Below, one piece after another: positions 1 through 64,000 of a stretch of DNA of 64,000 nucleotides. The notes under the pieces are model-generated. The model saw only the letters and a list, made by a program, of their open reading frames with translations. It made no database searches and was not told the DNA's origin. Where the stretch lies: positions 1-64,000 of the forward strand of contig NZ_JAANOY010000012.1 in assembly GCF_011320095.1 (NCBI RefSeq), given 5' to 3'. The translations under genes were made by a program, and so were the position numbers. Positions within the stretch are counted from its first letter, which is position 1; every line of letters starts with the position of its first letter. This DNA is from Cognatiluteimonas telluris. Lineage in GTDB: Bacteria; Pseudomonadota; Gammaproteobacteria; Xanthomonadales; Xanthomonadaceae.

Positions 1-103
1 CGCCAGCAGCGCTTTTCTAGCAGATTTCGCGCCACAGCGGCAGTCGGACGAATGCAGCGCGGCGCATAAGCTTTTCCTGAAGCGCCTGGATCGTTCTCGC
101 GGG
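1..103 (-). other. Start of a second integron cassette (partial)
   Basis: Reading leftwards from the attC core at 104-110, a new cassette begins. It has a purine-rich stretch and an ATG at 65-67 that opens a frame of only 16 codons, closing with TAG at 17-19. That ORF may be a leader or chance; the real cassette gene probably begins beyond the left edge. No product can be assigned. Confidence 0.4.
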
Positions 104-215
104 GTATAACACCTGAATTAAGCCGACTTGCGTAGTGGAAGCGAAAGCGTGGCAAGCTTTTTCTGCCACGCTTTTGCTGGAACGAAGCAAGTTCGGCTTG
201 AATGAACTGTTAGGC
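104..215 (-). other. attC recombination site (59-base element)
   Basis: On the minus strand the site opens with R'' GCCTAAC (209-215), which contains the TAA stop of the cassette gene, and closes with an R' core GTTATAC (104-110; one mismatch to GTTRRRY). Inner arms at 189-202 and 115-129 are complementary (AAGTTCGGCTTGAA against TTAAGCCGACTT) with a single unpaired extra T, the extrahelical base that IntI uses to recognise the bottom strand. The centre (about 140-180) is an imperfect palindrome, so the whole 112 nt folds as a long hairpin. Confidence 0.9.
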
Positions 216-650
216 CGCGGCCCGTGACAAAGAAGGCCATGCCTGCTGCGTGCCGACAAGATACAGCGTGCCGATGCCCAGGCAAATAACTGAACTCCAT
301 GACCAAAACGCTACGCCGTGCGTGCCTGGGGCGGCTGCGGCAAAGATCAGGCCGACTAGCCCGCGGGCAATGTAGATGCCCGCAATGAGGCAAAGCGCCA
401 ACCGAGTGAAAGGCAGCCGAGGAATGATGCCCGCACCCGAGAGCGCGAACAGCGACCAAAGAAACAAGACGCTGGCGATGCCGGCGGTGATGATGGCTGG
501 CCCAATCTGCCCGGCCTCTGAAAGTCTGACCATGCGCTCGCCGGCGCCGAAAAACCTGTACCACGAAGCGCCAAAAACAATGCAACCGAGGTGAAGGAAG
601 GCAGCGACTGCGCTACACGCAGCACCGAATGCCAAAAGCGGATTAGCCAT
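210..650 (-). CDS. Integron cassette gene: small multi-pass membrane protein
   Basis: This 146-residue protein begins at ATG 648-650, a few bases after an AAGGAAGG-type ribosome site and about 15 bases after the cassette junction, and ends with a TAA embedded in attC. Four hydrophobic stretches are visible, near residues 5-30, 50-75, 83-108 and 112-135. They are separated by short loops, with a conserved-looking loop containing WYRFFGAGERM. This is the layout of the four-helix integral membrane proteins of unknown function often found in cassettes. It has no catalytic motif and no recognised family name. Expression would come from a cassette promoter in attI, which I could not locate with confidence. 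A longer upstream frame runs through attI and is not a plausible start. Confidence 0.8.
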   Translation of the reverse strand: MANPLLAFGAACSAVAAFLHLGCIVFGASWYRFFGAGERMVRLSEAGQIGPAIITAGIASVLFLWSLFALSGAGIIPRLPFTRLALCLIAGIYIARGLVGLIFAAAAPGTHGVAFWSWSSVICLGIGTLYLVGTQQAWPSLSRAAA

Positions 651-664
651 AACCTTCCTTAGCG

Positions 665-671
665 GCCTAAC
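665..671 (-). other. attI / first-cassette junction core site
   Basis: On the minus strand the sequence is GTTAGGC, a perfect match to GTTRRRY. It lies 15 bases upstream of the first cassette ATG and on the intI-proximal side of the cassette. The recombination point is between G and TT. The attI site proper should extend towards intI over roughly 665-735; its integrase-binding repeats cannot be defined from one sequence. Confidence 0.8.
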
Positions 672-830
672 ACCTAGTAGACCCCAGTACGGGGTAATTG
701 CCGGAGTTTGTTCATTACTTGGTAGCTGGTCAATCCAGAAAAACCCCACGGCTGGACGGCCTGTCCGCCGACGGCCTTGCCTTTGCCAATCCTGCATTGT
801 TGTTCCAATCGCAGGCGGCCGGGGTGTCCT

Positions 831-1961
831 ATGCAAACAGATAAGTTGTATCGGGGTGGGGTCCGGAGCCCGCCAAGCGATGGGGCGGCGACAGGTGAGG
901 AACCGCGGTTGTTGGAGCAGGTGCGCGGCAGGATACGGGCCAAGCACTACAGCATTCGTACCGAGCAAGCCTACCTGCAGTGGATACGCCGGTACATCCT
1001 CGCCAATGGCAAGCGTCATCCGCGCGAACTGGACGGGGCGGTGGTCGAGGCCTTCCTCAGCCGGCTTGCGACGAAGCAGCACGTGTCCGCCAGCACCCAG
1101 AACCAGGCCCTCTCGGCCCTGTTGTTCCTGTACCGGGAGGTGCTTGGGATCAACCTGCCGTGGATGGAGAACGTGGTTCGGGCGAAAGGGTCACGCCGGC
1201 TGCCGGTGGTGTTGTCGCGGGGCGAGGTGGCGCTGCTGTTGCGCAACCTGGCGGGGCGCAACTGGCTGATGGCGAGCCTGCTGTACGGAAGCGGCCTGCG
1301 GCTGATGGAATGCCTTCGTCTGCGCGTGAAGGACGTGGACATCGCCCGCAACGAGATCACCGTGCGGGAAGGCAAGGGAGCCAAGGACCGCCGTACGGTG
1401 TTGCCGGCTTCATTGCGCGAGGCGCTGCTGCGGCAGATGGAGGACGCGCGCGTGCTGCATGCGGCGGACCTGGAGGCGGGGTTTGGTGAGGTATCGCTGC
1501 CATTCGCGTTGGCGCGGAAGTACCCCAATGCGCCGAAGGAGCTGGGCTGGCAATTCATGTTTCCGGCCACCCGGCGCGCGGCCGATCCACGCGATGGCAG
1601 GCAGAAGCGGCACCACCTAGACGAAAAGGTACTCCAGCGTGCGGTGTCCATCGCCGCAAAGGCGGCGGGCATCAGGAAACCGGTCAGTCCGCACACGTTG
1701 AGGCATTCGTTCGCTACCCACTTGTTGGAAGCGGGAGCGGATATCCGCACCATCCAGGAGTTGATGGGGCACAAGGATGTTGCGACCACCCAGATCTATA
1801 CCCACGTGCTCAATCGCGGTGCCGGCGGAGTCGTCAGTCCGCTGGATCGATGCGGCGAGTCGACGGCGCCTTACAACGCGCTGGTGCTCTCTGTCCCGAC
1901 TGAAACCGGTCGTTGCGGGTCGCAGCCGGTACTGAAGCCCTCTTTGGCGAACGCGTCCTAG
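831..1961 (+). CDS. intI: Integron integrase (tyrosine recombinase)
   Basis: This 376-residue site-specific recombinase catalyses attI x attC cassette capture and excision. The SAM-like N-terminal domain (residues about 25-110, with HYSIRTEQAYLQWIRR) is followed by the catalytic domain. The catalytic residues are in place: R157 in the GSGLRLME motif, H288 and R291 in SPHTLRHSF, H314 in LMGHKD and nucleophile Y323 in QIYTHV. The extra segment that separates IntI from XerC/D is present, with LGWQFMFPA and HHLDEKVLQRAV upstream of HTLRHSF. The protein ends with a typical NRGAGGVVSPLD tail plus an extension of about 40 residues that looks unconserved. The ATG at 831 was preferred over one at 777 because the homologous part starts shortly after it. 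No frameshift or stop is seen, so the enzyme may be active. Confidence 0.93.
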   Translation: MQTDKLYRGGVRSPPSDGAATGEEPRLLEQVRGRIRAKHYSIRTEQAYLQWIRRYILANGKRHPRELDGAVVEAFLSRLATKQHVSASTQNQALSALLFLYREVLGINLPWMENVVRAKGSRRLPVVLSRGEVALLLRNLAGRNWLMASLLYGSGLRLMECLRLRVKDVDIARNEITVREGKGAKDRRTVLPASLREALLRQMEDARVLHAADLEAGFGEVSLPFALARKYPNAPKELGWQFMFPATRRAADPRDGRQKRHHLDEKVLQRAVSIAAKAAGIRKPVSPHTLRHSFATHLLEAGADIRTIQELMGHKDVATTQIYTHVLNRGAGGVVSPLDRCGESTAPYNALVLSVPTETGRCGSQPVLKPSLANAS

Positions 1962-2076
1962 GGCCTGATCGCCAGATCGAATCTCCGGGCGCGCGGCCTC
2001 GCCAAAGAATTCGCCCGGGCGCCTTCATCTGCGCGGTCTTCAACCCCACGCTGTCAGGACGGGTGGGCAGACCGCA

Positions 2077-2105
2077 GGGCGCCTCCGCAAAGACGAAGGC
2101 GCCCC
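2077..2105. terminator. GC hairpin between convergent intI and lipoprotein genes
   Basis: GGGCGCCT and its complement AGGCGCCC flank a short loop between the ends of intI and the oppositely oriented lipoprotein gene. There is no strong T tract on either side, so it could be a weak bidirectional terminator or just a structured spacer. The rest of 1962-2111 shows nothing else recognisable. Confidence 0.4.
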
Positions 2106-2111
2106 GATTGG

Positions 2112-2438
2112 TCACTGGCCGAATGGACCGGCTTTCAGCGGCTCCCCCTTGCGGCTGCAGACTGGTGGATTGGTCAGCCCCATGGACAGCCAGTTGCCGC
2201 CGTTGATCATGCAGGTGAATTCCTTGCCGTCCTTGGCCTTCAGGCTGGCGTAGGTGTTCAGGCCTTCAACGCGTCGGCTGGCGAGGGTCAGATCCTCCGC
2301 CGCGTAGCCGAGCGCAGCGGAGCTTTCGGACCGGATACGGTCGTCGGTGAGCATGGTGTGCGAACTGCCGGCGATGGAGGCGCAGCCGGAAAACAGCAGG
2401 GAGGCGGCGCCGAGCGCCGCGAACTTCAGTGATGACAT
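2112..2438 (-). CDS. Small outer-membrane-type lipoprotein, function unknown
   Basis: This is a 108-residue protein starting at ATG 2436-2438 with an AAGGAA ribosome site. The first 20 residues form a lipoprotein signal peptide ending in the lipobox LFSGC, so the mature protein begins at Cys19 and should be acylated and anchored in the envelope. The remainder is short and soluble, with a mention-worthy CMINGGNW segment and two further cysteines (about residues 80 and 94) that could form a disulfide. I do not recognise the family. It stands alone, facing the intI end, with mfd behind it in the same orientation. Confidence 0.75.
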   Translation of the reverse strand: MSSLKFAALGAASLLFSGCASIAGSSHTMLTDDRIRSESSAALGYAAEDLTLASRRVEGLNTYASLKAKDGKEFTCMINGGNWLSMGLTNPPVCSRKGEPLKAGPFGQ

Positions 2439-2560
2439 TGAACCGTTCCTTGGTTGTGCCCGAAGACCGGGCGGTGGTCCGGCCATCCAGGCCGGCATGC
2501 AATGGTCCACGGGATAGGCCTGCATGGCAAGGGAAAATTCCGATGCCGCCGCGGATGCCG

Positions 2561-5500
2561 CTACACCTGCAACGCCGCCAGCAATCCGCGCGCGGCCTGC
2601 AGGCGCGCTGGGGCATCCGGAAGATCGAGCTTGATCCGGAGCTTGTCCGGCCCATCCATCGCGTAATGCTTCGGCTGTTTCTGGATCAGCTGGATCACGG
2701 TCATCGGATCGACATTGGGGCGGCTTTCGAATTGCAATCGGCCGCTGGCCGGTCCCAGGTCGAGCTTGCGGATGCCCAGCGCAGTCGCCTTCAGCTTGAG
2801 TTCCGCGATCGCGAACAGGTGCTTCGCCGGATCCGGCAGCAGGCCGAAGCGGTCGATCATCTCCACCTGCAACTCGCGCAGTTCGTCGGCGTCGCGCGCG
2901 GAACTGATGCGCTTGTAGAGCGTCAGCCGCGTGTGCACGTCGGGCAGGTAGTCGTCGGGAATGAGCGAGGGGATGTTCAGTTCGACTTCGGCGCCGCGCG
3001 CTGCGGTTGCATCCAGGTCCGGCAGCTTGCCCTGGCGGATGCTGCGCACGGCACGCTCTAGCAGTTCGGTATAGAGCGTGAAGCCGACTTCGGCCATCTG
3101 CCCGCTCTGGTCTTCGCCCAGCAGTTCGCCCGCGCCGCGGATCTCAAGGTCGTGGGTGGCGAGGGTGAAGCCGGCGCCGAGTTCATCCATCGAGGCGATG
3201 GCATCCAGGCGCTTGCGCGCATCGCTGGTGATCGTGCGCTGGTCGGGCACGACTAGGTAGGCGTAGGCGCGATGGTGCGAACGCCCGACCCGGCCGCGCA
3301 ACTGGTGCAATTGCGCCAGGCCGAAGCGATCGGCGCGATTGATGATGATGGTGTTGGCGTTGGGGATGTCGATGCCCGATTCGATGATCGTCGTGCACAG
3401 CAGCACGTTGAAGCGCTGCTTGTTGAAGTCGAGCATCACCCGCTCGAGTTCGCGCTCGGGCATCTGGCCGTGGGCGATGCCGATGCGTGCGTCGGGGACG
3501 AGGTCCTGCAATTCGCGCTGCATGCGACCAATCGATTCCACGTCGTTGTGCAGGAAGTACACCTGGCCGCCGCGGGCCAGTTCGCGCTGGAAGGCTTCGC
3601 GCAGTTGGGCATCGTCCCAGGGGACGACGAAGGTCTGCACCGCCAGCCGGTGCGCGGGCGGGGTGGCGATGATCGCCAGGTCGCGCAGGCCGGCCATCGC
3701 CATGTTGAGCGTGCGCGGGATCGGCGTCGCGGTGAGCGTGAGCAGGTGCACGTTGGCGCGCAAGGCCTTCAGCGCTTCCTTCTGGCGCACGCCGAAACGC
3801 TGCTCCTCGTCGACGATCACCAGCCCCAGGTCCTTGAAGCGCACGTCCTTCTGCAGCAGGCGGTGGGTGCCGACGATGACGTCGATCGTGCCTTCGGCGA
3901 TGCGGCCGATCTCGGCCTTGATCTCCTTGGGCGTCTTGAAGCGCGAGAGCACCTCGACCTTCAGCGGCCAGTCGGCGAAGCGGTCGCGGAAATTGCGGTA
4001 GTGCTGTTCGGCAAGCAGGGTGGTCGGCACCAGCACGGCGACCTGCTTTCCGGCGGCGGCGGCGACGAAGGCGGCGCGCACGGCGACCTCGGTCTTGCCG
4101 AAGCCGACGTCGCCGCAGACCACGCGATCCATCGGTTGCGAGGAGCCCATGTCGCGGATCACCGCTTCGATGGCAGCGAGCTGGTCCAGGGTTTCCTCGA
4201 ACGGGAACGTCGCGGCGAACGGTTCGTAGAGCGACCGGTCGAGGTCGATCGCCAGTCCAGCGCGGGCATGGCGGCGGGCCTGGATTTCCAGCAGCTCAGC
4301 GGCGACATCGCGGACTTTCTCCGCCGCCTTGCGCTTGGCCTTGCTCCATTGCTCGCCGCCGAGCGAATGCAGCGGCGCGGTTTCCGGGGATGCGCCGGAA
4401 TAGCGGTTGATCAGGTGCAGCTGCGCGACCGGCACGTAGAGCCGATCGCCCTTGGCGTATTCGATCTCGACGTACTCGCCGGGCGACCCGCCCGCTTCGA
4501 GCGTGATCAGTCCGCGATAGCGGCCGACGCCGTGATCCTCGTGCACGATCGGTGCGCCTTCGGTCAGCTCGCCGAGGTCGCGGATGATCGCTTCGGGTTC
4601 ACGCCCGGTGCGCTTGCGACGGCGTGGCTGGCTGGCGCGCTCGGGAAAGAGCTGGCGCTCGGTCAGGACCGCGATCGCCGGGTCGGTCAGCGCGAAGCCA
4701 TCGTCCAGCGGCGCCACCGCGATCGCGAACGCGGTGGTGCCAGCGGGCGCTTGCCCGGCGATGGTGGCCAATTCCGGTGCATCCACGCGCGGCGGCGGCA
4801 GGAACGCCGGCCAGTCGGGCAGCACCTGCGGTTGCAGGCCGGCGGCATGGAGGATTTCCAGCAGCGCCTCGCGCCTTCCGGCGGTTTCCGCCGCCACCAG
4901 CACCCGGCCTGGATAGCTGCCGAGGAAGGATTTCAGCGCATCGGCGCCGGCGTGGTCGCGCACCGCCAGCGGCAGCGGCGGCACCGGCTGGTCGCCCAGC
5001 GGTTGCGCGCGCTCGCGTTGCGGATGGCCTTCGCCGCAGACATCGATCCTCACGCCCTGGTTCAGCCGTTCGCGCAGCGATTCCGGCGACAGGTACAACT
5101 CCGCCGGCGGCAGCAGCGGACGCTCGACATCGTGGCGGCGCTGCTCGTAGCGCTCGCGGGTCTGCTCCCAGAAGCGTTCGGCCGCCTCCATCGCGCCTTC
5201 GCCCAGCACCGGCAGCATGTTGGGGCCGAGGTAGTCGAACAGCGTGGAGGTGTCCTTGAAGAACAGCGGCAGGTAGTACTCGATGCCGGCAGGCGCGGTG
5301 CCCGCCTTGAGATCCTGGTAGAGCGCGCTGCGGCGGGTGTCGATGTCGAAGCGCTCGCGCAGCGTGGCCAGCGCGTGTGCAACCGAGGCTTCATCCAGCG
5401 GCAATTCGCGCCCGGGGAGCAGGTGGATGGCATCGATTTTTTCCAGCGAGCGCTGCGACTCTGGATCGAAGATGCGGATGGTGTCGACTTCATCGTCCAG

Positions 5501-6106
5501 CAGTTCCAGCCGGAACGGCTGCTCGGCGCCCATCGGATAGACGTCGAGCAACCCGCCGCGCACGGCGAAGTCGCCTGGATCGAGCACCTGCGGCACGTTG
5601 CGGTAGCCGGCCGCCTCGAGCCGGCGCTTCTCCGCATCCAGGTCCAGGCGCGCGCGCAGGGTGATGTCGAAGCTGCCGCCGCTGACGTGGCGCACCGGCG
5701 CCAGGCGCTGCAGCAGCGTCTGCACCGGCACCACCACGATCCCGCGGGTGAGCGTCGGCATCCGGTGCAGCGCGGCCAGTCGCTGGCTGACGATGTCCGG
5801 GTGCGGACTGAAGCTGTCGTACGGTAGCGTTTCCCAATCGGGGAAATGCAGGATTGGCGGCCACGGCCGGCGCTGCAGCATCGGCACGCCGGCGCCGGCC
5901 GGCACGTCGCGCGCCAGCAGCGTGCGCAGGTCGCTCTCCAGTTGCTGCGCGGCGTGGTTGTCGCGCGCGATGACCAGCAACGGACCGTCGTGGGCGATCG
6001 CTGCGCGTCCGATGTGGAATGCAGTGGCCGACGACGTGACCGGCGCACGCCAGTACACCCGTTGCTGGCCGGGCTTGGGCAGGGGAGGCGCCGGGGAATT
6101 CGACAT
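2561..6106 (-). CDS. mfd: Transcription-repair coupling factor Mfd
   Basis: This 1181-residue protein matches the usual length of Mfd. It displaces RNA polymerase stalled at DNA lesions and recruits UvrA. Visible in order are the UvrB-homology N-terminal region (to about residue 370), the RNA-polymerase-interacting domain with the GVGRYRGL segment, and a RecG-like DNA translocase. The translocase has Walker A GDVGFGKTEVA, the box DEEQRFG, the TATPIPRTL motif and the C-terminal helicase half with QLRGRVGR. The C-terminal TRCF domain ends in the autoinhibitory region. The start ATG at 6104-6106 gives the expected N-terminus. It is transcribed towards the lipoprotein gene and appears to be single. 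Confidence 0.97.
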   Translation of the reverse strand: MSNSPAPPLPKPGQQRVYWRAPVTSSATAFHIGRAAIAHDGPLLVIARDNHAAQQLESDLRTLLARDVPAGAGVPMLQRRPWPPILHFPDWETLPYDSFSPHPDIVSQRLAALHRMPTLTRGIVVVPVQTLLQRLAPVRHVSGGSFDITLRARLDLDAEKRRLEAAGYRNVPQVLDPGDFAVRGGLLDVYPMGAEQPFRLELLDDEVDTIRIFDPESQRSLEKIDAIHLLPGRELPLDEASVAHALATLRERFDIDTRRSALYQDLKAGTAPAGIEYYLPLFFKDTSTLFDYLGPNMLPVLGEGAMEAAERFWEQTRERYEQRRHDVERPLLPPAELYLSPESLRERLNQGVRIDVCGEGHPQRERAQPLGDQPVPPLPLAVRDHAGADALKSFLGSYPGRVLVAAETAGRREALLEILHAAGLQPQVLPDWPAFLPPPRVDAPELATIAGQAPAGTTAFAIAVAPLDDGFALTDPAIAVLTERQLFPERASQPRRRKRTGREPEAIIRDLGELTEGAPIVHEDHGVGRYRGLITLEAGGSPGEYVEIEYAKGDRLYVPVAQLHLINRYSGASPETAPLHSLGGEQWSKAKRKAAEKVRDVAAELLEIQARRHARAGLAIDLDRSLYEPFAATFPFEETLDQLAAIEAVIRDMGSSQPMDRVVCGDVGFGKTEVAVRAAFVAAAAGKQVAVLVPTTLLAEQHYRNFRDRFADWPLKVEVLSRFKTPKEIKAEIGRIAEGTIDVIVGTHRLLQKDVRFKDLGLVIVDEEQRFGVRQKEALKALRANVHLLTLTATPIPRTLNMAMAGLRDLAIIATPPAHRLAVQTFVVPWDDAQLREAFQRELARGGQVYFLHNDVESIGRMQRELQDLVPDARIGIAHGQMPERELERVMLDFNKQRFNVLLCTTIIESGIDIPNANTIIINRADRFGLAQLHQLRGRVGRSHHRAYAYLVVPDQRTITSDARKRLDAIASMDELGAGFTLATHDLEIRGAGELLGEDQSGQMAEVGFTLYTELLERAVRSIRQGKLPDLDATAARGAEVELNIPSLIPDDYLPDVHTRLTLYKRISSARDADELRELQVEMIDRFGLLPDPAKHLFAIAELKLKATALGIRKLDLGPASGRLQFESRPNVDPMTVIQLIQKQPKHYAMDGPDKLRIKLDLPDAPARLQAARGLLAALQV

Positions 6107-6288
6107 CGCGCGGATAGGGGGCTTGGCTGCGGCAGGAAGACACGTGCAGCGCCGGCAGCGGGGCTGCCAGCGCGGAGGGCGGCAAGTTTACGCGAGGGGC
6201 GGGCCCTGGCGACCAGGGCCCGCGCATGGATCGATGTGGCTTGGGCGATCGCGACGAAGCGTCGACGTGGCGCCCGGTGCGCCGGAGC

Positions 6289-6837
6289 TCAGACCCGCTG
6301 CGGTTGCAGTTCGAGCACGACGCGGACCATGCCCGCTTCGCTGGATTCGGCGCGCTCGAACCCCAGTGACTGCGCGAGCGTGAGCATCGGCTCGTTGTCC
6401 TCGAGCACGTCGCCGTAGATGCGGTCGACGTTCTTGCCGCGCGCCCAGCGCACCAGCCGGCGCATCAGGTGCCGGCCCACGCCCATGCCTGCGATGAAGC
6501 GGCTGACGAGGATGGAGAACTCCGCATCGCGCCCCCCGGGCATGATCGACGCACGCGCGACTGCGCCCACCATGGCTTCACCCGGCGGCAGCGGCTCGGC
6601 GACGACGATGGCGAATTCGCTGCGTGGATCGGGCCGCACCATTTTCTCGGCCTGTTCCGACGACAACTCACCGTCGGCGGGCAACATGCGCATGCGCACT
6701 TCGCCAGGTTCGAGCAAGGGGAATGCCGCGCGCAGCGGCATCGCATCGTCGGGGCGGATCGGGCGGATCAGCACGTCGCGCCCATTGGGCAGGTGCTGCA
6801 TCTCGTGCCAGGGGGGAAGACGGTTTCTCGCGGCCAT
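6289..6837 (-). CDS. GNAT-family N-acetyltransferase
   Basis: The protein has 182 residues from the ATG at 6835-6837; an in-frame ATG at 6876 would add 13 unconserved-looking residues. A single GNAT domain covers most of it. The acetyl-CoA pyrophosphate loop is visible as GMGVGRHLM and the C-terminal motif as LEDNEPMLTLAQSLGF. The N-terminal segment GRDVLIRPIRPDDA resembles the acetyltransferase part of Pat/YfiQ-type protein lysine acetyltransferases, but the large acyl-CoA-synthetase-like part is absent. Substrate is unknown; a stand-alone protein acetyltransferase is the likeliest reading. It is divergent from the cation transporter at 6991. Confidence 0.85.
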   Translation of the reverse strand: MAARNRLPPWHEMQHLPNGRDVLIRPIRPDDAMPLRAAFPLLEPGEVRMRMLPADGELSSEQAEKMVRPDPRSEFAIVVAEPLPPGEAMVGAVARASIMPGGRDAEFSILVSRFIAGMGVGRHLMRRLVRWARGKNVDRIYGDVLEDNEPMLTLAQSLGFERAESSEAGMVRVVLELQPQRV

Positions 6838-6990
6838 GTCCCGATGCTGGCACGAGGCAGGTGAAGCCGCGCTCACGTCGGGGCCGGCGCGCGCTTTGCT
6901 AGACTGGCCCGCGGTTTTCTGAATGGAAATCGGGCCCTGGACGCCCGGCCCGCACCCACCGGCATTCGCACAAACTTAACGGAACCCCCG

Positions 6991-7905
6991 ATGGCCGGAA
7001 GCGGCGACTCGACCCGCGCGATCCTGTTCGCGCTGGGAGCCAACCTCGCGATCGCCTGCGCCAAGGGCATGGCAGCCTTCTTCACCGGCTCCAGCGCGAT
7101 GCTGGCCGAGACCGTGCACTCGCTCGCCGATTGCGGCAACCAGCTGCTGTTGCTGTTCGGCATGCGCCAGGCGCGGCGGCCGGCATCACCGGAGTATCCG
7201 CTGGGGTACGGCAAGGCGATCTACTTCTGGTCGTTCCTGGTGGCAGTGATGCTGTTCACGGTGGGCGGCATGTTTTCGCTGTACGAGGGCGTGCACAAGC
7301 TGCAGCATCCCGAGCCGGTGACGCGCTGGTGGTGGGCCGCCGGCGTGCTGGTCTTCGGGATCGTCGCCGAGGGCATCTCGATGCGGGCGTGCCTGCAGGA
7401 GGTCGAGAAGCTGCGCGACGGTCGCTCGCTGTGGCAGTGGTTCCGGCAGAGCCGGCAGAGCGAACTGGTGGTGATCTTCGGCGAGGACTTCGCCGCCTTG
7501 CTCGGCCTGTGCTTCGCGCTGGTCGCGGTGCTGCTGACGGCGGCGACCGGCAATCCGCTGTGGGATGCGATCGGCACGGTGATGATCGGCGTGCTGCTGG
7601 TGGTGGTCGCGGTGCTGGTCGCGATCGAGATCAAGGCGATGCTGATCGGCCAGAGCGTGGACCCGGCGGTGCAGGCGCGCATGCGCCGCTTCCTGGACGA
7701 TCGCCCCGAGATCGGCAACGTCATCAACCTGATCACGCTGCAACTGGGCAGCGACGTGCTGGTGTCGGTGCAGGCCGAGATGCACGAGGAGCAGAGCGCG
7801 CGATCGCTCGCATTGCAGATCAACGATGTCGAGCGCGCGCTGAAGCGGGAATTCCCGGACGTGCGCTGGAGCTTCTTCGAGCCGGACGTCAAGGCCGGTC
7901 TGTAG
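6991..7905 (+). CDS. Cation diffusion facilitator (CDF) family metal transporter
   Basis: This 304-residue inner-membrane protein exchanges divalent metal ions (Zn, Co, Fe or Mn type) for protons. About five to six membrane spans occupy residues 8-225. The metal-site signature is in the second span, ETVHSLADCGNQ (His and Asp spaced as HxxxD), and a second acidic site follows in the helix with IFGEDFAALLGL. A C-terminal cytoplasmic domain (about 230-304) with the dimerising beta-alpha-beta fold follows. The signature HSLAD with a second-site ED pair does not decide the metal. No metal-regulatory box was recognised upstream. Confidence 0.92.
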   Translation: MAGSGDSTRAILFALGANLAIACAKGMAAFFTGSSAMLAETVHSLADCGNQLLLLFGMRQARRPASPEYPLGYGKAIYFWSFLVAVMLFTVGGMFSLYEGVHKLQHPEPVTRWWWAAGVLVFGIVAEGISMRACLQEVEKLRDGRSLWQWFRQSRQSELVVIFGEDFAALLGLCFALVAVLLTAATGNPLWDAIGTVMIGVLLVVVAVLVAIEIKAMLIGQSVDPAVQARMRRFLDDRPEIGNVINLITLQLGSDVLVSVQAEMHEEQSARSLALQINDVERALKREFPDVRWSFFEPDVKAGL

Positions 7906-7950
7906 AATTCCGCGCGCACGGGGCTGCGCAGCGACCGCGACCACCCAGCG

Positions 7951-8808
7951 TCAGTCCGGTGCGCGCAACCACTCGATCCGTGGCGGTGGTGCCTGCGACG
8001 CCAGCGCATCGGACAGCGCCGCGAGCGTCTTCACCAGCCCCGTATCGAATCCGAAAGGCGGATTGAGCAGCAGCACACCGCTGCCGTTCATGCGCAGGGG
8101 CGAGTCGTCGGGGCGGACCAGCAGTTCCACCACCAGCACCGATCGCGCCGGAAGGCCGGCGGCGTCGCGCTGGAATGCGCGCAGGTCGCGCCGCTGCTTG
8201 ATCGGATACCACAGGGCATAGGTCGCCTGCAGCCAGCGCCCGAGCGCCTCGCGCAGCGCCGCCAGCGCGATGTCGAATTCAGCCCGCTGTGCCTCGTACG
8301 GCGGGTCGATCAGCACCAGTCCGCGCGCCAGGCGCTGCCTGTTCACCACCGGCGGCAACAGCGCCTTGAGCGCGGCGTAACCATCGCGCCGGTGGATCGC
8401 CACGCGCGGATCGCCGTCGAGGTTGGACTTCAGCGCAGCCGCTTCGTCCGGCTGCAACTCGCAGCAGGCGATCCGGTCCTGCGCGCGCAGGGCATGCGCG
8501 AGCAGCCACGGTGACCCCGGGTAGGCGGCCTCGCCGTGGATGGCGCGGCAGGCGCGGACGGCATCGAGATAACGCGCGATCGCGGGATCGCCGGAGGGCC
8601 GGGTCAGCAGCCTGGCGATGCCCTCGTCGGCTTCGCCGGTGCGCCGCGCCGCGTCGGCGTCGAGCGCGTAGAGCCCGCGACCGGCGTGGGTGTCCAGCGC
8701 GAAAGCAGGCGCGGGCTTCGCCACCAGCCGCTCGCACAGCGCCAGCAGCAGTACGTGCTTGAGCACGTCGGCGGCATTGCCGGCATGGAAGGCGTGGCGG
8801 TAGTTCAT
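7951..8808 (-). CDS. rlmJ: 23S rRNA (adenine-2030-N6)-methyltransferase RlmJ
   Basis: This 285-residue enzyme methylates A2030 of 23S rRNA using S-adenosylmethionine. The N-terminus MNYRHAFHAGNAADVLKH is characteristic of the RlmJ/YhiR family and fixes the start at 8806-8808; the upstream ATG at 8859 adds unrelated sequence. The cofactor loop is DTHAGRGLY and the catalytic adenine-methyltransferase motif is IDPPYE. C-terminal LLLNPPFGFD is also typical. It is convergent with the CDF gene (45-base gap, no obvious terminator). Confidence 0.95.
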   Translation of the reverse strand: MNYRHAFHAGNAADVLKHVLLLALCERLVAKPAPAFALDTHAGRGLYALDADAARRTGEADEGIARLLTRPSGDPAIARYLDAVRACRAIHGEAAYPGSPWLLAHALRAQDRIACCELQPDEAAALKSNLDGDPRVAIHRRDGYAALKALLPPVVNRQRLARGLVLIDPPYEAQRAEFDIALAALREALGRWLQATYALWYPIKQRRDLRAFQRDAAGLPARSVLVVELLVRPDDSPLRMNGSGVLLLNPPFGFDTGLVKTLAALSDALASQAPPPRIEWLRAPD

Positions 8809-8928
8809 GGGTCGGAGCAGGCCGGGTCGGGCAGGGAAGACACGCGATGGAGCGGACAATGAACCTGTGCATGGTAAGCCGCCGGTCCTGCCGTCGCGCT
8901 AGGATGCGGCGCAACCGCCGCCACGACC

Positions 8929-9633
8929 ATGCCGATGCCCAGGGTCCTCATCGCCGAAGACGAGCAGGCCATCGCCGATGCGGTGCTCTACGCGCTGCGC
9001 AGCGAGGGCATGGACGTCGAACACTGCGTGCTGGGCGAGCAGGCCCTGCAACGGGTGCGGGCCGGCGGTATCGATGTGCTGGTGCTCGACGTCGGCCTGC
9101 CCGACCGCAATGGCTTCGAAGTCTGCCGCGCGCTGCGCGCCTTCAGCCAGGTGCCGGTGATCTTTCTCACCGCACGCGATGCCGAGTTCGATCGCGTGCT
9201 TGGGCTCGAGCTGGGCGCCGACGACTACGTGACCAAGCCGTTCTCGCCGCGCGAACTGGCGGCGCGCGTGCGCGCGCGCCTGCGACGTGCCGGCGACGGC
9301 GCGCCGCGCGCCGCCACGGCAAGTGCCGGCGATGGTTGGGTGGCGCGCGGCGATTTCGCCATCGATACCGACGGCCATCGCATCCGTTATCGCAATGCGC
9401 TGCTGGATCTCACCCGCTACGAGCATTCGCTGCTCGCCGCGCTGCTGCAGCGCCCGGGCGCGATCCTGACCCGCGCGCAGCTGCTCGATCGTGGCTGGGA
9501 CCTGGGCAGCGACAGCGGCGATCGCACCGTCGACACCCACGTCAAGACCCTGCGCGCGAAGCTGCGCGCCGCCGGCGCCGATCCCGATCCGATCCGCACC
9601 CACCGCGGCCTCGGCTATTCGCTGGAGACCTGA
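8929..9633 (+). CDS. creB: Response regulator CreB (BlrA-type)
   Basis: The protein has 234 residues and is of the OmpR/PhoB class. The receiver domain (1-120) has the acidic pocket EDE at 10-12, phosphoacceptor Asp54 and the conserved Lys in VTKPFSP. The winged-helix DNA-binding domain (about 140-234) ends with RTHRGLGYSLE. Placement next to a CreC-type kinase and the CreD membrane protein identifies it. CreB binds direct repeats TTCAC-N6-TTCAC, and such a site lies before creD. The system responds to carbon source in Escherichia coli and to penicillin-binding-protein inhibition in Pseudomonas, Aeromonas and Stenotrophomonas. creC begins immediately after the stop. Confidence 0.9.
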   Translation: MPMPRVLIAEDEQAIADAVLYALRSEGMDVEHCVLGEQALQRVRAGGIDVLVLDVGLPDRNGFEVCRALRAFSQVPVIFLTARDAEFDRVLGLELGADDYVTKPFSPRELAARVRARLRRAGDGAPRAATASAGDGWVARGDFAIDTDGHRIRYRNALLDLTRYEHSLLAALLQRPGAILTRAQLLDRGWDLGSDSGDRTVDTHVKTLRAKLRAAGADPDPIRTHRGLGYSLET

Positions 9634-11073
9634 ATGCGCCTGGGGCTGCGATTGTTCTTCGGCGTGTTCCTGATCATCGGGCTGGCGGCGTTCTTCGTGA
9701 TGCGGGTGTTCGTCGCCGAGGTCAAGCCGGGCGTGCGCCAGGCGATGGAAGCCACGCTGGTCGATACCGCGCACGTGCTCGCGGCGCTGGCGTCCGACGA
9801 CCTCGCCAACGGAACGATCGCCGATGGCGCGTTTGCGCAGGCGGTCGCGCAGGCCCGGCGCACGCCGCCGCAGGCGACGATTTCCGCGCTGCGCAAGCAC
9901 CAGTTCGACTACCGGATCTACGTGACCGACGCACGCGGCATCGTCCGCTACGACTCCAGCGGCGAAGCGCTCGGCCGCGACTACTCGCGCTGGAACGATG
10001 TGTACAGGACGTTGCGCGGGCAGTACGGGGCGCGTTCGAGTGCGTCTTCGCCCCAGGCCAGCGCCGACACCGTGATGTACGTCGCCGCGCCCGTGCTGCA
10101 GCACGGGCCACGGGGCGATCGCATCATCGGCGTGCTCACGGTGGCCAAGGCCAACCGCACGATGGCGCCCGTGATCCGCGCCAGCCAGATGGAGATCCTG
10201 CGCAAGGGCGGGCTGCTGCTGGTGTTGTCGGCGTTGATCGGGCTGGCGACCACCGCTTGGCTGGCGGCGGGCATCGCGCGGCTGACGCGCTATGCGCGCG
10301 CGGTCGCGGCCGGTGAAGTGGTGTCGCCGCCGGCGCCGCGCGGCGACGAGATCGGCACTCTTGGGCAGGCGCTGGAAACCATGCGCCGCAAGCTGGAGGG
10401 CAAGGATTACGTCGAACGCTACGTGCAGGCGCTCACCCATGAAATGAAGAGCCCGCTGGCGGCCATCCGCGGCGCCGCCGAACTGCTGCAGGAACCGTTG
10501 CCGGACGCCGAGCGACAGCGCTTTGCCGCCAACATCGTCGAGCAGGGCGAGCGATTGACGACGATGATCGACAAGCTGCTGGCGCTGGCGGCGGTGGAGC
10601 AGCGCGGCTGGTTGCAGCAGCGCGAACGGGTGGCGGTCGACGCCTGGTTGCAGGCCGTTGCGCGCGACCTGCAGCCGGTGCTGGCGGCAGGGGGCGTCAC
10701 GTTCGAGCTCGCGGTGCCTGCGCCAGGGATGGCGGTGGAGGGCGACGGATTCCTGTTGCAGCAGGCGCTGCGCAACCTGCTGGACAACGCGATCGCGTTT
10801 TCCCCGCCAGGTGGGCTGGTGACGTTGGCGGCGCGACGTGACGGCGACGACCTGCGGGTGGAGGTGGCCGACCGCGGCGCGGGTGTCCCCGACTACGCAC
10901 GCGAGAGTGTTTTCGAACGGTTCTATTCGTTGCCGCGTGCCGATGGCCGCCGCAGCTCCGGCCTGGGCCTGCCGTTCGTGCGCGAAGTCGCGCGCCTGCA
11001 TGGAGGGGCGATCGCGCTGCAGCCGCGCGAAGGCGGCGGCTCGCTGGCGGTGCTTCGGCTGCCTGCGGCCTGA
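9634..11073 (+). CDS. creC: Sensor histidine kinase CreC
   Basis: This is a 479-residue inner-membrane kinase. Transmembrane helix 1 is at about 7-25 and helix 2 at about 193-215, with a periplasmic sensory domain of roughly 165 residues between them. A HAMP-like linker is followed by the dimerisation/phosphoacceptor helix with His269 in ALTHEMKSPL, and by the ATPase domain with N box NLLDNAIAF, G1 DRGAGVPD and G2 SSGLGLPFV. The start codon directly follows the creB stop, so the pair is co-translated. It phosphorylates CreB. Confidence 0.92.
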   Translation: MRLGLRLFFGVFLIIGLAAFFVMRVFVAEVKPGVRQAMEATLVDTAHVLAALASDDLANGTIADGAFAQAVAQARRTPPQATISALRKHQFDYRIYVTDARGIVRYDSSGEALGRDYSRWNDVYRTLRGQYGARSSASSPQASADTVMYVAAPVLQHGPRGDRIIGVLTVAKANRTMAPVIRASQMEILRKGGLLLVLSALIGLATTAWLAAGIARLTRYARAVAAGEVVSPPAPRGDEIGTLGQALETMRRKLEGKDYVERYVQALTHEMKSPLAAIRGAAELLQEPLPDAERQRFAANIVEQGERLTTMIDKLLALAAVEQRGWLQQRERVAVDAWLQAVARDLQPVLAAGGVTFELAVPAPGMAVEGDGFLLQQALRNLLDNAIAFSPPGGLVTLAARRDGDDLRVEVADRGAGVPDYARESVFERFYSLPRADGRRSSGLGLPFVREVARLHGGAIALQPREGGGSLAVLRLPAA

Positions 11074-11074
11074 C

Positions 11075-11090
11075 TTCATTCCCGCTTCAC
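11075..11090 (+). promoter_or_regulatory. CreB-binding site (cre-tag) upstream of creD
   Basis: TTCAT-TCCCGC-TTCAC matches the published CreB/BlrA operator TTCAC-N6-TTCAC with one mismatch. It sits between the creC stop and the creD start, 67 bases upstream of creD, where the regulator controls creD in Escherichia coli and its blr counterparts. It suggests that creD has its own CreB-dependent promoter in addition to read-through from creBC. Confidence 0.75.
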
Positions 11091-11157
11091 CCAGGGCACG
11101 CCGCGCGCTCACCGGCGGCGCCGACGCTTGCACCCAATTCCAACAGGAGCGGGCGCC

Positions 11158-12528
11158 ATGCGGATCGGGTTGAAGATGTTGATGGTCGCGGTGCTGACGC
11201 TGGCGATCCTGCTGCCGCTGGCGATAATCCGCGGCACGATCACCGAGCGCCAGGCGTATCGGCGCGAGGCGGTGGCGGACATCGCCCGCAGCTATGCCGG
11301 CGCACAGACCTTTGCCGGGCCGGTGCTGGTCGTGCCCTACAGCGAGCGGGTCGAAGTCGAGGAGCGCGATGCGCAGGGGTTCTCGCGCAAGGCCTGGCGG
11401 CGGCAGGCGAAACAGTGGGTTTTTTTCCCGCGCACCCTCGACGTGCGCGGCCACCTGCAGCCGGGCACCCGCAAGCGCGGGTTGCACGAGGTGCGCGTCT
11501 ATGAACTGCGCGACGCGGTTGCCAGTGCTGACTTCGATGCGCAGCTGCCCGTCGCCGATCCCGCGCGCGAACGCAGCATCGGCGCGGCCTGGATCAGCGT
11601 TTCCTTCGCCGATGTGCGCGGCCTGTTGGGCACGCCGCACCTGTCGATCGACGGCGTCGAACGCCCGATCGCGCAGGGCGCACACGATGGCGCCGGCATC
11701 CATGCGCTGCTCGCGGAACCCGCCGAAGGCGCGCGCCTGCGGCTGCGCACGCGGCTGGAATTCACCCTCGGCGGCACCGAATCGCTGGCCCTGGTGCCGC
11801 TGGGCGACCGCAATACCATGGCCATCGATTCGAGCTGGCCACATCCGCGCTTCGACGGCAGCTTCCTGCCGCGGACCCGGCGCGTGGATGCGAAAGGGTT
11901 CTCGGCACGGTGGGAGGTTTCGGCGCTCGCCACGCGAGCGCAGGCGCAGTTCCTGGCCGGGCAACGGTTGCCTGCGTCCGGCGACCTCGCCACCACGGCG
12001 TCGGCAGGCGGCGACGCCGGGCCGGAAGGCATCGATTCGGTGGGCGTGTCGCTGGTGGAGCCGGTGAACGTCTATTCCCAGGCCGATCGCGCCAGCAAAT
12101 ATGGCGTGCTGTTCGTGCTGCTGACCTTCGTCGGCTTCTTCATGTATGAACTGCTGCGGCAGCTGCCGATCCACCCGATCCAGTACGGCCTGGTCGGCCT
12201 GGCGCTGGCGATCTTCTTCCTGCTGCTGGTGAGCCTGAGCGAGCACATCCAGTTCGGCTGGGCGTATCTGGCGTCGAGCATCGCCTGCATCGGGCTGCTT
12301 GGCTTCTACCTGAGCGCGGTGCTGCGCAGCGCGGCGCGCGGGGCAGGTTTCGCGGCGATGCTCGCACTGCTGTATGGCGCGCTGTATGGGCTGCTGGTCT
12401 CGGAGGACAACGCCCTGGTGCTGGGCGCTGGCCTGCTGTTCGCGATCCTGGCCGCGATCATGGTGGTGACGCGCAAGGTGGACTGGTATGCGGTGGGGGA
12501 GCGCAGGGTCGGGCTGGCGCAGCGCTGA
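11158..12528 (+). CDS. creD: Inner-membrane protein CreD
   Basis: This protein of 456 residues belongs to the CreD family. It has an N-terminal transmembrane helix (about 7-25), a large periplasmic domain of around 290 residues, then five to six closely packed membrane spans from about residue 320 to 445. The family sequence NVYSQADRASKYGVLF before the helices is diagnostic. ATG 11158 is preceded by AGGAG; an ATG at 11128 lacks such a site. CreD is the main output of CreBC and is linked to resistance to beta-lactams, colicin and envelope stress, but its biochemistry is unknown. Confidence 0.93.
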   Translation: MRIGLKMLMVAVLTLAILLPLAIIRGTITERQAYRREAVADIARSYAGAQTFAGPVLVVPYSERVEVEERDAQGFSRKAWRRQAKQWVFFPRTLDVRGHLQPGTRKRGLHEVRVYELRDAVASADFDAQLPVADPARERSIGAAWISVSFADVRGLLGTPHLSIDGVERPIAQGAHDGAGIHALLAEPAEGARLRLRTRLEFTLGGTESLALVPLGDRNTMAIDSSWPHPRFDGSFLPRTRRVDAKGFSARWEVSALATRAQAQFLAGQRLPASGDLATTASAGGDAGPEGIDSVGVSLVEPVNVYSQADRASKYGVLFVLLTFVGFFMYELLRQLPIHPIQYGLVGLALAIFFLLLVSLSEHIQFGWAYLASSIACIGLLGFYLSAVLRSAARGAGFAAMLALLYGALYGLLVSEDNALVLGAGLLFAILAAIMVVTRKVDWYAVGERRVGLAQR

Positions 12529-12659
12529 TCAATGGTTCCCGGGTTGGTTGCAGGGCCTTGACTGGCCTCCGCTCGTCATCGCCGGGAACGCTGGATCCAG
12601 GACCTCTGCTCGGAGGACTGAAATTAGTACCCAAGCGTACCCCGGGGGCGTAACCCCGG

Positions 12660-14204
12660 TTACGACTCGATTTCCGTCACCTGCAAGCGCATCCCCAACC
12701 CGGCCATCTCCTGCATCTCGGTTTCCAGGTCGCTGCGCAGGAGCGGCCTGGCGTCCAGCCAGCGCGCGGGCAACGCGAGTGCAAGGCGATCGCCGTGTGC
12801 GACGAGTTGCAGCGACGGCGGCGCATCGGGCTCGTGCGATCGGTGCAGGACCACGGCGAGCCGCAGCAATGCCGCCGTGCGCCTGGCCGACGCGAGCAGG
12901 CGGTCGGGTAGCGCATCGAACGCCGACCTGGGCACCCGTCGCCGATGCGTGCGCACCAGCGCGGCGAGCATGCGCTGCTCGGTCTGTGAGAATCCGGCGA
13001 TGTCCGAGTGTTCCAGCACGTATGCGCCATGCACCTGGTACTGGCTGTGCGCGATGGCCATGCCCAGCTCGTGCAGGCGCGCGGCCCAGGTCAGCAGCAG
13101 GCGATCGTCCGGTTGCAGTTGCCAGTCCTGCGCAACGCGGTCGAACAGGCGCAGCGCGGTCGCTTCCACCTGCGACGCCTGCCCGGTGTCGATGCCATAG
13201 CGCAGCATCAGCGCCTGCACCGAGGCGTCGCGCGGATCGGCGCCGCTGCCCCTGCCCAGCATGTCGTACAGCACGCCCTCGCGCAGCGCCGCCTTGCTCA
13301 CCACCATGCGGTGCAGCTCCAGCGCGGCGAAGGCGGCTTCGAGCACCAGCACGCCACCGGCGATGATCGGGCGCCGCTCGTCCGACAGGCCAGGCAGGTT
13401 GATGCGATCGATGCGTCCGGCCGACAGCAGGCGTTCGCGCACCTGTGGCAGCGCTTCGGCCGTCACTGCGCCCTTGGTGAGCTTCAGCGTGGCGCAGATT
13501 CCGCCGATCGCCTTGTTGGTGCCCGACGAACCGATGGCCTCGTCCCAGCCCAGGTGGCGATAGACGCCGGCGAACTGCTGGAATTCGGCGGTGACTTCGG
13601 TGAGTGCTTCGGCCCAGCGCCTGCGGGTGAGCTTGCCGTCGGCAAAGAAGCGGCGCGTGCTCGCCACGCAGCCTGCCTGCAGGCTTTCGCGTTCGAGCGG
13701 TTCGAAGCCGCTGCCGATGATGCATTCGGTCGAACCGCCGCCGATGTCGATCACCAGCCGCAACTGCTCCGGACGCGGCGGCTGTGCATGCGCGACACCC
13801 AGGTACACCAGGCGCGCTTCCTCGCGACCGGACACCACTTCGATGGCGTGGCCGAGCGCGGCTTCGGCCGGCATCAGGAAGGCATCGGGCTGGGCCAGCT
13901 GGCGCACGGTGTTGGTGGCGATCGCACGCACGCGTTGGGGCGGGATGTCGCGCAGGCGTTGCCCGAAGCGGGCCAGGCAATCCAGCGCGCGCTGTCGTAC
14001 CTCGGCCGTCAGTCCACGCTTCGCGTCCAGGCCTTCGGCCAGTCGCACCATCTCGCGCAGGCGGTCGACGGTGCGCAGTTGGCCGAGCACGTAGCGCGAG
14101 ACCACCATGTGGAAACTGTTGGAGCCCAGGTCGATCGCCGCCAGCAGGTCTCCGTCCTGCAATGGCAGGGTCGCCGAGCGCGCGAACAGGTGGGTGTCGT
14201 TCAT
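12660..14204 (-). CDS. ppx: Exopolyphosphatase Ppx
   Basis: This 514-residue enzyme removes terminal phosphate from long-chain polyphosphate (or the 5' phosphate of pppGpp, GppA activity). The ASKHA-fold nucleotide-binding motifs are AIDLGSNSFHMVV near the N-terminus and VIDIGGGSTECI near residue 145, and a C-terminal HD-like helical domain follows (with WAARLHELGM). Its ATG overlaps the ppk1 stop as ATGA, so polyphosphate synthesis and breakdown enzymes are translationally coupled. The next 131 bases (12529-12659) before creD hold a GC-rich imperfect palindrome but no clear terminator. Confidence 0.95.
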   Translation of the reverse strand: MNDTHLFARSATLPLQDGDLLAAIDLGSNSFHMVVSRYVLGQLRTVDRLREMVRLAEGLDAKRGLTAEVRQRALDCLARFGQRLRDIPPQRVRAIATNTVRQLAQPDAFLMPAEAALGHAIEVVSGREEARLVYLGVAHAQPPRPEQLRLVIDIGGGSTECIIGSGFEPLERESLQAGCVASTRRFFADGKLTRRRWAEALTEVTAEFQQFAGVYRHLGWDEAIGSSGTNKAIGGICATLKLTKGAVTAEALPQVRERLLSAGRIDRINLPGLSDERRPIIAGGVLVLEAAFAALELHRMVVSKAALREGVLYDMLGRGSGADPRDASVQALMLRYGIDTGQASQVEATALRLFDRVAQDWQLQPDDRLLLTWAARLHELGMAIAHSQYQVHGAYVLEHSDIAGFSQTEQRMLAALVRTHRRRVPRSAFDALPDRLLASARRTAALLRLAVVLHRSHEPDAPPSLQLVAHGDRLALALPARWLDARPLLRSDLETEMQEMAGLGMRLQVTEIES

Positions 14205-16330
14205 GCCGGCTTGCCCGGGGCCAGTTTTGCCAGCAGGCAGGCCTGTGCCGAATGCGGCTGTTCGCCAGGCTGCGGCGACGCGCGCAGGTAGCGGCCATCG
14301 CCCTGCAGCAGCCAGGCGTCGCAGTTGTCGGCCAGGTAGTTGTCCAGTGATTCGGCCTTTACCCGCTCGGCGAGCTCGGGCTCGAGGATCGGGAAACACG
14401 TTTCCACGCGCCGCATCAGGTTGCGTTCGAGCCAGTCGGCGCTGGCGCAGTACAGGTCCGGGTCGCCGTCGTTGCAGAACCAGTACACGCGGCTGTGTTC
14501 GAGGAAGCGGCCGACGATCGAACGCACGCGGATGTTGTCCGACACGCCGGGCACGCCCGGACGCAGGGTGCAGGCGCCACGCACGATCAGGTCGACCTGG
14601 ACGCCGGCCTGCGAGGCGGCGTAGAGCGCGCGCACCACCTGCGGTTCGTTCAATGCATTCATCTTGGCGACGATGCGCGCCGGCCGTCCGTTGCGCGCGT
14701 GCTGCGCCTCGCGTTCGATCCGCGCCAGCACGCCGGTGTGCAGTGTGAATGGCGATTGCAACAGGCGCTTGAGTTCGACCGCGGGCGCCAGGCCGGACAG
14801 CTGCTGGAAGATCTGGTGCACGTCGCTGCCGATGTCCGCATCGGCGGTGATCAGGCCGATGTCGGTGTAGGCGCGCGCGGTACCGGCATGGTAGTTGCCC
14901 GTCCCCAGGTGCACGTAGCGCCGCAGTGCATGGCCTTCGCGACGCACGATCAGCAGCATCTTGGCGTGGGTCTTGTAGCCGACCACGCCATAGACCACCT
15001 GCACGCCGGCCTGCTGCAGGCGGTCGGCGAAGCCCAGGTTGGCTTCCTCGTCGAAGCGCGCGCGCAGCTCGACGACCACGGTCACGTCCTTGCCGTTGCG
15101 CGCCGCCTGCACCAGGTGCTCGACAACCTGCGATTCGCGACCCGTGCGGTACAGCGTCTGCTTGATCGCCAGCACGTTGGGGTCCTCGGACGCCTGGCGC
15201 ACCAGTTCCAGCACCGGGGTGAAGGCGTCGAAGGGATGGTGCAGCAGCAGGTCGTCGTCCTCGATGCGGTCGAAGATGGCGTCGATGCCGCCGGGGTTGC
15301 GGGGCTGGAAGGTCGGGTATTTGAGTTCAGGCCGCTGCACCAGGTCATAGACCTGGATCACCCGGTTGAGGTTGACCGGCCCGTCGATCCGGTACACGGC
15401 GTTTTCCGGGAGTTCGAAATTTTCCAGCAGCGTGCGCACGATCGGCTTGGGGCAGTTGGCCGCGATCTCCAGCCGCATCGCGCGCAGGTAGCCGCGGCCG
15501 ATGAGCTCGTCGCGCAATGCCAGCGCGAGGTTCTCCACTTCCTCCTCGTCGACGATCAGCTCGGAATTGCGCGTCACCCGGAACTGGTAGGCGCCCTTGA
15601 CCTCCATGCCCGGGAACATCTCGTCGACGAAGGCCGACAGCACCGCCGACAGGAACACGAAGTCGTGCGGCCCGCCGGAGACCTTCTGCGGCAGCTGGAT
15701 GATGCGCGGCAGCGAGCGCGGCGCGCGCACGATCGCCAGGTGGCCGGCGCGGCCGAACGCGTCCTTGCCCTTGAGCACGACGACGATATTGAGCGACTTG
15801 TTGAGGATCTTCGGGAACGGATGCGCGGGATCCAGCCCCAGCGGCGACAGCACCGGCATGATCTCGTTGCGGAAATAATTGCGCAGCCAGCGCGACTGGC
15901 GCTGGTTCCAGCGGTCGCGCGCGAGCACGCGCACGCCGGCGTCGCCCAGCGCCGGGCGCAGCACCTCGTTCCAGCAACGGTATTGGGCGTCGACAAGTTG
16001 CGCGGCGCGGTCGTGGATGCGGTTGAGCACGACCGCAGGCGACATGCCGTCGGCCGCGACCGGCAGGCCGAAATCCTGAGCGTGGCGCACGGTGGCGGCG
16101 CGGATCTCGAAGAACTCGTCGAGGTTGGTGCACGAGATGCACAGGTAGCGCAGGCGCTCGAGCAGCGGTACCGCCGGATCCTGCGCCTGCGCCAGCACGC
16201 GGAAGTTGAAGTCCAGCTGCGACAGTTCGCGATTGAAATACAGCGACGGCTCGCGCAGCGGATCGCCTTCCGCTGGCTGGGAGGGCGCGGGTCGGGATGT
16301 CGGTCGCTTGCGCGGCGGGAGGTTGGCCAT
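14201..16330 (-). CDS. ppk1: Polyphosphate kinase 1
   Basis: This 709-residue enzyme transfers the gamma-phosphate of ATP to growing polyphosphate. The N-terminal helical domain begins with YFNRELSQLDFNFRVL, a family hallmark, and the head domain follows. Two phospholipase-D-like catalytic domains carry the phosphohistidine motif YVHLGTGNYH and the downstream second active-site segment. I took ATG 16328-16330 as the start; in-frame ATGs at 16339 and 16390 are possible. The first about 30 residues are basic and Pro-rich and unconserved. It lies downstream of phoB-phoR in the same orientation, which fits phosphate-starvation control, but no Pho box was seen directly before it. Confidence 0.95.
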   Translation of the reverse strand: MANLPPRKRPTSRPAPSQPAEGDPLREPSLYFNRELSQLDFNFRVLAQAQDPAVPLLERLRYLCISCTNLDEFFEIRAATVRHAQDFGLPVAADGMSPAVVLNRIHDRAAQLVDAQYRCWNEVLRPALGDAGVRVLARDRWNQRQSRWLRNYFRNEIMPVLSPLGLDPAHPFPKILNKSLNIVVVLKGKDAFGRAGHLAIVRAPRSLPRIIQLPQKVSGGPHDFVFLSAVLSAFVDEMFPGMEVKGAYQFRVTRNSELIVDEEEVENLALALRDELIGRGYLRAMRLEIAANCPKPIVRTLLENFELPENAVYRIDGPVNLNRVIQVYDLVQRPELKYPTFQPRNPGGIDAIFDRIEDDDLLLHHPFDAFTPVLELVRQASEDPNVLAIKQTLYRTGRESQVVEHLVQAARNGKDVTVVVELRARFDEEANLGFADRLQQAGVQVVYGVVGYKTHAKMLLIVRREGHALRRYVHLGTGNYHAGTARAYTDIGLITADADIGSDVHQIFQQLSGLAPAVELKRLLQSPFTLHTGVLARIEREAQHARNGRPARIVAKMNALNEPQVVRALYAASQAGVQVDLIVRGACTLRPGVPGVSDNIRVRSIVGRFLEHSRVYWFCNDGDPDLYCASADWLERNLMRRVETCFPILEPELAERVKAESLDNYLADNCDAWLLQGDGRYLRASPQPGEQPHSAQACLLAKLAPGKPA

Positions 16331-16448
16331 CGGCGGCATTGTAGGAGCATGCGACGTGCAGACCGGATGCGGTGGGGTCGCGGCAGTCAATCATTAGCAG
16401 ATGTGGCGCACGCCGGTGCGGGATGCGCGCGGTAGGTGGACCGCGCGG

Positions 16449-16534
16449 CCCGGATAAGGCCACAGGCCGCATCCGGGAGCCGATTGATTGCAGCGCCGGG
16501 TGTTGCCTCCCCGGGTGCGCTGCGCTTACCCGGG
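16449..16534. repeat. Two REP-like palindromes between phoR and ppk1
   Basis: The 242-base spacer between phoR and ppk1 holds two inverted repeats: CCCGGAT...ATCCGGG at 16449-16477 with an inner GGCC/GGCC pair, and CCCGGGT...ACCCGGG at 16510-16534 with GCGCTGCGC in the loop. Both arms are short GC palindromes of the kind dispersed in many proteobacterial genomes. They may attenuate read-through or protect the phoBR transcript 3' end. Whether they recur elsewhere in the genome is not visible here. Confidence 0.5.
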
Positions 16535-16572
16535 CTACGACATCACGGCCGGAGGCAGGTGCCGTGTCGGGA

Positions 16573-17889
16573 TCAGTTGGATCCAGGCTCGCGATGCTGC
16601 ACGCGTTCGGGCGGGAAACGGCAGGCGAAGCGACTTCCGCTGCCCGGCTGGCTCTCGATCGCCAGGTCGGCCTGGTGCAACTGCAACACGTGCTTGACGA
16701 TCGCCAGCCCCAGCCCGGTGCCGCCGCTCTCGCGCGAGCGGCTGGTGGAGACGCGATAAAAGCGTTCCGTCAGGCGCGGCAGGTGTTCGGCGGCAATGCC
16801 GCGGCCGCTGTCGCGGACCCAGAGCACCGCGCCGCCGTCGGCACCGGCTTCGAACCCGATCCGGATGCTCCCACCCCCGGGCGTGTAGCGCACCGCATTG
16901 CTGACGAGGTTCGAGAAAGCGCTGTGCAGTTGTTGCTGCGAGCCCAGGAGGTCCAGTGGGGCGGCATCCTCGACGATGATGTCGTGGCGGCCCTGGCTCA
17001 GCGCATGCGCTTCGTTGCGCAGCGCGGCGAGCATCGGCTGCATCGCGACGCTGTCGTCGGCAATGGTGTCCTGCGACTCCAGTCGGGACAGCGTCAGCAG
17101 GTCGTCGACCAGTTGCGTCATGCGTTGCGATTGTCGCTGCATCTCCGCCAACATCGGCGCCCAGGCGGGCAGCTCGGCGGGGTCGAGCATTTCGAGATAA
17201 CCATGGACGACGGTCAGCGGCGTGCGCAGTTCGTGCGAGACGTTGGCGACGAAATCCCGGCGCATGCCCTCCAGCCGCACCAGCTTGCTCACGTCGCGCG
17301 CGACCAGCAGCCACAACTCGTCCGAATACGGCACCAGCCGCAGGCTCAGCCGCAATTGCGGCGACATCGGCGACGCAATGTCGGCGATCGGTTCGGCATG
17401 CCGGCCCGAGGCCAGCCAGTGCGCGATCGACAAGCCCGGCAGGCGCTCCCCCAGTGCCGCATCGATGTCCGCGGGCGCGACCAGGCCGAGCAGACGCGTC
17501 GCAGCCTGGTTGAACCAGACGATGCGCTGGTGGCTGGGCTCGACCACCACCACCGCGTCGGGCAGCGCATCGGCGGCGGCGCGATAGGCCCGCAGTAGCG
17601 CGACCAGCTTGCGGTTACGCACCCGCGCTTCCTGCTGGCCGCGATGCAGCAGGCGCTGCAGGCGCTGCCAGCCGCCACGGCCGTGGCCGACCGGCGCATG
17701 GCTGCGCGCTGACAGCCGCTGCAATACGCGCCACAGCGACCATAGCTGCCAGCCGGCCAGGGCCAGCGCGGCCATCGCGACGAACGCCCATGGCCTGCCG
17801 GCCAGCCAGCCGGCGATGGCCGCGACCACCAGCAGCAGGCCGCTGCCGGCCAGCGACCGCCACCAGGCGGCGTCGTCGGCGTCGCGCAT
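16573..17889 (-). CDS. phoR: Phosphate-regulon sensor kinase PhoR
   Basis: This is a 438-residue inner-membrane histidine kinase. Two adjacent hydrophobic helices near residues 13-30 and 34-53 have almost no periplasmic loop, the PhoR hallmark (signal comes through PstSCAB/PhoU). A PAS domain (about 105-195) is followed by the phosphoacceptor His219 in NVSHELRTPLT, the N box HSAFSNLVSNAVRYTPGG, G1 DSGRGI and G2 GGTGLGLAIV. It starts 3 bases after the phoB stop, so the two are co-transcribed. It phosphorylates PhoB when phosphate is low. Confidence 0.96.
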   Translation of the reverse strand: MRDADDAAWWRSLAGSGLLLVVAAIAGWLAGRPWAFVAMAALALAGWQLWSLWRVLQRLSARSHAPVGHGRGGWQRLQRLLHRGQQEARVRNRKLVALLRAYRAAADALPDAVVVVEPSHQRIVWFNQAATRLLGLVAPADIDAALGERLPGLSIAHWLASGRHAEPIADIASPMSPQLRLSLRLVPYSDELWLLVARDVSKLVRLEGMRRDFVANVSHELRTPLTVVHGYLEMLDPAELPAWAPMLAEMQRQSQRMTQLVDDLLTLSRLESQDTIADDSVAMQPMLAALRNEAHALSQGRHDIIVEDAAPLDLLGSQQQLHSAFSNLVSNAVRYTPGGGSIRIGFEAGADGGAVLWVRDSGRGIAAEHLPRLTERFYRVSTSRSRESGGTGLGLAIVKHVLQLHQADLAIESQPGSGSRFACRFPPERVQHREPGSN

Positions 17890-17892
17890 CCG

Positions 17893-18624
17893 TCAGGCCG
17901 TCGCCGAGAAGCGATAGCCGCTGCCGCGCACGGTCTGCACCATCGCGTCCACGCCCACGGGTTCGAGCGCCTTGCGCAGCCGGCGGATGTGCACGTCGAC
18001 CGTGCGCTCCTCGACGTAGACGCTGCCGCCCCAGACGTGGTCGAGCAGTTGTCCGCGGGTATAGACGCGATCGGCGTGGGTCATGAAGAAATGCAGCAGG
18101 CGGTATTCGGTCGGCCCAAGCCCGAGCGGCATTTCCGCGATCGCGCCCGCAGGTGCCGCGCCCGTGCCGTCCACGGGCTGCCCGAAGACGCGTTGCGCGA
18201 CGCCATCGATGCGCAGCCGGCCGACGCGGACGCTGCCGTCGGCTTCGTCCTCGCGCGAGCGCCGCAGCACGGCGCGGATGCGCGCCAGCAGTTCGCGCGC
18301 GGAGAAGGGCTTGACGACGTAATCATCGACACCAGCCTCCAGGCCGCCGACGCGGTCGTTCTCCTCGCCGCGGGCGGTGAGCATGATGATCGGGATGTCG
18401 CGCGTGAGCTCGTCGCGACGCCACCGGCGCGCCAGCTCCAGGCCGCTGGTCCCCGGCAGCATCCAGTCGAGCAGGATCAGGTCGGGCAGTCGTTCGGCGA
18501 TCGCCGCACGTGCCTGGGCCGCGTCGCCTGCCTGCACGGGCGCGTAGTCTTCCTTGCGCAGCGCGAAGGCGACCATGTCGCGGATCGCGGGTTCGTCGTC
18601 GACGATCAGGATTCGTTTCTGCAT
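17893..18624 (-). CDS. phoB: Phosphate-regulon response regulator PhoB
   Basis: The protein has 243 residues. The receiver domain has acidic residues DDE at 9-11, phosphoacceptor Asp53 in LLDWMLPG and the conserved Lys in VVKPFSA. The C-terminal winged helix has the PhoB-type recognition region HVWGGSVYVEERTVDVHIRR and ends RGSGYRFS. Between the domains is a slightly long linker (about residues 130-165, Gly/Ala-rich). An almost perfect Pho box lies 55 bases upstream of its ATG, so phoBR should be autoregulated. Confidence 0.97.
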   Translation of the reverse strand: MQKRILIVDDEPAIRDMVAFALRKEDYAPVQAGDAAQARAAIAERLPDLILLDWMLPGTSGLELARRWRRDELTRDIPIIMLTARGEENDRVGGLEAGVDDYVVKPFSARELLARIRAVLRRSREDEADGSVRVGRLRIDGVAQRVFGQPVDGTGAAPAGAIAEMPLGLGPTEYRLLHFFMTHADRVYTRGQLLDHVWGGSVYVEERTVDVHIRRLRKALEPVGVDAMVQTVRGSGYRFSATA

Positions 18625-18678
18625 GGGTTCGCGGCGGCCCGCTGGCGTTGGGCGCGGGCGTCATTGGACGCCACCAGC

Positions 18679-18696
18679 ATGACAGGCGCATGACAG
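18679..18696 (-). promoter_or_regulatory. Pho box upstream of phoB
   Basis: Minus-strand sequence CTGTCATGCGCCTGTCAT consists of two identical 7-base repeats CTGTCAT separated by 4 bases, exactly the architecture of the PhoB operator. It is placed where it would overlap the -35 region of a phoB promoter. This predicts positive autoregulation under phosphate limitation and possible read-through into ppk1-ppx. Confidence 0.9.
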
Positions 18697-18736
18697 CGCC
18701 GCGAGGCGCCGTGCCCGTGCCGGCCGAGGCGGCGCC

Positions 18737-20326
18737 TTACGGCGGATCGAGGTCCTTGTCGCGGACGCCCTGGCGACGCAGTTCGAGCACCGTCGGGGTG
18801 ATCGCGGCGATCCTGGCATCGATCCGGCTGCGCGCGTAGTAGTCGACGTCGCTGCGCTTTTTCAGGGTGTTGAGCTGGACCAGCGCCTGCTCCGGCCGGC
18901 CGTTGAGGTAGGCGGCCTCCGCCCAAGCCTCACCCGCCCGCACCGGGTCGCCGGCGATCTCGCTGCTGCGCGCGAAGGTCTGCTGGAACACGGGATCGTC
19001 GCCGGCAGCGGCCAGCAGCGGCCGCAGCACTTCCTGCGCGCGGCGTCCCGCGGCGGGGGTGTTGCGCTCGTCGAGGATGCCGGCGTAGGTGATCGCGATG
19101 GCGCGATTGCCGGGCATGCGCCGCAGCAGTGATTCGAAACGGGCGTCGGCCGCGGCCGCATGGCCGGATCGGGCTTCGGCCTGGGCCAGGGCCAGCGTGA
19201 CCCAGACGTCGCCGGGGTGCGCGTCGAGCAGTGGCGACAATACGCCGGCGGCGGCGCTGGCGTGGCCATCCAGCAGGTGGGCCAGCGCCAGGCCATAACG
19301 TTGCGGGTCGTCCAGCGCCTTGGCGGCGCGCAGGCGCTCGTATTCGCGGACCGCCGCCGATGGCGTGTCGGCGCTGAGCACGCGCAGGCGTTCGCGTGCC
19401 CACGGGAACTGGCCGTCGTCGCCCGTGGCGGCGACGGCGCCGAGGGCGAACGTCGCGGGCAACAGCGGATTGTCGATCGCACTCGTCTCCGGCACGAACG
19501 GCTTGGCGGCGCCGGCCAGTTGCCGCGCGCGTTCGCGCGCTTCGCTGATCCGGGTCAGCGTCACCGGGTGCGTCTGCAGGTAATCGGGCACGCGCTCGCG
19601 CTCGCCGCCCTGGTTGCTGCGCACCACCCGCTGCAGCTTCTCGAAGAAGTCGGCCATCGCTTCCGGGTCGAAGCCGCTGCGCGCCAGGGTGCGGATGCCG
19701 ATGCGGTCGGCTTCGGCTTCGCTGCCGCGGGTGTAGTCGATCTGTCGCTGCACCATCAGTCCCTGGGCCCCGGCCATCGCCGCCATCATCGCGTTGTCGC
19801 CCGAGCTGCTGTGCGAGGACTGCGACACCGCGATGGCACCGAGCATGGCCAGCAGGATGGGCACGCTGTCGTGCTGCGCCCGTTCCACCGCGCGCAGCAC
19901 GTGCGACTGGGTGACGTGGGCGATTTCATGCGAGAGCACCGCGGCCACCTCCGCCTCGCGGTCGGCGGCGAGGATCAGCCCGGAATTGACCGCCACGTAT
20001 CCGCCCAGGGTGGCGAAGGCGTTGATCTGGCGGTCCTTGAGCAGGAACAGGGTGAACGCCTGGTCCGGCTTGTCGCTGGCCGCACCGAGCCGGTCGCCCA
20101 GCGACTGCAGCCAGCCGGTGAGCAGCGGATCGTCCAGGGTGAAGCCGTAGTTGCGCAGCTGGCTCAGCGTCATCTGGCCGTACTGGGCCTGCTCGGTGGG
20201 CGACAGCACGGTGGCGGCGGAGGATCCGATATCGGGCAGCTGGCCGTCCTGCGCCCGCGCGGAACCGCCCGACAGCGCGCTGGCCAGGGCGAATGTGAGC
20301 GCGGTGACAGTCAGGGCGTTACGCAT
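18737..20326 (-). CDS. bepA: BepA-like periplasmic metalloprotease/chaperone (M48 + TPR)
   Basis: This 529-residue protein starts at ATG 20324-20326 with a signal peptide ending in GGSARAQ. The M48 zinc-protease domain (about residues 30-270) has the catalytic motif LSHEIAHVTQSH and the third-ligand region GSEAEADRIGI. A TPR superhelix (about 310-500) follows, built from Ala-rich helices such as VTLALAQAEARSGHAAAADARF. BepA (YfgC) clears stalled LptD and BAM intermediates from the outer-membrane assembly machine. The gene lies downstream of the region that feeds into phoB, on the same strand but with no shared transcript evident. Confidence 0.93.
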   Translation of the reverse strand: MRNALTVTALTFALASALSGGSARAQDGQLPDIGSSAATVLSPTEQAQYGQMTLSQLRNYGFTLDDPLLTGWLQSLGDRLGAASDKPDQAFTLFLLKDRQINAFATLGGYVAVNSGLILAADREAEVAAVLSHEIAHVTQSHVLRAVERAQHDSVPILLAMLGAIAVSQSSHSSSGDNAMMAAMAGAQGLMVQRQIDYTRGSEAEADRIGIRTLARSGFDPEAMADFFEKLQRVVRSNQGGERERVPDYLQTHPVTLTRISEARERARQLAGAAKPFVPETSAIDNPLLPATFALGAVAATGDDGQFPWARERLRVLSADTPSAAVREYERLRAAKALDDPQRYGLALAHLLDGHASAAAGVLSPLLDAHPGDVWVTLALAQAEARSGHAAAADARFESLLRRMPGNRAIAITYAGILDERNTPAAGRRAQEVLRPLLAAAGDDPVFQQTFARSSEIAGDPVRAGEAWAEAAYLNGRPEQALVQLNTLKKRSDVDYYARSRIDARIAAITPTVLELRRQGVRDKDLDPP

Positions 20327-20572
20327 CGGAGGCTCGCTGCGGGGGGAGGTGGCGCCCGGCGAGGATGGGCGCGCGGAGCGGGAAGGGGGTGAACAACGTG
20401 TTAACCAGCGTGGGTTGCCTTGGATAATCGCCTCCGCGCCCTCTTGGGTGGGCGACCACCCCATGGCCCCGCGGGCTCTGGACAGGTCGATCGGGGTGGG
20501 CCGGGTGGAAATCAGCCGGGGACGACCGCATATTCGACCTCTTCGCCGCGCGCGAGTTTCCGGAGTCCACTG

Positions 20573-20863
20573 TTGAGCCAGCCAGCCCCTGCGGCGCCGA
20601 GCGCGCCGATCACCATCTACACGTCGGCCATGTGCGGCTACTGCATGGCCGCCAAGAACTTCCTCAAGAGCAAGGGCCTGGCGTGGGAAGAGATCCGGAT
20701 CGACCTCCATCCGGAGCAGCGCGAACGCATGCTCGCACGCGCCCGTCGCACCAGCGTGCCGCAGATCTTCGTCGGCGAGACCCATGTCGGCGGCTACGAC
20801 GACATGATCGCGCTGCATCGCGCGGGCAAGTTCGAGCCGCTGGTCGGCGGGGCGCAGCCATGA
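20573..20863 (+). CDS. grxC: Glutaredoxin 3
   Basis: This is a 96-residue glutaredoxin with redox motif CGYC at residues 21-24, the cis-Pro segment TSVPQIFVGE and the glutathione-binding GGYDD. I chose TTG at 20573 as start, with CGGAG nine bases upstream, because it gives the normal glutaredoxin length; the only ATG in frame (20420) would add 51 residues of low-complexity translation. It reduces protein and ribonucleotide-reductase disulfides with glutathione. Its stop overlaps the next gene as ATGA. Confidence 0.92.
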   Translation: MSQPAPAAPSAPITIYTSAMCGYCMAAKNFLKSKGLAWEEIRIDLHPEQRERMLARARRTSVPQIFVGETHVGGYDDMIALHRAGKFEPLVGGAQP

Positions 20864-21258
20864 GCGGCGCGGACGAGGGCAGCGACGACCGGATCGCGGA
20901 GTTCACCCGCTTCCGCCAGCGCATGAACGAACGCATCCTGGCCGAGCCCAACCAGGTCGTGCGCCGCTTCTTCGCGCTCGACACCCAGACCTACCAGGCC
21001 GGCGCGCTCGACGCCAAGACCAAGGAGCTGCTTGGCCTGGTCGCCTCGCTGGTGCTGCGCTGCGACGACTGCATCAGCTACCACGTGGCGCAGTGCAAGG
21101 AGGCCGGGGCCAGCCGCGACGAGCTGTTCGAGACGTTCTCGGTGGGGCTGGTGGTGGGCGGCAGCATCGTGATCCCGCACCTGCGGCGCGCGGTGGATTT
21201 CCTGGATCGGCTGGAGTCCGGCGAAAACGTGGCCAGGCCCGCGCACGACCACGGGTGA
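20860..21258 (+). CDS. Carboxymuconolactone decarboxylase / AhpD-family protein
   Basis: This 132-residue all-helical protein has the AhpD-like signature E...CDDCISYH (Cys about 68 and 71, His about 75), with the Glu in AKTKELLGLVAS. In AhpD these residues form a thiol-disulfide peroxidase/adaptor site. Many members of the family have unknown function, but coupling by ATGA overlap to a glutaredoxin supports a redox role over an aromatic-degradation role. It ends in an HDHG tail. The 181 bases after it contain the IDH leader. Confidence 0.85.
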   Translation: MSGADEGSDDRIAEFTRFRQRMNERILAEPNQVVRRFFALDTQTYQAGALDAKTKELLGLVASLVLRCDDCISYHVAQCKEAGASRDELFETFSVGLVVGGSIVIPHLRRAVDFLDRLESGENVARPAHDHG

Positions 21259-21439
21259 GCGGCGTCGGCGCGGAGGGTTGGGGTCCGCTCCCGGCCGCTC
21301 CACGGACCGCCGGCGCGCCACCAGCCAGTGCGTAATCCGTGATGCCTGGCCTGCATCGGCTTGGGTCGAGCCACGGCCTTGCGGCATAATGTACGGCTTC
21401 GCGACGCCGCATTCGCAGGCGTCCCAGCCGGAAACCTGA

Positions 21440-22447
21440 ATGACCAACACCATCACCGTGATCCGTGGCGACGGCATCGGCCCGGAAATCATGGACGCCA
21501 CCCTGCACGTGCTCGATGCGATGCAGCTGGGGCTGGCCTATGAATTCGCCGACGCCGGGCTGGTCGCGCTGGAGAAGCATGGCGAACTGCTGCCCGCCGC
21601 GACCATGGATTCGATCCGCCGCAACCGGGTCGCGCTCAAGAGCCCGTTGACGACGCCGGTGGGCGAGGGCTTCTCCTCGATCAACGTCGAACTGCGCAAG
21701 CGCTTCGACCTGTATGCGAACGTTCGCCCGGCGCGCTCCTACCCGAACACGAAGTCGCGCTTCCCCGACGGTGTCGACCTGATCACCGTGCGCGAGAACA
21801 CCGAAGGCGCCTATATCGGCGAAGGCCAGTCGCTGTCGGAAGACGGCGAGACCGCGCTGTTGACGCAGAAGGTGACCCGTCGCGGCTCTGAGCGGATCGT
21901 GCGCTACGCGTTCGACCTGGCCCGGCGCACCGGCCGCAAGAAAGTCACGGTGGTCCACAAGGCCAACATCTTGAAGTCGACGTCCGGGCTGTTCCTCAAG
22001 GTCGCGCGCGAAGTCGCCGCGCAGTACCCGGACATCCAGTGCAACGAGCTGATCGTCGACAACTGCTGCATGCAGCTGGTGATGCGGCCCGAGCAGTTCG
22101 ACATCATCGTGACGACGAACCTCTTCGGCGACATCATCTCGGACCTGTGCGCCGGCCTCGTCGGCGGCCTGGGCCTGGCGCCGGGGGCCAACATCGGCAC
22201 CGATGCGGCGATCTTCGAAGCCGTTCACGGCACCGCGCCGGATATCGCCGGCCAAGGCAAGGCCGATCCCTGCGCGCTGCTGCTGGGCGCGGCGCAGATG
22301 CTCGACCACCTGGGCCAGCCGGAGCAGGCGACGCGCCTGCGCGCGGCGATCGTCGCCACCCTGGAGGCGAAGGATTCGCTGACGCCCGACCTGGGTGGCA
22401 GCGGCAACACGATGTCCTTCGCCAAGGCGATCGCGACGCGACTCTGA
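21440..22447 (+). CDS. Isocitrate dehydrogenase, NAD-dependent type
   Basis: The protein has 335 residues and belongs to the isocitrate/isopropylmalate dehydrogenase family. Visible are the N-terminal GDGIGPEIM, the substrate-binding segment with RENTEGAYIGEG, the Mg-binding NLFGDIISDLCAG and HGTAPDIAGQGKADPCA. The Ser in KSPLTTPVGEGFSS and the short length match the homodimeric NAD-type isocitrate dehydrogenase of xanthomonads rather than the longer NADP enzyme; 3-isopropylmalate dehydrogenase is less likely because the substrate-loop residues differ. It oxidises isocitrate to 2-oxoglutarate in the TCA cycle. A strong terminator follows. Confidence 0.9.
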   Translation: MTNTITVIRGDGIGPEIMDATLHVLDAMQLGLAYEFADAGLVALEKHGELLPAATMDSIRRNRVALKSPLTTPVGEGFSSINVELRKRFDLYANVRPARSYPNTKSRFPDGVDLITVRENTEGAYIGEGQSLSEDGETALLTQKVTRRGSERIVRYAFDLARRTGRKKVTVVHKANILKSTSGLFLKVAREVAAQYPDIQCNELIVDNCCMQLVMRPEQFDIIVTTNLFGDIISDLCAGLVGGLGLAPGANIGTDAAIFEAVHGTAPDIAGQGKADPCALLLGAAQMLDHLGQPEQATRLRAAIVATLEAKDSLTPDLGGSGNTMSFAKAIATRL

Positions 22448-22466
22448 ATCGGAATCGGTCGCAACG

Positions 22467-22494
22467 AAAGGGCGCCTTGCGGCGCCCCTTTTTT
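22467..22494 (+). terminator. Rho-independent terminator after isocitrate dehydrogenase
   Basis: GGGGCGCC-type hairpin (arms GGGCGCC and GGCGCCC, loop TTGC) followed by six T residues. The preceding AAA makes it partly usable from the opposite strand for the convergent Bax-inhibitor-like gene. Confidence 0.9.
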
Positions 22495-22510
22495 CTGCCA
22501 GGTTCGGGGG

Positions 22511-23266
22511 TCAGTTGCGTGACTGAAGCTTGGACAGCAGCCTCAGGATTTCCAGGTACAGCCACACCAGGGTCACCAGCAGGCCGAACGCGCCGTACCA
22601 CTCCATGTACTTCGGCGCGCCCTGGGCGACGCCCTGCTCGATCATGTCGAAGTCGAGCACCAGGTTCAGCGCGGCGATGACCACCACGAAGCCGGAGAAC
22701 GCGATGCCCACCCAGCTACTGCCCTGGATGAAGGGCATCGAATGGCCGAAGAACCCCATCACGATGTTGACCAGGTAGACGATCGCGATGCCGCCGGTGG
22801 CCGCGACCACGCCGAGCTTGAACTTCTCGGTTGCCCGCACCAGTCCGCTGCGATAGGCCAGCAGCATCGCGCCCAGGGTGCCGAAGGTCAGCGCGACGGC
22901 CTGCATGACCAGGCCGGGGTAGCGCTGCTCGAAGACCGCGGAGATCGCGCCGATGAACACACCTTCCAGCAGCGCGTACAAGGGCGCGGTGAACGGCGCC
23001 CAGGTCTTGCGGAAGATCGTCGCCATCGCGACCACGAAGCCGCCGAGCGCACCGACGAGCACATACGGGCCCAGGTTGGCAGCGCCACCCGACGAGAACG
23101 CCAGGTTCCAGGTGTACATCGCGCCGACCAGCGCCAGGATCAGCAGGAAGGCGGTGCGATTGACGGTGCCGTTGACGGTCATCGCGCCATCGCGCGCCCC
23201 GGTCAGCGTGCCGGTACCGGTGTCGAGGAATGCCGAAGCCTTCAAGGCGGGGTTGCTGCTGCGCAT
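22511..23266 (-). CDS. Bax inhibitor-1/YccA-family-like integral membrane protein
   Basis: This 251-residue protein has seven hydrophobic segments after a cytoplasmic N-terminus of about 40 residues. The sequence matches the prokaryotic Bax1-I branch seen in xanthomonads, with FDMIEQGVAQGAPKYMEWYGAF near the C-terminus, an acidic helix pair typical of the TMBIM fold (ion leak channel). The start at 23264-23266 was chosen because the upstream in-frame Met (23341) adds only arginine/proline-rich sequence. Physiological role in bacteria is not established. It is convergent with the isocitrate dehydrogenase gene. Confidence 0.88.
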   Translation of the reverse strand: MRSSNPALKASAFLDTGTGTLTGARDGAMTVNGTVNRTAFLLILALVGAMYTWNLAFSSGGAANLGPYVLVGALGGFVVAMATIFRKTWAPFTAPLYALLEGVFIGAISAVFEQRYPGLVMQAVALTFGTLGAMLLAYRSGLVRATEKFKLGVVAATGGIAIVYLVNIVMGFFGHSMPFIQGSSWVGIAFSGFVVVIAALNLVLDFDMIEQGVAQGAPKYMEWYGAFGLLVTLVWLYLEILRLLSKLQSRN

Positions 23267-23534
23267 GGTGTCGTCCGTCTGGGGTCTGGCTTGAGGATAA
23301 CGTGGGAGTGGCGGCGTTCGGCGCGCGTTCAAGTGAGCCACGCATCGGCGTGCAGCGCGCGGTCAGTCTCGACAGTGCGGTCCGGCCGGTCGAACCAGCG
23401 TGCGCCGCGCCAGTGGCAACCATGTCGTGCCGGGACGCGCGCCGTCGCGGGTTTGACAGCCTGCGGGCCGCTCCCGACAATAGCCGGCCCTGCGCGGTCT
23501 GCGCGGGGTTTTGCAGTGGAATCGCTTGAGCCGG

Positions 23535-23611
23535 CGGGGTATAGCGCAGTCTGGTAGCGCGCCTGCTTTGGGAGCAGGATGTCGGGGGTTCGAATCCCTC
23601 TACCCCGACCA
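23535..23611 (+). tRNA. tRNA-Pro (TGG)
   Basis: This is a 77-base cloverleaf with acceptor CGGGGTA paired to TACCCCG, anticodon TGG in CTTTGGGAG, T loop GGTTCGAATCC, and CCA encoded. It is the first of a group of five tRNA genes before tig. Confidence 0.96.
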
Positions 23612-23675
23612 TTCCGGCTGCCGGATGCATGGCATCGGAGCAGCGCCGCGGGAACGATGCGAGAATCCTCGCCTC

Positions 23676-23749
23676 GCGCCCGTAGCTCAACCGGATAGAG
23701 CACCGGCCTTCTAAGCCGGCGGTTGCAGGTTCGAGTCCTGCCGGGCGCG
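23676..23749 (+). tRNA. tRNA-Arg (TCT)
   Basis: Acceptor GCGCCCG pairs with CGGGCGC, the anticodon is TCT in CTTCTAAG, and the T arm is GGTTCGAGTCC. The CCA end is not encoded (the gene continues GCGAG), so CCA must be added enzymatically, unlike its neighbours. Confidence 0.95.
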
Positions 23750-23868
23750 CGAGCCAACGCGCGGTCGGCCGCCGGATCGGATTCGCGGCTGTCGCGCGGC
23801 AGGTGGCATCGAATAGCATGGCCGGCGCGACGTGGCGCGGACGCTGGTCGGGGTTTACAGGTTTCAAT

Positions 23869-23946
<78 letters not shown>

Positions 23947-23980
23947 ATGTTTGTATTCGCTATAATTTGCGATCAGTTTC

Positions 23981-24056
23981 GGGCCGTTAGCTCAGTTGGT
24001 AGAGCAGTTGACTCTTAATCAATAGGTCGAAGGTTCGAATCCTTCACGGCCCACCA
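23981..24056 (+). tRNA. tRNA-Lys (CTT)
   Basis: This 76-base tRNA has acceptor GGGCCGT/ACGGCCC, anticodon CTT in ACTCTTAAT, and CCA encoded. A TATAAT hexamer at 23961-23966 may provide a promoter of its own between tRNA-His and tRNA-Lys. Confidence 0.95.
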
Positions 24057-24061
24057 GTTCC

Positions 24062-24092
24062 AAAGCCCGGCCTCGCGCCGGGCTTTTTTTTC
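24062..24092 (+). terminator. Terminator after tRNA-Lys
   Basis: AAAGCCCGGC and GCCGGGCTTT arms with a short loop are followed by eight T residues, a strong intrinsic terminator that ends the Pro-Arg-His-Lys tRNA transcript(s). Confidence 0.93.
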
Positions 24093-24242
24093 GGGTGGAG
24101 TGGATCCCGTGTTGGATCGACGACCCCCGGCGCCCGATCGGCGACAAGGGCGGCCCGGGCCGTGATCGCACTGCGGCAAATGGCAACAATGCGTGGCCCG
24201 CCATGGCTTGGGCCAATGCCGGCGATGGCACAATGCGCCGGC

Positions 24243-24327
24243 GCGAAAGTGGCGGAATTGGTAGACGCACTGGATTTAGGTTCCAGCGCCGCAAGGCGTG
24301 GGGGTTCGAGCCCCCCCTTTCGCACCA
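24243..24327 (+). tRNA. tRNA-Leu (TAG)
   Basis: This is an 85-base class II tRNA with a variable arm (GCGCCGCAAGGCGT), anticodon TAG in GATTTAGGT, acceptor GCGAAAG/CTTTCGC and CCA encoded. It lies about 230 bases upstream of tig, beyond the terminator of the other tRNAs. Confidence 0.95.
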
Positions 24328-24557
24328 CCCCGCGGTGACGCCCGGATGGCGATCGCACCCGCCGGGCCGTCAGGCCGTCGCAGGCCGGCTTTCCCGCCGG
24401 CGCGATGCCTGTTCCGTCCCCGCGCTGGCACCCGGACCTCCGATCGGCGAAACTAGCGCGTTCCGCCGACTGTTTTCCGGGGCGCACATGCGCCGGCCGG
24501 GGTCGGCCCGATCAATCTCAGACACGACCGCGGCCGGGCCGCGGGGCAGGAGTGGGT

Positions 24558-25880
24558 ATGGCAGCTTCAAATACGCAGGTTTCGCTCGAATCCGTCGGCA
24601 ACCTCGAGCGCCGCATGACCTTGCGGCTTCCGGCGCAAAGCCTGGAAACGCAGGTCGGTGGGCGGTTGCGCGAGATCGCGCGCACCGCGCGGATCAAGGG
24701 CTTCCGCCCCGGCAAGGTGCCGACCAAGGTGGTCGAGCAGCGCTATGGCGAGCAGGTGCGCGCCGAGGTGCTCGATGGCCTGTTGCGCGAGGGATTCGAC
24801 AGCGCCATCCGCGAGAATTCGCTGCGCCTGGCCGGTAGTCCGCGGATCCAGCCGGCGGATCCGGCAACGGAAGGCGACCTGGCCTACGTCGCCACGTTCG
24901 AGGTGATGCCCGATTTCGGCGAGATCGATGTCGACAAGCTCGAAGTGGTGCGCCATACGGCCGAGATCACCGATGCCGACATCGACCGCATGATCGAAAA
25001 CCTGCGCCTGCAGCGCCGCAGCTGGACCGCGGTCACGCGTCCGGCGCAGGAAGGCGACGCGGTCGACGTCGAAACCTGGTCGCAGGCCGGCGACGAACGG
25101 CTTCCGGCCGAAGGCAGCGAGAAGGGCGTGGCTGTGATCGGTACCGGCGCCATGCTCGCCGAGATCGAGGCGGCGCTGGTCGGCATGAAGACCGGCGACG
25201 AAAAGACGATGGACGTGACCTTCCCATCCGATTGGCGCGTGCCCCAGCTGGCGGGCAGGCAGGTGCAGGTCTACCTGAAGGCCGAGCAGGTGTCGGAGCC
25301 GGTGTTGCCGGAAGTCGATGCCGCCTTCATCCGCAGCTTCGGGGTCAAGGCCGGCGAACTGGACGCCTTCCGCGGCGAAATCCGCAGCAACCTCGAGCGT
25401 GAGCTCAAGGGCGCGTTGATGGGCCGCCTGCGCCGTGAAGTCGGCGAGCAACTGGTGGCCGCCTACGCCAGTGTCGAGATGCCCCCGCGGCTGGTGGAAA
25501 GCGAAGCCCGGCAGATGGCCTACCAAACCTTCGAGCAGGCGCGGCGCCAGGGCGCCCAGGGCGAGCTTCCGGCCGACGCCCACCTGCAGTTCATGGACGC
25601 CGCCCGCAGCCGGGTGCTGGTCGGCCTGCTCGTCGGTGAGGTGGCGCGCCGCAACGAGCTCAAGCTCGATCCCAAGCGATTGAACGAAACCCTGCGCCTG
25701 ATCGCTTCGACCTACGAAGAGCCCAAGCAGGTCATTGAGTTGTACCGCAACGATCCCCAGTTGATGTCGGGACTGCAGTCGCGGGTGATGGAAGAGCAGG
25801 TGATCGACTGGATCGCCGAGCGCGCCCGCCATACCGAGCAGCAGATGTCCTTCCAGGAGGCGATCGGCCCCACGGCCTGA
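24558..25880 (+). CDS. tig: Trigger factor (ribosome-associated chaperone)
   Basis: This 440-residue protein starts at ATG 24558, after AGGAG. The N-terminal ribosome-binding domain has the signature [17 protein letters not shown] (about residues 46-62). A central FKBP-type prolyl isomerase domain (about 150-240) and a helical C-terminal substrate cradle follow. It binds at the ribosome exit tunnel and shields nascent chains. It is followed by clpP after 26 bases, giving the usual tig-clpP-clpX-lon quality-control cluster. Confidence 0.96.
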
Positions 25881-25906
25881 CCGCTGATCCGCACAACGAG
25901 ACCCAC

Positions 25907-26533
25907 ATGACCAACGAGATCAAAGCCCTGAACCTGGTGCCGATGGTGGTCGAACAGACCAGCCGCGGCGAGCGCGCCTACGACATCTACTCGCGCCTGC
26001 TCAAGGAACGCGTGATCTTCCTGGTCGGCGGCATCGACGACCATGTCGCCAACGTGATCGTCGCGCAGATGCTGTTCCTCGAGGCGGAAAACCCCGAGAA
26101 GGACATCAGCCTGTACATCAATTCCCCCGGCGGCGTGGTCACTGCCGGCATGGCGATCTACGACACCATGCAGTTCATCAAGCCGGACGTGAGCACGATC
26201 TGCGTCGGCCAGGCGGCCAGCATGGGCGCGTTGCTGCTCGCCTCCGGCGCCAAGGGCAAGCGCTACGCGCTGCCCAACTCGCGGGTGATGATCCACCAGC
26301 CGTTGGGCGGCTTCCAGGGCCAGGCGACCGACATCGACATCCACGCGCGCGAGATCCTCTCGATGCGCCAGCGACTCAACGAGATCCTGTCCAAGCACAC
26401 CGGGCAGTCGCTGGACACGATCGCGCGCGACACCGAGCGCGACAACTTCAAGAGCGCAGAGGCCTCGCGCGACTACGGGCTGGTCGATTCGGTGCTCGAA
26501 CGGCGTCCGGAAGAGTCGATCCAGCCGTCCTGA
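25907..26533 (+). CDS. clpP: ATP-dependent Clp protease proteolytic subunit
   Basis: This is a 208-residue serine peptidase (S14). Catalytic triad Ser105 (GQAASMGA), His130 (RVMIHQP) and Asp179 (RDTERD) are in the standard spacing. It has a short propeptide region and forms tetradecamers capped by ClpX, encoded 139 bases downstream. It probably shares a transcript with tig. The spacer to clpX contains a TATTCT hexamer that may supply an extra promoter. Confidence 0.98.
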
Positions 26534-26672
26534 TCTGGTGGCGTAAACCAGCGCGCAAGCGCCTGATTACGCAGCACTTTCATCCCGCCCAGCGGGCCCG
26601 CGAGTGATCCGGGCCCCTGTGCTATTCTCGGGCCGGCCACAGTACGTGGGCGGCTGCAACAGGTAACGGGGA

Positions 26673-27956
<1,284 letters not shown>

Positions 27957-28184
27957 GGCCGGCGTGCGGGTCCGTCCCGCACCAATCGACTTCGGCAGGC
28001 CCGTCCGCGCGCCCGCGATCCGCTGATGGTCGCCCTGATGTGAACGCCACGTGCACGCCGCGCCGGTTCCGGGTGCGGCATGCCGCCGCTCCGGCCCCGG
28101 CCCGCCTCGGGGTGGAGGCTGACTTCGCGCGCGGTCACAGATCAGCCAATCCGCGCCGTGCCCGACCAATTCACCTCCGGGCCG

Positions 28185-28213
28185 CTTGTATGCTCTTCAC
28201 GACTCCCCCATGT
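28185..28213 (+). promoter_or_regulatory. Candidate sigma-32 (heat-shock) promoter of lon
   Basis: CTTGTAT (28185-28191) and CCCCATGT (28206-28213) are separated by 14 bases. They match the RpoH consensus CTTGAAA / CCCCATNT in the -10 perfectly and in five of seven -35 positions. It lies about 130 bases upstream of the lon ATG. lon is a heat-shock gene in many proteobacteria, so the placement is sensible. I saw nothing else in 27957-28339. Confidence 0.65.
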
Positions 28214-28339
28214 TGCTGTCTGGCGCAAGCTGACTGCGAGGCAATGCACCTGTCTTGATCCGCCCGGGGCTATCGTCTTCCCATGCCCACGCCACGCCGC
28301 CGCCGACACAAGATCGCATCGCCCCAAACCGGAGCCCCC

Positions 28340-30772
<2,433 letters not shown>

Positions 30773-30949
30773 CGCCTGCCCGCCGCCGCGGGCCTGGCGC
30801 GCGCGCTGCAACGGCGCGCGAGTGCCCGTTCGCGATCGCGATCGGCGGCAGCCCAACGGAATTCACGGGGCTTGCAGGACAACTGTTGGTCGCACGAGCG
30901 ACGTTGCAGCCACCGGCTGCAAACCCGCGCCGCGATTGGGTTTCGCGTG

Positions 30950-30978
30950 TTGCGTGGGGAAAATGCCGCTGGTATAAC
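30950..30978 (+). promoter_or_regulatory. Sigma-70-type promoter of hupB
   Basis: TTGCGT and TATAAC are separated by exactly 17 bases, 138 bases upstream of the hupB ATG. This is the only clear element in the 344-base gap between lon and hupB and implies a leader of about 130 nt. No terminator for lon was recognised in the gap. Confidence 0.6.
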
Positions 30979-31116
30979 GGATCGACTGTGGCGCCCGCAT
31001 GGCGCGTCATGGCAACGCGGTCGGGGACAAATCCGCGCCACTGCCGCACGGCTCCCCCGACATCGAACCCATCGGAATCAAGCAGCGAAGCGTCGCTTCG
31101 CTCAGGGAGTCAATCA

Positions 31117-31389
31117 ATGAACAAAGCCGAATTCGTCGATGCCGTCGCCGACGCCGCCGAACTGTCCAAGATGGAAGCCGCCCGTGCCGTCGACGCGATG
31201 GTCGGTGCGATCACCAAGGCGCTGAAGAAGGGCGATGCCGTCACGCTGGTCGGTTTCGGCACGTTCCAGGTCCGTGATCGCGGCGCGCGCACCGGCCGCA
31301 ATCCGCGTACTGGTGACACGATCAACATTGCCGCCTCGAAGAATCCGACCTTCAAGGCAGGCAAGGCGCTGCGCGACGCCGTCAACTGA
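31117..31389 (+). CDS. hupB: DNA-binding protein HU
   Basis: This 90-residue nucleoid protein begins MNKAEFVDAVADAAELSK, with the conserved beta-arm core GFGTFQVRDRGARTGRNPRTG (DNA minor-groove intercalating Pro in NPRTG) and C-terminal PTFKAGKALRDAVN. It bends DNA as a homodimer. Position after lon matches the classical lon-hupB order. An upstream in-frame GTG/ATG extension (from 30886) is not conserved and was rejected. An intrinsic terminator follows. Confidence 0.98.
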   Translation: MNKAEFVDAVADAAELSKMEAARAVDAMVGAITKALKKGDAVTLVGFGTFQVRDRGARTGRNPRTGDTINIAASKNPTFKAGKALRDAVN

Positions 31390-31436
31390 TCCGCGTCCAC
31401 CGTGATCGGCGCCTGGCGCGCCGGACCGGCCATTCG

Positions 31437-31463
31437 AAAGCCCGGCAATGCCGGGCTTTTTTT
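31437..31463 (+). terminator. Terminator after hupB
   Basis: AAGCCCGGC / GCCGGGCTT hairpin with a 4-base loop and seven T residues. Confidence 0.93.
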
Positions 31464-31674
31464 GCATCCGTGGAATCGTCGTCGGCCGTGCGGCACGTGG
31501 GCCTGGCGTGCAAGGTTCATGCGCAGCGCAGCTGGGGCACGCTGCTCCCGTCCCCGCGCCCGCCGCTTGGCGAGACACCGGGCGCGGCGTGCCTTGCGCA
31601 TGCCGACATCCAACCGGATCGGCGCCGGCCTGGACCCGCATCGCCATGCGGGAGCCGGTATCATCGCCACCGAT

Positions 31675-31749
31675 GGGTGCTTAGCTCAGTGGTAGAGCGT
31701 CTCCTTTACACGGAGAGGGTCGGGGGTTCGAAACCCTCAGCACCCACCA
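31675..31749 (+). tRNA. tRNA-Val (TAC)
   Basis: This 75-base cloverleaf has acceptor GGGTGCT/AGCACCC, anticodon TAC in TTTACAC and encoded CCA. It lies between hupB and tRNA-Asp. Confidence 0.96.
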
Positions 31750-31951
31750 TGCCTTCGCATGGCAGGGTTGCCGTGCTGCGCGCCATGGCCTGTCGTTCTT
31801 GATGGAGGCGCGGCGGGCGCCAGTCCCGTGATGGCCATGCAGCGCTTCGCCGCTGGTGGGGACCGGTACGGCAAGGTCGGCCCTTGTTGCGCAACCGATT
31901 CCGGCACGCCTTGCGGTCGGCCGAGACGCTCTGTATCATGCCCGGCTCCGC

Positions 31952-32028
31952 GGAGTGGTAGTTCAGTTGGTTAGAATGCTGGCCTGTCACGCCGGAGGTC
32001 GCGGGTTCGAGTCCCGTCCACTCCGCCA
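31952..32028 (+). tRNA. tRNA-Asp (GTC)
   Basis: This 77-base tRNA has acceptor GGAGTGG paired with CCACTCC, anticodon GTC in CTGTCAC, and CCA encoded. It is followed at once by a terminator. Confidence 0.96.
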
Positions 32029-32039
32029 GAGTTGTTTTT

Positions 32040-32071
32040 GAAGGACGCCCCCGTGGCGTCCTTCTTTTTTT
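32040..32071 (+). terminator. Terminator after tRNA-Asp
   Basis: GAAGGACGCC / GGCGTCCTTC arms around CCCGT are followed by seven T residues, ending the Val-Asp tRNA transcript before ppiD. Confidence 0.93.
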
Positions 32072-32155
32072 GCCTTGCGCGCTCCCCGTCGTCGTCTTCG
32101 GCCGGAGGGCGAAGCGCGGTAGACTTCGCGGCTTCGCCACATCGCAACGCCGCCC

Positions 32156-34132
32156 ATGCTGCAGAACCTGCGCGACAAGACCTCCGGCTGGATCGCTGGC
32201 GCCATCCTTGGTTTGCTGACGATCCCGTTCGCTTTCTTCGGCATGGACCAGTACCTGTTCCAGCGCAACGACACCTTCGCGGCCAAGATCGAGGCGCCGC
32301 CGAACTGGTGGCCGTCGGCGCCGGCGGTGTGGCCGGTGACGATGCTTTGGCAGCGCGACGAGATCAAGGCCGACGAATTCCGCGCCGCGTTCGAACGTGC
32401 GCGCCAGGACCAGCGGCAGCAGCAGGGTGAGCAGTTCGATCCGCGCGCGTTCGAGTCCGTCGACAACAAGCGCAAGGTGCTCGACACGATCGTCGACCAG
32501 CGCGTGCTGGCGATGGCGGCCGATCGCGACGGCATCGCGGTCGGCGACGACCTCGTCCGCAAGACGATCCAGGGTATTCCGGCCTTCCAGGTCGATGGCA
32601 GGTTCGATCCGCAGCGCTACCAGCTGGCGCTGGCATCGCAGAACCCGCCACGCTCGCCGTCGCAGTTCCAGGAAGAAGTCCGCAAGGGCCTGCAGCAGAG
32701 CCTGATCCCCAATGCGGTGGTGCAGACCGCGTTCGTGACGCCGGCCGAACTGCAGCGCGTGCTCAAGCTGCTCGGCGAACGCCGCGACGTCAGCTTCGCG
32801 ATCATCCCGCCGCCGGCCCCGGATGCGGCGCCAATCACCGCCGCCGAAATCCAGAAGTGGTACGACGCCCATCGCGACGACTATCGCGCCCCGGAGACCG
32901 TGTCGCTGGATTACATCGACGTCGACCAGTCGGCGCTGCCGGCGCCGGCCGTGGCCGACGATGCGACACTGCGCCAGCGCTACGACGACGAGAAGGCGCG
33001 TTTCGTCGAGCCCGAACAGCGGCTGGCTTCGCACATCCTCATCAAGGTCGACGCCAACGCCACGCCTGCCCAGCAGCAGGCGGCGCAGGCCAAGGCCGCC
33101 GCGCTCGCGCAGCAGGCGCGGCAGCCCGGTGCGGACTTTGCCGCCCTGGCGCGCGCCAATTCCGACGATGCCGGTTCCAAGGTTTCCGGCGGCGACCTGG
33201 GCTGGGTAGCCAAGGGCGTGATGGTGAAACCGTTCGAGGATGCATTGTTCTCGATGCAGGCAGGACAGGTCAGCGATCCGGTCAAGTCCGAATTCGGCTG
33301 GCACGTGATCGACCTGCGCGAAGTCAAGCCAGGCACGCAGAAGCCGTTCGAGCAGGTGCGCGACCAGCTTGCGCGCGAGCAGGCAGACAACGATCGCGAG
33401 CATGGCTTCAACGACCTGATCGGCCGGATGGTCGACGAGGTCAATCGCAATCCGACCACCCTGGCGCCAGCCGCGCGCCTGGCGAAGGTGGAAGTCCGGC
33501 ACGCGGGTCCCATCGCGCGCGGCCAGGGGAACGGCCTGCTCGCCAACCCCGCGGTCCAGCGCGTGGCCTTCTCCGAATCGATGATCGAGGACGGCACCGT
33601 CAGCGATCCGATCGACGTCGGCAACGGCCACAGCCTGCTGATTCGCGTATCCGGTCATTCCCAGGCGCACCAGTTGCCGCTGGCCGACGTCAGCAGCCGG
33701 GTGGTGGCCGCGATCCGCGCCGATCGCGCTGCCAAGGCGGCCGATGCCGAAGCCGACCGGATCCTCGCCGCGGTGAAGGCAGGCACGCCGTTGAAGGATG
33801 CGGCGGCCGCGCGGCAGCTGGTCGCCAGCGACGTTCCGGCGCTCCCGCGCGGAGCGCCGATGCCCGATGCCCAGGCGGTGCGCGCGTTCTTCGAAGCGGC
33901 CCCGCCCGCGCCGGGCAAGGTGTCGCCGGGCAAGGTCGCGCTGGGGGACGGTCGCGAGGTCGTCTTCGCGGTCAGCCGGATCATCCCGGGCAACCCGGAT
34001 GAAGCCAGCGCCGAACAGAAGCTGTCGCTCCAGCAGCAGATGGTCCAGGCGATCGGCGAGGACGACGTGCTTGGGCTGGTCGACAGCCTGCGCGCCCGGG
34101 TCAAGGTGACCGTCGCCGAGGATCGCCTCTAG
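32156..34132 (+). CDS. ppiD: Periplasmic folding chaperone PpiD (SurA-N + parvulin)
   Basis: This is a 658-residue inner-membrane-anchored protein. A single transmembrane helix (about residues 11-31) directs a long periplasmic part consisting of a SurA-N-like chaperone region, a parvulin (PPIC) domain around residues 285-400 (RLASHILIKVD ... SGGDLGWVAKG ... KSEFGWHVIDL) and C-terminal chaperone segments. It acts on newly translocated proteins at the Sec translocon. PpiD parvulin domains are often catalytically weak; activity cannot be judged here. It is single, with a strong terminator after it. Confidence 0.95.
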   Translation: MLQNLRDKTSGWIAGAILGLLTIPFAFFGMDQYLFQRNDTFAAKIEAPPNWWPSAPAVWPVTMLWQRDEIKADEFRAAFERARQDQRQQQGEQFDPRAFESVDNKRKVLDTIVDQRVLAMAADRDGIAVGDDLVRKTIQGIPAFQVDGRFDPQRYQLALASQNPPRSPSQFQEEVRKGLQQSLIPNAVVQTAFVTPAELQRVLKLLGERRDVSFAIIPPPAPDAAPITAAEIQKWYDAHRDDYRAPETVSLDYIDVDQSALPAPAVADDATLRQRYDDEKARFVEPEQRLASHILIKVDANATPAQQQAAQAKAAALAQQARQPGADFAALARANSDDAGSKVSGGDLGWVAKGVMVKPFEDALFSMQAGQVSDPVKSEFGWHVIDLREVKPGTQKPFEQVRDQLAREQADNDREHGFNDLIGRMVDEVNRNPTTLAPAARLAKVEVRHAGPIARGQGNGLLANPAVQRVAFSESMIEDGTVSDPIDVGNGHSLLIRVSGHSQAHQLPLADVSSRVVAAIRADRAAKAADAEADRILAAVKAGTPLKDAAAARQLVASDVPALPRGAPMPDAQAVRAFFEAAPPAPGKVSPGKVALGDGREVVFAVSRIIPGNPDEASAEQKLSLQQQMVQAIGEDDVLGLVDSLRARVKVTVAEDRL

Positions 34133-34164
34133 TCGGGGCGATGCAGCGACGGCTGCACTGATGG

Positions 34165-34192
34165 AAAAGCCCGGCACTGCCGGGCTTTTTTT
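34165..34192 (+). terminator. Terminator between ppiD and fabI
   Basis: AAAAGCCCGGC / GCCGGGCTTTT hairpin with a short loop and T tract; the A/T symmetry makes it usable for both convergent genes. Confidence 0.92.
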
Positions 34193-34217
34193 CATCCAGC
34201 GGTAGGCGCGCGAAGCG

Positions 34218-35027
34218 CTATTCGGTTTCGACCCCGGTCATGCCGAGGATGTTGTAGCCCGCGTCCACGTAGGTGATTTCACCAGTGACGCCCGCGGCGA
34301 GGTCCGAGGACAGGAACGCGGCGACGTTGCCGACGTCCTCGATCGTGACCGTGCGGCGCAGCGGCGCGTTCTCCTCGACATGGCCGAGGATCTTGCGGAA
34401 GCCGGCGATGCCGGCCGCGGCAAGGGTCTTGATCGGCCCGGCGGAAATCGCATTGACGCGGGTGCCTTCCGGGCCGAGGTTGCAGGCCAGGTAGCGCACG
34501 CTGGATTCCAGGCTCGCCTTGGCCACGCCCATCAGGTTGTAGCCGGTGAGCGCGCGCTCCGAACCCAGGTAGGTCAGGGTCAGGATGCTGCCGTGGCGCC
34601 CCTGCATCAGCGGCCGCGCGGCCTTGGCCATCGCCGAGAGCGAATAGGCCGAGATGTCCAGCGCCAGCGCGAAGTTTTCCCGCGTCAGGCCGTCGAGGAA
34701 CTGGCCCGCGATCGCTTCGCGCGGTGCGAACGCGATCGCGTGGACGAGGATGTCGAAACCGTCGGGCCAGTGCTGGCCGAGTTGCTCGAAACAGGCCGCG
34801 ATCTGCGCGTCGTCGGAGACGTCCAGCGGAATGACGATGTCGCCCGACTGGCCCGGCTGGCGATATTCCGCGGCGGCCTTCTCGACCCGCGACTTGAGCT
34901 TTTCGTTCTGGTAGGTGAAGGCCAGCTGCGCGCCTTCGCGGTGCATGGCTTCGGCGATGCCGGTGGCGATCGAGCGCTCGCTGGCGATGCCGGTGATCAG
35001 GGCGCGCTTGCCTTGCAGGAATCCCAT
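34218..35027 (-). CDS. fabI: Enoyl-[acyl-carrier-protein] reductase (NADH)
   Basis: This 269-residue short-chain dehydrogenase catalyses the last reduction of each fatty-acid elongation cycle. The family-specific nucleotide loop [16 protein letters not shown] replaces the usual TGxxxGxG. The active-site Tyr and Lys with the six-residue spacing typical of FabI occur in [13 protein letters not shown]. The length and C-terminus with [11 protein letters not shown] are typical. FabI is the triclosan target. It is convergent with ppiD and the mltD operon lies upstream in the same orientation. Confidence 0.96.
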
Positions 35028-35082
35028 GTCGTGTCCGTAGTCGAAATCGGGGCGCTAGTGTGCCCGCGCGCGCCGGCCTGGG

Positions 35083-36384
35083 CTACTCGGACAGTTCGCC
35101 GTCGAGCTTGAGCACCATGCCTGGGTGCAGGATCGCGCGCGGCGCCAGCGCGTTGCGCGACAGCAGGTCGGCCACCCGCAGCTTGTAGCGCCTGGCAATC
35201 GTCCACAGCGATTCGCCGCGGCTGACGGTGTGGGTATGCGGGTGCAGGTCGAGCGTGTCCGCGGTCGCCGCAGGCGACGAAACGGCGCGGCCATGCGTGG
35301 TTACCGGATCGACCTGGACGGCCCCGGGGCCCGACAGGGCGGCATTGGCCGCGGCCAGCATCGGCCGCGCGCCGGCAGCGGTGGCTGGAAGGACGGGAGA
35401 TGGCGCCGACGCCGCTGCCGTGCTGGCGAGGGCAGGCGCCGGATCCCGCCCTGCATCCACGCCGGCCCCCTGCAGGGCGGCCGCCAGCTGCGCCGTGGGC
35501 GGCGGCGCCAGCACCAGTGGGGCAGAGGCGCCGGCCCTGGCCACCCGGCCGGCGGAGAAGGCCGGGTTCAGGCGTGCCACCGTCGCGCCGTCGCGGCCGG
35601 TCACCGCCGACCAGTCGGCCAGGCTGCGCGTGCCCGCCGGCAGGCTGATCGCCTGCAGCACCGGCACCGGGCGGTCGATCGACTGCAGCCAGCTGTCGCG
35701 GTCGTCGGCCTGGTCGAGCAGGCAGGACAGCGCATGCAGCTTGCGCACGTAGGCGCGGGTGATGCCGGACAGGCCGACGAGCTTCTCGGGGTCGGCATGG
35801 CGCGCGACCTGGCCGCTGCGGCGCAGTGCGTCGAAGACGCGGTATTCGCCGGCGTTGTAGGCCATCACCGCCAGCCGCCAGTCGCCGGCGAACATGCCGT
35901 GCAGGGTCTTCAGATAACGCACCGCGGCGCGGGTCGAGTCCACCGGCGACAGCCGCCCGTCGTACCCGGCGCGGATCGGCACCTGGTGGTTGCGGGCGGT
36001 CACCGTGATCAGCTGCCACAGCCCGGCCGGTCCCGAGGCGCTGCGCGCGCCGGGCCTGTAGCCGCTCTCCACGAAGGGGATCAGGGCGTATTCGGTCGGC
36101 AGGTCGGCCTCGCGCACGGCGTCGACCACATAGCCGAACAGGGCCAGCACGTCGCTGTCCGGCGTCGCCAGCCGGCTTGGCGCCGCCGAGTAGAGGCCAC
36201 GCCAGCGTTGGCTGCTGCCGGTCTCGCAGGTCGGATCGGCCAGGCCGGCGCGGAATTCGGCATAGATGTCCTGGCCATTGCGGACCGCCGGCGTCGGCAG
36301 CGCCTGCGCCCCGGCCAGCGGGGCCGCCATCGCCGCCAGCAGCCCGGCGACCACCCCGGCCACGCCCCGCGGGCGCGAGCTCAC
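35083..36384 (-). CDS. mltD: Membrane-bound lytic murein transglycosylase D
   Basis: This is a 433-residue protein. The start is GTG 36382-36384, overlapping the gloB stop as GTGA; it gives a signal peptide (GVVAGLLAAMAAPLAGAQA) without a clear lipobox Cys. The SLT catalytic domain (about residues 100-230) has the active-site Glu in FVESGYRPGA and the motif GPAGLWQL. A long Ala/Pro-rich linker follows. The C-terminal LysM domain (HTVSRGESLWTIARRYKL) binds peptidoglycan; a second, degenerate LysM-like segment lies around residues 280-310. It cleaves murein glycan strands to anhydro-muropeptides. Confidence 0.92.
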   Translation of the reverse strand: MSSRPRGVAGVVAGLLAAMAAPLAGAQALPTPAVRNGQDIYAEFRAGLADPTCETGSSQRWRGLYSAAPSRLATPDSDVLALFGYVVDAVREADLPTEYALIPFVESGYRPGARSASGPAGLWQLITVTARNHQVPIRAGYDGRLSPVDSTRAAVRYLKTLHGMFAGDWRLAVMAYNAGEYRVFDALRRSGQVARHADPEKLVGLSGITRAYVRKLHALSCLLDQADDRDSWLQSIDRPVPVLQAISLPAGTRSLADWSAVTGRDGATVARLNPAFSAGRVARAGASAPLVLAPPPTAQLAAALQGAGVDAGRDPAPALASTAAASAPSPVLPATAAGARPMLAAANAALSGPGAVQVDPVTTHGRAVSSPAATADTLDLHPHTHTVSRGESLWTIARRYKLRVADLLSRNALAPRAILHPGMVLKLDGELSE

Positions 36385-37145
36385 GCGCCGAACCCGTCTT
36401 TCCAGTGCCGCAGCGCGGCGAAGGCGTCCACGCGATCGCCCGGGGCCCGGCCGAACCGGGCGGAGAGGGCGGCCTGGACCGGCGCGGTGTCGATGCGCAG
36501 GAAGGGATTGGCGGCCAGTTCGTCGGCCAGCGTGCTGGGCAGGGTCGGCAGGTGCTGTTGGCGCATGGCGAAGGCTTCCTCGGTGCGTCGGCGCAGGGCC
36601 GCGTTGTCGGGGTCGACCACCCGCGCGAAGGCGGCGTTGGCCAGGGTGTATTCGTGCCCGCAGCAGACATCGGTGTCCGGGGGCAGGGCGGCGAGGCGAT
36701 CCAGCGACGCCAGCATCTGTGCAGGGGTGCCTTCGAACAGCCGGCCACAGCCCAGGCTGAAGAGGGTGTCGCCGCAGAACAGCCGGCCGTGGCCGACGAA
36801 GGCGATATGGCTGGAGGTGTGTCCCGGGATCTCCAGGACGTCGAAACGCCAGTCGCCGACGGTGGCCTGGTCGCCGTCGCGCATGCGCTGGCACGGCAGG
36901 TCGACGCGCGGGTCGTCCGGGGCGAATACCGGCAGGCCGGGCCAGCGGGCCAGCAATTCCAGCGCACCGCCGATGTGGTCGGCGTGATGGTGGGTGAGCA
37001 GCAGCGCCAGCGGTTGCAGGCCGGCATCGGCGGCGCGCAGCACCGGGCGGGCTTCACCCGGATCGACCACCACCCCGCGCCCGGCGGCGTCGGCGAGCGT
37101 CCAGATGTAGTTGTCCGTGAAGGCGGGCAGCGGCTGCAGGACCAT
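36381..37145 (-). CDS. gloB: Hydroxyacylglutathione hydrolase (glyoxalase II)
   Basis: This 254-residue metallo-beta-lactamase-fold enzyme hydrolyses S-D-lactoylglutathione to lactate and glutathione. The binuclear metal motif is LTHHHADHIGG, with further ligands in the PGHTSSH and FCGDTLFSLGCGR segments and CGHEYTLANA. The C-terminal glutathione-binding helical domain is complete. It is coupled to mltD through GTGA overlap. The conserved order mltD-gloB-yafS-rnhA-dnaQ is the same as in Escherichia coli. Confidence 0.96.
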   Translation of the reverse strand: MVLQPLPAFTDNYIWTLADAAGRGVVVDPGEARPVLRAADAGLQPLALLLTHHHADHIGGALELLARWPGLPVFAPDDPRVDLPCQRMRDGDQATVGDWRFDVLEIPGHTSSHIAFVGHGRLFCGDTLFSLGCGRLFEGTPAQMLASLDRLAALPPDTDVCCGHEYTLANAAFARVVDPDNAALRRRTEEAFAMRQQHLPTLPSTLADELAANPFLRIDTAPVQAALSARFGRAPGDRVDAFAALRHWKDGFGA

Positions 37146-37181
37146 CCGACGGTCGCTCCCGGCCCGGGGCGGGCCGCTAGA

Positions 37182-37856
37182 ATGCCGACCATGCCTTCCC
37201 CCTCACCAGCCGGTCAACCCGACGGCCTGTCCGAACGCCATCGCATCTGGTTCGGGTCCCCCGCTGGCCAAGCCCTGGTCGAGAGCGAATCGGCCGGCAT
37301 CCAGGCCGCGCTCGCCGGCCGCCCCGGACAGGCCTGGCTCTGGTTGGGCCCGGTGGCGCAAGCCATTGATCCACAAGGCCACGGCCTGCAATTGCAGGGC
37401 GCCGGCGAGACCTGGGACGGGCCGCTGCGCTGCGCCTTGCCACTGCCGCTGGCCAACGAATCGGTCGCCACCGTCGTGCTCCAGCACGCGGCGCGCCGGG
37501 GCCGGCGCGGCGCCGGCCTGATCGAGGAGTGCGCCCGGGTTCTGATGCCCGGCGGCCAGCTCTGGCTCTACGTCCTCAACCCGCTATCGCCCTATCGCTG
37601 GCGCTGGCAGGCCAGCGCGCTCGGGGCCTCGGAGCCGCTGCGCTGGCGCCGGCGGCTGCAGGCGGCCGGCCTGCACCCGCAGGGGATGTCGCAAGGCGTG
37701 GGCCCGGTCTGGAAGATCCGGGTCGACCCCGCGCTGCAACAAGGCCCCGGCCTGCGCGCCGCCTACCTGCTGCGCGCTGAAAAGCGCGTCCTCCCGCTGA
37801 CCCCGTTGCGGCAACGGCCGGCGTTGCGGCTGACCGAAGGCGTCCCGGCGGCATGA
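37182..37856 (+). CDS. YafS-like SAM-dependent methyltransferase
   Basis: This 224-residue protein is divergent from gloB across a 36-base gap. The methyltransferase-11-like core shows the post-SAM segment [25 protein letters not shown], but the N-terminal glycine-rich SAM loop is atypical ([10 protein letters not shown]). Position between gloB and rnhA matches YafS of Escherichia coli, whose substrate is unknown. Starts at 37182 or 37191 are equally possible. It is coupled to rnhA by ATGA overlap. Confidence 0.8.
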
Positions 37857-38323
37857 GTGCATTGAAGGCGGTGGAGATCCACACCGATGGCGCCTGCCTG
37901 GGCAATCCCGGCCCGGGCGGCTGGGCGGCGCTGCTGCGCTACCGCGGCAAGGAGCGCGAACTCGCCGGCGGCGAACCGCTGACGACCAACAACCGGATGG
38001 AGCTGATGGCGGCGATCGTCGGGCTGGAAACCCTGAGCGAGCCTTGTGCGATCACCCTGCACACCGACTCGCAGTACGTCCGCCAGGGCATTACCGAATG
38101 GCTGCCCGGCTGGGTGCGACGGGGCTGGAAGACGTCGGGCGGCGATCCGGTCAAGAATCGCGACCTGTGGGAACGCCTGCAGGCCGCCTGCACCCGCCAT
38201 CGCATCGACTGGCGCTGGGTCAAGGGCCATAGCGGCGACCCGGACAACGAGCGCGTCGACCAGCTGGCGCGCGCGCAGGCGATCGAATACAAAACCAGAA
38301 TCGAACGGGGGATCGACGCCTGA
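37853..38323 (+). CDS. rnhA: Ribonuclease HI
   Basis: This 156-residue nuclease degrades RNA in RNA-DNA hybrids. The catalytic carboxylates are visible in [15 protein letters not shown] (Asp), NNRMELMA (Glu) and HTDSQYV (Asp), with the C-terminal Asp in the [11 protein letters not shown] loop. The basic handle [19 protein letters not shown]-like region is present, as in the Escherichia coli enzyme. The start overlaps the yafS stop and the stop overlaps the dnaQ start (TGATG), so three genes are translated in tandem. Confidence 0.97.
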
Positions 38324-39027
38324 TGCGGCAGATCGTGCTGGATACCGAAACCACGGGCCTGTCGTGGGAACGCGGCAACCGCGTGGTGGAAATCGGCTGC
38401 GTGGAACTGGTGGAGCGCCGGCCGACCGGCCGCACCTTCCAGCGCTACCTCAATCCCGAGCGCGACTTCGAGCCTGGCGCGCAGGAGGTCACCGGCCTGA
38501 CCTGGGACTTCCTCGCCGACAAACCGAAGTTCGCCGAAGTGGCCGACGAGTTCCTCGCCTTCATCGACGGCGCGGAGCTGGTGATCCACAACGCCGCCTT
38601 CGACGTCGGCTTCCTGGATTCCGAACTGTCCCGGCTCGGCGAGCATTACGGTCGCCTGCACGCGCGCTGCCGGGTGGAGGACTCGCTGGCGCTGGCGCGG
38701 CAACGCTATCCGGGCCAGCGCAATTCGCTGGACGCGCTGTGCCGCCGGCTGGGCGTGGACTGCTCGCACAGGCAGCTGCATGGCGCGCTGCTGGACGCGC
38801 AGCTGCTGGCCGAGGCCTACCTGGCGCTGACTTCGGGCCAGAGCGAAATTGGTTTTGCGACCGAGCAGGTCGTGCAGGTGACCGTCGCGATGATCGGCGA
38901 CAGCGCCGCCGCCGGCCCGCGACCGCGGGTGCTGGTCCAGGCCGACGAAGTGCAGGCCCACGAAACCCGCCTCGCGGCGCTGCGCAAAAAGGCCGCCGTC
39001 TGCGTGTGGGACCTGATCGACGCCTGA
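38323..39027 (+). CDS. dnaQ: DNA polymerase III epsilon subunit (proofreading exonuclease)
   Basis: This is a 234-residue DEDDh 3'-5' exonuclease. Exo I is DTETTGLSW, Exo II is IHNAAFDVGFLD and Exo III is HGALLDAQLLAEAY, containing the catalytic His and Asp. The C-terminal tail (from about residue 185) that binds the alpha subunit is present and ends VCVWDLIDA. It proofreads replication as part of the Pol III core. It is the last gene of the block; a set of REP-like repeats follows. Confidence 0.96.
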   Translation: MRQIVLDTETTGLSWERGNRVVEIGCVELVERRPTGRTFQRYLNPERDFEPGAQEVTGLTWDFLADKPKFAEVADEFLAFIDGAELVIHNAAFDVGFLDSELSRLGEHYGRLHARCRVEDSLALARQRYPGQRNSLDALCRRLGVDCSHRQLHGALLDAQLLAEAYLALTSGQSEIGFATEQVVQVTVAMIGDSAAAGPRPRVLVQADEVQAHETRLAALRKKAAVCVWDLIDA

Positions 39028-39064
39028 GCACCAGCGGCGCAGCAGTCATGGAAAGCGCTCTTCG

Positions 39065-39172
39065 TCGGAGCGGCGCTCTTCCCAGGAGCGGCGCTCACCG
39101 CAGGAGCGGCTTCAGCCGCGAGTCCCTCCACGCCGACGAAAACCAAACGCTCGCGGCCGAAGCCGCTCCTAC
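39065..39172. repeat. REP-like repeat cluster after dnaQ
   Basis: Three direct copies of a GGAGCGGC-initial unit occur at about 39067, 39084 and 39102. The last one, GGAGCGGCTTCAGCCGCGAG (39103-39122), has an inverted partner CTCGCGGCCGAAGCCGCTCC at 39150-39169. Each unit is itself palindromic (GCGGCTTCAGCCGC). The structure is that of paired REP/BIME elements, common between genes in Xanthomonadaceae and Pseudomonas. A related copy lies at 40852-40880. It probably separates the convergent dnaQ and PP2C transcripts. Confidence 0.8.
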
Positions 39173-39201
39173 CAAAACAAGCCGTCCTACCCAAACAGCG
39201 C

Positions 39202-39906
39202 TCAGTGCCGGCGGACCAGCACCACGGTCACGTTGTCCGAACCGCCGCCATCGAGCGCGGCGGCGACCAGGCCGTCGACGCACTCCTGCGCGCTGCATTC
39301 GGTGTGTCCCAGCACCTGGGCGATGCCGCCGTCGTCCACTTCCTCGGTCAGGCCGTCGCTGCACAGCAGCAGCTGCATGCCGGGCCGCAGCTCGCCGGCC
39401 ATGGTCTCGACGTTGAGGTTCTGCGGGTCGGTCACGCCCAGTGCCTGGGTGACGACGTTGCGGTGCGGGTGGCTGCGCGCCTGCTCGACGCTGATCGCAC
39501 CCTGGCTGATCAGCTCCTGCACGTAGCTGTGGTCCTGCGACAACTGGGCCAGCTGGCCGTCGCGCCACAGGTACACGCGGCTGTCGCCCACCCAGGCGAC
39601 CTCGAAGCGGTTGCCGTTGACCCGCACCGCGACCACGGTGGTGCCCATCGGCAGGGCATCGTTGCGGCGGCGCGAGGCGCGGATGATCTCCTCGTCGGCG
39701 ACCCGGATCGCCTGCTGCAGCGGCGTGCCCTGGCGGATCTCGCGGACGATGGTCTCGCGCGCCAATGCGCTGGCGACCTCGCCGTATTCGTGGCCGCCCA
39801 TGCCGTCGGCCACCAGCCACAGCCCCAGTTCGCTGTCGCCGTAATAGGTGTCCTCGTTCAGCTCGCGCCGCAGGCCGACATGGGTCAGGTGTCCGAATTC
39901 GATCAT
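39202..39906 (-). CDS. PP2C-family serine/threonine protein phosphatase
   Basis: This is a 234-residue Mn/Mg-dependent phosphatase. The first metal motif is RRELNEDTYYGD, followed by LWLVADGMGGHEYGEVAS, the GTTVV strand, WVGDSRVYL, LLCSDGLTEEVDD and the C-terminal GGGSDNVTVVLV. These are all the PP2C motifs with their aspartates. Bacterial homologues (Stp/PrpC, PppA) reverse Hanks-type kinases. No kinase gene is adjacent here, so its partner is unknown. It is a stand-alone cytoplasmic protein without membrane helices. Confidence 0.93.
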   Translation of the reverse strand: MIEFGHLTHVGLRRELNEDTYYGDSELGLWLVADGMGGHEYGEVASALARETIVREIRQGTPLQQAIRVADEEIIRASRRRNDALPMGTTVVAVRVNGNRFEVAWVGDSRVYLWRDGQLAQLSQDHSYVQELISQGAISVEQARSHPHRNVVTQALGVTDPQNLNVETMAGELRPGMQLLLCSDGLTEEVDDGGIAQVLGHTECSAQECVDGLVAAALDGGGSDNVTVVLVRRH

Positions 39907-40146
39907 GAGGTCGATCAGGCCGGTGGCGAGGGGTGGGGTTCTGGCACGTTCAACGGAATCATCGCGGCCAAGCGGCCGCCGGGCAATGGACGCGTTGCTG
40001 CAACACGGGCAATGCCTGCCACGGCGATCCGCGGCGGGCTATCGACCATGCCGCCAGCCGATGGTTCCTTTGTTGCAGCTTGTGCCGCGCCCGGCGCGGC
40101 CCGTATCATTTGCGCCCTTCCCGGACCACCGGAAGGCCCGTCATCC

Positions 40147-40236
<90 letters not shown>

Positions 40237-40411
40237 CGGATGCAATGCGCACGGCGCCCTCGGGCGCCGTTTGCATTTGTGGGGCGGCATCCAGCCCTGG
40301 CGCGGCGGATCGGCACCTGGGAAGGCCCTCGGCGCGCGCTGGTGACCCATGCCATGGCCGTTCGGGGTCCATGCGTAAAATCAGGATCCCCCGCCCAGAC
40401 CCGGTGCGCGC

Positions 40412-40825
40412 ATGTCCGAAATCCTCGTCCCCGTGTCCTTCGGCGAATTGCTGGACAAGATCGCGATCCTGCAGATCAAGTCCGAGCGGATCGGCGACCC
40501 CGCCAAGCTTGCGAACATCCGCAGGGAGCTCAGTGCGCTGGAAAAAACCTGGATGGCGCACCCGGCCGCCGGCGGCGACATCGTCGAGCTGCGCGCGAGG
40601 CTCAAGGCCGTCAACGAGCGGCTGTGGGTGATCGAGGACGACATCCGCATCAAGGAGAAGGCGCAGCAGTTCGACGACGCCTTCATCCAGCTCGCGCGCA
40701 GCGTCTACTTCGAGAACGATGAGCGCGCGCGGATCAAGAAGGACATCAACCTCGCGTTGGGATCGGCCTACGTCGAGGAGAAGTCGTACCAGGATTACGG
40801 CGACGCCAGACCGCCGGCGCGCTGA
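40412..40825 (+). CDS. DUF6165-family protein (LPS-associated, unknown function)
   Basis: This is a 137-residue cytoplasmic, charged helical protein without membrane segments. N-terminal MSEILVPVSFGELLDKIAILQIKSERI and C-terminal KSYQDYGDA fit the DUF6165 family, members of which are usually found beside LPS-core glycosyltransferases and kdkA; the same genes follow here. Heptad-like helices between residues 10 and 100 suggest a coiled coil. The biochemical role is unknown. Confidence 0.75.
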   Translation: MSEILVPVSFGELLDKIAILQIKSERIGDPAKLANIRRELSALEKTWMAHPAAGGDIVELRARLKAVNERLWVIEDDIRIKEKAQQFDDAFIQLARSVYFENDERARIKKDINLALGSAYVEEKSYQDYGDARPPAR

Positions 40826-40851
40826 GCGGGAGGATATGGATCCTCGAAGCG

Positions 40852-40880
40852 CTCGCGGCTGAAGCCGCCCCTGCAAGAGC
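40852..40880. repeat. REP-like element (copy related to 39103-39169)
   Basis: TCGCGGCTGAAGCCGCCCCTGC matches the inverted unit found after dnaQ (CTCGCGGCCGAAGCCGCTCC) with a few differences. It lies between two convergent genes, DUF6165 and the UV-endonuclease-like gene, the usual location for these elements. Confidence 0.75.
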
Positions 40881-40901
40881 CGCAGATGCGCTTTGGCGGT
40901 G

Positions 40902-41339
40902 CTACGGATGGCCTGCGCGCTCCCAGGGTGCGACCGGGCCGGGCACCATGGTGAACATCGGATGGCAATCGGGCGCCTGGATGTCGCGCCATTGCCGGTA
41001 CAGCGCGGGGCTGCGCGCCTGCAGCTTGGCCAGCAGGTGTTGCCACTCCAGGGCCAGCTGGCCGCTGCTTGCCTGGAGCCTGGCGCTCGCGTCCAGCGGC
41101 CCGAGCTTGCTGGCGTCGTAGCGATAGCCCCGCGCCAGCGACTCGGCGTGGACGCCATGCAGGTATCGGTCGATGGCCAGCTGCGGTTGCGCATGCGCCT
41201 GGAAGCGCTGCAGTTGCGGATGCTGCCGGTAGCCGCGCGTGAGTCCCTGCAGGACGGCGCGTGCGAGCAGGCTTTCGCGCCACAGTGCGGTCAGGCCCTG
41301 CGCATCGAGGAAACGCGGATGCAGTGTCCACAGGCGCAT
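40902..41339 (-). CDS. Pyrimidine-dimer DNA glycosylase-like protein (T4 endonuclease V family)
   Basis: This 145-residue protein starts at ATG 41337-41339. The N-terminus MRLWTLHPRFLDAQGLTALWRE and the segment GYRQHPQLQRFQ are typical of bacterial members of the pyrimidine-dimer glycosylase family related to phage T4 DenV, an enzyme that excises UV dimers. Whether this cellular version is active is unknown, because the catalytic N-terminal Thr and the Glu of DenV are not clearly aligned. It begins 2 bases after the glycosyltransferase stop and is probably co-transcribed with it. Confidence 0.78.
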   Translation of the reverse strand: MRLWTLHPRFLDAQGLTALWRESLLARAVLQGLTRGYRQHPQLQRFQAHAQPQLAIDRYLHGVHAESLARGYRYDASKLGPLDASARLQASSGQLALEWQHLLAKLQARSPALYRQWRDIQAPDCHPMFTMVPGPVAPWERAGHP

Positions 41340-41341
41340 GG

Positions 41342-42415
41342 CTAGCGTGCCCCGCGATCGCTGACGAAGCGCTCGAACGCCGCGACCGCATCGTCCACGG
41401 TAACCAGGTCCATGACCCCGGGCCGTTCGATCCGGGTGCCCCAGCGCAGCGCGGTTTCCGGCTTGCCGAGGAACCTGCGCGCGGCGGCATCGTAACGGTC
41501 CACGCAATAGCGCTGGTCCGAATACGGCCCGCTGCGCGCGGGATTGCTCGCCGCATGCAGGCCCAGCACCTTGGTGCCCATCGCATTGGCGATGTGCATC
41601 GGGCCGGAGTCGGGCGTCATCACCAGGTCGGCGCGTTCGAGCAGGGCAGGCAACTGCTTGAGCGTGTCCTTGCCGACCAGGTCCAGCGCCGGAGCGGTCA
41701 TTGCGGCGAGGATCGCATCGGCCGTCTCGCGTTCGAGCGCGCTGCGCCCGCCGCACAGCACCACCCGCCAGCCGCGCGCGATCGCATGGTTGGCGACGGC
41801 CGCGTTGCGCTCGGGCCGCCAGTTGCGCAATGGGTGGCTGGAGCAGGGCGAGACCAGCAGCGTCGGCACGCCATCGGCCGGCCATTGCGCCGCCGCCCAG
41901 CCCCGCGCGGCCGCGGGCACCGGGAGATCCCATCGGACCTGGGTCTGCTTCAGCCCGAGCGGTTCGGCGAAGCTGCCGATCGCATCGAGCACGTGCATCC
42001 CGCGGCGCGCGGCGATGCGCTCGTTGACGAACAGTCCATGCAGGTCCTTGGCCCGCGCGCGGTCGTAACCGATGCGCCGGCGCGCCGGGATGAAGGCCGA
42101 CAGCAGGTTGGCGCGGGCAGCCACCTGCAACTGCAGCAGCGCGTCGAAGCGCCCGCCGGCGAAATGGCGGGCGATCGCGCGCATCCCCGCCAGCCCGCTG
42201 CGCTTGTCGTATTCGACGAAGCCCACGCCTTCGAGTCCTTCCAGCAGCCGGTGCTCGGCCTTGCCGATCACCCAGCCCAGCCGTACCTCGGGCCATGCCG
42301 CGCGCAGCGTGCGCACCAGCGGCACCACGTGGGTCGCGTCGCCAAGCGCGGACAGCCGCAACAGGCAGATCGAGCGCGGCGCTTGCGGGACATCCGGCAG
42401 GGAAGAAGGGGTCAT
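41342..42415 (-). CDS. Glycosyltransferase family 9 (heptosyltransferase-type)
   Basis: This is a 357-residue GT-B enzyme starting at ATG 42413-42415. The N-terminal ICLLRLSALGDATHVVPLVRTLRAAWP is the heptosyltransferase acceptor-domain signature, and the C-terminal nucleotide-sugar domain has VMTPDSGPMHIANAMGTKVLGL. It transfers an ADP-heptose-like sugar to the LPS inner core. It is divergent from kdkA, which adds phosphate to Kdo, so the two act on the same structure. The exact acceptor (WaaC/WaaF/WaaQ type) cannot be decided from sequence alone. Confidence 0.9.
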   Translation of the reverse strand: MTPSSLPDVPQAPRSICLLRLSALGDATHVVPLVRTLRAAWPEVRLGWVIGKAEHRLLEGLEGVGFVEYDKRSGLAGMRAIARHFAGGRFDALLQLQVAARANLLSAFIPARRRIGYDRARAKDLHGLFVNERIAARRGMHVLDAIGSFAEPLGLKQTQVRWDLPVPAAARGWAAAQWPADGVPTLLVSPCSSHPLRNWRPERNAAVANHAIARGWRVVLCGGRSALERETADAILAAMTAPALDLVGKDTLKQLPALLERADLVMTPDSGPMHIANAMGTKVLGLHAASNPARSGPYSDQRYCVDRYDAAARRFLGKPETALRWGTRIERPGVMDLVTVDDAVAAFERFVSDRGAR

Positions 42416-42435
42416 GTGCTTGCTAGACTCGCGCG

Positions 42436-43200
42436 ATGGCCGCATTCGACGCCAGTGAAAGCCTGGCGCCCTTCCAGTATGGGCGAGACGGGCGCAACGA
42501 GGGCTATGGCGCGATCCTGTTCGACGCCGAGCGCGCGCGCGATGTCCTGCCCGAATGGTTCCTGCCCCCGTTCTGGGGCGAGCACGCGCGGCCGGTGGCG
42601 GTCGGCGGCCGCGGCGGCGCCTGGTTCGTCGAATCCCCGCTGGGCGCTCTGGTGCTGCGCCAGTACCTGCGCGGCGGCTGGGCGGCGCACGTGAGCCGCG
42701 ACGCGTTCGTGTGGCACGGTGCCAACCGGGTGCGCAGCTTCGCTGAATTCCGGCTCACCCGCGCCCTGCACGCACGCGGGCTGCCGGTGCCGCGACCACT
42801 GGCGGCATGCTACCGGCGTCGCGGGCACAGCTACCGCGCCGCGATCCTGATCGAGCGGCTCGAAGGCGTGCATTCGCTGGCCGAACGCGCCGCCGTCGCC
42901 GGCCGCGACGCGCCGTGGGAGGAAACCGGACGACTCGTCGCGCGTTTCCATCGCGCCGGGCTCGACCACGCCGACCTCAACGCGCACAACATCCTGTTCG
43001 ATGCCGGTGCGCATGGCTGGCTGATCGACTTCGACCGCAGCCGCCTGTGCATCCCGGAAACCGCCTGGCGCGAGCGCAACCTCGCGCGCCTCAGGCGCTC
43101 GCTGCTCAAACTGCGCGGCGCGCGCGAGCCGGCGCAGGTCGATGCCGATTTCGCGCGCCTGCGCGGCGCCTACGACGCCACCTGGGCACGAGGCTATTGA
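42436..43200 (+). CDS. kdkA: 3-deoxy-D-manno-octulosonic acid (Kdo) kinase
   Basis: This is a 254-residue kinase of the KdkA/RfaP family in the protein-kinase-like fold. The catalytic loop [14 protein letters not shown] and the metal-binding LIDFDRSRL are visible, and the glycine-rich loop lies around VGGRGGAW. It phosphorylates the 4-position of Kdo in the LPS inner core, adding negative charge needed for outer-membrane integrity in xanthomonads. The next gene starts 1 base after the stop. Confidence 0.95.
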
Positions 43201-43201
43201 G

Positions 43202-43960
43202 ATGACGTGGGCGTTGCGCTTCCAGGGGACCGGCAATTCCAGCGCGGTCGAACTCGGCTCGGCGATGGCGACGATCGAGCGCGACGGCCAGCCGTGGCTG
43301 ACCATCGACTGCGGCAGTGAAGGGCTGACGGAGTACATCGCGCATTACCACGCGTATCCGCAGGCGCTGTTCATCACCCACGCGCACCTGGACCATGTCA
43401 GCGGGTTCGAGCGATTGTTCGGCGCCAACTATTTCGCCAGCCCGCGCCCCGACGGCACGCGGCTGTATGTCCCGGCGGCATTGCTGCCGCTGCTGCAGCA
43501 GCGCATTGCCGGCTATCCCAACGTGGTCGCCGAGGGCGGCGCCAACTTCTGGGATGCGTTCCGGCTGGTGCCGGTGGGCGATGCGTTCTGGCACGACGGT
43601 GTGCGCCTGGAATGCTTCCCGGTCCGCCATCACTGGCCCGACACCGCCTTCGGCCTGCGCCTGCGCGGCAGCCTGGCGTGGACCGGCGATACCCGGCCGA
43701 TCCCGGAGCAGCTGGCGAAATTCGCCGATGCCGGCGAGTTGGTGGCGCACGATTGCGCGCTGCGCGGCAACCCTTCGCACAGCGGCATCGACGACCTCGA
43801 GCGCGAATATCCGCGTGGGCTGCTCGATCGTTGCCTGCTTTATCACTACGGCGGCGCCGGGGACGCGCAGGCATTGACCGCGCGCGGATATCGGGTCGCG
43901 CTGCCGGGTGACTGCGTGCCGCTGCAGCCGCCACGGCCGTTGCCGGTGACGCACGCATGA
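43202..43960 (+). CDS. MBL-fold metallo-hydrolase, unknown substrate
   Basis: This 252-residue metallo-beta-lactamase-fold protein has metal ligands in ITHAHLDHVSG, later SLAWTGDTRP (Asp ligand) and VRHHWPD; the active site looks complete for two metals. It resembles RNase Z/phosphodiesterase-like members (PhnP or ElaC branch) more than lactamases, but lacks a distinctive exosite. It begins 1 base after kdkA (TGAG-ATG), so it is in the same transcript and could be involved with phosphodiester removal in LPS, although that is a guess. The moaA gene follows after about 37 bases. Confidence 0.82.
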   Translation: MTWALRFQGTGNSSAVELGSAMATIERDGQPWLTIDCGSEGLTEYIAHYHAYPQALFITHAHLDHVSGFERLFGANYFASPRPDGTRLYVPAALLPLLQQRIAGYPNVVAEGGANFWDAFRLVPVGDAFWHDGVRLECFPVRHHWPDTAFGLRLRGSLAWTGDTRPIPEQLAKFADAGELVAHDCALRGNPSHSGIDDLEREYPRGLLDRCLLYHYGGAGDAQALTARGYRVALPGDCVPLQPPRPLPVTHA

Positions 43961-43997
43961 GCAGCGGCGGATGGGTGCTGTCGTCGGCGGCGCGGGC

Positions 43998-45041
43998 ATG
44001 AACGCGCAATTCCTGCCCGAGCCGGTCGCATTGCCGCGCGACCGCCTGTCGCGGCCACTGCGCGACCTGCGCCTGTCGGTGATCGACGCCTGCAATTTCC
44101 GATGCCCGTACTGCATGCCGGAAGACCGCGTTGCCGACGGCCATGGACTGGATTCGGCATCGCGGATGGACTTCGACGAGATCGAAGCGCTGGTGCGCGG
44201 CTTCGTGCGCCTGGGCGTGCGCAAGCTGCGGCTGACCGGCGGCGAACCGCTGCTGCGCAGGCGGCTGCCGGAACTCATCGCGCGCCTGGCGGCGATCGAA
44301 GGCATCGACGACCTCGCGCTGACCACCAACGGATCGCTGCTCGGCACCCATGCCGCCGCCCTGCGCGTGGCCGGCCTGCGGCGGCTCACCGTCAGCATCG
44401 ACGCACTTTCGCCCGCTGTCTTCCGCCGGCTCAGCGGCGGTCGCGGCGATGTCGGCGACGTGCTGGCCGGCATCGATGCCGCGCAGGCAGCGGGCTTCGG
44501 ATCGATCAAGCTCAACTGCGTCGTCCAGCGCGGCATCAACGATGGCGAGGTGCTGCCGCTTGTGGAGAAGTTCCGGGGCAGCGGCCACGTGCTGCGCTTC
44601 ATCGAATACATGGACGTGGGCAGCTGCAACGGCTGGCTGCGCGAACACGTGGTGCCGTCGTCGGAACTGCGCGAACGCATCCATGCGGCCTGGCCGCTGC
44701 GTGCGCTGGACGCCAATTACACCGGCGAAGTCGCAGCGCGGCATGCGTTCGTCGATGGCGCCGGCGAGATCGGTTTCGTCAGCTCGATCAGCGCGCCGTT
44801 CTGCGGCGATTGCCACCGCGCGCGGGTATCGGCCGACGGCAGGCTCTATACCTGCCTGTTCGCAGGGCAGGGCAGCGACCTGCGTGGCGCGCTTCATGCG
44901 GGGCCCGACGCGTTGGAGGGGCGCATCGCCGGGTTGTGGTCCGGTCGCGCCGACCGCTACAGCGAGCTGCGCGGCCGCGCGCCGGCGACGACCGACGGCA
45001 GGTCGCGCAGACATGTCGAAATGTTCCTGATCGGAGGTTGA
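43998..45041 (+). CDS. moaA: GTP 3',8-cyclase MoaA (molybdopterin)
   Basis: This is a 347-residue radical-SAM enzyme (ATG 43998; an ATG at 43971 would add 9 residues). The N-terminal 4Fe-4S motif is CNFRCPYC, with GGEPLLR and SISAPFCGDCHRARV, the C-terminal cluster with a third Cys in LYTCLF. It ends with the expected IGG-type tail (MFLIGG). It converts GTP to 3',8-cyclo-7,8-dihydro-GTP, the first step of molybdenum cofactor synthesis. No Moco riboswitch structure is evident upstream. Confidence 0.96.
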   Translation: MNAQFLPEPVALPRDRLSRPLRDLRLSVIDACNFRCPYCMPEDRVADGHGLDSASRMDFDEIEALVRGFVRLGVRKLRLTGGEPLLRRRLPELIARLAAIEGIDDLALTTNGSLLGTHAAALRVAGLRRLTVSIDALSPAVFRRLSGGRGDVGDVLAGIDAAQAAGFGSIKLNCVVQRGINDGEVLPLVEKFRGSGHVLRFIEYMDVGSCNGWLREHVVPSSELRERIHAAWPLRALDANYTGEVAARHAFVDGAGEIGFVSSISAPFCGDCHRARVSADGRLYTCLFAGQGSDLRGALHAGPDALEGRIAGLWSGRADRYSELRGRAPATTDGRSRRHVEMFLIGG

Positions 45042-45563
45042 GTGGCCACCCGCAAGCAGACATCCAAGCCATCGCTAACGCACCTGGATCCCGCCGGCCG
45101 CCCGGCCATGGTCGATGTCTCGGCCAAGGCGGTGACGGCGCGCGAGGCGATCGCGCACTGCCGGGTGCGCTTCCCCGCCGCCGTGGCCCGGCAGTTGCGC
45201 GCGGCGAAGCTGAAAAGCGCCAAGGGCGGCATCGTCGAGACCGCGATCATCGCCGGCACGATGGCGGTCAAGCGCACCCATGAGCTGATTCCGTTCTGCC
45301 ATCCACTGCCGATCGACGGCTGCCGGATCGCGATCGACTGGATCGACGACAACGCCATCGGCATCACCTGCCGCGTGCGCACCACCCATCGTACCGGCGT
45401 CGAGATGGAGGCGCTGACCGGCGCCACGGTCGCCGCGCTCACGGTGTACGACATGTGCAAGGCCTTGTCGCATGCGATCGTGATCGGCCCGGCGAAGCTG
45501 CTCGGCAAGCGCGGTGGCAAGCGCGACTTCGGCGAAGGCGCGGCCGGGAAAGCGCGCGCATGA
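45042..45563 (+). CDS. moaC: Cyclic pyranopterin monophosphate synthase MoaC
   Basis: This 173-residue enzyme starts at GTG 45042, adjacent to the moaA TGA, with GGAGG before it. The family motif [26 protein letters not shown] and [21 protein letters not shown] are visible, including catalytic Lys and His residues. It rearranges the MoaA product to cPMP. It overlaps moaD by ATGA. Confidence 0.97.
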
Positions 45564-45802
45564 CCCGCGCCACCGTGCTGTATTTCGCCAGCCTGCGCGA
45601 TGCCGCCGGTATCGCCAGCGAGGTCGTCGACAGTGACGCCGTCGACCTGGCCGCGTTGTACACGCAACTTCGCGCGCGCCATGGATTCAAGCTCGAGCGC
45701 GATCGCCTGCGGGTCGCGGTCGACGCCACCTTCGCCACCTGGCAGGACAAATTGCGCGAAGGCAGCGAGATCGCCTTCATCCCGCCGGTGAGCGGAGGCT
45801 GA
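45560..45802 (+). CDS. moaD: Molybdopterin synthase sulfur carrier MoaD
   Basis: This 80-residue beta-grasp protein ends in the diagnostic GG (VSGG), which is thiocarboxylated by MoeB and donates sulfur. The start ATG overlaps the moaC stop; upstream in-frame sequence is not related. The mid sequence [14 protein letters not shown] is typical of MoaD. Confidence 0.95.
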
Positions 45803-45804
45803 GG

Positions 45805-46221
45805 GTGGACGCCGCGCGCTTCCAGCTGGCGGCCACGCCATTCGACGTCGCGACCCTGCGCGCCGGCCTGCTCGACCCGGGCGTCGGCGCGTACGCCAGC
45901 TTCGAAGGCTGGGTGCGCCAGCACAACGACGGGCGCCCCGTCCGTGGCCTGCGCTACGAAGCCTACGCCGCGCTCGCCGCGACCGAAGGCGAACGCATCC
46001 TCCAGCAGGCGCTGCAGGAATTCGACATCCTCGACGCCCGCTGCACGCACCGCACCGGCGACCTCGTCGTCGGCGAACTCGCCGTGTGGGTCGGCGTCAC
46101 CGCCGCCCACCGCGCCCCCGCCTTCGCGGCCTGCCGCTTCGTCATCGACGAGGTCAAGGCTCGCGTCCCAATCTGGAAGCACGAGCGTTATCGGGGCGGC
46201 CAGACGACCTGGCTGCCCTGA
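45805..46221 (+). CDS. moaE: Molybdopterin synthase catalytic subunit MoaE
   Basis: This 138-residue enzyme starts at GTG 45805, three bases after moaD. Signature segments YASFEGWVRQHNDGRPVRGL, HRTGDLVVGELAVWVGVTAAHR and VPIWKHERYRGG (catalytic Lys) are present. With MoaD it inserts dithiolene sulfurs into cPMP. It completes the moaACDE set; moaB, mog and moe genes are not in the window. Confidence 0.97.
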   Translation: MDAARFQLAATPFDVATLRAGLLDPGVGAYASFEGWVRQHNDGRPVRGLRYEAYAALAATEGERILQQALQEFDILDARCTHRTGDLVVGELAVWVGVTAAHRAPAFAACRFVIDEVKARVPIWKHERYRGGQTTWLP

Positions 46222-46303
46222 TCTGCCGGTGTTGCCGGGCGTCGCGGCTGCGGCGGCCATACTTGCCTGTACTGGGAAATGCGGAGGACCGCATGCAGGA
46301 ACG

Positions 46304-46379
46304 GTGACAGCGGTCACGAAAACAAACATTGACGTTAAATGCCAGATGAACGTCAATGCAGGAGCCCGACATTGACGTT
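46304..46379. promoter_or_regulatory. Repeated 10-bp elements upstream of the peptide operon (candidate operator)
   Basis: CATTGACGTT occurs at 46327-46336 and 46370-46379, and its reverse complement AACGTCAATG at 46349-46358. The three identical 10-mers start 22 and 21 bases apart, close to two helical turns each. Just before them is a palindrome GTGAC-AGCG-GTCAC (46304-46317). Such perfectly repeated sites in a 200-base leader are typical of a dedicated regulator binding cooperatively. No regulator gene lies in the operon, so the protein would be encoded elsewhere. Confidence 0.6.
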
Positions 46380-46426
46380 GTGGCACCCAGCCTGAGGGGG
46401 AGTCAGGAGTTAGCTAGGGAAAAAGC

Positions 46427-46594
46427 ATGAACAACACTGTGATGGTCGAGCAGCTCGACAACCGTTTCGAAATGGAGATGTTCGTGGTCGGCGCGATGGC
46501 GATGGAAGGAACCGTCAGTGCCGAGCAGGCGGAAGCCGCGTCGTGCTGCGAAAACTATACCTGCACGTTCTCACCGTCGATTCCGTCCAATTGA
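46427..46594 (+). CDS. Candidate RiPP precursor peptide (Cys/Ser/Thr-rich tail)
   Basis: This 55-residue peptide is too short for normal ORF calling. The ATG has an AGGGAAA ribosome site. Residues 1-38 look like a leader: Met/Glu-rich, with the segments EQLDNRFEMEMFVVGAMAME and VSAEQAEAA. The tail from residue 39 is SCCENYTCTFSPSIPSN, with three Cys, several Ser/Thr and two Pro; an AEAA/S boundary would suit protease cleavage. Cys40 and Cys41 are adjacent and Cys46 lies five on. It is followed by a hairpin and by genes for a leader-binding (PqqD-like) membrane protease. I do not recognise a published family; the RiPP reading is an inference from context. Confidence 0.7.
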   Translation: MNNTVMVEQLDNRFEMEMFVVGAMAMEGTVSAEQAEAASCCENYTCTFSPSIPSN

Positions 46595-46600
46595 TCCACC

Positions 46601-46626
46601 TGGCGCCCGGGTCCTCCCGGGCGCCA
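46601..46626 (+). terminator. Perfect hairpin between precursor gene and processing genes
   Basis: TGGCGCCCGGG and CCCGGGCGCCA form an 11-bp perfect stem with loop TCCT, starting 7 bases after the precursor stop and followed only by TTTG. It is 20 bases before the ATG of the protease gene. It is best read as a partial terminator or mRNA-stabilising element letting the peptide be made in excess over the downstream enzymes, as is common in RiPP operons. Confidence 0.7.
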
Positions 46627-46645
46627 TTTGACGCAAGGACGCGTG

Positions 46646-47791
46646 ATGCTGAAACCAGGCATTGAAGTCGCCGAAGTGGTCGATTCGCGTGGCTCCAGGT
46701 TCCTCCTCAAGTGCGACGAGGTTTATTACGCCGTCGACCGATCGGTTGCCGGAATCGTCCGCTCGCTGCAGGAGGACGGTGGTGGACCTCGTTCGCGCCA
46801 GCGGATTTACGCCGAATACGGCGTGGCCGCCGTCGATCTCGACCAGTACGTCCTCGAGCATTTTCCGGCCTCGTGGCGGGTCGGAACGCCAACCGCAAAA
46901 ACCCGTAGCCCGTTGCTGTTCCAATTCCGCATCCTGTCGGGAAGGCCGTTGCAGGTCATGGCGCGTGGCTTGGGTTGGCTCTTCCATCCGGCCGTTGCCG
47001 CGCTCGCGGGTGTGCTGAGCCTGCTTGCCTGCGGCTGGAGTTTCGCCAGGTTCCGACCCGACCACTGGGGGATCGCCCTGCACCGGCCGCATGAGGCGTG
47101 GTACCTGCTGGGCCTGGTCGTACTCGGCATCCTGGTCCATGAGCTTGGCCACGCCAGCGCGCTGGTTCGCTTCGGCGGCACCAGCCGCGGGATCGGGCTC
47201 GGGATCTACTGGGGCTTTCCCACCTTCTTTGCCGATGTCACCGGTGCATGGGTGTTGCCGGACAGGCGCAAGGTGGTGGTCGACATCGCGGGCCTGTATT
47301 TCCAGTTGCTCTACCTTGGCATCGTCAGCGCGGCCGGGGTTGCCATGGGCGCCACGCTGGCGCTGGGCGTCGTAATGGCCACCGTCCCGCTGATGATGCA
47401 TACCTTGAACCCTGCCCTGAAGTTCGATGGCTACTGGGTGTTGAACGATTTCTTCGGGCTCAACAACCTTCATCGCGACATTCGCGACCGACTGGTGTTG
47501 TTGCTTAGGCGTGCCGCCGGCAAACCCGGGCGAGCGGTCAGCATCGTCGAAGTCGGCGGAGTGGCCGCGTTCGCCGGATTGTGCGTCTACCAGTTCTATT
47601 TCATGGCATCGAACGCGTGGAGTGGCCTCGCGCGATTTGCCAATCTTCGCGGGATTGGGTCGATGCAGGCGGGCGAACTGGTGGTCAACGGGGCGATGCT
47701 GCTGCTCTTCACGGCCGTAAGCATCATGTTGGCCAAGCGCGCGGCCACCAGCGTTTCGCAGGTCGTCTCGGGAGTGCGGCATGGCTGCTGA
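46646..47791 (+). CDS. PqqD-like domain fused to M50 (site-2-protease-like) membrane peptidase
   Basis: This is a 381-residue protein. ATG 46646 with AAGGA seven bases upstream was preferred to an upstream TTG (46628). Residues 1-80 resemble PqqD/RRE leader-peptide recognition domains (LLKCDEVYYAVDRSVAGIVRS). Then multiple membrane spans carry the zinc site HELGH (His165, His169, Glu166) and the site-2-protease partner motif NPALKFDG (Asn255, Asp261). Another two or three hydrophobic helices follow and the protein ends in Cys. YydH, which matures the epipeptide in Bacillus, is an M50 example in a RiPP system. It probably cleaves or processes the precursor at the membrane. Confidence 0.82.
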   Translation: MLKPGIEVAEVVDSRGSRFLLKCDEVYYAVDRSVAGIVRSLQEDGGGPRSRQRIYAEYGVAAVDLDQYVLEHFPASWRVGTPTAKTRSPLLFQFRILSGRPLQVMARGLGWLFHPAVAALAGVLSLLACGWSFARFRPDHWGIALHRPHEAWYLLGLVVLGILVHELGHASALVRFGGTSRGIGLGIYWGFPTFFADVTGAWVLPDRRKVVVDIAGLYFQLLYLGIVSAAGVAMGATLALGVVMATVPLMMHTLNPALKFDGYWVLNDFFGLNNLHRDIRDRLVLLLRRAAGKPGRAVSIVEVGGVAAFAGLCVYQFYFMASNAWSGLARFANLRGIGSMQAGELVVNGAMLLLFTAVSIMLAKRAATSVSQVVSGVRHGC

Positions 47792-48476
47792 CATGGCCCG
47801 CTCCAGCGCAGGCGCAGGCGCGGTCGCGGCGTCCGGTCGCCGCCTCTACATACTGCCCTTCACCCGTCGTGCCGCGCGGCTGGTCGGGAAACTCGACCGA
47901 CGTGGCCCCCTGGTGATCATCGGCTCCCGGCAACCGATTGCCAGCCGGTGTCGTGAACTGGGTCGCCACGAGTTCATGTCGCCTTACGAAGTCCATCGCC
48001 ACGTCCGTGCAGGCGGCGCACGCCGGACCTTCGTATCGTTTCCGGAGATGGTCGGAGCAGGCACCGCCTCCGCGGCCGTAATTCCGTTCGCGGGCGAATT
48101 GCTGGCGTTTTCGACGATCGAGCTGTGGCTCGTCCTCGAAGGCTTCCGTCCGTACGCGCCGAGGACCTCGCTTTTCGGTTACCGCTTGCGGCCGATGCCG
48201 GCCAGCTTCGACGAGGGTGATGGAGTCGAAGCCCGCATCCAGCAATTGTTCGCCTTGCTCGAGCACGAAGTGGTCAACCACGCACACGACCATCTGTACC
48301 CTGCCGCCCTTCATCGCAAGACCGCCGCCGGAACGGCCGCGGCGCTCGTCGATGCCGCGCGCGACATGACCGCGATCGCCCGACTCATGCACATGCGTGG
48401 GGTTGATTTCGGAGCGACGCGATCATTCGTGTCACGATTGCAGGAGGCCGCCGAGGCCATAGCGACAACGAGGTGA
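47781..48476 (+). CDS. Uncharacterised protein, possibly a diverged LPLAT-like protein
   Basis: This 231-residue protein overlaps the protease gene by 11 bases (a second ATG at 47793 is possible) and its stop overlaps the next start as GTGA. There are no strong membrane helices and no signal peptide. Residues 41-52 (RGPLVIIGSRQP) and 84-127 (FVSFPEMV ... AAVIPFAGELLAFSTIELWLVLEGFRPYAP) can be aligned by eye with the LPLAT motifs of its neighbour (GAIIATPH and IMPDVYF ... SVPFFDRLLRMMPGTAYFACKAGVPIVP), but the active-site His is replaced by Arg/Gln. It may be a catalytically dead paralogue acting as a partner. This is a weak similarity judged without a search. Confidence 0.45.
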   Translation: MAADMARSSAGAGAVAASGRRLYILPFTRRAARLVGKLDRRGPLVIIGSRQPIASRCRELGRHEFMSPYEVHRHVRAGGARRTFVSFPEMVGAGTASAAVIPFAGELLAFSTIELWLVLEGFRPYAPRTSLFGYRLRPMPASFDEGDGVEARIQQLFALLEHEVVNHAHDHLYPAALHRKTAAGTAAALVDAARDMTAIARLMHMRGVDFGATRSFVSRLQEAAEAIATTR

Positions 48477-49498
48477 TTGAAAGCATGCACGAACGTGCCC
48501 TTCGCAGGCGCTATGCGCTGATCCCGTTGCTGTCGCGGCTGTCGATGCTCGATGGCAGCGCACATCGAAAGGCGGACCTCGCGGCCGGGGTGATCCACGC
48601 CTTGGGCATCGGCGGCCGGTCGCGGCCTGCCATCGCGCGCGAGGTTTTCATGTCGCTCTGGCGCTCGCACCTGATCCTCCAATACATCAATGGCGCATCG
48701 AAGGAATCCATCTGGTCTTTCCTCGATGCCAACGTGCACGTGACCGGGCCCGACCTTCGCGAGCTGGAGAAGCGGCCGCAAGGTGCCATCATCGCCACGC
48801 CGCATTACGGCGCTTTCCTGCCGCTGTGCGTGTACCTGATCCAGCTGTTCGACCAGGGCAGGAAGCTGCACGTGATGTTCAACGATCCGGCCAAGACCCC
48901 GTCCAATCGCGGTCACGAAGACCTGTTCAGGCGCGTCGGCCACAATGCCGAATTCCACTATCCCGACCGGCGCGGGATCATCGCAGTGATCAAGGCCCTC
49001 AAGCGAGGCGAGATCCTCGCGATCATGCCGGACGTCTATTTCCAGTCCGAAACGCTGCTTTCGGTCCCATTCTTCGACCGCTTGTTGCGGATGATGCCGG
49101 GCACGGCCTACTTCGCATGCAAGGCGGGTGTCCCGATCGTCCCGATCTATTCGTGTCCGCGCCGCGACTTCGGATTCGACCTGGAGGTGCAACCCCACCT
49201 GCAGCCAGGCGGAGAGGATGAGGATGAGGACCTTGCCGTCTACCGGCTGAGTTGCGATTACGCGGCAAACATGGAGCGCCGCTTCACGCGCGATCCGTTC
49301 CACTGGATTTACTGGGACAATCTCATGTCACGATCAACGGCCTTCGTGGACCGGGGCGGCCGTACGGATATTGGCGTGCTCCAGCAGGAACTGCACCGCC
49401 TGTTTGCATCGGCCGCTCCGATGGTGCGCGGCCAGCCCGCCTTGTGCCAGTCCTACGAACAACTGCAGGCGGCGATCGCCGCACAGGAGGCTGCATGA
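48473..49498 (+). CDS. LPLAT-superfamily (LpxL/HtrB-like) acyltransferase homologue
   Basis: This 341-residue protein starts at GTG 48473 (alternative ATG 48485). It belongs to the lysophospholipid/lipid A acyltransferase superfamily: the region ATPHYGAFLPLC (His111) is the motif-I site, IMPDVYFQS (Asp187) and SVPFFDRLLRMMPGTAYFACKAGVPIVPIY are motifs III and IV. Motif I normally reads HX4D/E; here the acidic residue is Leu116, so the standard charge relay is missing. N-acylation of the peptide or of lipid A is possible; a non-catalytic lipid-binding role cannot be excluded. It is translationally coupled to both neighbours. Confidence 0.8.
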   Translation: MIESMHERALRRRYALIPLLSRLSMLDGSAHRKADLAAGVIHALGIGGRSRPAIAREVFMSLWRSHLILQYINGASKESIWSFLDANVHVTGPDLRELEKRPQGAIIATPHYGAFLPLCVYLIQLFDQGRKLHVMFNDPAKTPSNRGHEDLFRRVGHNAEFHYPDRRGIIAVIKALKRGEILAIMPDVYFQSETLLSVPFFDRLLRMMPGTAYFACKAGVPIVPIYSCPRRDFGFDLEVQPHLQPGGEDEDEDLAVYRLSCDYAANMERRFTRDPFHWIYWDNLMSRSTAFVDRGGRTDIGVLQQELHRLFASAAPMVRGQPALCQSYEQLQAAIAAQEAA

Positions 49499-49857
49499 AC
49501 CGTTGGAAGCTGACCCTCATGATCGCCGCGTTGATGTTCGCCACTGCGGCCATTGCAGGGGAGTCGCGCAGCATCGGATTGACCTTCAGCGGCGATCGCG
49601 AGGGTTTTTTCCTCGATCCCATCATGAAGCGCGTCTACGTCTCGGCGGTGGTCGACAAATCCCTGGCGGGGATGGCCGGTTTCCTGCCGAAAGACGAGAT
49701 CCTTGAAATCGAAGGCGCACGCGTTCCGGGCATGCGCGCACGCGCGCTGATGGATTACTGGGCGCAGGTCAGCAGCCGCAGGGTCATTCATTTCGTGATT
49801 TCGCGCAGCGGGACCCGGATGTCGATCGACCTGAACACGCAAGCCCAGGTGCCGTGA
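49495..49857 (+). CDS. Small exported PDZ-domain protein
   Basis: This 120-residue protein overlaps the acyltransferase stop (ATGA). The signal peptide MNRWKLTLMIAALMFATAAIA is followed by a single PDZ-like fold with VYVSAVVDKSLAGMAGFLPKDEILEIEGARVPG, the classic carboxylate-binding/strand core. No protease domain is attached. PDZ domains of site-2 proteases feed substrates to the active site in the membrane; a periplasmic PDZ protein next to an M50 protease could do this in trans. It is the last gene of the operon. Confidence 0.8.
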   Translation: MNRWKLTLMIAALMFATAAIAGESRSIGLTFSGDREGFFLDPIMKRVYVSAVVDKSLAGMAGFLPKDEILEIEGARVPGMRARALMDYWAQVSSRRVIHFVISRSGTRMSIDLNTQAQVP

Positions 49858-49921
49858 TTCGAGTCGTCCGGCGCCAGCGAAGCAGAAACCAGTTGCCGCG
49901 GCCGGGCCTTGCAATAGGCGA

Positions 49922-50025
49922 TGGCCCTGCCGGCTGACCTCGGCGCCCGCGTCGATCGATACCGTTGCTGCCTTCCGGCCCTGGCGGGATTTTCGACCTA
50001 GCGTCGCGAGGGGCCGACAGGGCCA
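49922..50025 (-). ncRNA. ffs: 4.5S RNA (bacterial small SRP RNA)
   Basis: On the minus strand the ends are complementary (TGGCCCTG... / ...CAGGGCCA) and the conserved domain IV tip GCCAGGGCCGGAAGGCAGCA is present, with the asymmetric internal loop of the Ffh-binding site. The whole 104 nt folds into a single long hairpin as expected for the small (Alu-less) SRP RNA. It lies directly downstream of tRNA-Ser(GGA) on the same strand and converges with the peptide operon. Confidence 0.93.
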
Positions 50026-50069
50026 CCATAGAGACTTGCTTGCGTCCCGCTGACCTGCGCTTGCAAAGC

Positions 50070-50162
50070 TGGCGGAGAGAGGGGGATTCGAACCCCCGAA
50101 GCGCGGTTTAGACGCTTACACACTTTCCAGGCGTGCTCCTTCAACCACTCGGACACCTCTCC
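50070..50162 (-). tRNA. tRNA-Ser (GGA)
   Basis: This 93-base class II tRNA lies on the minus strand. Acceptor GGAGAGG pairs with TCTCTCC, the anticodon is GGA in CTGGAAA, the variable arm is long, and CCA is encoded (TGG at 50070-50072 on the plus strand). It shares a likely transcript with ffs. Confidence 0.95.
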
Positions 50163-50272
50163 GCTGGAACCCGCGTGCATGCAAGGCCTGCATTCAGGGC
50201 CGGCAATTCTAGCCGCCGCACCCGATCGCCACAAGGAAGCATTGCCGCGCCCGCCCGTAGCCCGCCTGGATG

Positions 50273-50299
50273 AATGGCGCCAATGGCGCCAATGGCGCC
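50273..50299. repeat. Short tandem repeat AATGGCGCC x3 upstream of dnaX
   Basis: Three perfect 9-base copies of AATGGCGCC occur about 60 bases before the dnaX ATG, followed by a partial GCCCGCC. The repeat number may vary by slippage; an effect on dnaX expression is possible but unproven. Confidence 0.7.
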
Positions 50300-50360
50300 C
50301 GCCCGGCCGGTGCGCCGCGCGGCGCGGGCAAAATTCCCCCCGGCGCGGCAGAATGCAGGG

Positions 50361-52052
50361 ATGTCCTACCTCGTCCTCGCCCGCAAGTGGCGCCCGAAGC
50401 GGTTTGCCGAACTGGTCGGGCAGGAGCACGTGGTGCGCGCGCTGACCAATGCGCTGGACAGCGGCCGGGTCCACCACGCCTTCCTGTTCACCGGCACGCG
50501 CGGGGTGGGCAAGACCACCATCGCGCGGATCTTCGCCAAGTCGCTCAACTGCGAGCAGGGAAGTTCGGCCGAGCCCTGCGGTGAATGCAATTCCTGCCGC
50601 GACATCGACGCCGGCCGCTTCATCGACCTGCTCGAGATCGACGCGGCCTCCAACACCGGCGTCGACGACGTGCGCGAGGTGATCGACAACGCGCAGTACA
50701 TGCCGTCGCGCGGACGGGTGAAGGTCTACCTGATCGACGAAGTGCACATGCTGTCCAAGCCGGCGTTCAACGCGCTGCTCAAGACGCTGGAAGAGCCCCC
50801 GGGGCACGTGAAATTCCTGCTCGCGACCACCGACCCGCAGAAACTGCCGGTGACCGTGTTGTCGCGCTGCCTGCAGTTCAACCTCAAGCGCCTGGACGAG
50901 CAGCAGATCAGCGGGCAGATCAGCAGGATCCTGGAAGCCGAAGGCATCCCGGTCGAGCCGGGCGCGGTGCGCCAGCTGGCCAAGGCCGCCGACGGCAGCC
51001 TGCGCGACGGACTGTCGCTGCTCGACCAGGCCATCGCCTACACCGGCGCCGGTGCCGGCGTGATGCTCGCCGATGACGCGGTGGCGGGCATGCTGGGCAG
51101 CGTCGACCGCAGCCGCGTCAATGCGCTGCTGGACGCACTGGGCGTGGGCGACGGCGAAGTGCTGCTGGCGCAGGTCGCGGAGCTGGCGGAATTTTCGCCA
51201 GACTGGCATGGCGTGCTCGATGCCATCGCCGAGGCCTTGCACCGCGTGCAGGTCAAGCAACTGGTGCCGGCGGTGGAAGGCGAAAGCGACGCCATCGACA
51301 TCGAGGCACTTGCCGCGCAACTGCGGCCGGAGCTGGTCCAGCTGTGGTATCAGATGGCGTTGAACGCGCGCCGCGACCTGAACCTGGCGCCGAGTCCGCG
51401 CGCTGGATTCGAGATGGCCGTGTTGCGCATGCTGGCCTTCCGCCCCGGTGCGACGGGCGCGCAGGCTGTGGCTTCCGGGGCGCCACGGGTGGCCAGTGCC
51501 GCCGCGGCGCGCGCTGCGCTGGCCGAACCCAGGGCAGGGGCCGCGCACCCCCCGAGCCAGGCGCGAACGGCGCAACCGACGGCGCGCGGTCCGCAAGCCG
51601 CGGCGCCCCCTGCCATTGCCATCCCGGCGCAGCGATCCGATCCGCCCGCGTCGGCCATCGCCGCAATCGACGGCGAGCGTTGGCTCGAACTCGTCGCCGC
51701 CAGTGGATTGAGCGGGCCGGCGCGGCAGCTCGCCAACCACGCAGGCTTCGCCGGTCACGAAGGCGGCATCCTGCGCCTGACGCTGGCGCCGGCCGACGAA
51801 CACCTGCAGATGCCGAGCCTGGTCAAGGCGCTGGCCGAAGCGCTCGCTCCCGCGCTGGGGGGCGTCCCGCAGATCCGCTTCGAAACCGCGCAGGCACCGA
51901 CCGAAACCCTGCACCAGCGCAGCGTGCGCGATCGCGATGCGCGCCAGGTCGCCGCCGAAGCGGCGTTCCTGTCCGATGCCGGCATCCAGCACCTGATCGA
52001 CAAGCACGGCGCCACCCTGGTGCCCGATTCCATCCGCCCCTTCGACGAATAG
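50361..52052 (+). CDS. dnaX: DNA polymerase III subunits gamma/tau
   Basis: This is a 563-residue clamp-loader ATPase (ATG 50361; in-frame sequence from 50274 lies in the repeat). The N-terminus MSYLVLARKWRPKRF is family-typical, Walker A is GTRGVGKTTIARIF, the zinc module is CEQGSSAEPCGECNSC, and LIDEVHMLSKPAFNALLKTLEEPP is Walker B and sensor region. C-terminal tau parts follow an Ala/Pro-rich linker (about residues 370-440) and bind DnaE and DnaB. I did not find the A-AAA-AAG slippery sequence used for gamma in Escherichia coli. It is followed closely by ybaB and recR. Confidence 0.97.
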   Translation: MSYLVLARKWRPKRFAELVGQEHVVRALTNALDSGRVHHAFLFTGTRGVGKTTIARIFAKSLNCEQGSSAEPCGECNSCRDIDAGRFIDLLEIDAASNTGVDDVREVIDNAQYMPSRGRVKVYLIDEVHMLSKPAFNALLKTLEEPPGHVKFLLATTDPQKLPVTVLSRCLQFNLKRLDEQQISGQISRILEAEGIPVEPGAVRQLAKAADGSLRDGLSLLDQAIAYTGAGAGVMLADDAVAGMLGSVDRSRVNALLDALGVGDGEVLLAQVAELAEFSPDWHGVLDAIAEALHRVQVKQLVPAVEGESDAIDIEALAAQLRPELVQLWYQMALNARRDLNLAPSPRAGFEMAVLRMLAFRPGATGAQAVASGAPRVASAAAARAALAEPRAGAAHPPSQARTAQPTARGPQAAAPPAIAIPAQRSDPPASAIAAIDGERWLELVAASGLSGPARQLANHAGFAGHEGGILRLTLAPADEHLQMPSLVKALAEALAPALGGVPQIRFETAQAPTETLHQRSVRDRDARQVAAEAAFLSDAGIQHLIDKHGATLVPDSIRPFDE

Positions 52053-52064
52053 CAGGCCAGGACC

Positions 52065-52382
52065 ATGCGTGGAAACATCGCCCAGCTCATGCAGCAGGCA
52101 CAGAAGATGCAGGAAAACGTCCAGCGCGCGCAGGAGAAGCTGGCCGGCGTGGAAGTCGTCGGCAGCGCCGGCGGCATGGTCGACATCACCCTGAGCGGAC
52201 GCATGGAATGCCGCAAGGTGCGGCTGGATCCGGCAGCACTGTCGGACCCTGAAATGGCCGAGGACCTGGTGCTGGCGGCCTTCAACGACGCCGTCTCCAA
52301 GGTCAATGCGTTGTCGCAGGAAACCCTCGGCGCCGCCACCGCGGGCATGCCGCTGCCGCCGGGCATGAAGCTTCCTTTCTGA
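52065..52382 (+). CDS. ybaB: Nucleoid-associated protein YbaB/EbfC
   Basis: This is a 105-residue DNA-binding protein of the YbaB/EbfC family ([26 protein letters not shown] helix, then a beta region [18 protein letters not shown]). It forms dimers that bind DNA in the nucleoid. It starts 12 bases after dnaX and belongs to the conserved dnaX-ybaB-recR operon. Confidence 0.95.
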
Positions 52383-52536
52383 GCTGGCGTTGCGGCGGCG
52401 CACTCGTTGGCGACGCCAGTCTGACCATCGAACCGCCGGCATCACCGTGCCGGAATCGCGCTTGGACCGGAAACGGATAGAGCGGAAAGACACACGCCGT
52501 CATCGCACGTCGCGCAATCGCGGAATACATCGACCC

Positions 52537-53133
52537 ATGAGCTCTCCGCTCCTCGAACAACTCATCGACGCCTTCCGCGTGCTGCCGGGAGTCGGGCCGA
52601 AGTCGGCGCAGCGCATGGCGTACCACGTGCTCGAGCGTGAGCGCGACGGCGGCCGCCGGCTTGCCGAAACACTGGCTGCGGCGGTCGAGCGGATTGGCCA
52701 CTGCACGCGTTGCCGCGACTTCAGCGAAACCGAACTGTGCGCGACCTGCGCCAGCGCCAGCCGCGACGCGCAACTGCTTTGCGCGGTGGAATCGCCGGCC
52801 GACCGGCTCGCGATCGAGCAGGCCACCGGCTATCGCGGAATGTACTTCGTGCTGCAGGGCCGGCTCAGCCCGCTCGATGGCATCGGCCCGCGCGAACTGG
52901 GCCTGGACAAACTCGCCGCGCGCCTGGCCGAAGGCGAAGTGCAGGAACTGATCATCGCCACCAACCCGACGGTGGAAGGCGAAGCCACCGCGCACTACCT
53001 CGCGCAGCTCGCCCGCCAGCATGGCGCACGTCCCAGTCGGCTGGCCCACGGCGTCCCCCTGGGTGGCGAACTCGAATACGTCGATCGCGGCACGCTGTCG
53101 CATGCGTTCGGCAGCCGCAGCGAGATGCCGTAG
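52537..53133 (+). CDS. recR: Recombination mediator RecR
   Basis: This is a 198-residue protein. ATG 52537 gives the normal N-terminus with [17 protein letters not shown] (HhH), then the C4 zinc finger [16 protein letters not shown] and a Toprim domain ([14 protein letters not shown] ... [19 protein letters not shown]). It helps load RecA in the RecFOR pathway. It follows ybaB after 154 bases. Confidence 0.97.
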
Positions 53134-53224
53134 GGCCGGCGGTGCGAGCGATGCGAGTGGCGAGCGTGATGCACGACTGCGTGATGAACTTCAATACCCG
53201 ATCGCCGCCTTGAGGGAGCAATGC

Positions 53225-53575
53225 ATGTCAACCATCTTCGACCGGATCATCCGCCGCGAGGTCCCTGCCGACATCGTCTACGAAGACGAGCAGCTGATCG
53301 CATTCCGCGACATCGCGCCGCAGGCGCCGATCCATGTCCTGTTCGTCCCCAAGACGCCGATCGCAACCCTCAACGACCTGACCCCGGAGCAGGCGCCGAT
53401 CATCGGCCAACTGGCGCTGGCTGCGGCGGACTACGCCAAGCGCGAAGGCTTCGCGCAAGCCGGATATCGCACAGTCATCAACTGCAATGGCGACGCCGGC
53501 CAGACCGTGTTCCAGGTCCACCTGCACCTGCTGGCAGGCGCGCCGCTGGGCCACTTCGGCACCCCGATCCGCTAG
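53225..53575 (+). CDS. hinT: HIT-family hydrolase (HinT-like)
   Basis: This 116-residue histidine-triad protein begins MSTIFDRIIRREVPADIVYED. The active site reads QVHLHLLAG where the canonical motif is HxHxHxx, so the first His is Gln; the nucleophilic (second) and third His are present, and this substitution is tolerated in related sequences. It is a purine-nucleotide phosphoramidase that cleaves adenylated amines. Starts in the 53021 frame before ATG 53225 are unrelated to the family. Confidence 0.92.
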   Translation: MSTIFDRIIRREVPADIVYEDEQLIAFRDIAPQAPIHVLFVPKTPIATLNDLTPEQAPIIGQLALAAADYAKREGFAQAGYRTVINCNGDAGQTVFQVHLHLLAGAPLGHFGTPIR

Positions 53576-53735
53576 GGGGCATGTGAATGGGGATGCCCTG
53601 CGCGAGTTCGGGATGGTCGTGGCGCGCGGATCGCACGCATGCTCGCAGCGGATTACGCCGGCAACCCCGCTGCCCTTGGCCTTCTGTTCATTTCGTGTAC
53701 ACGGCGCAAAACGAATGGCGACGTATCCTCGCGCC

Positions 53736-53987
53736 ATGCAACTTGAACCCGGCCAGCTGTGGAAGGACGAAAACGGCCACGCCCGTATCTGCGGCCTGGT
53801 GCCCGTCGAGGGCGTGGACTATGCCGTGCTGCTCCGCACGCGTGGATCAGGCGGCCGGAAACGCCGCCCTTTCCTGTTCCCGGTAGCTTCCTTGCTTGCC
53901 GGCGATGACGGCTGGCGTAATGCCGAGGAACAGAAGCCGCGCCCGACCAACCACGACGCCGACTTTCTGCCGGACGGGCCAGCCTAG
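53736..53987 (+). CDS. Small conserved-looking hypothetical protein
   Basis: This 83-residue protein starts at ATG 53736 (MQLEPGQLWKDENG). It has a basic stretch RTRGSGGRKRRPFLFP in the middle and a short acidic tail; no signal peptide or membrane helix. The codon pattern and the ordered start suggest a real gene, but no family is recognised and no neighbour explains it. Confidence 0.5.
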   Translation: MQLEPGQLWKDENGHARICGLVPVEGVDYAVLLRTRGSGGRKRRPFLFPVASLLAGDDGWRNAEEQKPRPTNHDADFLPDGPA

Positions 53988-54274
53988 CCTTCCCAATCGC
54001 GTTCGCAGGCGTTGCCCGGGATCCACCGCCGACGGTGTCCGATTCGACCGGGTGCGCTGGGTCCTGCTCAGGCTGCAATCCGGGATCGGTGCGCGCGCTT
54101 GCACAATCAAGCGACAAGCCGCCGCAAATGCCTGACGCCGAACGGACGCCGGAGCTGGAGAGGGAGGTTATGGTGGACGTTGGGGTGAGTGGCTGGCACC
54201 ATTCCCGGCTGGCACCGGTGGCGACAAGGATGGGCTGAACTCATGGAATTGAGCGCAACACGCGGGAGAACTGC

Positions 54275-55294
54275 GTGACGAGGAGGACATCGGCGTCGAG
54301 TGACGCCGTCCCTGCGCCTCCGCTACTGCATCCTTGGTGGACGCAGGCACGGCTTCATGGTTTGCGTTCTTTCGACCGCTCGCTCCTGGTGGCGAGCTTC
54401 GCGCTGTTCTGTGCAAGCCTTGCAGGCATCGTAACGCTGGCACTGGATGCGAAGGCCGCGAAGTTGTTGTTCGATCAGCGGGCTGTTTTTGCGATCGCAA
54501 CGGCGATCATCTTGTTTTTCGCAGTACGCGTTCCAGCGGCAAACGCGGCACGGGCATTGCGTTACGGCTGGCTGGCCGCGCTGCCGATACCGGCGCGGAG
54601 CACCCGCAGTACGTTGCTGCTGGCCACCACCGTGTTTGGCGCGATGGTGCTCGCCTGCCTTGCGATCGGACTGGCGGGGCTGGGAGTGGGCCTGGGCCGT
54701 TCGGCGTACTTCGCCGTACTCCTCCCGTCCTGCGTCGGTGTGACGATCGCCTGTCTTGGCCTGGGCGGTATCGCCCTGCGTGCCTGGCATCGTCCGATGG
54801 CGATGCCGGCAACTCGCGGAGTCCGTGTCCCGCTGTTGTCGCTGGCATGGCTCGAGCATCGGGAACTGCCGTATCTGGTGGCCTGGCAAAATCGAGAGTG
54901 CGCACAGCAGTGGCGCATGGGCGGGGGAGCCAAGCCGATAGGCGCCGTGCTGCTGCTGTTTCCAGGTGCCCCGTCACAGTGGCAGTTGTTCGGCCTCATC
55001 GTCATGGCATTGGTGGTCGCCTGGCACCGATGCATGATGCAATCGTCGCTGTGGGTCGCCGAACGGGCTGCCGCCCTCGGCCATCAATGGACCTTGCCCA
55101 AGGCGTTCGTCCGAAACGCCCTGCTGCGATTGCCGCTCGCAGGAAGCGTCGCCGCCGCGGCCGTGCTTTTTGCATTGCTGCAGGCGGTGCAGCCGCCCCT
55201 GTTGGCCGTGGCCTCCGTCGCCCTGATCCTGGTGCTGGCCAGCCCCATCACGTTTGTGCGCCTGGCGGCGTGCCTCAGGAAAAATGCCTTTTGA
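54275..55294 (+). CDS. ABC transporter permease-like membrane protein
   Basis: This is a 339-residue protein from GTG 54275 with GGGAG upstream. About eight hydrophobic segments are present (near 35-55, 68-90, 95-110, 118-140, 143-165, 225-250, 285-312 and 315-330). It has no extracytoplasmic folded domain and no recognised substrate motif. The stop overlaps the ATPase start by TTGA, so it is the membrane half of a two-gene ABC exporter. It is upstream of the NRPS genes and may export the product, or it may be independent. Confidence 0.7.
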   Translation: MTRRTSASSDAVPAPPLLHPWWTQARLHGLRSFDRSLLVASFALFCASLAGIVTLALDAKAAKLLFDQRAVFAIATAIILFFAVRVPAANAARALRYGWLAALPIPARSTRSTLLLATTVFGAMVLACLAIGLAGLGVGLGRSAYFAVLLPSCVGVTIACLGLGGIALRAWHRPMAMPATRGVRVPLLSLAWLEHRELPYLVAWQNRECAQQWRMGGGAKPIGAVLLLFPGAPSQWQLFGLIVMALVVAWHRCMMQSSLWVAERAAALGHQWTLPKAFVRNALLRLPLAGSVAAAAVLFALLQAVQPPLLAVASVALILVLASPITFVRLAACLRKNAF

Positions 55295-56013
55295 ACGTCG
55301 TCCTCGAGATCGCCAATCTTGGTTTTGCCCACGGCAAGCATCGGGTCCTCAGCGACATCTCCTTGCGCTTCCTCGCGGGCGATTACGTCGCCCTGGTTGG
55401 CCCCAACGGAGCGGGCAAAAGCACGCTGCTGCGCTGTTGTGCCGGCATCCTGCAGGGAGCCACGGGTTCGATCCGCATAGCCGGACATGGCGTTGGCCAT
55501 GATCCCGTCGCGGCTCGGCGCCACCTTGGCTTGGCCGTCGACCCAAACCAGTTGCCTGGCCTGCTCACCGGCCGCGAGGTCCTGTCGCTATGGGCGCACG
55601 GGCGTGGACTTGGTGATATCCCCGGAAGCACGCTGCAGCTGGCCGAAAGCTGGCTGCTAGCGCCGATGCTGGACCGGCGCGTCGATCAGTATTCGCTGGG
55701 TACCCGACAGAAGCTCGGGATCCTGGTGGGCCTGATGGGCGAACCGCCGCTGCTGCTGCTGGACGAGCCGCTCAATGGGCTCGACCCACGCAGCGCACTC
55801 GCGCTCAAGGTCGAATTGCAACGGCGTGCCGAACAGGGCGCCTGTGTCGTGCTGGCGACCCATGCGCTGGAGGTGGCCGAGCGGTTCGTGAACCGCGCGA
55901 TCCTACTCGTGGAGGGCGCGGTACAGGCCGAGTGGGGCCGAAGCGACATCGATGCGATCCGGGACCATCCGACCCGTTCGCTGGAAGAAAGCATGGCCTC
56001 CGCGATGGCCTGA
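55291..56013 (+). CDS. ABC transporter ATP-binding protein
   Basis: This 240-residue ATPase uses TTG 55291 as start, with an AGGA site. Walker A is GPNGAGKSTLL, the signature is YSLGTRQKLGIL (LSGGQ variant), Walker B is LLLLDEPLNGLD, and the H loop is LATHALEV. It is coupled to the preceding permease gene. The family resembles CcmA/NatA-type exporters rather than importers, but no substrate is indicated. Confidence 0.92.
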   Translation: MNVVLEIANLGFAHGKHRVLSDISLRFLAGDYVALVGPNGAGKSTLLRCCAGILQGATGSIRIAGHGVGHDPVAARRHLGLAVDPNQLPGLLTGREVLSLWAHGRGLGDIPGSTLQLAESWLLAPMLDRRVDQYSLGTRQKLGILVGLMGEPPLLLLDEPLNGLDPRSALALKVELQRRAEQGACVVLATHALEVAERFVNRAILLVEGAVQAEWGRSDIDAIRDHPTRSLEESMASAMA

Positions 56014-56230
56014 GGGGGAGCGCGCCGCCGCTTGGCCGCGGAATATCCGGTCAGGGGGATGCGGCGGCGTCGACCGGGGGCGGGCTGCGAATTGCGAGCT
56101 GGATCACGCGCTGCTAACATCGATCGTTTAGATCCGTGACGTCGAGACTTGACTCTCGGGCGGATTTTTGCTTGCGCCGCGGCATGGTCCCGGCGGCCTG
56201 GAGGCTTTCGAGCATGGATGCGATTCACCG

Positions 56231-59200
56231 ATGTCGCGCGCGCGGCGCAGCATGATTGGCTCCGGGTCGGCCAGCATGCCGTTGCATGCCGCACAGGAAG
56301 TCGTCTACTTCGACCAGCTGCGCGATCCTTCGTGCGCGAAATACAACATTGGTGGCTACATCCGGATCCAGGGTGGATTCGACCCGCAGCTGTTCGGCGA
56401 GGCACTGGCCTGCTTCTCGCGCGCCAATCCGCAAGAGCGGATCGAGATCAGCGCCATCGCGGGTGTGCCGCACCAGCGGCAAGCGCCGTTCGACTCGCTG
56501 GCCGCTCCGGGGATGCTGGACTTTCCGTCGATGGACCACGCCTCTGCCTGGATGCAGTCGCGGATGGATTGCCCGTTCGACATGCGGCTGCCGCCGCTGT
56601 CCGAACATGCCTTGCTGCGCGTTGGCGAGCGCGATGTCCTCTATTTCGCCCGCTATCACCACGTCGTGGCCGACGCCTATTCGTTTGCGCTCAAGATCAG
56701 GACCGTCCTGCAGCTGTACCTGCGCATGTCGGCGGGCGAGACGGTTGCCGACCTGCCTTCGGCGGACGCGGCGTTTCGCGGGGAAGTCGACGATTGCGGG
56801 CGGTACCTGGCATCGGCTGAGCACGCCGCCGACGAGCTTTACTGGACGACGAAGTACTCACGGCTGCCGCCACCGGTCTGGCCGGACATCGATGCAACCG
56901 CCGATGCTGCCTTCAGCGCGGAAGCCTCCGTGGAGCTGCCGGAAGCCCTGTCGCGATCGCTGCTCGCGCTGGCGCGCGATACGGGGGTCAGTCCGGCGCA
57001 CGTGCTGCTCGGCGTCGTCGCCTGCCACGTCCGGCGCTCCACCGGGGCGGATGATTTCGTGGTCGGCGTTCCGATCCACAATCGGGTTTATCGCCGGCAG
57101 AAGTCGTTGTTCGGCATGTTCACCACGATCATGCCGAGCCGGGTCCGGTTCGGCGGCATCGACACGTTCAGGGCACTGTTGCGATCGATCGGTCTGGCCC
57201 AGAACGCCGACATGGCGCATCGGCGCTACCCCTTTACGCAACTCGCTCGGCAACTGCGCAAGCGCGATGCCCGAAGGCAATCGCTGTTCGATGTCGCAGT
57301 GAACTTCGAACGCTTCGTCCCGTGGCCTGCCGTCCCGGACCTGCAAGTGAGCGCGCACGAGCTCGCGTCGCGGCAGGAAGACATCCCGCTGCACGTGAAG
57401 CTTTGCGACTTCGATGGCCACCAGGCGCAATTGCTGAAGGTCGCCTGCAGCAGCGGCATGCTCGCTGGCCGTCCGGTGGAGGATGTCGCCGAGGAGTTGC
57501 TGGCGGGCATGGCCGAACTCGTGGCCCATCCGGATGCGCCATTGCAGCCAGCGCGGGAAGCGGGCGCGAGTGCTGACTATTGGCGCCGCAGCCTCCATGA
57601 CGCCCCGCCCGCCCCGGAACTTCCGCTTGATCGGCCACGGTCGCGGCATCCGGCAGCCGCCATGCACGAAGTCGTGGTTCCGCTGCCCGCCGGCTGGCCG
57701 GTGCCATCTCCATCCGTCACAGGCACTGGTTCGCGGGAGAGGCTCGCGCTGCTGCTTGCGGCCTGGTCGCTGCTCCAGTGCAGGCTGGGCAATGAGCCGG
57801 ACGTTGTCTCCGGCCTGGCCGTCGACGCCAAGGTGTTGCCTCTTCGCGTGCGCATCAAGGCCGACGACGATGTCGCGGCGCTGCTGCGGGCAACAGCTTC
57901 AGTCGTCAGCGACGGCCTTGCCAATGCCGCGGCCTGGGACGGGAGTCCCGAATCCCTCGTCAGTCCGTTGCGTGCGGTGCTGTGCTGGCATGCGTCGGCC
58001 GACCTTCCGATCGACCCGTCGATCGACGTGCGGCTGTCGGCGAGCGAAACCGCGGACGGTTTTGCATTGCGATTGGGCTACGCGGTCGACCGGATCGACC
58101 CGGAGACCGCACACCGTTGGGCCGGCCACCTGAATTTCCTGCTCGAGTCGCTCGGCGCAGACCCACTGGCCCGCACCGGGGACCTGCTGCTGCTCGACAC
58201 AGCCCAGCAGCGGGACTTGATTGAGGGATTCAACGCCACCCGCGTGGCATATCCCGACGACGCAGTGATCCATGCATTGTTTGAAGCGCAGGCCGAGCGG
58301 ACTCCGGACGCTATCGCGCTGGAATACGAGGGCCGCACGCTGACCTATGCCCAGCTCAACCAGCGTGCGAACAGGCTCGCGCATGCATTGCGCGGAAAGG
58401 GCGTGGGCCCCGATCGCCTGGTGGCGATCTGCGCCGATCGAAGCATCGCACTGGTAGTGGCGATGCTGGCGGTGCTCAAAGCAGGCGGTGCCTACGTGCC
58501 ACTGGATCCCGCCTATCCGGCAGAGCGGCTGCGCCACATGCTGGACGATGCCGACCCCGTCCTGGTGCTTGCCCAGGCCGCTTGCCGCGGGCAGTTGCCC
58601 GGCACCGCCGCCCCGGTCTGGCTGATCGAGGACGAAGCCTCCCACGCTGCTCAACCGGCCAGCAATCCGGAGGTTCCAGCCCTGGGGTCCCGGAACCTCG
58701 CCTATGTGATCTTCACCTCCGGCTCGACGGGACGCCCCAAGGGGGTGATGGTCGAGCATCGCAGCGTCGTGCGATTGGTCGTCAACAGCGATTTCGCGCC
58801 GCTAGCCCCAGGTGCATGCGTCGCGCAGTGCGCCAGCCCGGCGTTCGACGCCACGACCTGGGAAGTCTGGGGGACCCTGCTCCACGGTGCGCGCCTGCTA
58901 CTGGTGTCGCTTGCCTCTTTGCTGAGCCCGATTGAACTCAACCACCTGTTCCGGGAGCGGGGCGTCACCGCGCTGTTCATCACGGTCGCGCTGTACAACC
59001 AGTATGTCGAACCGATGGCCGAAGCCTTCGGCCGGCTGGACTACCTGCTCGTGGGTGGCGACGTGCTCGATCCGCGCACCGTCGGGGCGTTGGTGAACTC
59101 GGCGCAGGCACCGCGCTGGTTCAAGGCCTGTTACGGACCCACCGAGGCGACGACGTTCGCAAGCATGCATGCGGTGGCGCAGGTGACTCCCGGGACCCAG

Positions 59201-60154
59201 ACCATTCCGCTCGGCAAGCCGATCGCCAACACGACGATCTTGGTACTCGACGAGCAGCGCCGGCCTGCCCCGATTGGCGTCCGCGGCGAGCTCTACATCG
59301 GCGGGCCTGGCGTTGCGCGTGGATACCTGAAGCAACCGGAACTGACCGCGCTGAAATTCATCCCCGATCCTTTCAGCGACGAGCCGCATGCGCGCCTGTA
59401 TCGAACGGGCGATCTCGGTTGCTGGCGTCCGGACGGCACGATCGAGTTCAAGGGACGCAACGATCACCAGGTCAAGATCCGTGGCTTCCGGGTCGAGCCT
59501 GGCGAAGTGGAGGCGCAGCTTCTAGCCAAGGCTCCAATCGCCAGCTGTGCCGTGCTTGCGCTCGATGGCATGGGAGGCAACAAGTTTCTCGCCGCATGGG
59601 TCGTGCCGGCAGGCGGCGGTGCGGGCGATTGTGAGCCGTTGCAGCTGCGCGCGCTGCTGTCAGCCTCGATGCCGGACTACCTGGTGCCGAGGGTCATCGT
59701 GGTGGTCGATGCATTGCCGCTGACCGCCAACGGCAAGATCGATCGCGCTGCATTGCGCGCGATGGGTGCGGGCCCGGTTGCTCCGTCGGCGTCGTACGTG
59801 CCGCCGGAAACCGCCACCCAGCGCTTGATCGCGTCGATGTGGGCCGAGCTGCTCGGAATCGAGCGCATCGGCCTGCACGACGACGTCTGGACGCTCGGCT
59901 GGCATTCGTTGGTTGCAACACAGGGTTTGGCGCGACTGCGCGAAACCTTCCAGGTGGAACTGCCGTTCCGTGCATTGCTGGAATCGTCGACCGTGGCACA
60001 GGCGGCCGAGGCTGTGGCGCGGGCCTGTCGCGGACTGGACGTGGCCGATGCCATCGCGGAGCTGGCCGAGTCCGTCATGGCGATGTCGGATGGCGAAGCG
60101 CGTCGACTGCTCGGACAGGTATCGCGGCGCGACGAACAGGCGGAGCCCGCGTAG
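56231..60154 (+). CDS. Non-ribosomal peptide synthetase, single C-A-T module
   Basis: This 1307-residue protein has a start that is uncertain (ATG 56231, 56252 or 56276). The condensation domain comes first, with its active site YHHVVADA (His143/144, Asp148, Ala where Gly is usual). It resembles condensation domains at the start of siderophore-type synthetases and has no upstream module in this protein. The adenylation domain has FTSGSTGRPKG (828-838), the YGPTEATT segment and the RTGDLGCW and GRNDHQVKIRGFRVEPGEV cores. Residues at the substrate-code positions read approximately D-A-W-F-L-G-C-T-F, suggesting a hydrophobic amino acid. The carrier domain is LGWHSL (Ser1226) instead of GGHSL. 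There is no epimerase or thioesterase. Confidence 0.93.
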   Translation: MSRARRSMIGSGSASMPLHAAQEVVYFDQLRDPSCAKYNIGGYIRIQGGFDPQLFGEALACFSRANPQERIEISAIAGVPHQRQAPFDSLAAPGMLDFPSMDHASAWMQSRMDCPFDMRLPPLSEHALLRVGERDVLYFARYHHVVADAYSFALKIRTVLQLYLRMSAGETVADLPSADAAFRGEVDDCGRYLASAEHAADELYWTTKYSRLPPPVWPDIDATADAAFSAEASVELPEALSRSLLALARDTGVSPAHVLLGVVACHVRRSTGADDFVVGVPIHNRVYRRQKSLFGMFTTIMPSRVRFGGIDTFRALLRSIGLAQNADMAHRRYPFTQLARQLRKRDARRQSLFDVAVNFERFVPWPAVPDLQVSAHELASRQEDIPLHVKLCDFDGHQAQLLKVACSSGMLAGRPVEDVAEELLAGMAELVAHPDAPLQPAREAGASADYWRRSLHDAPPAPELPLDRPRSRHPAAAMHEVVVPLPAGWPVPSPSVTGTGSRERLALLLAAWSLLQCRLGNEPDVVSGLAVDAKVLPLRVRIKADDDVAALLRATASVVSDGLANAAAWDGSPESLVSPLRAVLCWHASADLPIDPSIDVRLSASETADGFALRLGYAVDRIDPETAHRWAGHLNFLLESLGADPLARTGDLLLLDTAQQRDLIEGFNATRVAYPDDAVIHALFEAQAERTPDAIALEYEGRTLTYAQLNQRANRLAHALRGKGVGPDRLVAICADRSIALVVAMLAVLKAGGAYVPLDPAYPAERLRHMLDDADPVLVLAQAACRGQLPGTAAPVWLIEDEASHAAQPASNPEVPALGSRNLAYVIFTSGSTGRPKGVMVEHRSVVRLVVNSDFAPLAPGACVAQCASPAFDATTWEVWGTLLHGARLLLVSLASLLSPIELNHLFRERGVTALFITVALYNQYVEPMAEAFGRLDYLLVGGDVLDPRTVGALVNSAQAPRWFKACYGPTEATTFASMHAVAQVTPGTQTIPLGKPIANTTILVLDEQRRPAPIGVRGELYIGGPGVARGYLKQPELTALKFIPDPFSDEPHARLYRTGDLGCWRPDGTIEFKGRNDHQVKIRGFRVEPGEVEAQLLAKAPIASCAVLALDGMGGNKFLAAWVVPAGGGAGDCEPLQLRALLSASMPDYLVPRVIVVVDALPLTANGKIDRAALRAMGAGPVAPSASYVPPETATQRLIASMWAELLGIERIGLHDDVWTLGWHSLVATQGLARLRETFQVELPFRALLESSTVAQAAEAVARACRGLDVADAIAELAESVMAMSDGEARRLLGQVSRRDEQAEPA

Positions 60155-60319
60155 CGCCAGAAACCAGCCACGAATTCCCGCCATGGGCGGGACACGTACC
60201 AGGGGCCGACCGGCCGCGCACCTCGTGCCGTAGGGCAAATGCGTGGGAAACCGACATGGCAAAGCCGACATCGACAGACCAGTGGCCCGCGCCCGCGCAG
60301 CCGCTGGAGGGAAACATCC

Positions 60320-61159
60320 ATGCAACTGAGTCGCGAACAGATCGAAAGCTACCGGCGGGACGGCTATCTCTTCCTCCCGGCAATGCTGTCGGCGGAAGAA
60401 ATCGCAGGCTTCCACGCGGCGTTGCCTGCGCTGTTTTCGCAGGACACGCCTCGCCGCATCCTGGAAACGGATGGCGTGACGGTGCGCTCGCACTACGGCG
60501 CGCATGCGGATGACAGCAGGTATGGCGCGCTCGTACGCGACGCCAGGATGCTGCAGCCCGCGCGCCAGCTGATCGGCGACGCCGTGTATGCCTACCAGTT
60601 CAAGATCAATTCCAAGCTGGCGTTCAGTGGCGAATGCTGGGCCTGGCACCAGGACTTCATCTACTGGCAACGCGAGGATGGCGTGCCGATGCCGCACATG
60701 ACCACGGTTGCGGTGTTCCTGGACGAGGTCAACGAATTCAATGGCCCGTTGGTGCTGGTTCCCGGCTCCCATGCCGCTGGCGTCATCGACGTGGAATCGC
60801 GCGCGGCCAAGCCGGCGGCCTATGCCGATTCGCCGGACTGGGTGGCCAGCCTGACGGCGGACATCAAGTACTCGGTGCCACAGGCCACGGTCGCGATGCT
60901 GGCGGCAGCCAACGGCCTGGTGGCACCCAAGGGCCCGCGCGGGTCGCTGCTGTTCTTCCACCCGAACCTGGTCCACGCGTCGGCGGCCAATATTTCGCCA
61001 TTCGATCGCATCGTCGCATTGGCCACGTACAACTCAGTGCAGAACCTGCCGCTGCATGGCGACCGGCGCCCGGACTTCCTTTGCAGCCGCGACTTCGCGC
61101 CCCTGGAGTCGTTGCCTGCCTGCCCGACGGACCACCACCGCCACCTCGCCGAAGCCTAG
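60320..61159 (+). CDS. PhyH-family Fe(II)/2-oxoglutarate dioxygenase
   Basis: This is a 279-residue protein with GGAGGGAAA before ATG 60320. The iron ligands are visible as WHQDF and NLVHAS, and the 2-oxoglutarate-binding Arg in ISPFDRIVA. Flanking sequence (QREDGVPMPHMTTVAVFLDEVNEFNG) resembles the ectoine/amino-acid hydroxylase branch. Placed between two NRPS genes, it most probably hydroxylates an amino-acid building block, either free or carrier-bound. Which carbon is hydroxylated cannot be told. Confidence 0.85.
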   Translation: MQLSREQIESYRRDGYLFLPAMLSAEEIAGFHAALPALFSQDTPRRILETDGVTVRSHYGAHADDSRYGALVRDARMLQPARQLIGDAVYAYQFKINSKLAFSGECWAWHQDFIYWQREDGVPMPHMTTVAVFLDEVNEFNGPLVLVPGSHAAGVIDVESRAAKPAAYADSPDWVASLTADIKYSVPQATVAMLAAANGLVAPKGPRGSLLFFHPNLVHASAANISPFDRIVALATYNSVQNLPLHGDRRPDFLCSRDFAPLESLPACPTDHHRHLAEA

Positions 61160-61222
61160 GCCTGGTTTCGCCTCCCACCTGCAACGACGAAGCCCGCCCG
61201 CGTCAGCTCCGGAATTCCAGCC

Positions 61223-64000
61223 ATGCCATCGTCCATTCCAAACCAGGGCCTTAGCGCCGAAAAGCGCGATCTGCTCGCTGCCATGCTGGCGTCGCGCGGC
61301 CTGGCGGCACCGTTGGCAGGCGCCATTCCGCGGCGTGGCCCGGGCTTGGACGATGTGTGTTCGTTTCCGCAGGGCCGGCTTTGGCTGCTGGATCAATTCG
61401 AGGGTGCGGGCGCTGCCTACAACATGCCTGGGCGCATCCACCTGCGCGGAACAATCGATGTCGATGCGCTGCGCCGTGCGCTGGATGCCATCGTTGCGCG
61501 GCATGAGGGGTTGCGGGCCGGATTCGTTCATCGCGACGGCAAAATCCTGCAGATCCCAGCGCCGGCCGCTGGAGGGTTGGCGATGCCGCTGGACGATCTC
61601 TCCGGCAGTTCCACCGAGGCGGTCGAAGCGATACTGGCGAAGGAGGCACGCTCGGGATTCGACCTGACGCGCGGGCCTTTGATCCGCGCCCGCCTGCTTC
61701 GGCTGGCTGCCGATGAACATGTATTGCTGCTCACGATGCATCACATCGTTTCCGATGGATGGTCGTTGCAGGTGTTCGCTGGAGAGCTCGCTGCGCTCTA
61801 CGCTGCGTTCCAGCAGGGTCTGCCCAGCCCCCTGGCGCCATTGCCGATCCAGTACGCGGACTACGCCGCCTGGCAAAGAAGCGAATTTGGCAGCGAGGCC
61901 GGGCAGGCGCGCCTGGCCTGGTGGAAGCGGCAACTGGCCGGGGCGCCAGCCGTGCTCGAGCTGCCGCTCGATCGTCCGCGTGGCGTGCGGCAGAGTTTTC
62001 GCGGTGCCGAAGTGCCTTTCGCCCTTGATGCCAAGCGCACCGACGCCTTGCGTGCACTGGCCAAGCGCGAAGGGCTGACGCTGTTCATGGTGTTGCACGC
62101 AGGGTTTTCGATCCTGCTGTCGCGGTTGAGCCGGCAGGAAGATGTCGTGGTCGGTACGCCCGTGGCCAATCGCCGCCAGAGCGTGTTGGAAAATCTCATC
62201 GGCTTTTTCGTCAACACCCTGGCGCTGCGGGTGCAGGTCCGCGCGGGCGCCACCGTGGGCGAATTCCTCGGCACGTTGAAGGAATCCACGCTGGCCGCGT
62301 TTGAACACCAGGACACGCCTTTCGACCAGCTGGTGGAAAGCCTCAATCCGGCGCGTACCGCCAGCTACAATCCGCTGTTCCAGGTGATGTTCGCGCTGCA
62401 GAACGCGCCGCGGCGCGAGGCGATCCTGCCAGGCCTTGACATGCGCCTGGAGATGGGAGGATCGGACACGGCAAAGTTCGACCTGACCCTCACGTTGCAG
62501 GAGAGCGACGACGAGGGCGGCCTGGAGGGGGCACTCAACTTCGCCAGCGACCTCTTCGACCGCGAGACGATAGAGCGTTGGTCGGGGCACCTGCACCGGA
62601 TTTACGATGCGATCGTCGAGGATCCGTCCCGGCGGATCGCTGACCTGCCGCTGCTTTCCGTCGCGGAACACGCGATGGTCGTGCAGGCCTTCAACGCCAC
62701 CCGACGGGACTATCCGGCCGGATGCCTGTCGCACCACCTTTTCGAGGCCCAGGTGCTGCGCTGCCCGGACGCGATCGCCGTGGAAGCTGGCGACAAGCAG
62801 CTGACATACGCGCAGCTCGAAAGGCGCTCCAACCAGCTCGCGCGCCATTTGCGCGCCTGCGGCGTGGGCGTGGATACCCCGGTGGGCATCTGCGTCGAAC
62901 GTGGGCTGGACACGGCCATCGGCGTGCTCGCGATCCTCAAGGCGGGGGGCGCGTACGTGCCGATCGATCCGGATTACCCGCCAGATCGCGTCGACTGGAT
63001 GCTGCAGGACGCGAATCCGCGGGTCGTGTTGACGCATGCGCGCCTGCAGCCGTCGTTGCCACTGGCGGGCCGCAGGGTGATCCTCCTGGATGATGATGCC
63101 GCTTGCGTGGCGGAGCAGCCGGGCGAGCAATTGCCCGGATTGCCGGGGCACGGTCCGGAGCACCTGGGCTACATCATCTACACCTCTGGTTCGACCGGAC
63201 GCCCCAAGGGCGTTGCGTTGCCGCATCGCGCGTTGGTTAACCTGATCCACTGGCATTTGGAAGCACTGCGCCCGGCACGACGGGTGCTGCAATTCGCCTC
63301 ATTGAGCTTCGATGCCAGCTTCCACGAGTTGTTCGCCGCCTGGCACGACGGCGGCTGCATCGTCATCCCCGACGAGGAAGTCCGGCGCGACAGCCGCCTG
63401 CTTGCCGATTTCATCCTGGCGCGCGACATCGACAAGGTCATCCTGCCAGTGGTGATGCTGCATCACCTGGCAGAGCGGTACGGCGACCGTCCGGAACAGT
63501 TCCGCGGGCTGCGTGAAGTGTTGGCGACCGGCGAGCAGTTGAAGATCACGCCAGCTGTGCGCCAATTGTTCGCGCAGCTTGGCGATGCCCGGCTGCACAA
63601 TCATTACGGACCGTCGGAAACGCACGTCGTGACCGCGCACACGCTGCCCGCCACGCCAGAAGCGTGGCCGACCTATCCATCCATCGGCACCCCGATCGCC
63701 AATTGCCGGATCTACATCCTGGACGCATGCGGGCACCCGGTCCCGGTTGGCGTGGTCGGCGAGGTGTGGATCGGAGGGGTCGGCGTTGCCCGTGGCTACC
63801 TGAATCGCCCGGAGCTGACGTCGGAACGTTTCGTTGCCGACCCGTACGCGGACGAGTCCGGGGCGACGATGTACCGCAGCGGCGACCTCGGTCGCTGGCA
63901 TGCGGACGGCTCGATCGAATACCTCGGGCGCAACGATCATCAGCTCAAGATCCGCGGCTTCCGGGTCGAGCCGGGCGAAGTGGAAAGCCGCCTGCTGGAA
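61223..64000 (+). CDS. Non-ribosomal peptide synthetase (C-A-..., truncated by window edge)
   Basis: The frame is open from ATG 61223 to the last base, 926 codons seen. The condensation domain begins FPQGRLWLLDQFEG ... YNMPGRI, an L-peptidyl type (LCL), with the active site HHIVSDG (His173/174, Asp178). The adenylation domain has YTSGSTGRPKG (about 653-663), NHYGPSETHVVT and GRNDHQLKIRGFRVEPGEV near the edge. Substrate-code positions read approximately D-A-H-I-L-T-H-V-V, which I cannot match to a known amino acid. The T domain and any further modules or thioesterase lie beyond 64000. Confidence 0.95.
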   Translation, partial: MPSSIPNQGLSAEKRDLLAAMLASRGLAAPLAGAIPRRGPGLDDVCSFPQGRLWLLDQFEGAGAAYNMPGRIHLRGTIDVDALRRALDAIVARHEGLRAGFVHRDGKILQIPAPAAGGLAMPLDDLSGSSTEAVEAILAKEARSGFDLTRGPLIRARLLRLAADEHVLLLTMHHIVSDGWSLQVFAGELAALYAAFQQGLPSPLAPLPIQYADYAAWQRSEFGSEAGQARLAWWKRQLAGAPAVLELPLDRPRGVRQSFRGAEVPFALDAKRTDALRALAKREGLTLFMVLHAGFSILLSRLSRQEDVVVGTPVANRRQSVLENLIGFFVNTLALRVQVRAGATVGEFLGTLKESTLAAFEHQDTPFDQLVESLNPARTASYNPLFQVMFALQNAPRREAILPGLDMRLEMGGSDTAKFDLTLTLQESDDEGGLEGALNFASDLFDRETIERWSGHLHRIYDAIVEDPSRRIADLPLLSVAEHAMVVQAFNATRRDYPAGCLSHHLFEAQVLRCPDAIAVEAGDKQLTYAQLERRSNQLARHLRACGVGVDTPVGICVERGLDTAIGVLAILKAGGAYVPIDPDYPPDRVDWMLQDANPRVVLTHARLQPSLPLAGRRVILLDDDAACVAEQPGEQLPGLPGHGPEHLGYIIYTSGSTGRPKGVALPHRALVNLIHWHLEALRPARRVLQFASLSFDASFHELFAAWHDGGCIVIPDEEVRRDSRLLADFILARDIDKVILPVVMLHHLAERYGDRPEQFRGLREVLATGEQLKITPAVRQLFAQLGDARLHNHYGPSETHVVTAHTLPATPEAWPTYPSIGTPIANCRIYILDACGHPVPVGVVGEVWIGGVGVARGYLNRPELTSERFVADPYADESGATMYRSGDLGRWHADGSIEYLGRNDHQLKIRGFRVEPGEVESRLLE

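Follow-up and report, generated by a model that had tools for sequence, protein, structure and literature searches.

The analysed stretch of Cognatiluteimonas telluris DNA (the window, 64,000 nucleotides) contains a five-gene module of about 3.7 kb that looks like an undescribed route to a modified, perhaps lipid-bearing, peptide. The module (46190..49914, no strand being assigned to the whole) lies between moaE and a block of SRP RNA, tRNA-Ser and dnaX. It is sequentially composed of a Cys-tailed precursor peptide, a site-2-protease-type (M50-type) membrane metalloprotease, lpA, lpB and an exported PDZ-like protein. Adjacent lpA and lpB were found in 14 loci of scattered bacteria. We tentatively favour a RiPP-like system with two subtypes: lpB together with lpA would acylate the Cys tail and, in one subtype (type A), the M50-type enzyme would remove the leader. 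Searches of the literature and of protein families returned no published or family-level description of the module.

All five genes listed in a preliminary description of this DNA were confirmed by ORF analysis. The last four had been described as overlapping. The M50-type and lpA genes overlap, as do the lpB and PDZ genes, whereas lpA and lpB overlap only if lpB starts at a GTG at 48473; the ATG start at 48485 leaves an 8-base gap. Three exact copies of an operator-like box, CATTGACGTT, are present in the window, at 46327..46336 (+), 46349..46358 (−, inverted) and 46370..46379 (+), against 0.08 expected. Beyond the module, the window carries the SRP RNA (49924-50020, minus strand) and tRNA-Ser (50073-50162, minus strand). 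MoaA (43971-45041, located by eye), a radical-SAM member of the moa cluster, lies outside the module. In two genomes of the same genus, G006 and G008, flank alignment shows that the module is absent at the moaE-SRP RNA site. The aligned flanks end at 46190 and 46216 and restart at 49906 and 49914 (window coordinates), leaving some 285 and 155 bases of those genomes unaligned, respectively. This absence fits the expectation for an accessory pathway.

The first gene (46427..46594, + strand) encodes a 55-residue peptide with the leader LDNRFEME and the Cys tail SCCENYTCTFSPSIPSN, the boundary between the two being set by eye. A ribosome-binding site is visible by eye at the ORF. The motif RFEME is common to the peptides of the window and of loci L016 and L075, and CCE[ND]YTC is common to the window and L016. 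A short ORF with a Cys-bearing tail accompanies lpA-lpB in all 14 loci examined, with tails such as CEICKCTW, ICVCHF, SDCCGSNN and KCTCTIEN; the L050 tail has one Cys. The 14 loci contain 877 ORFs of 35-65 residues, 119 of which have CxnC within the last 20 residues. Thirteen of the 119 are also acidic and K/R-poor, by composition limits picked after the peptides had been seen, and 12 of these 13 also qualify as candidates by position. The tandem peptides of L075 differ at nine nucleotides over their last 33 codons and at no amino acid. Judged from its sequence and recurrence, the 55-codon ORF is a gene, as first proposed. The shared motifs, the 14-locus recurrence, the composition control, the ribosome-binding sites and the synonymous-only change in L075 contradict the scarcely credible alternative of an untranslated small ORF in an unrelated membrane-protein operon, in whose favour nothing was found.

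The preliminary description would have been refuted had orthologous M50 genes lacked a small ORF upstream; the two orthologues found, in L016 and L075, both have one, with the RFEME leader. It also suggested comparing tail with leader. All four type A peptides keep RFEME, and their tails vary between loci. A short encoded precursor, a conserved leader and a variable tail, the features of a RiPP precursor, are all found, and the neighbouring genes would be its maturation genes.

The 14 loci are of two types. Type A (the window, L016 and L075) combines the RFEME leader with a HELGH/DG membrane protease; the L016 contig, JAUXUI010000063.1, belongs to a Lysobacteraceae MAG. Type B (11 loci) has another leader and no relative of the type A protease in the fetched stretch. 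RFEME thus occurs in 3/3 loci with the M50-type gene and 0/11 without it, an association expected once in 364 under random labels, a figure that ignores the relatedness of the loci. An RseP-type M50 gene lies upstream of the module in L048 and L049; type B loci can thus have a site-2 protease of another kind. The recurrence of the system, for which the preliminary description suggested a search, holds for the core of peptide, lpA and lpB, and not for the M50-type gene as a constant member, since the fetched stretch holds no relative of it in 11 of the 14 loci.

The M50-type protein (46646..47791, + strand) contains HELGH at residues 165-169 and D261-G262, preceded by an N-terminal domain. It thus carries both the HExxH and the second DG motif of the M50 catalytic site. 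Residues H165, E166, H169, P256, D261 and G262 are invariant in 7/7 aligned relatives, in support of the site-2-protease fold originally suggested. The profile PF02163 does not match the window protein and is below cut-off in the relatives scanned. A PqqD-like domain had also been claimed, here taken as the first ~75 residues, and this label was not confirmed. PF05402 (PqqD) has no match in the protein or the relatives scanned; in three module genomes it gave six matches at E <= 10, none of them in the M50-type gene. Compared also with the RRE fold, the N-terminal domain has no match below E 0.09 among PDB sequences and displays a βββ-ααα order in a low-confidence model (pLDDT ~50-67). An AlphaFold2 model of the protein, built from a two-row alignment, is unusable (mean pLDDT 39.9), and Foldseek with this poor model returned no match at E <= 0.001.

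Relatives of the protease also occur in other settings. Twelve other Xanthomonadaceae genomes contain an M50-type match, and in the nine neighbourhoods fetched lpA, lpB and the peptide are absent (blastp, E <= 0.01). The L075 protein has a relative in 77 plasmid records, of which four were inspected; all four have a short ORF nearby, with neighbours other than lpA/lpB. A genome-contig search with the single M50-type protein gave no match.

LpA (47781..48476, + strand; 231 residues) adjoins lpB in every locus examined and belongs to no known family in Pfam or NCBIfam. An lpA HMM matches 12 of the 13 other loci, three of which also helped to build it; L075 lpA was assigned by position and by eye rather than by the HMM. 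Counted over all loci matched, the loci used in building amount to 4/13 for lpA, 2/3 for the PDZ-like protein and 3/6 for the Pro-rich protein described below. The lpA start is uncertain in L049 and L052. The best PDB matches, at E 1.2 and 0.017, are to unrelated proteins, and the hhalign comparison with lpB is not significant. An AlphaFold2 model of lpA (two-row alignment) is unusable, with a mean pLDDT of 41.7. Homology of lpA to the LPLAT superfamily is therefore not detectable by Pfam, NCBIfam, hhalign or PDB comparison. Of the two LPLAT-like proteins named in the preliminary description, the label is confirmed for lpB and not for lpA.

LpB (48485..49498, + strand, from the ATG start) is, by sequence, a relative of the lipid A late acyltransferases. 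It scores 39.8 bits against PF03279 (Lip_A_acyltrans; cut-off 22.3), and its profile matches LpxM (5KN7) at E 5.8e-7. The equivalents of LpxM H122 and D192, the latter in the PD motif, are invariant in lpB of 14/14 loci. The acid of the HX4[E/D] motif is lost: the equivalent of LpxM E127 is L, I, V or A in 14/14 loci, and is Leu in the window. No Arg is conserved at the position of LpxM R159 in the 14 loci, a column that is poorly aligned. In the account of PMC6286764, H122 and D192 of LpxM are hydrogen-bonded, and LpxM depends critically on both E127 and R159; the E. coli LpxL mutants E137A and R169A are impaired by factors of 3000 and 170, respectively. The host has three other PF03279 proteins, in which the acid is kept (HFTTLE in L086, HYGNWE in L087 and HLGSFE in L089). 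With these three genes in the genome, lpB was rejected as a housekeeping lipid A gene.

Because the HX4E acid is lost, the acylation first attributed to a pair of LPLAT proteins is plausible rather than secure, and the family assignment behind it stands for lpB and not for lpA. Since the E127 equivalent is gone, no Arg is conserved and the corresponding LpxL and LpxM mutants are impaired, lpB may be inactive or otherwise employed. One alternative, somewhat unlikely in our estimate, is that lpB is no acyltransferase and that its LPLAT fold, reused to bind lipid or peptide, acts as a scaffold for lpA or in membrane delivery. In that case the Cys tail would be modified otherwise (by lpA, a disulfide or cyclisation) or left plain. 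The loss of the acid in 14/14 loci, set against its retention in the three other host proteins, and the missing Arg favour this alternative, but the His and PD Asp, invariant in 14/14, are unlike a decaying active site. For the acylation reading, a thiol acceptor could account for a dispensable HX4E Glu alongside the retained His and PD Asp.

The genomic surroundings raise a further alternative. In two of the 14 loci (L048 and L049) the module has a bamA-type (Omp85) gene on one side and, on the other, lpxD of the lipid A operon; in L051 and L071 lptD lies about 2 kb away. These positions would suit a peptide that acts as a small regulatory or sensor subunit, binding metal or responding to redox via its Cys residues, and steers lpB in acylating lipid A or another envelope lipid. 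We regard this as improbable given the leader-tail layout, the tie between RFEME and the protease, the tandem precursors of L075 and the variable tails.

The last gene (49495..49857, + strand) encodes a protein of 120 residues with a signal peptide recognised by eye. Its PDZ score of 19.6 bits is under the Pfam cut-off of 27, but a homologue in L073, encoded directly 3' of lpB, scores 46.7 bits against a cut-off of 23.2. The earlier assignment as an exported PDZ protein is thus supported in the form of a PDZ-like protein. Homologues were found in 3/14 loci. Some type B loci encode a Pro-rich protein with one transmembrane segment (one-TM). Tails such as the four quoted above could also belong to a metal-binding or redox peptide, metallophore-like, with the Pro-rich protein driving uptake or export. 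This is quite improbable, as Pfam detects a TonB domain in none of the four Pro-rich or similar proteins scanned and the neighbours scanned showed no evident receptor or oxidase that recurs.

Several searches define the range of the module. At the order level, 18/398 genomes matched at E <= 1e-6, and the window and eight matches with E <= 1.3e-20 were examined. Two of the nine weak matches were fetched (L055 and L056) and left out of the 14 loci, being dropped as ordinary LpxL-like genes on the weak blastp score alone. At the class level, 2/369 genomes matched, one of them G538 (E 7.7e-11). A two-row lpB alignment found only the L016 contig again among genome contigs and nothing among viral contigs. 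A ten-row alignment matched one viral contig, L070 (IMG/VR), which has the same sequence as L072 and is left out of the 14-locus count. Plasmids gave no match to lpB of the window or of L049, nor did phages to the L072 lpB and Pro-rich protein. None of ten module proteins (five from the window, five from other loci) matched PADLOC at E 0.1, and an anti-phage defence role was rejected. A PHROGs search with the five module proteins of the window, one peptide and two of the Pro-rich proteins gave no match. A phage-gene reading was likewise rejected, with L072 the one locus seen near a phage replication gene.

The favoured RiPP-like reading suggests the following sequence of events. A short precursor would be made, with the leader and Cys-bearing C-terminal tail that conservation reveals. 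LpB and its constant neighbour lpA would take up this precursor and acylate its Cys tail with a fatty acid, for which acyl-ACP is the likeliest donor. In type A, the N-terminal domain of the M50-type protein may bind the RFEME leader and the protease may cleave it, freeing the lipopeptide, as co-occurrence and relatives suggest. In type B, the Pro-rich one-TM protein, where present, may handle release or export. The PDZ protein, where present, could help in the periplasm. The product would be a signal or an antagonist, acting at or beyond the envelope. A more specific version is possible but doubtful. In it, a new class of ribosomal lipopeptides would have as its maturase a recruited lipid A late acyltransferase, working with lpA as a dedicated partner. 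A His-Asp dyad would S- or O-acylate the Cys tail, and the two leader types would each go with one of two release modules, either the M50-type protease or the one-TM Pro-rich protein, the latter accompanied or not by PDZ. The RiPP-type interpretation of the preliminary description is partly supported: it holds for the precursor, the membrane protease, the LpxL/LpxM-family lpB and the exported PDZ-like protein, and its PqqD and second LPLAT elements are not confirmed.

Several known systems share parts of this arrangement. Daptide (MpaP) and epipeptide (YydH/LiaK/EpeP) metalloproteases are likewise M50-type membrane enzymes beside a short precursor. However, the module protein scores far below both family cut-offs (93 against 300 bits for NF041824, daptide_HExxH; 48.6 against 225 bits for NF058609, LiaK), and Pfam and NCBIfam find a radical-SAM or daptide-set enzyme in 0/5 module proteins. 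In pearlins, a membrane M50 enzyme, TglG/TmoG, is described as acting on a small precursor (PMC10885120), whereas a peptide aminoacyl-tRNA ligase is found in 0/5 module proteins (Pfam and NCBIfam) and the module Cys is gene-encoded. The fatty-acylation routes to RiPPs presented in two reports are GNAT enzymes (PMC9505594) and the lipoprotein pathway (PMC12636315). Selidamides and other GNAT-acylated RiPPs are, according to the former, fatty-acylated ribosomal peptides; in these a GNAT acylates (hydroxy)ornithine or lysine, and the module has instead an LpxL/LpxM relative, a Cys tail and no GNAT. DybA RiPP-lipoprotein hybrids, described in the latter, carry a lipidated Cys in a RiPP-type peptide. 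Their route runs from an SPII signal through the lipoprotein pathway and includes an MNIO enzyme; the module lacks an MNIO, and a search of its peptide found no long hydrophobic stretch. LpxL and LpxM belong to the sequence family of lpB and share its H122 and D192 positions, but in 14/14 loci lpB has lost the E127 position and has lpA and a Cys peptide as neighbours.

If the acylation reading is true, the module would provide a third route of RiPP acylation, through a lipid A biosynthetic enzyme whose active site has changed, and would add a maturase family. It would also be an example of an envelope-lipid enzyme redirected to a peptide. The pairing of leader and protease in the two subtypes offers a natural test of leader recognition.

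The module of the window comprises five genes on the same strand, none of which encodes a regulator. A 55-codon open reading frame (ORF; 46427–46594) for the precursor peptide is followed by genes for an M50-type protein, which is a membrane metalloprotease of the site-2-protease type (46646–47791), lpA (47781–48476), lpB (48473 or 48485 to 49498), and an exported PDZ-like protein (49495–49857). The M50-type gene overlaps lpA and lpB overlaps the PDZ gene; lpA and lpB overlap only if lpB starts at its GTG codon. LpB is a relative of lipid A late acyltransferases and scores 39.8 bits against PF03279, above the cut-off of 22.3. The PDZ protein falls below the Pfam threshold (19.6 versus 27), which its homolog at locus L073 exceeds. 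Pfam gives no match at E <= 1 to the peptide, the M50-type protein, or lpA, and NCBIfam gives none to the peptide or lpA. The nearest NCBIfam families of the M50-type protein are the daptide and epipeptide proteases, both far below cut-off (93 of 300 and 48.6 of 225 bits, respectively).

The 55-codon ORF is a genuine gene. The window peptide and that of locus L016 are 41% identical overall and share the RFEME and CCE[ND]YTC motifs. In each of the 13 loci other than L071, inspection by eye shows a purine-rich ribosome-binding site ahead of the start, which for L052 is taken to be the ATG two codons on. The tandem copies at L075 differ by nine nucleotides over the last 33 codons and by no amino acid, and the L051 and L071 peptides differ by four synonymous and five non-synonymous changes (uncorrected ratio 0.35). 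Among 877 ORFs of 35–65 codons across 14 loci (in the window, only positions 40001–56000 were covered), 119 carry CxnC within the last 20 residues. A composition filter (<=3 Lys/Arg and >=4 Asp/Glu), whose limits were chosen post hoc with the peptides already known, leaves 13 of these, 12 of them positional candidates. Upstream in-frame starts or a single Cys exclude the true peptides of L016, L073, and L050 from the filtered set.

The M50-type protein occurs in 14 of 395 Xanthomonadaceae genomes. Of ten neighborhoods compared, only that of the L016 genome has lpA, lpB, and the peptide in common with the window. An order-level search with lpB gave matches in 18 of 398 at E <= 1e-6, with the window and eight more Xanthomonadaceae loci at E <= 1.3e-20. 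At family level, a ten-row lpB profile matched 13 of 385 genomes, spread over 10 of 54 genera (E <= 1e-20). At phylum level it matched 2 of 383 (E <= 1e-15): the window and G1296, a genome of another gammaproteobacterial family. The resulting 14 distinct loci (window, L016, L047–L054, L071, L072, L073, and L075; 13 family-level genomes plus G1296) all have lpA adjoining lpB. LpA was identified at 13 of them by HMM at E <= 0.01, four of these having been used in building the HMM, and at L075, which the HMM did not match, from position and by eye. All 14 also include a short ORF encoding a Cys-bearing tail, which in L050 has a single Cys.

The loci fall into two types. Type A (window, L016, and L075) has the order RFEME-leader peptide, M50-type gene, lpA, and lpB, with two tandem precursor genes in L075. 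The fetched 9–17 kb of the 11 type B loci yielded no relative of the M50-type protein at E <= 0.1. Their leaders follow the sense MDL..LE..M.AG (by eye) and their tails include CEICKCTW, CDISECTW, ICVCHF, and SDCCGSNNY. RFEME and the M50-type gene occur together in 3/3 loci and are both missing in 11/11, a pattern with a chance of 1 in 364 if kinship is ignored. An HMM for a Pro-rich protein with one transmembrane segment and a conserved FWPPGY..DPC end matches 6 of 11 type B loci (L047, L051, L054, L071, L072, and L073, three of which were in the build) and misses look-alike ORFs of L050, L052, and L053. A PDZ HMM built from the window and L073 finds a homolog in these two and in L047, there on the opposite strand. 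At the type A locus of G1296 (L075), an alpha/beta hydrolase gene (7858–8910, minus strand) with a lipoprotein-like N terminus (by eye) follows lpB, and an AraC-type regulator gene (12629–13171, minus strand) lies upstream of the peptides. At type B locus L052, a gene for a TraB/PrgY/GumN-family protein (6681–7688, minus strand; PF01963, 65 bits) overlaps the lpB end.

A 13-row lpB profile matches LpxM (5KN7) with an E value of 5.8e-7; its matches to phosphatidylinositol mannoside acyltransferases are weaker (E ~0.005). According to PMC6286764, LpxM has H122 hydrogen-bonded with D192 and E127 paired with R159, both residues of the latter pair being critical. For LpxL of E. coli, the losses given are ~1000-fold in H132A, ~3000-fold in E137A, ~170-fold in R169A, and ~15-fold in D200A. 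Members of the lpB family all retain the His and the Asp of a PD motif (14/14), have L, I, V, or A at the Glu position (14/14), and share no conserved Arg at the R159 position. One LpxM dyad is therefore kept and the other lost family-wide. The three other PF03279 proteins of the window genome retain H-x4-E. The dyad pattern is compatible with a changed acceptor and also with a binding protein. That lpB transfers no acyl groups, a reading favored by the lost dyad and disfavored by the retained one, is a substantial rival, less likely than acyl transfer to the Cys tail.

The HExxH and second DG motifs are intact in all seven aligned relatives of the M50-type protein. PF05402 gives no match to a PqqD domain in this protein. 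A low-confidence prediction of its N-terminal order is b-b-b-a-a-a (pLDDT about 50–67), and the order in PqqD is b-b-b-a-a-a. Relatives of the L075 protein occur in 77 plasmid records, four of which (L090–L093) were inspected, with genes named by eye. The Bacteroidota plasmid L090 (2179–7179) carries an M50-type relative, a radical-SAM-like ORF, a Cys-rich 47-aa ORF, and a TonB-receptor-like ORF, and is a putative further unannotated peptide cluster. The Hymenobacter plasmids L091 and L093 have a 49–51 aa ORF and a ~305-aa protein close by, and in Streptomyces plasmid L092 an 86-aa ORF precedes the relative. LpA and lpB were not found at E <= 10 in the fetched stretches of the four. These neighborhoods are compatible with a general role of M50-type relatives as precursor-peptide proteases.

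The module is accessory within the genus. In the congeneric genomes G006 and G008, the gap from moaE to the SRP RNA/tRNA/dnaX block has only ~285 and ~155 unaligned bases, respectively, and the segment from 46190–46216 to 49906–49914 of the window is absent. Both contain tRNA-Ser(GGA), and the window contains the SRP RNA and tRNA. This comparison is unpolarized; acquisition in the window lineage is likelier than two losses. The G+C content is 0.62–0.66 in the module and 0.66–0.75 in the flanks (500-base windows, 44000–52000). Eight further genomes of the genus gave no match to the M50-type protein; one of them, G007, carries lpB within a type B locus. GC3 of the module is far below that of the flanks in L048, L051, and L071 (e.g., 0.40 for L051 lpB versus 0.72–0.84).

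Neighbors related to lipid A and the outer membrane were scanned at L048, L049, L051, and L071. In L048 and L049, from two genera, peptide-lpA-lpB is embedded in an outer-membrane/lipid A operon: an Omp85 (bamA-type) gene flanks it on one side and lpxD, followed by lpxA, on the other, and an RseP-type M50 gene lies upstream. In L051 and L071, lptD lies ~2 kb from the module. The type B module of L072 has a phage replication-initiation gene (phrog_453), which we take to be inovirus-like, and a phage methyltransferase gene within ~2 kb, and the sequence is also filed in IMG/VR as viral contig L070.

Just upstream of the window peptide are three exact CATTGACGTT boxes (46327–46379) in alternating orientation, spaced 21–22 bases start to start (expected in the window, 0.08). 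The pair CATTGACGTT...AACGTCAATG with a 5–35 base gap has its sole genomic occurrence there. A different operator-like repeat, GTGANCGATATTCAC in sense, direct and inverted, precedes the orthologous peptide in L016 (7057–7174).

Known routes of fatty acylation of RiPPs, as far as the available texts describe them, use GNAT enzymes (PMC9505594) or the lipoprotein pathway (PMC12636315), and known M50 enzymes acting on precursors are EpeP for epipeptides and TglG/TmoG for pearlins (PMC10885120). M50 and acyltransferase were not found in the available part of an RRE survey (PMC12710340). Open-licence literature yielded no RiPP paired with a lysophospholipid acyltransferase and no Xanthomonadaceae RiPP of this kind; among the open-licence matches listed, none linked a lipid A biosynthesis acyltransferase to a RiPP or precursor peptide, reported peptide acylation by LpxL/HtrB, or bore on RiPPs in the daptide/M50 literature. 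Within that literature, no known acylation route or M50 system matches the module's gene set.

The analysis establishes a precursor gene, a constant lpA-lpB pair, a leader type linked to the protease, and a retained His-Asp dyad. Beyond these, the N-terminal domain of the M50-type protein would bind the leader, lpB with lpA would transfer an acyl group onto the Cys tail, the M50-type enzyme would remove the leader, and the product would be released to the envelope or outside. Taken as a whole, this scheme is a tentative one, plausible but somewhat short of probable.
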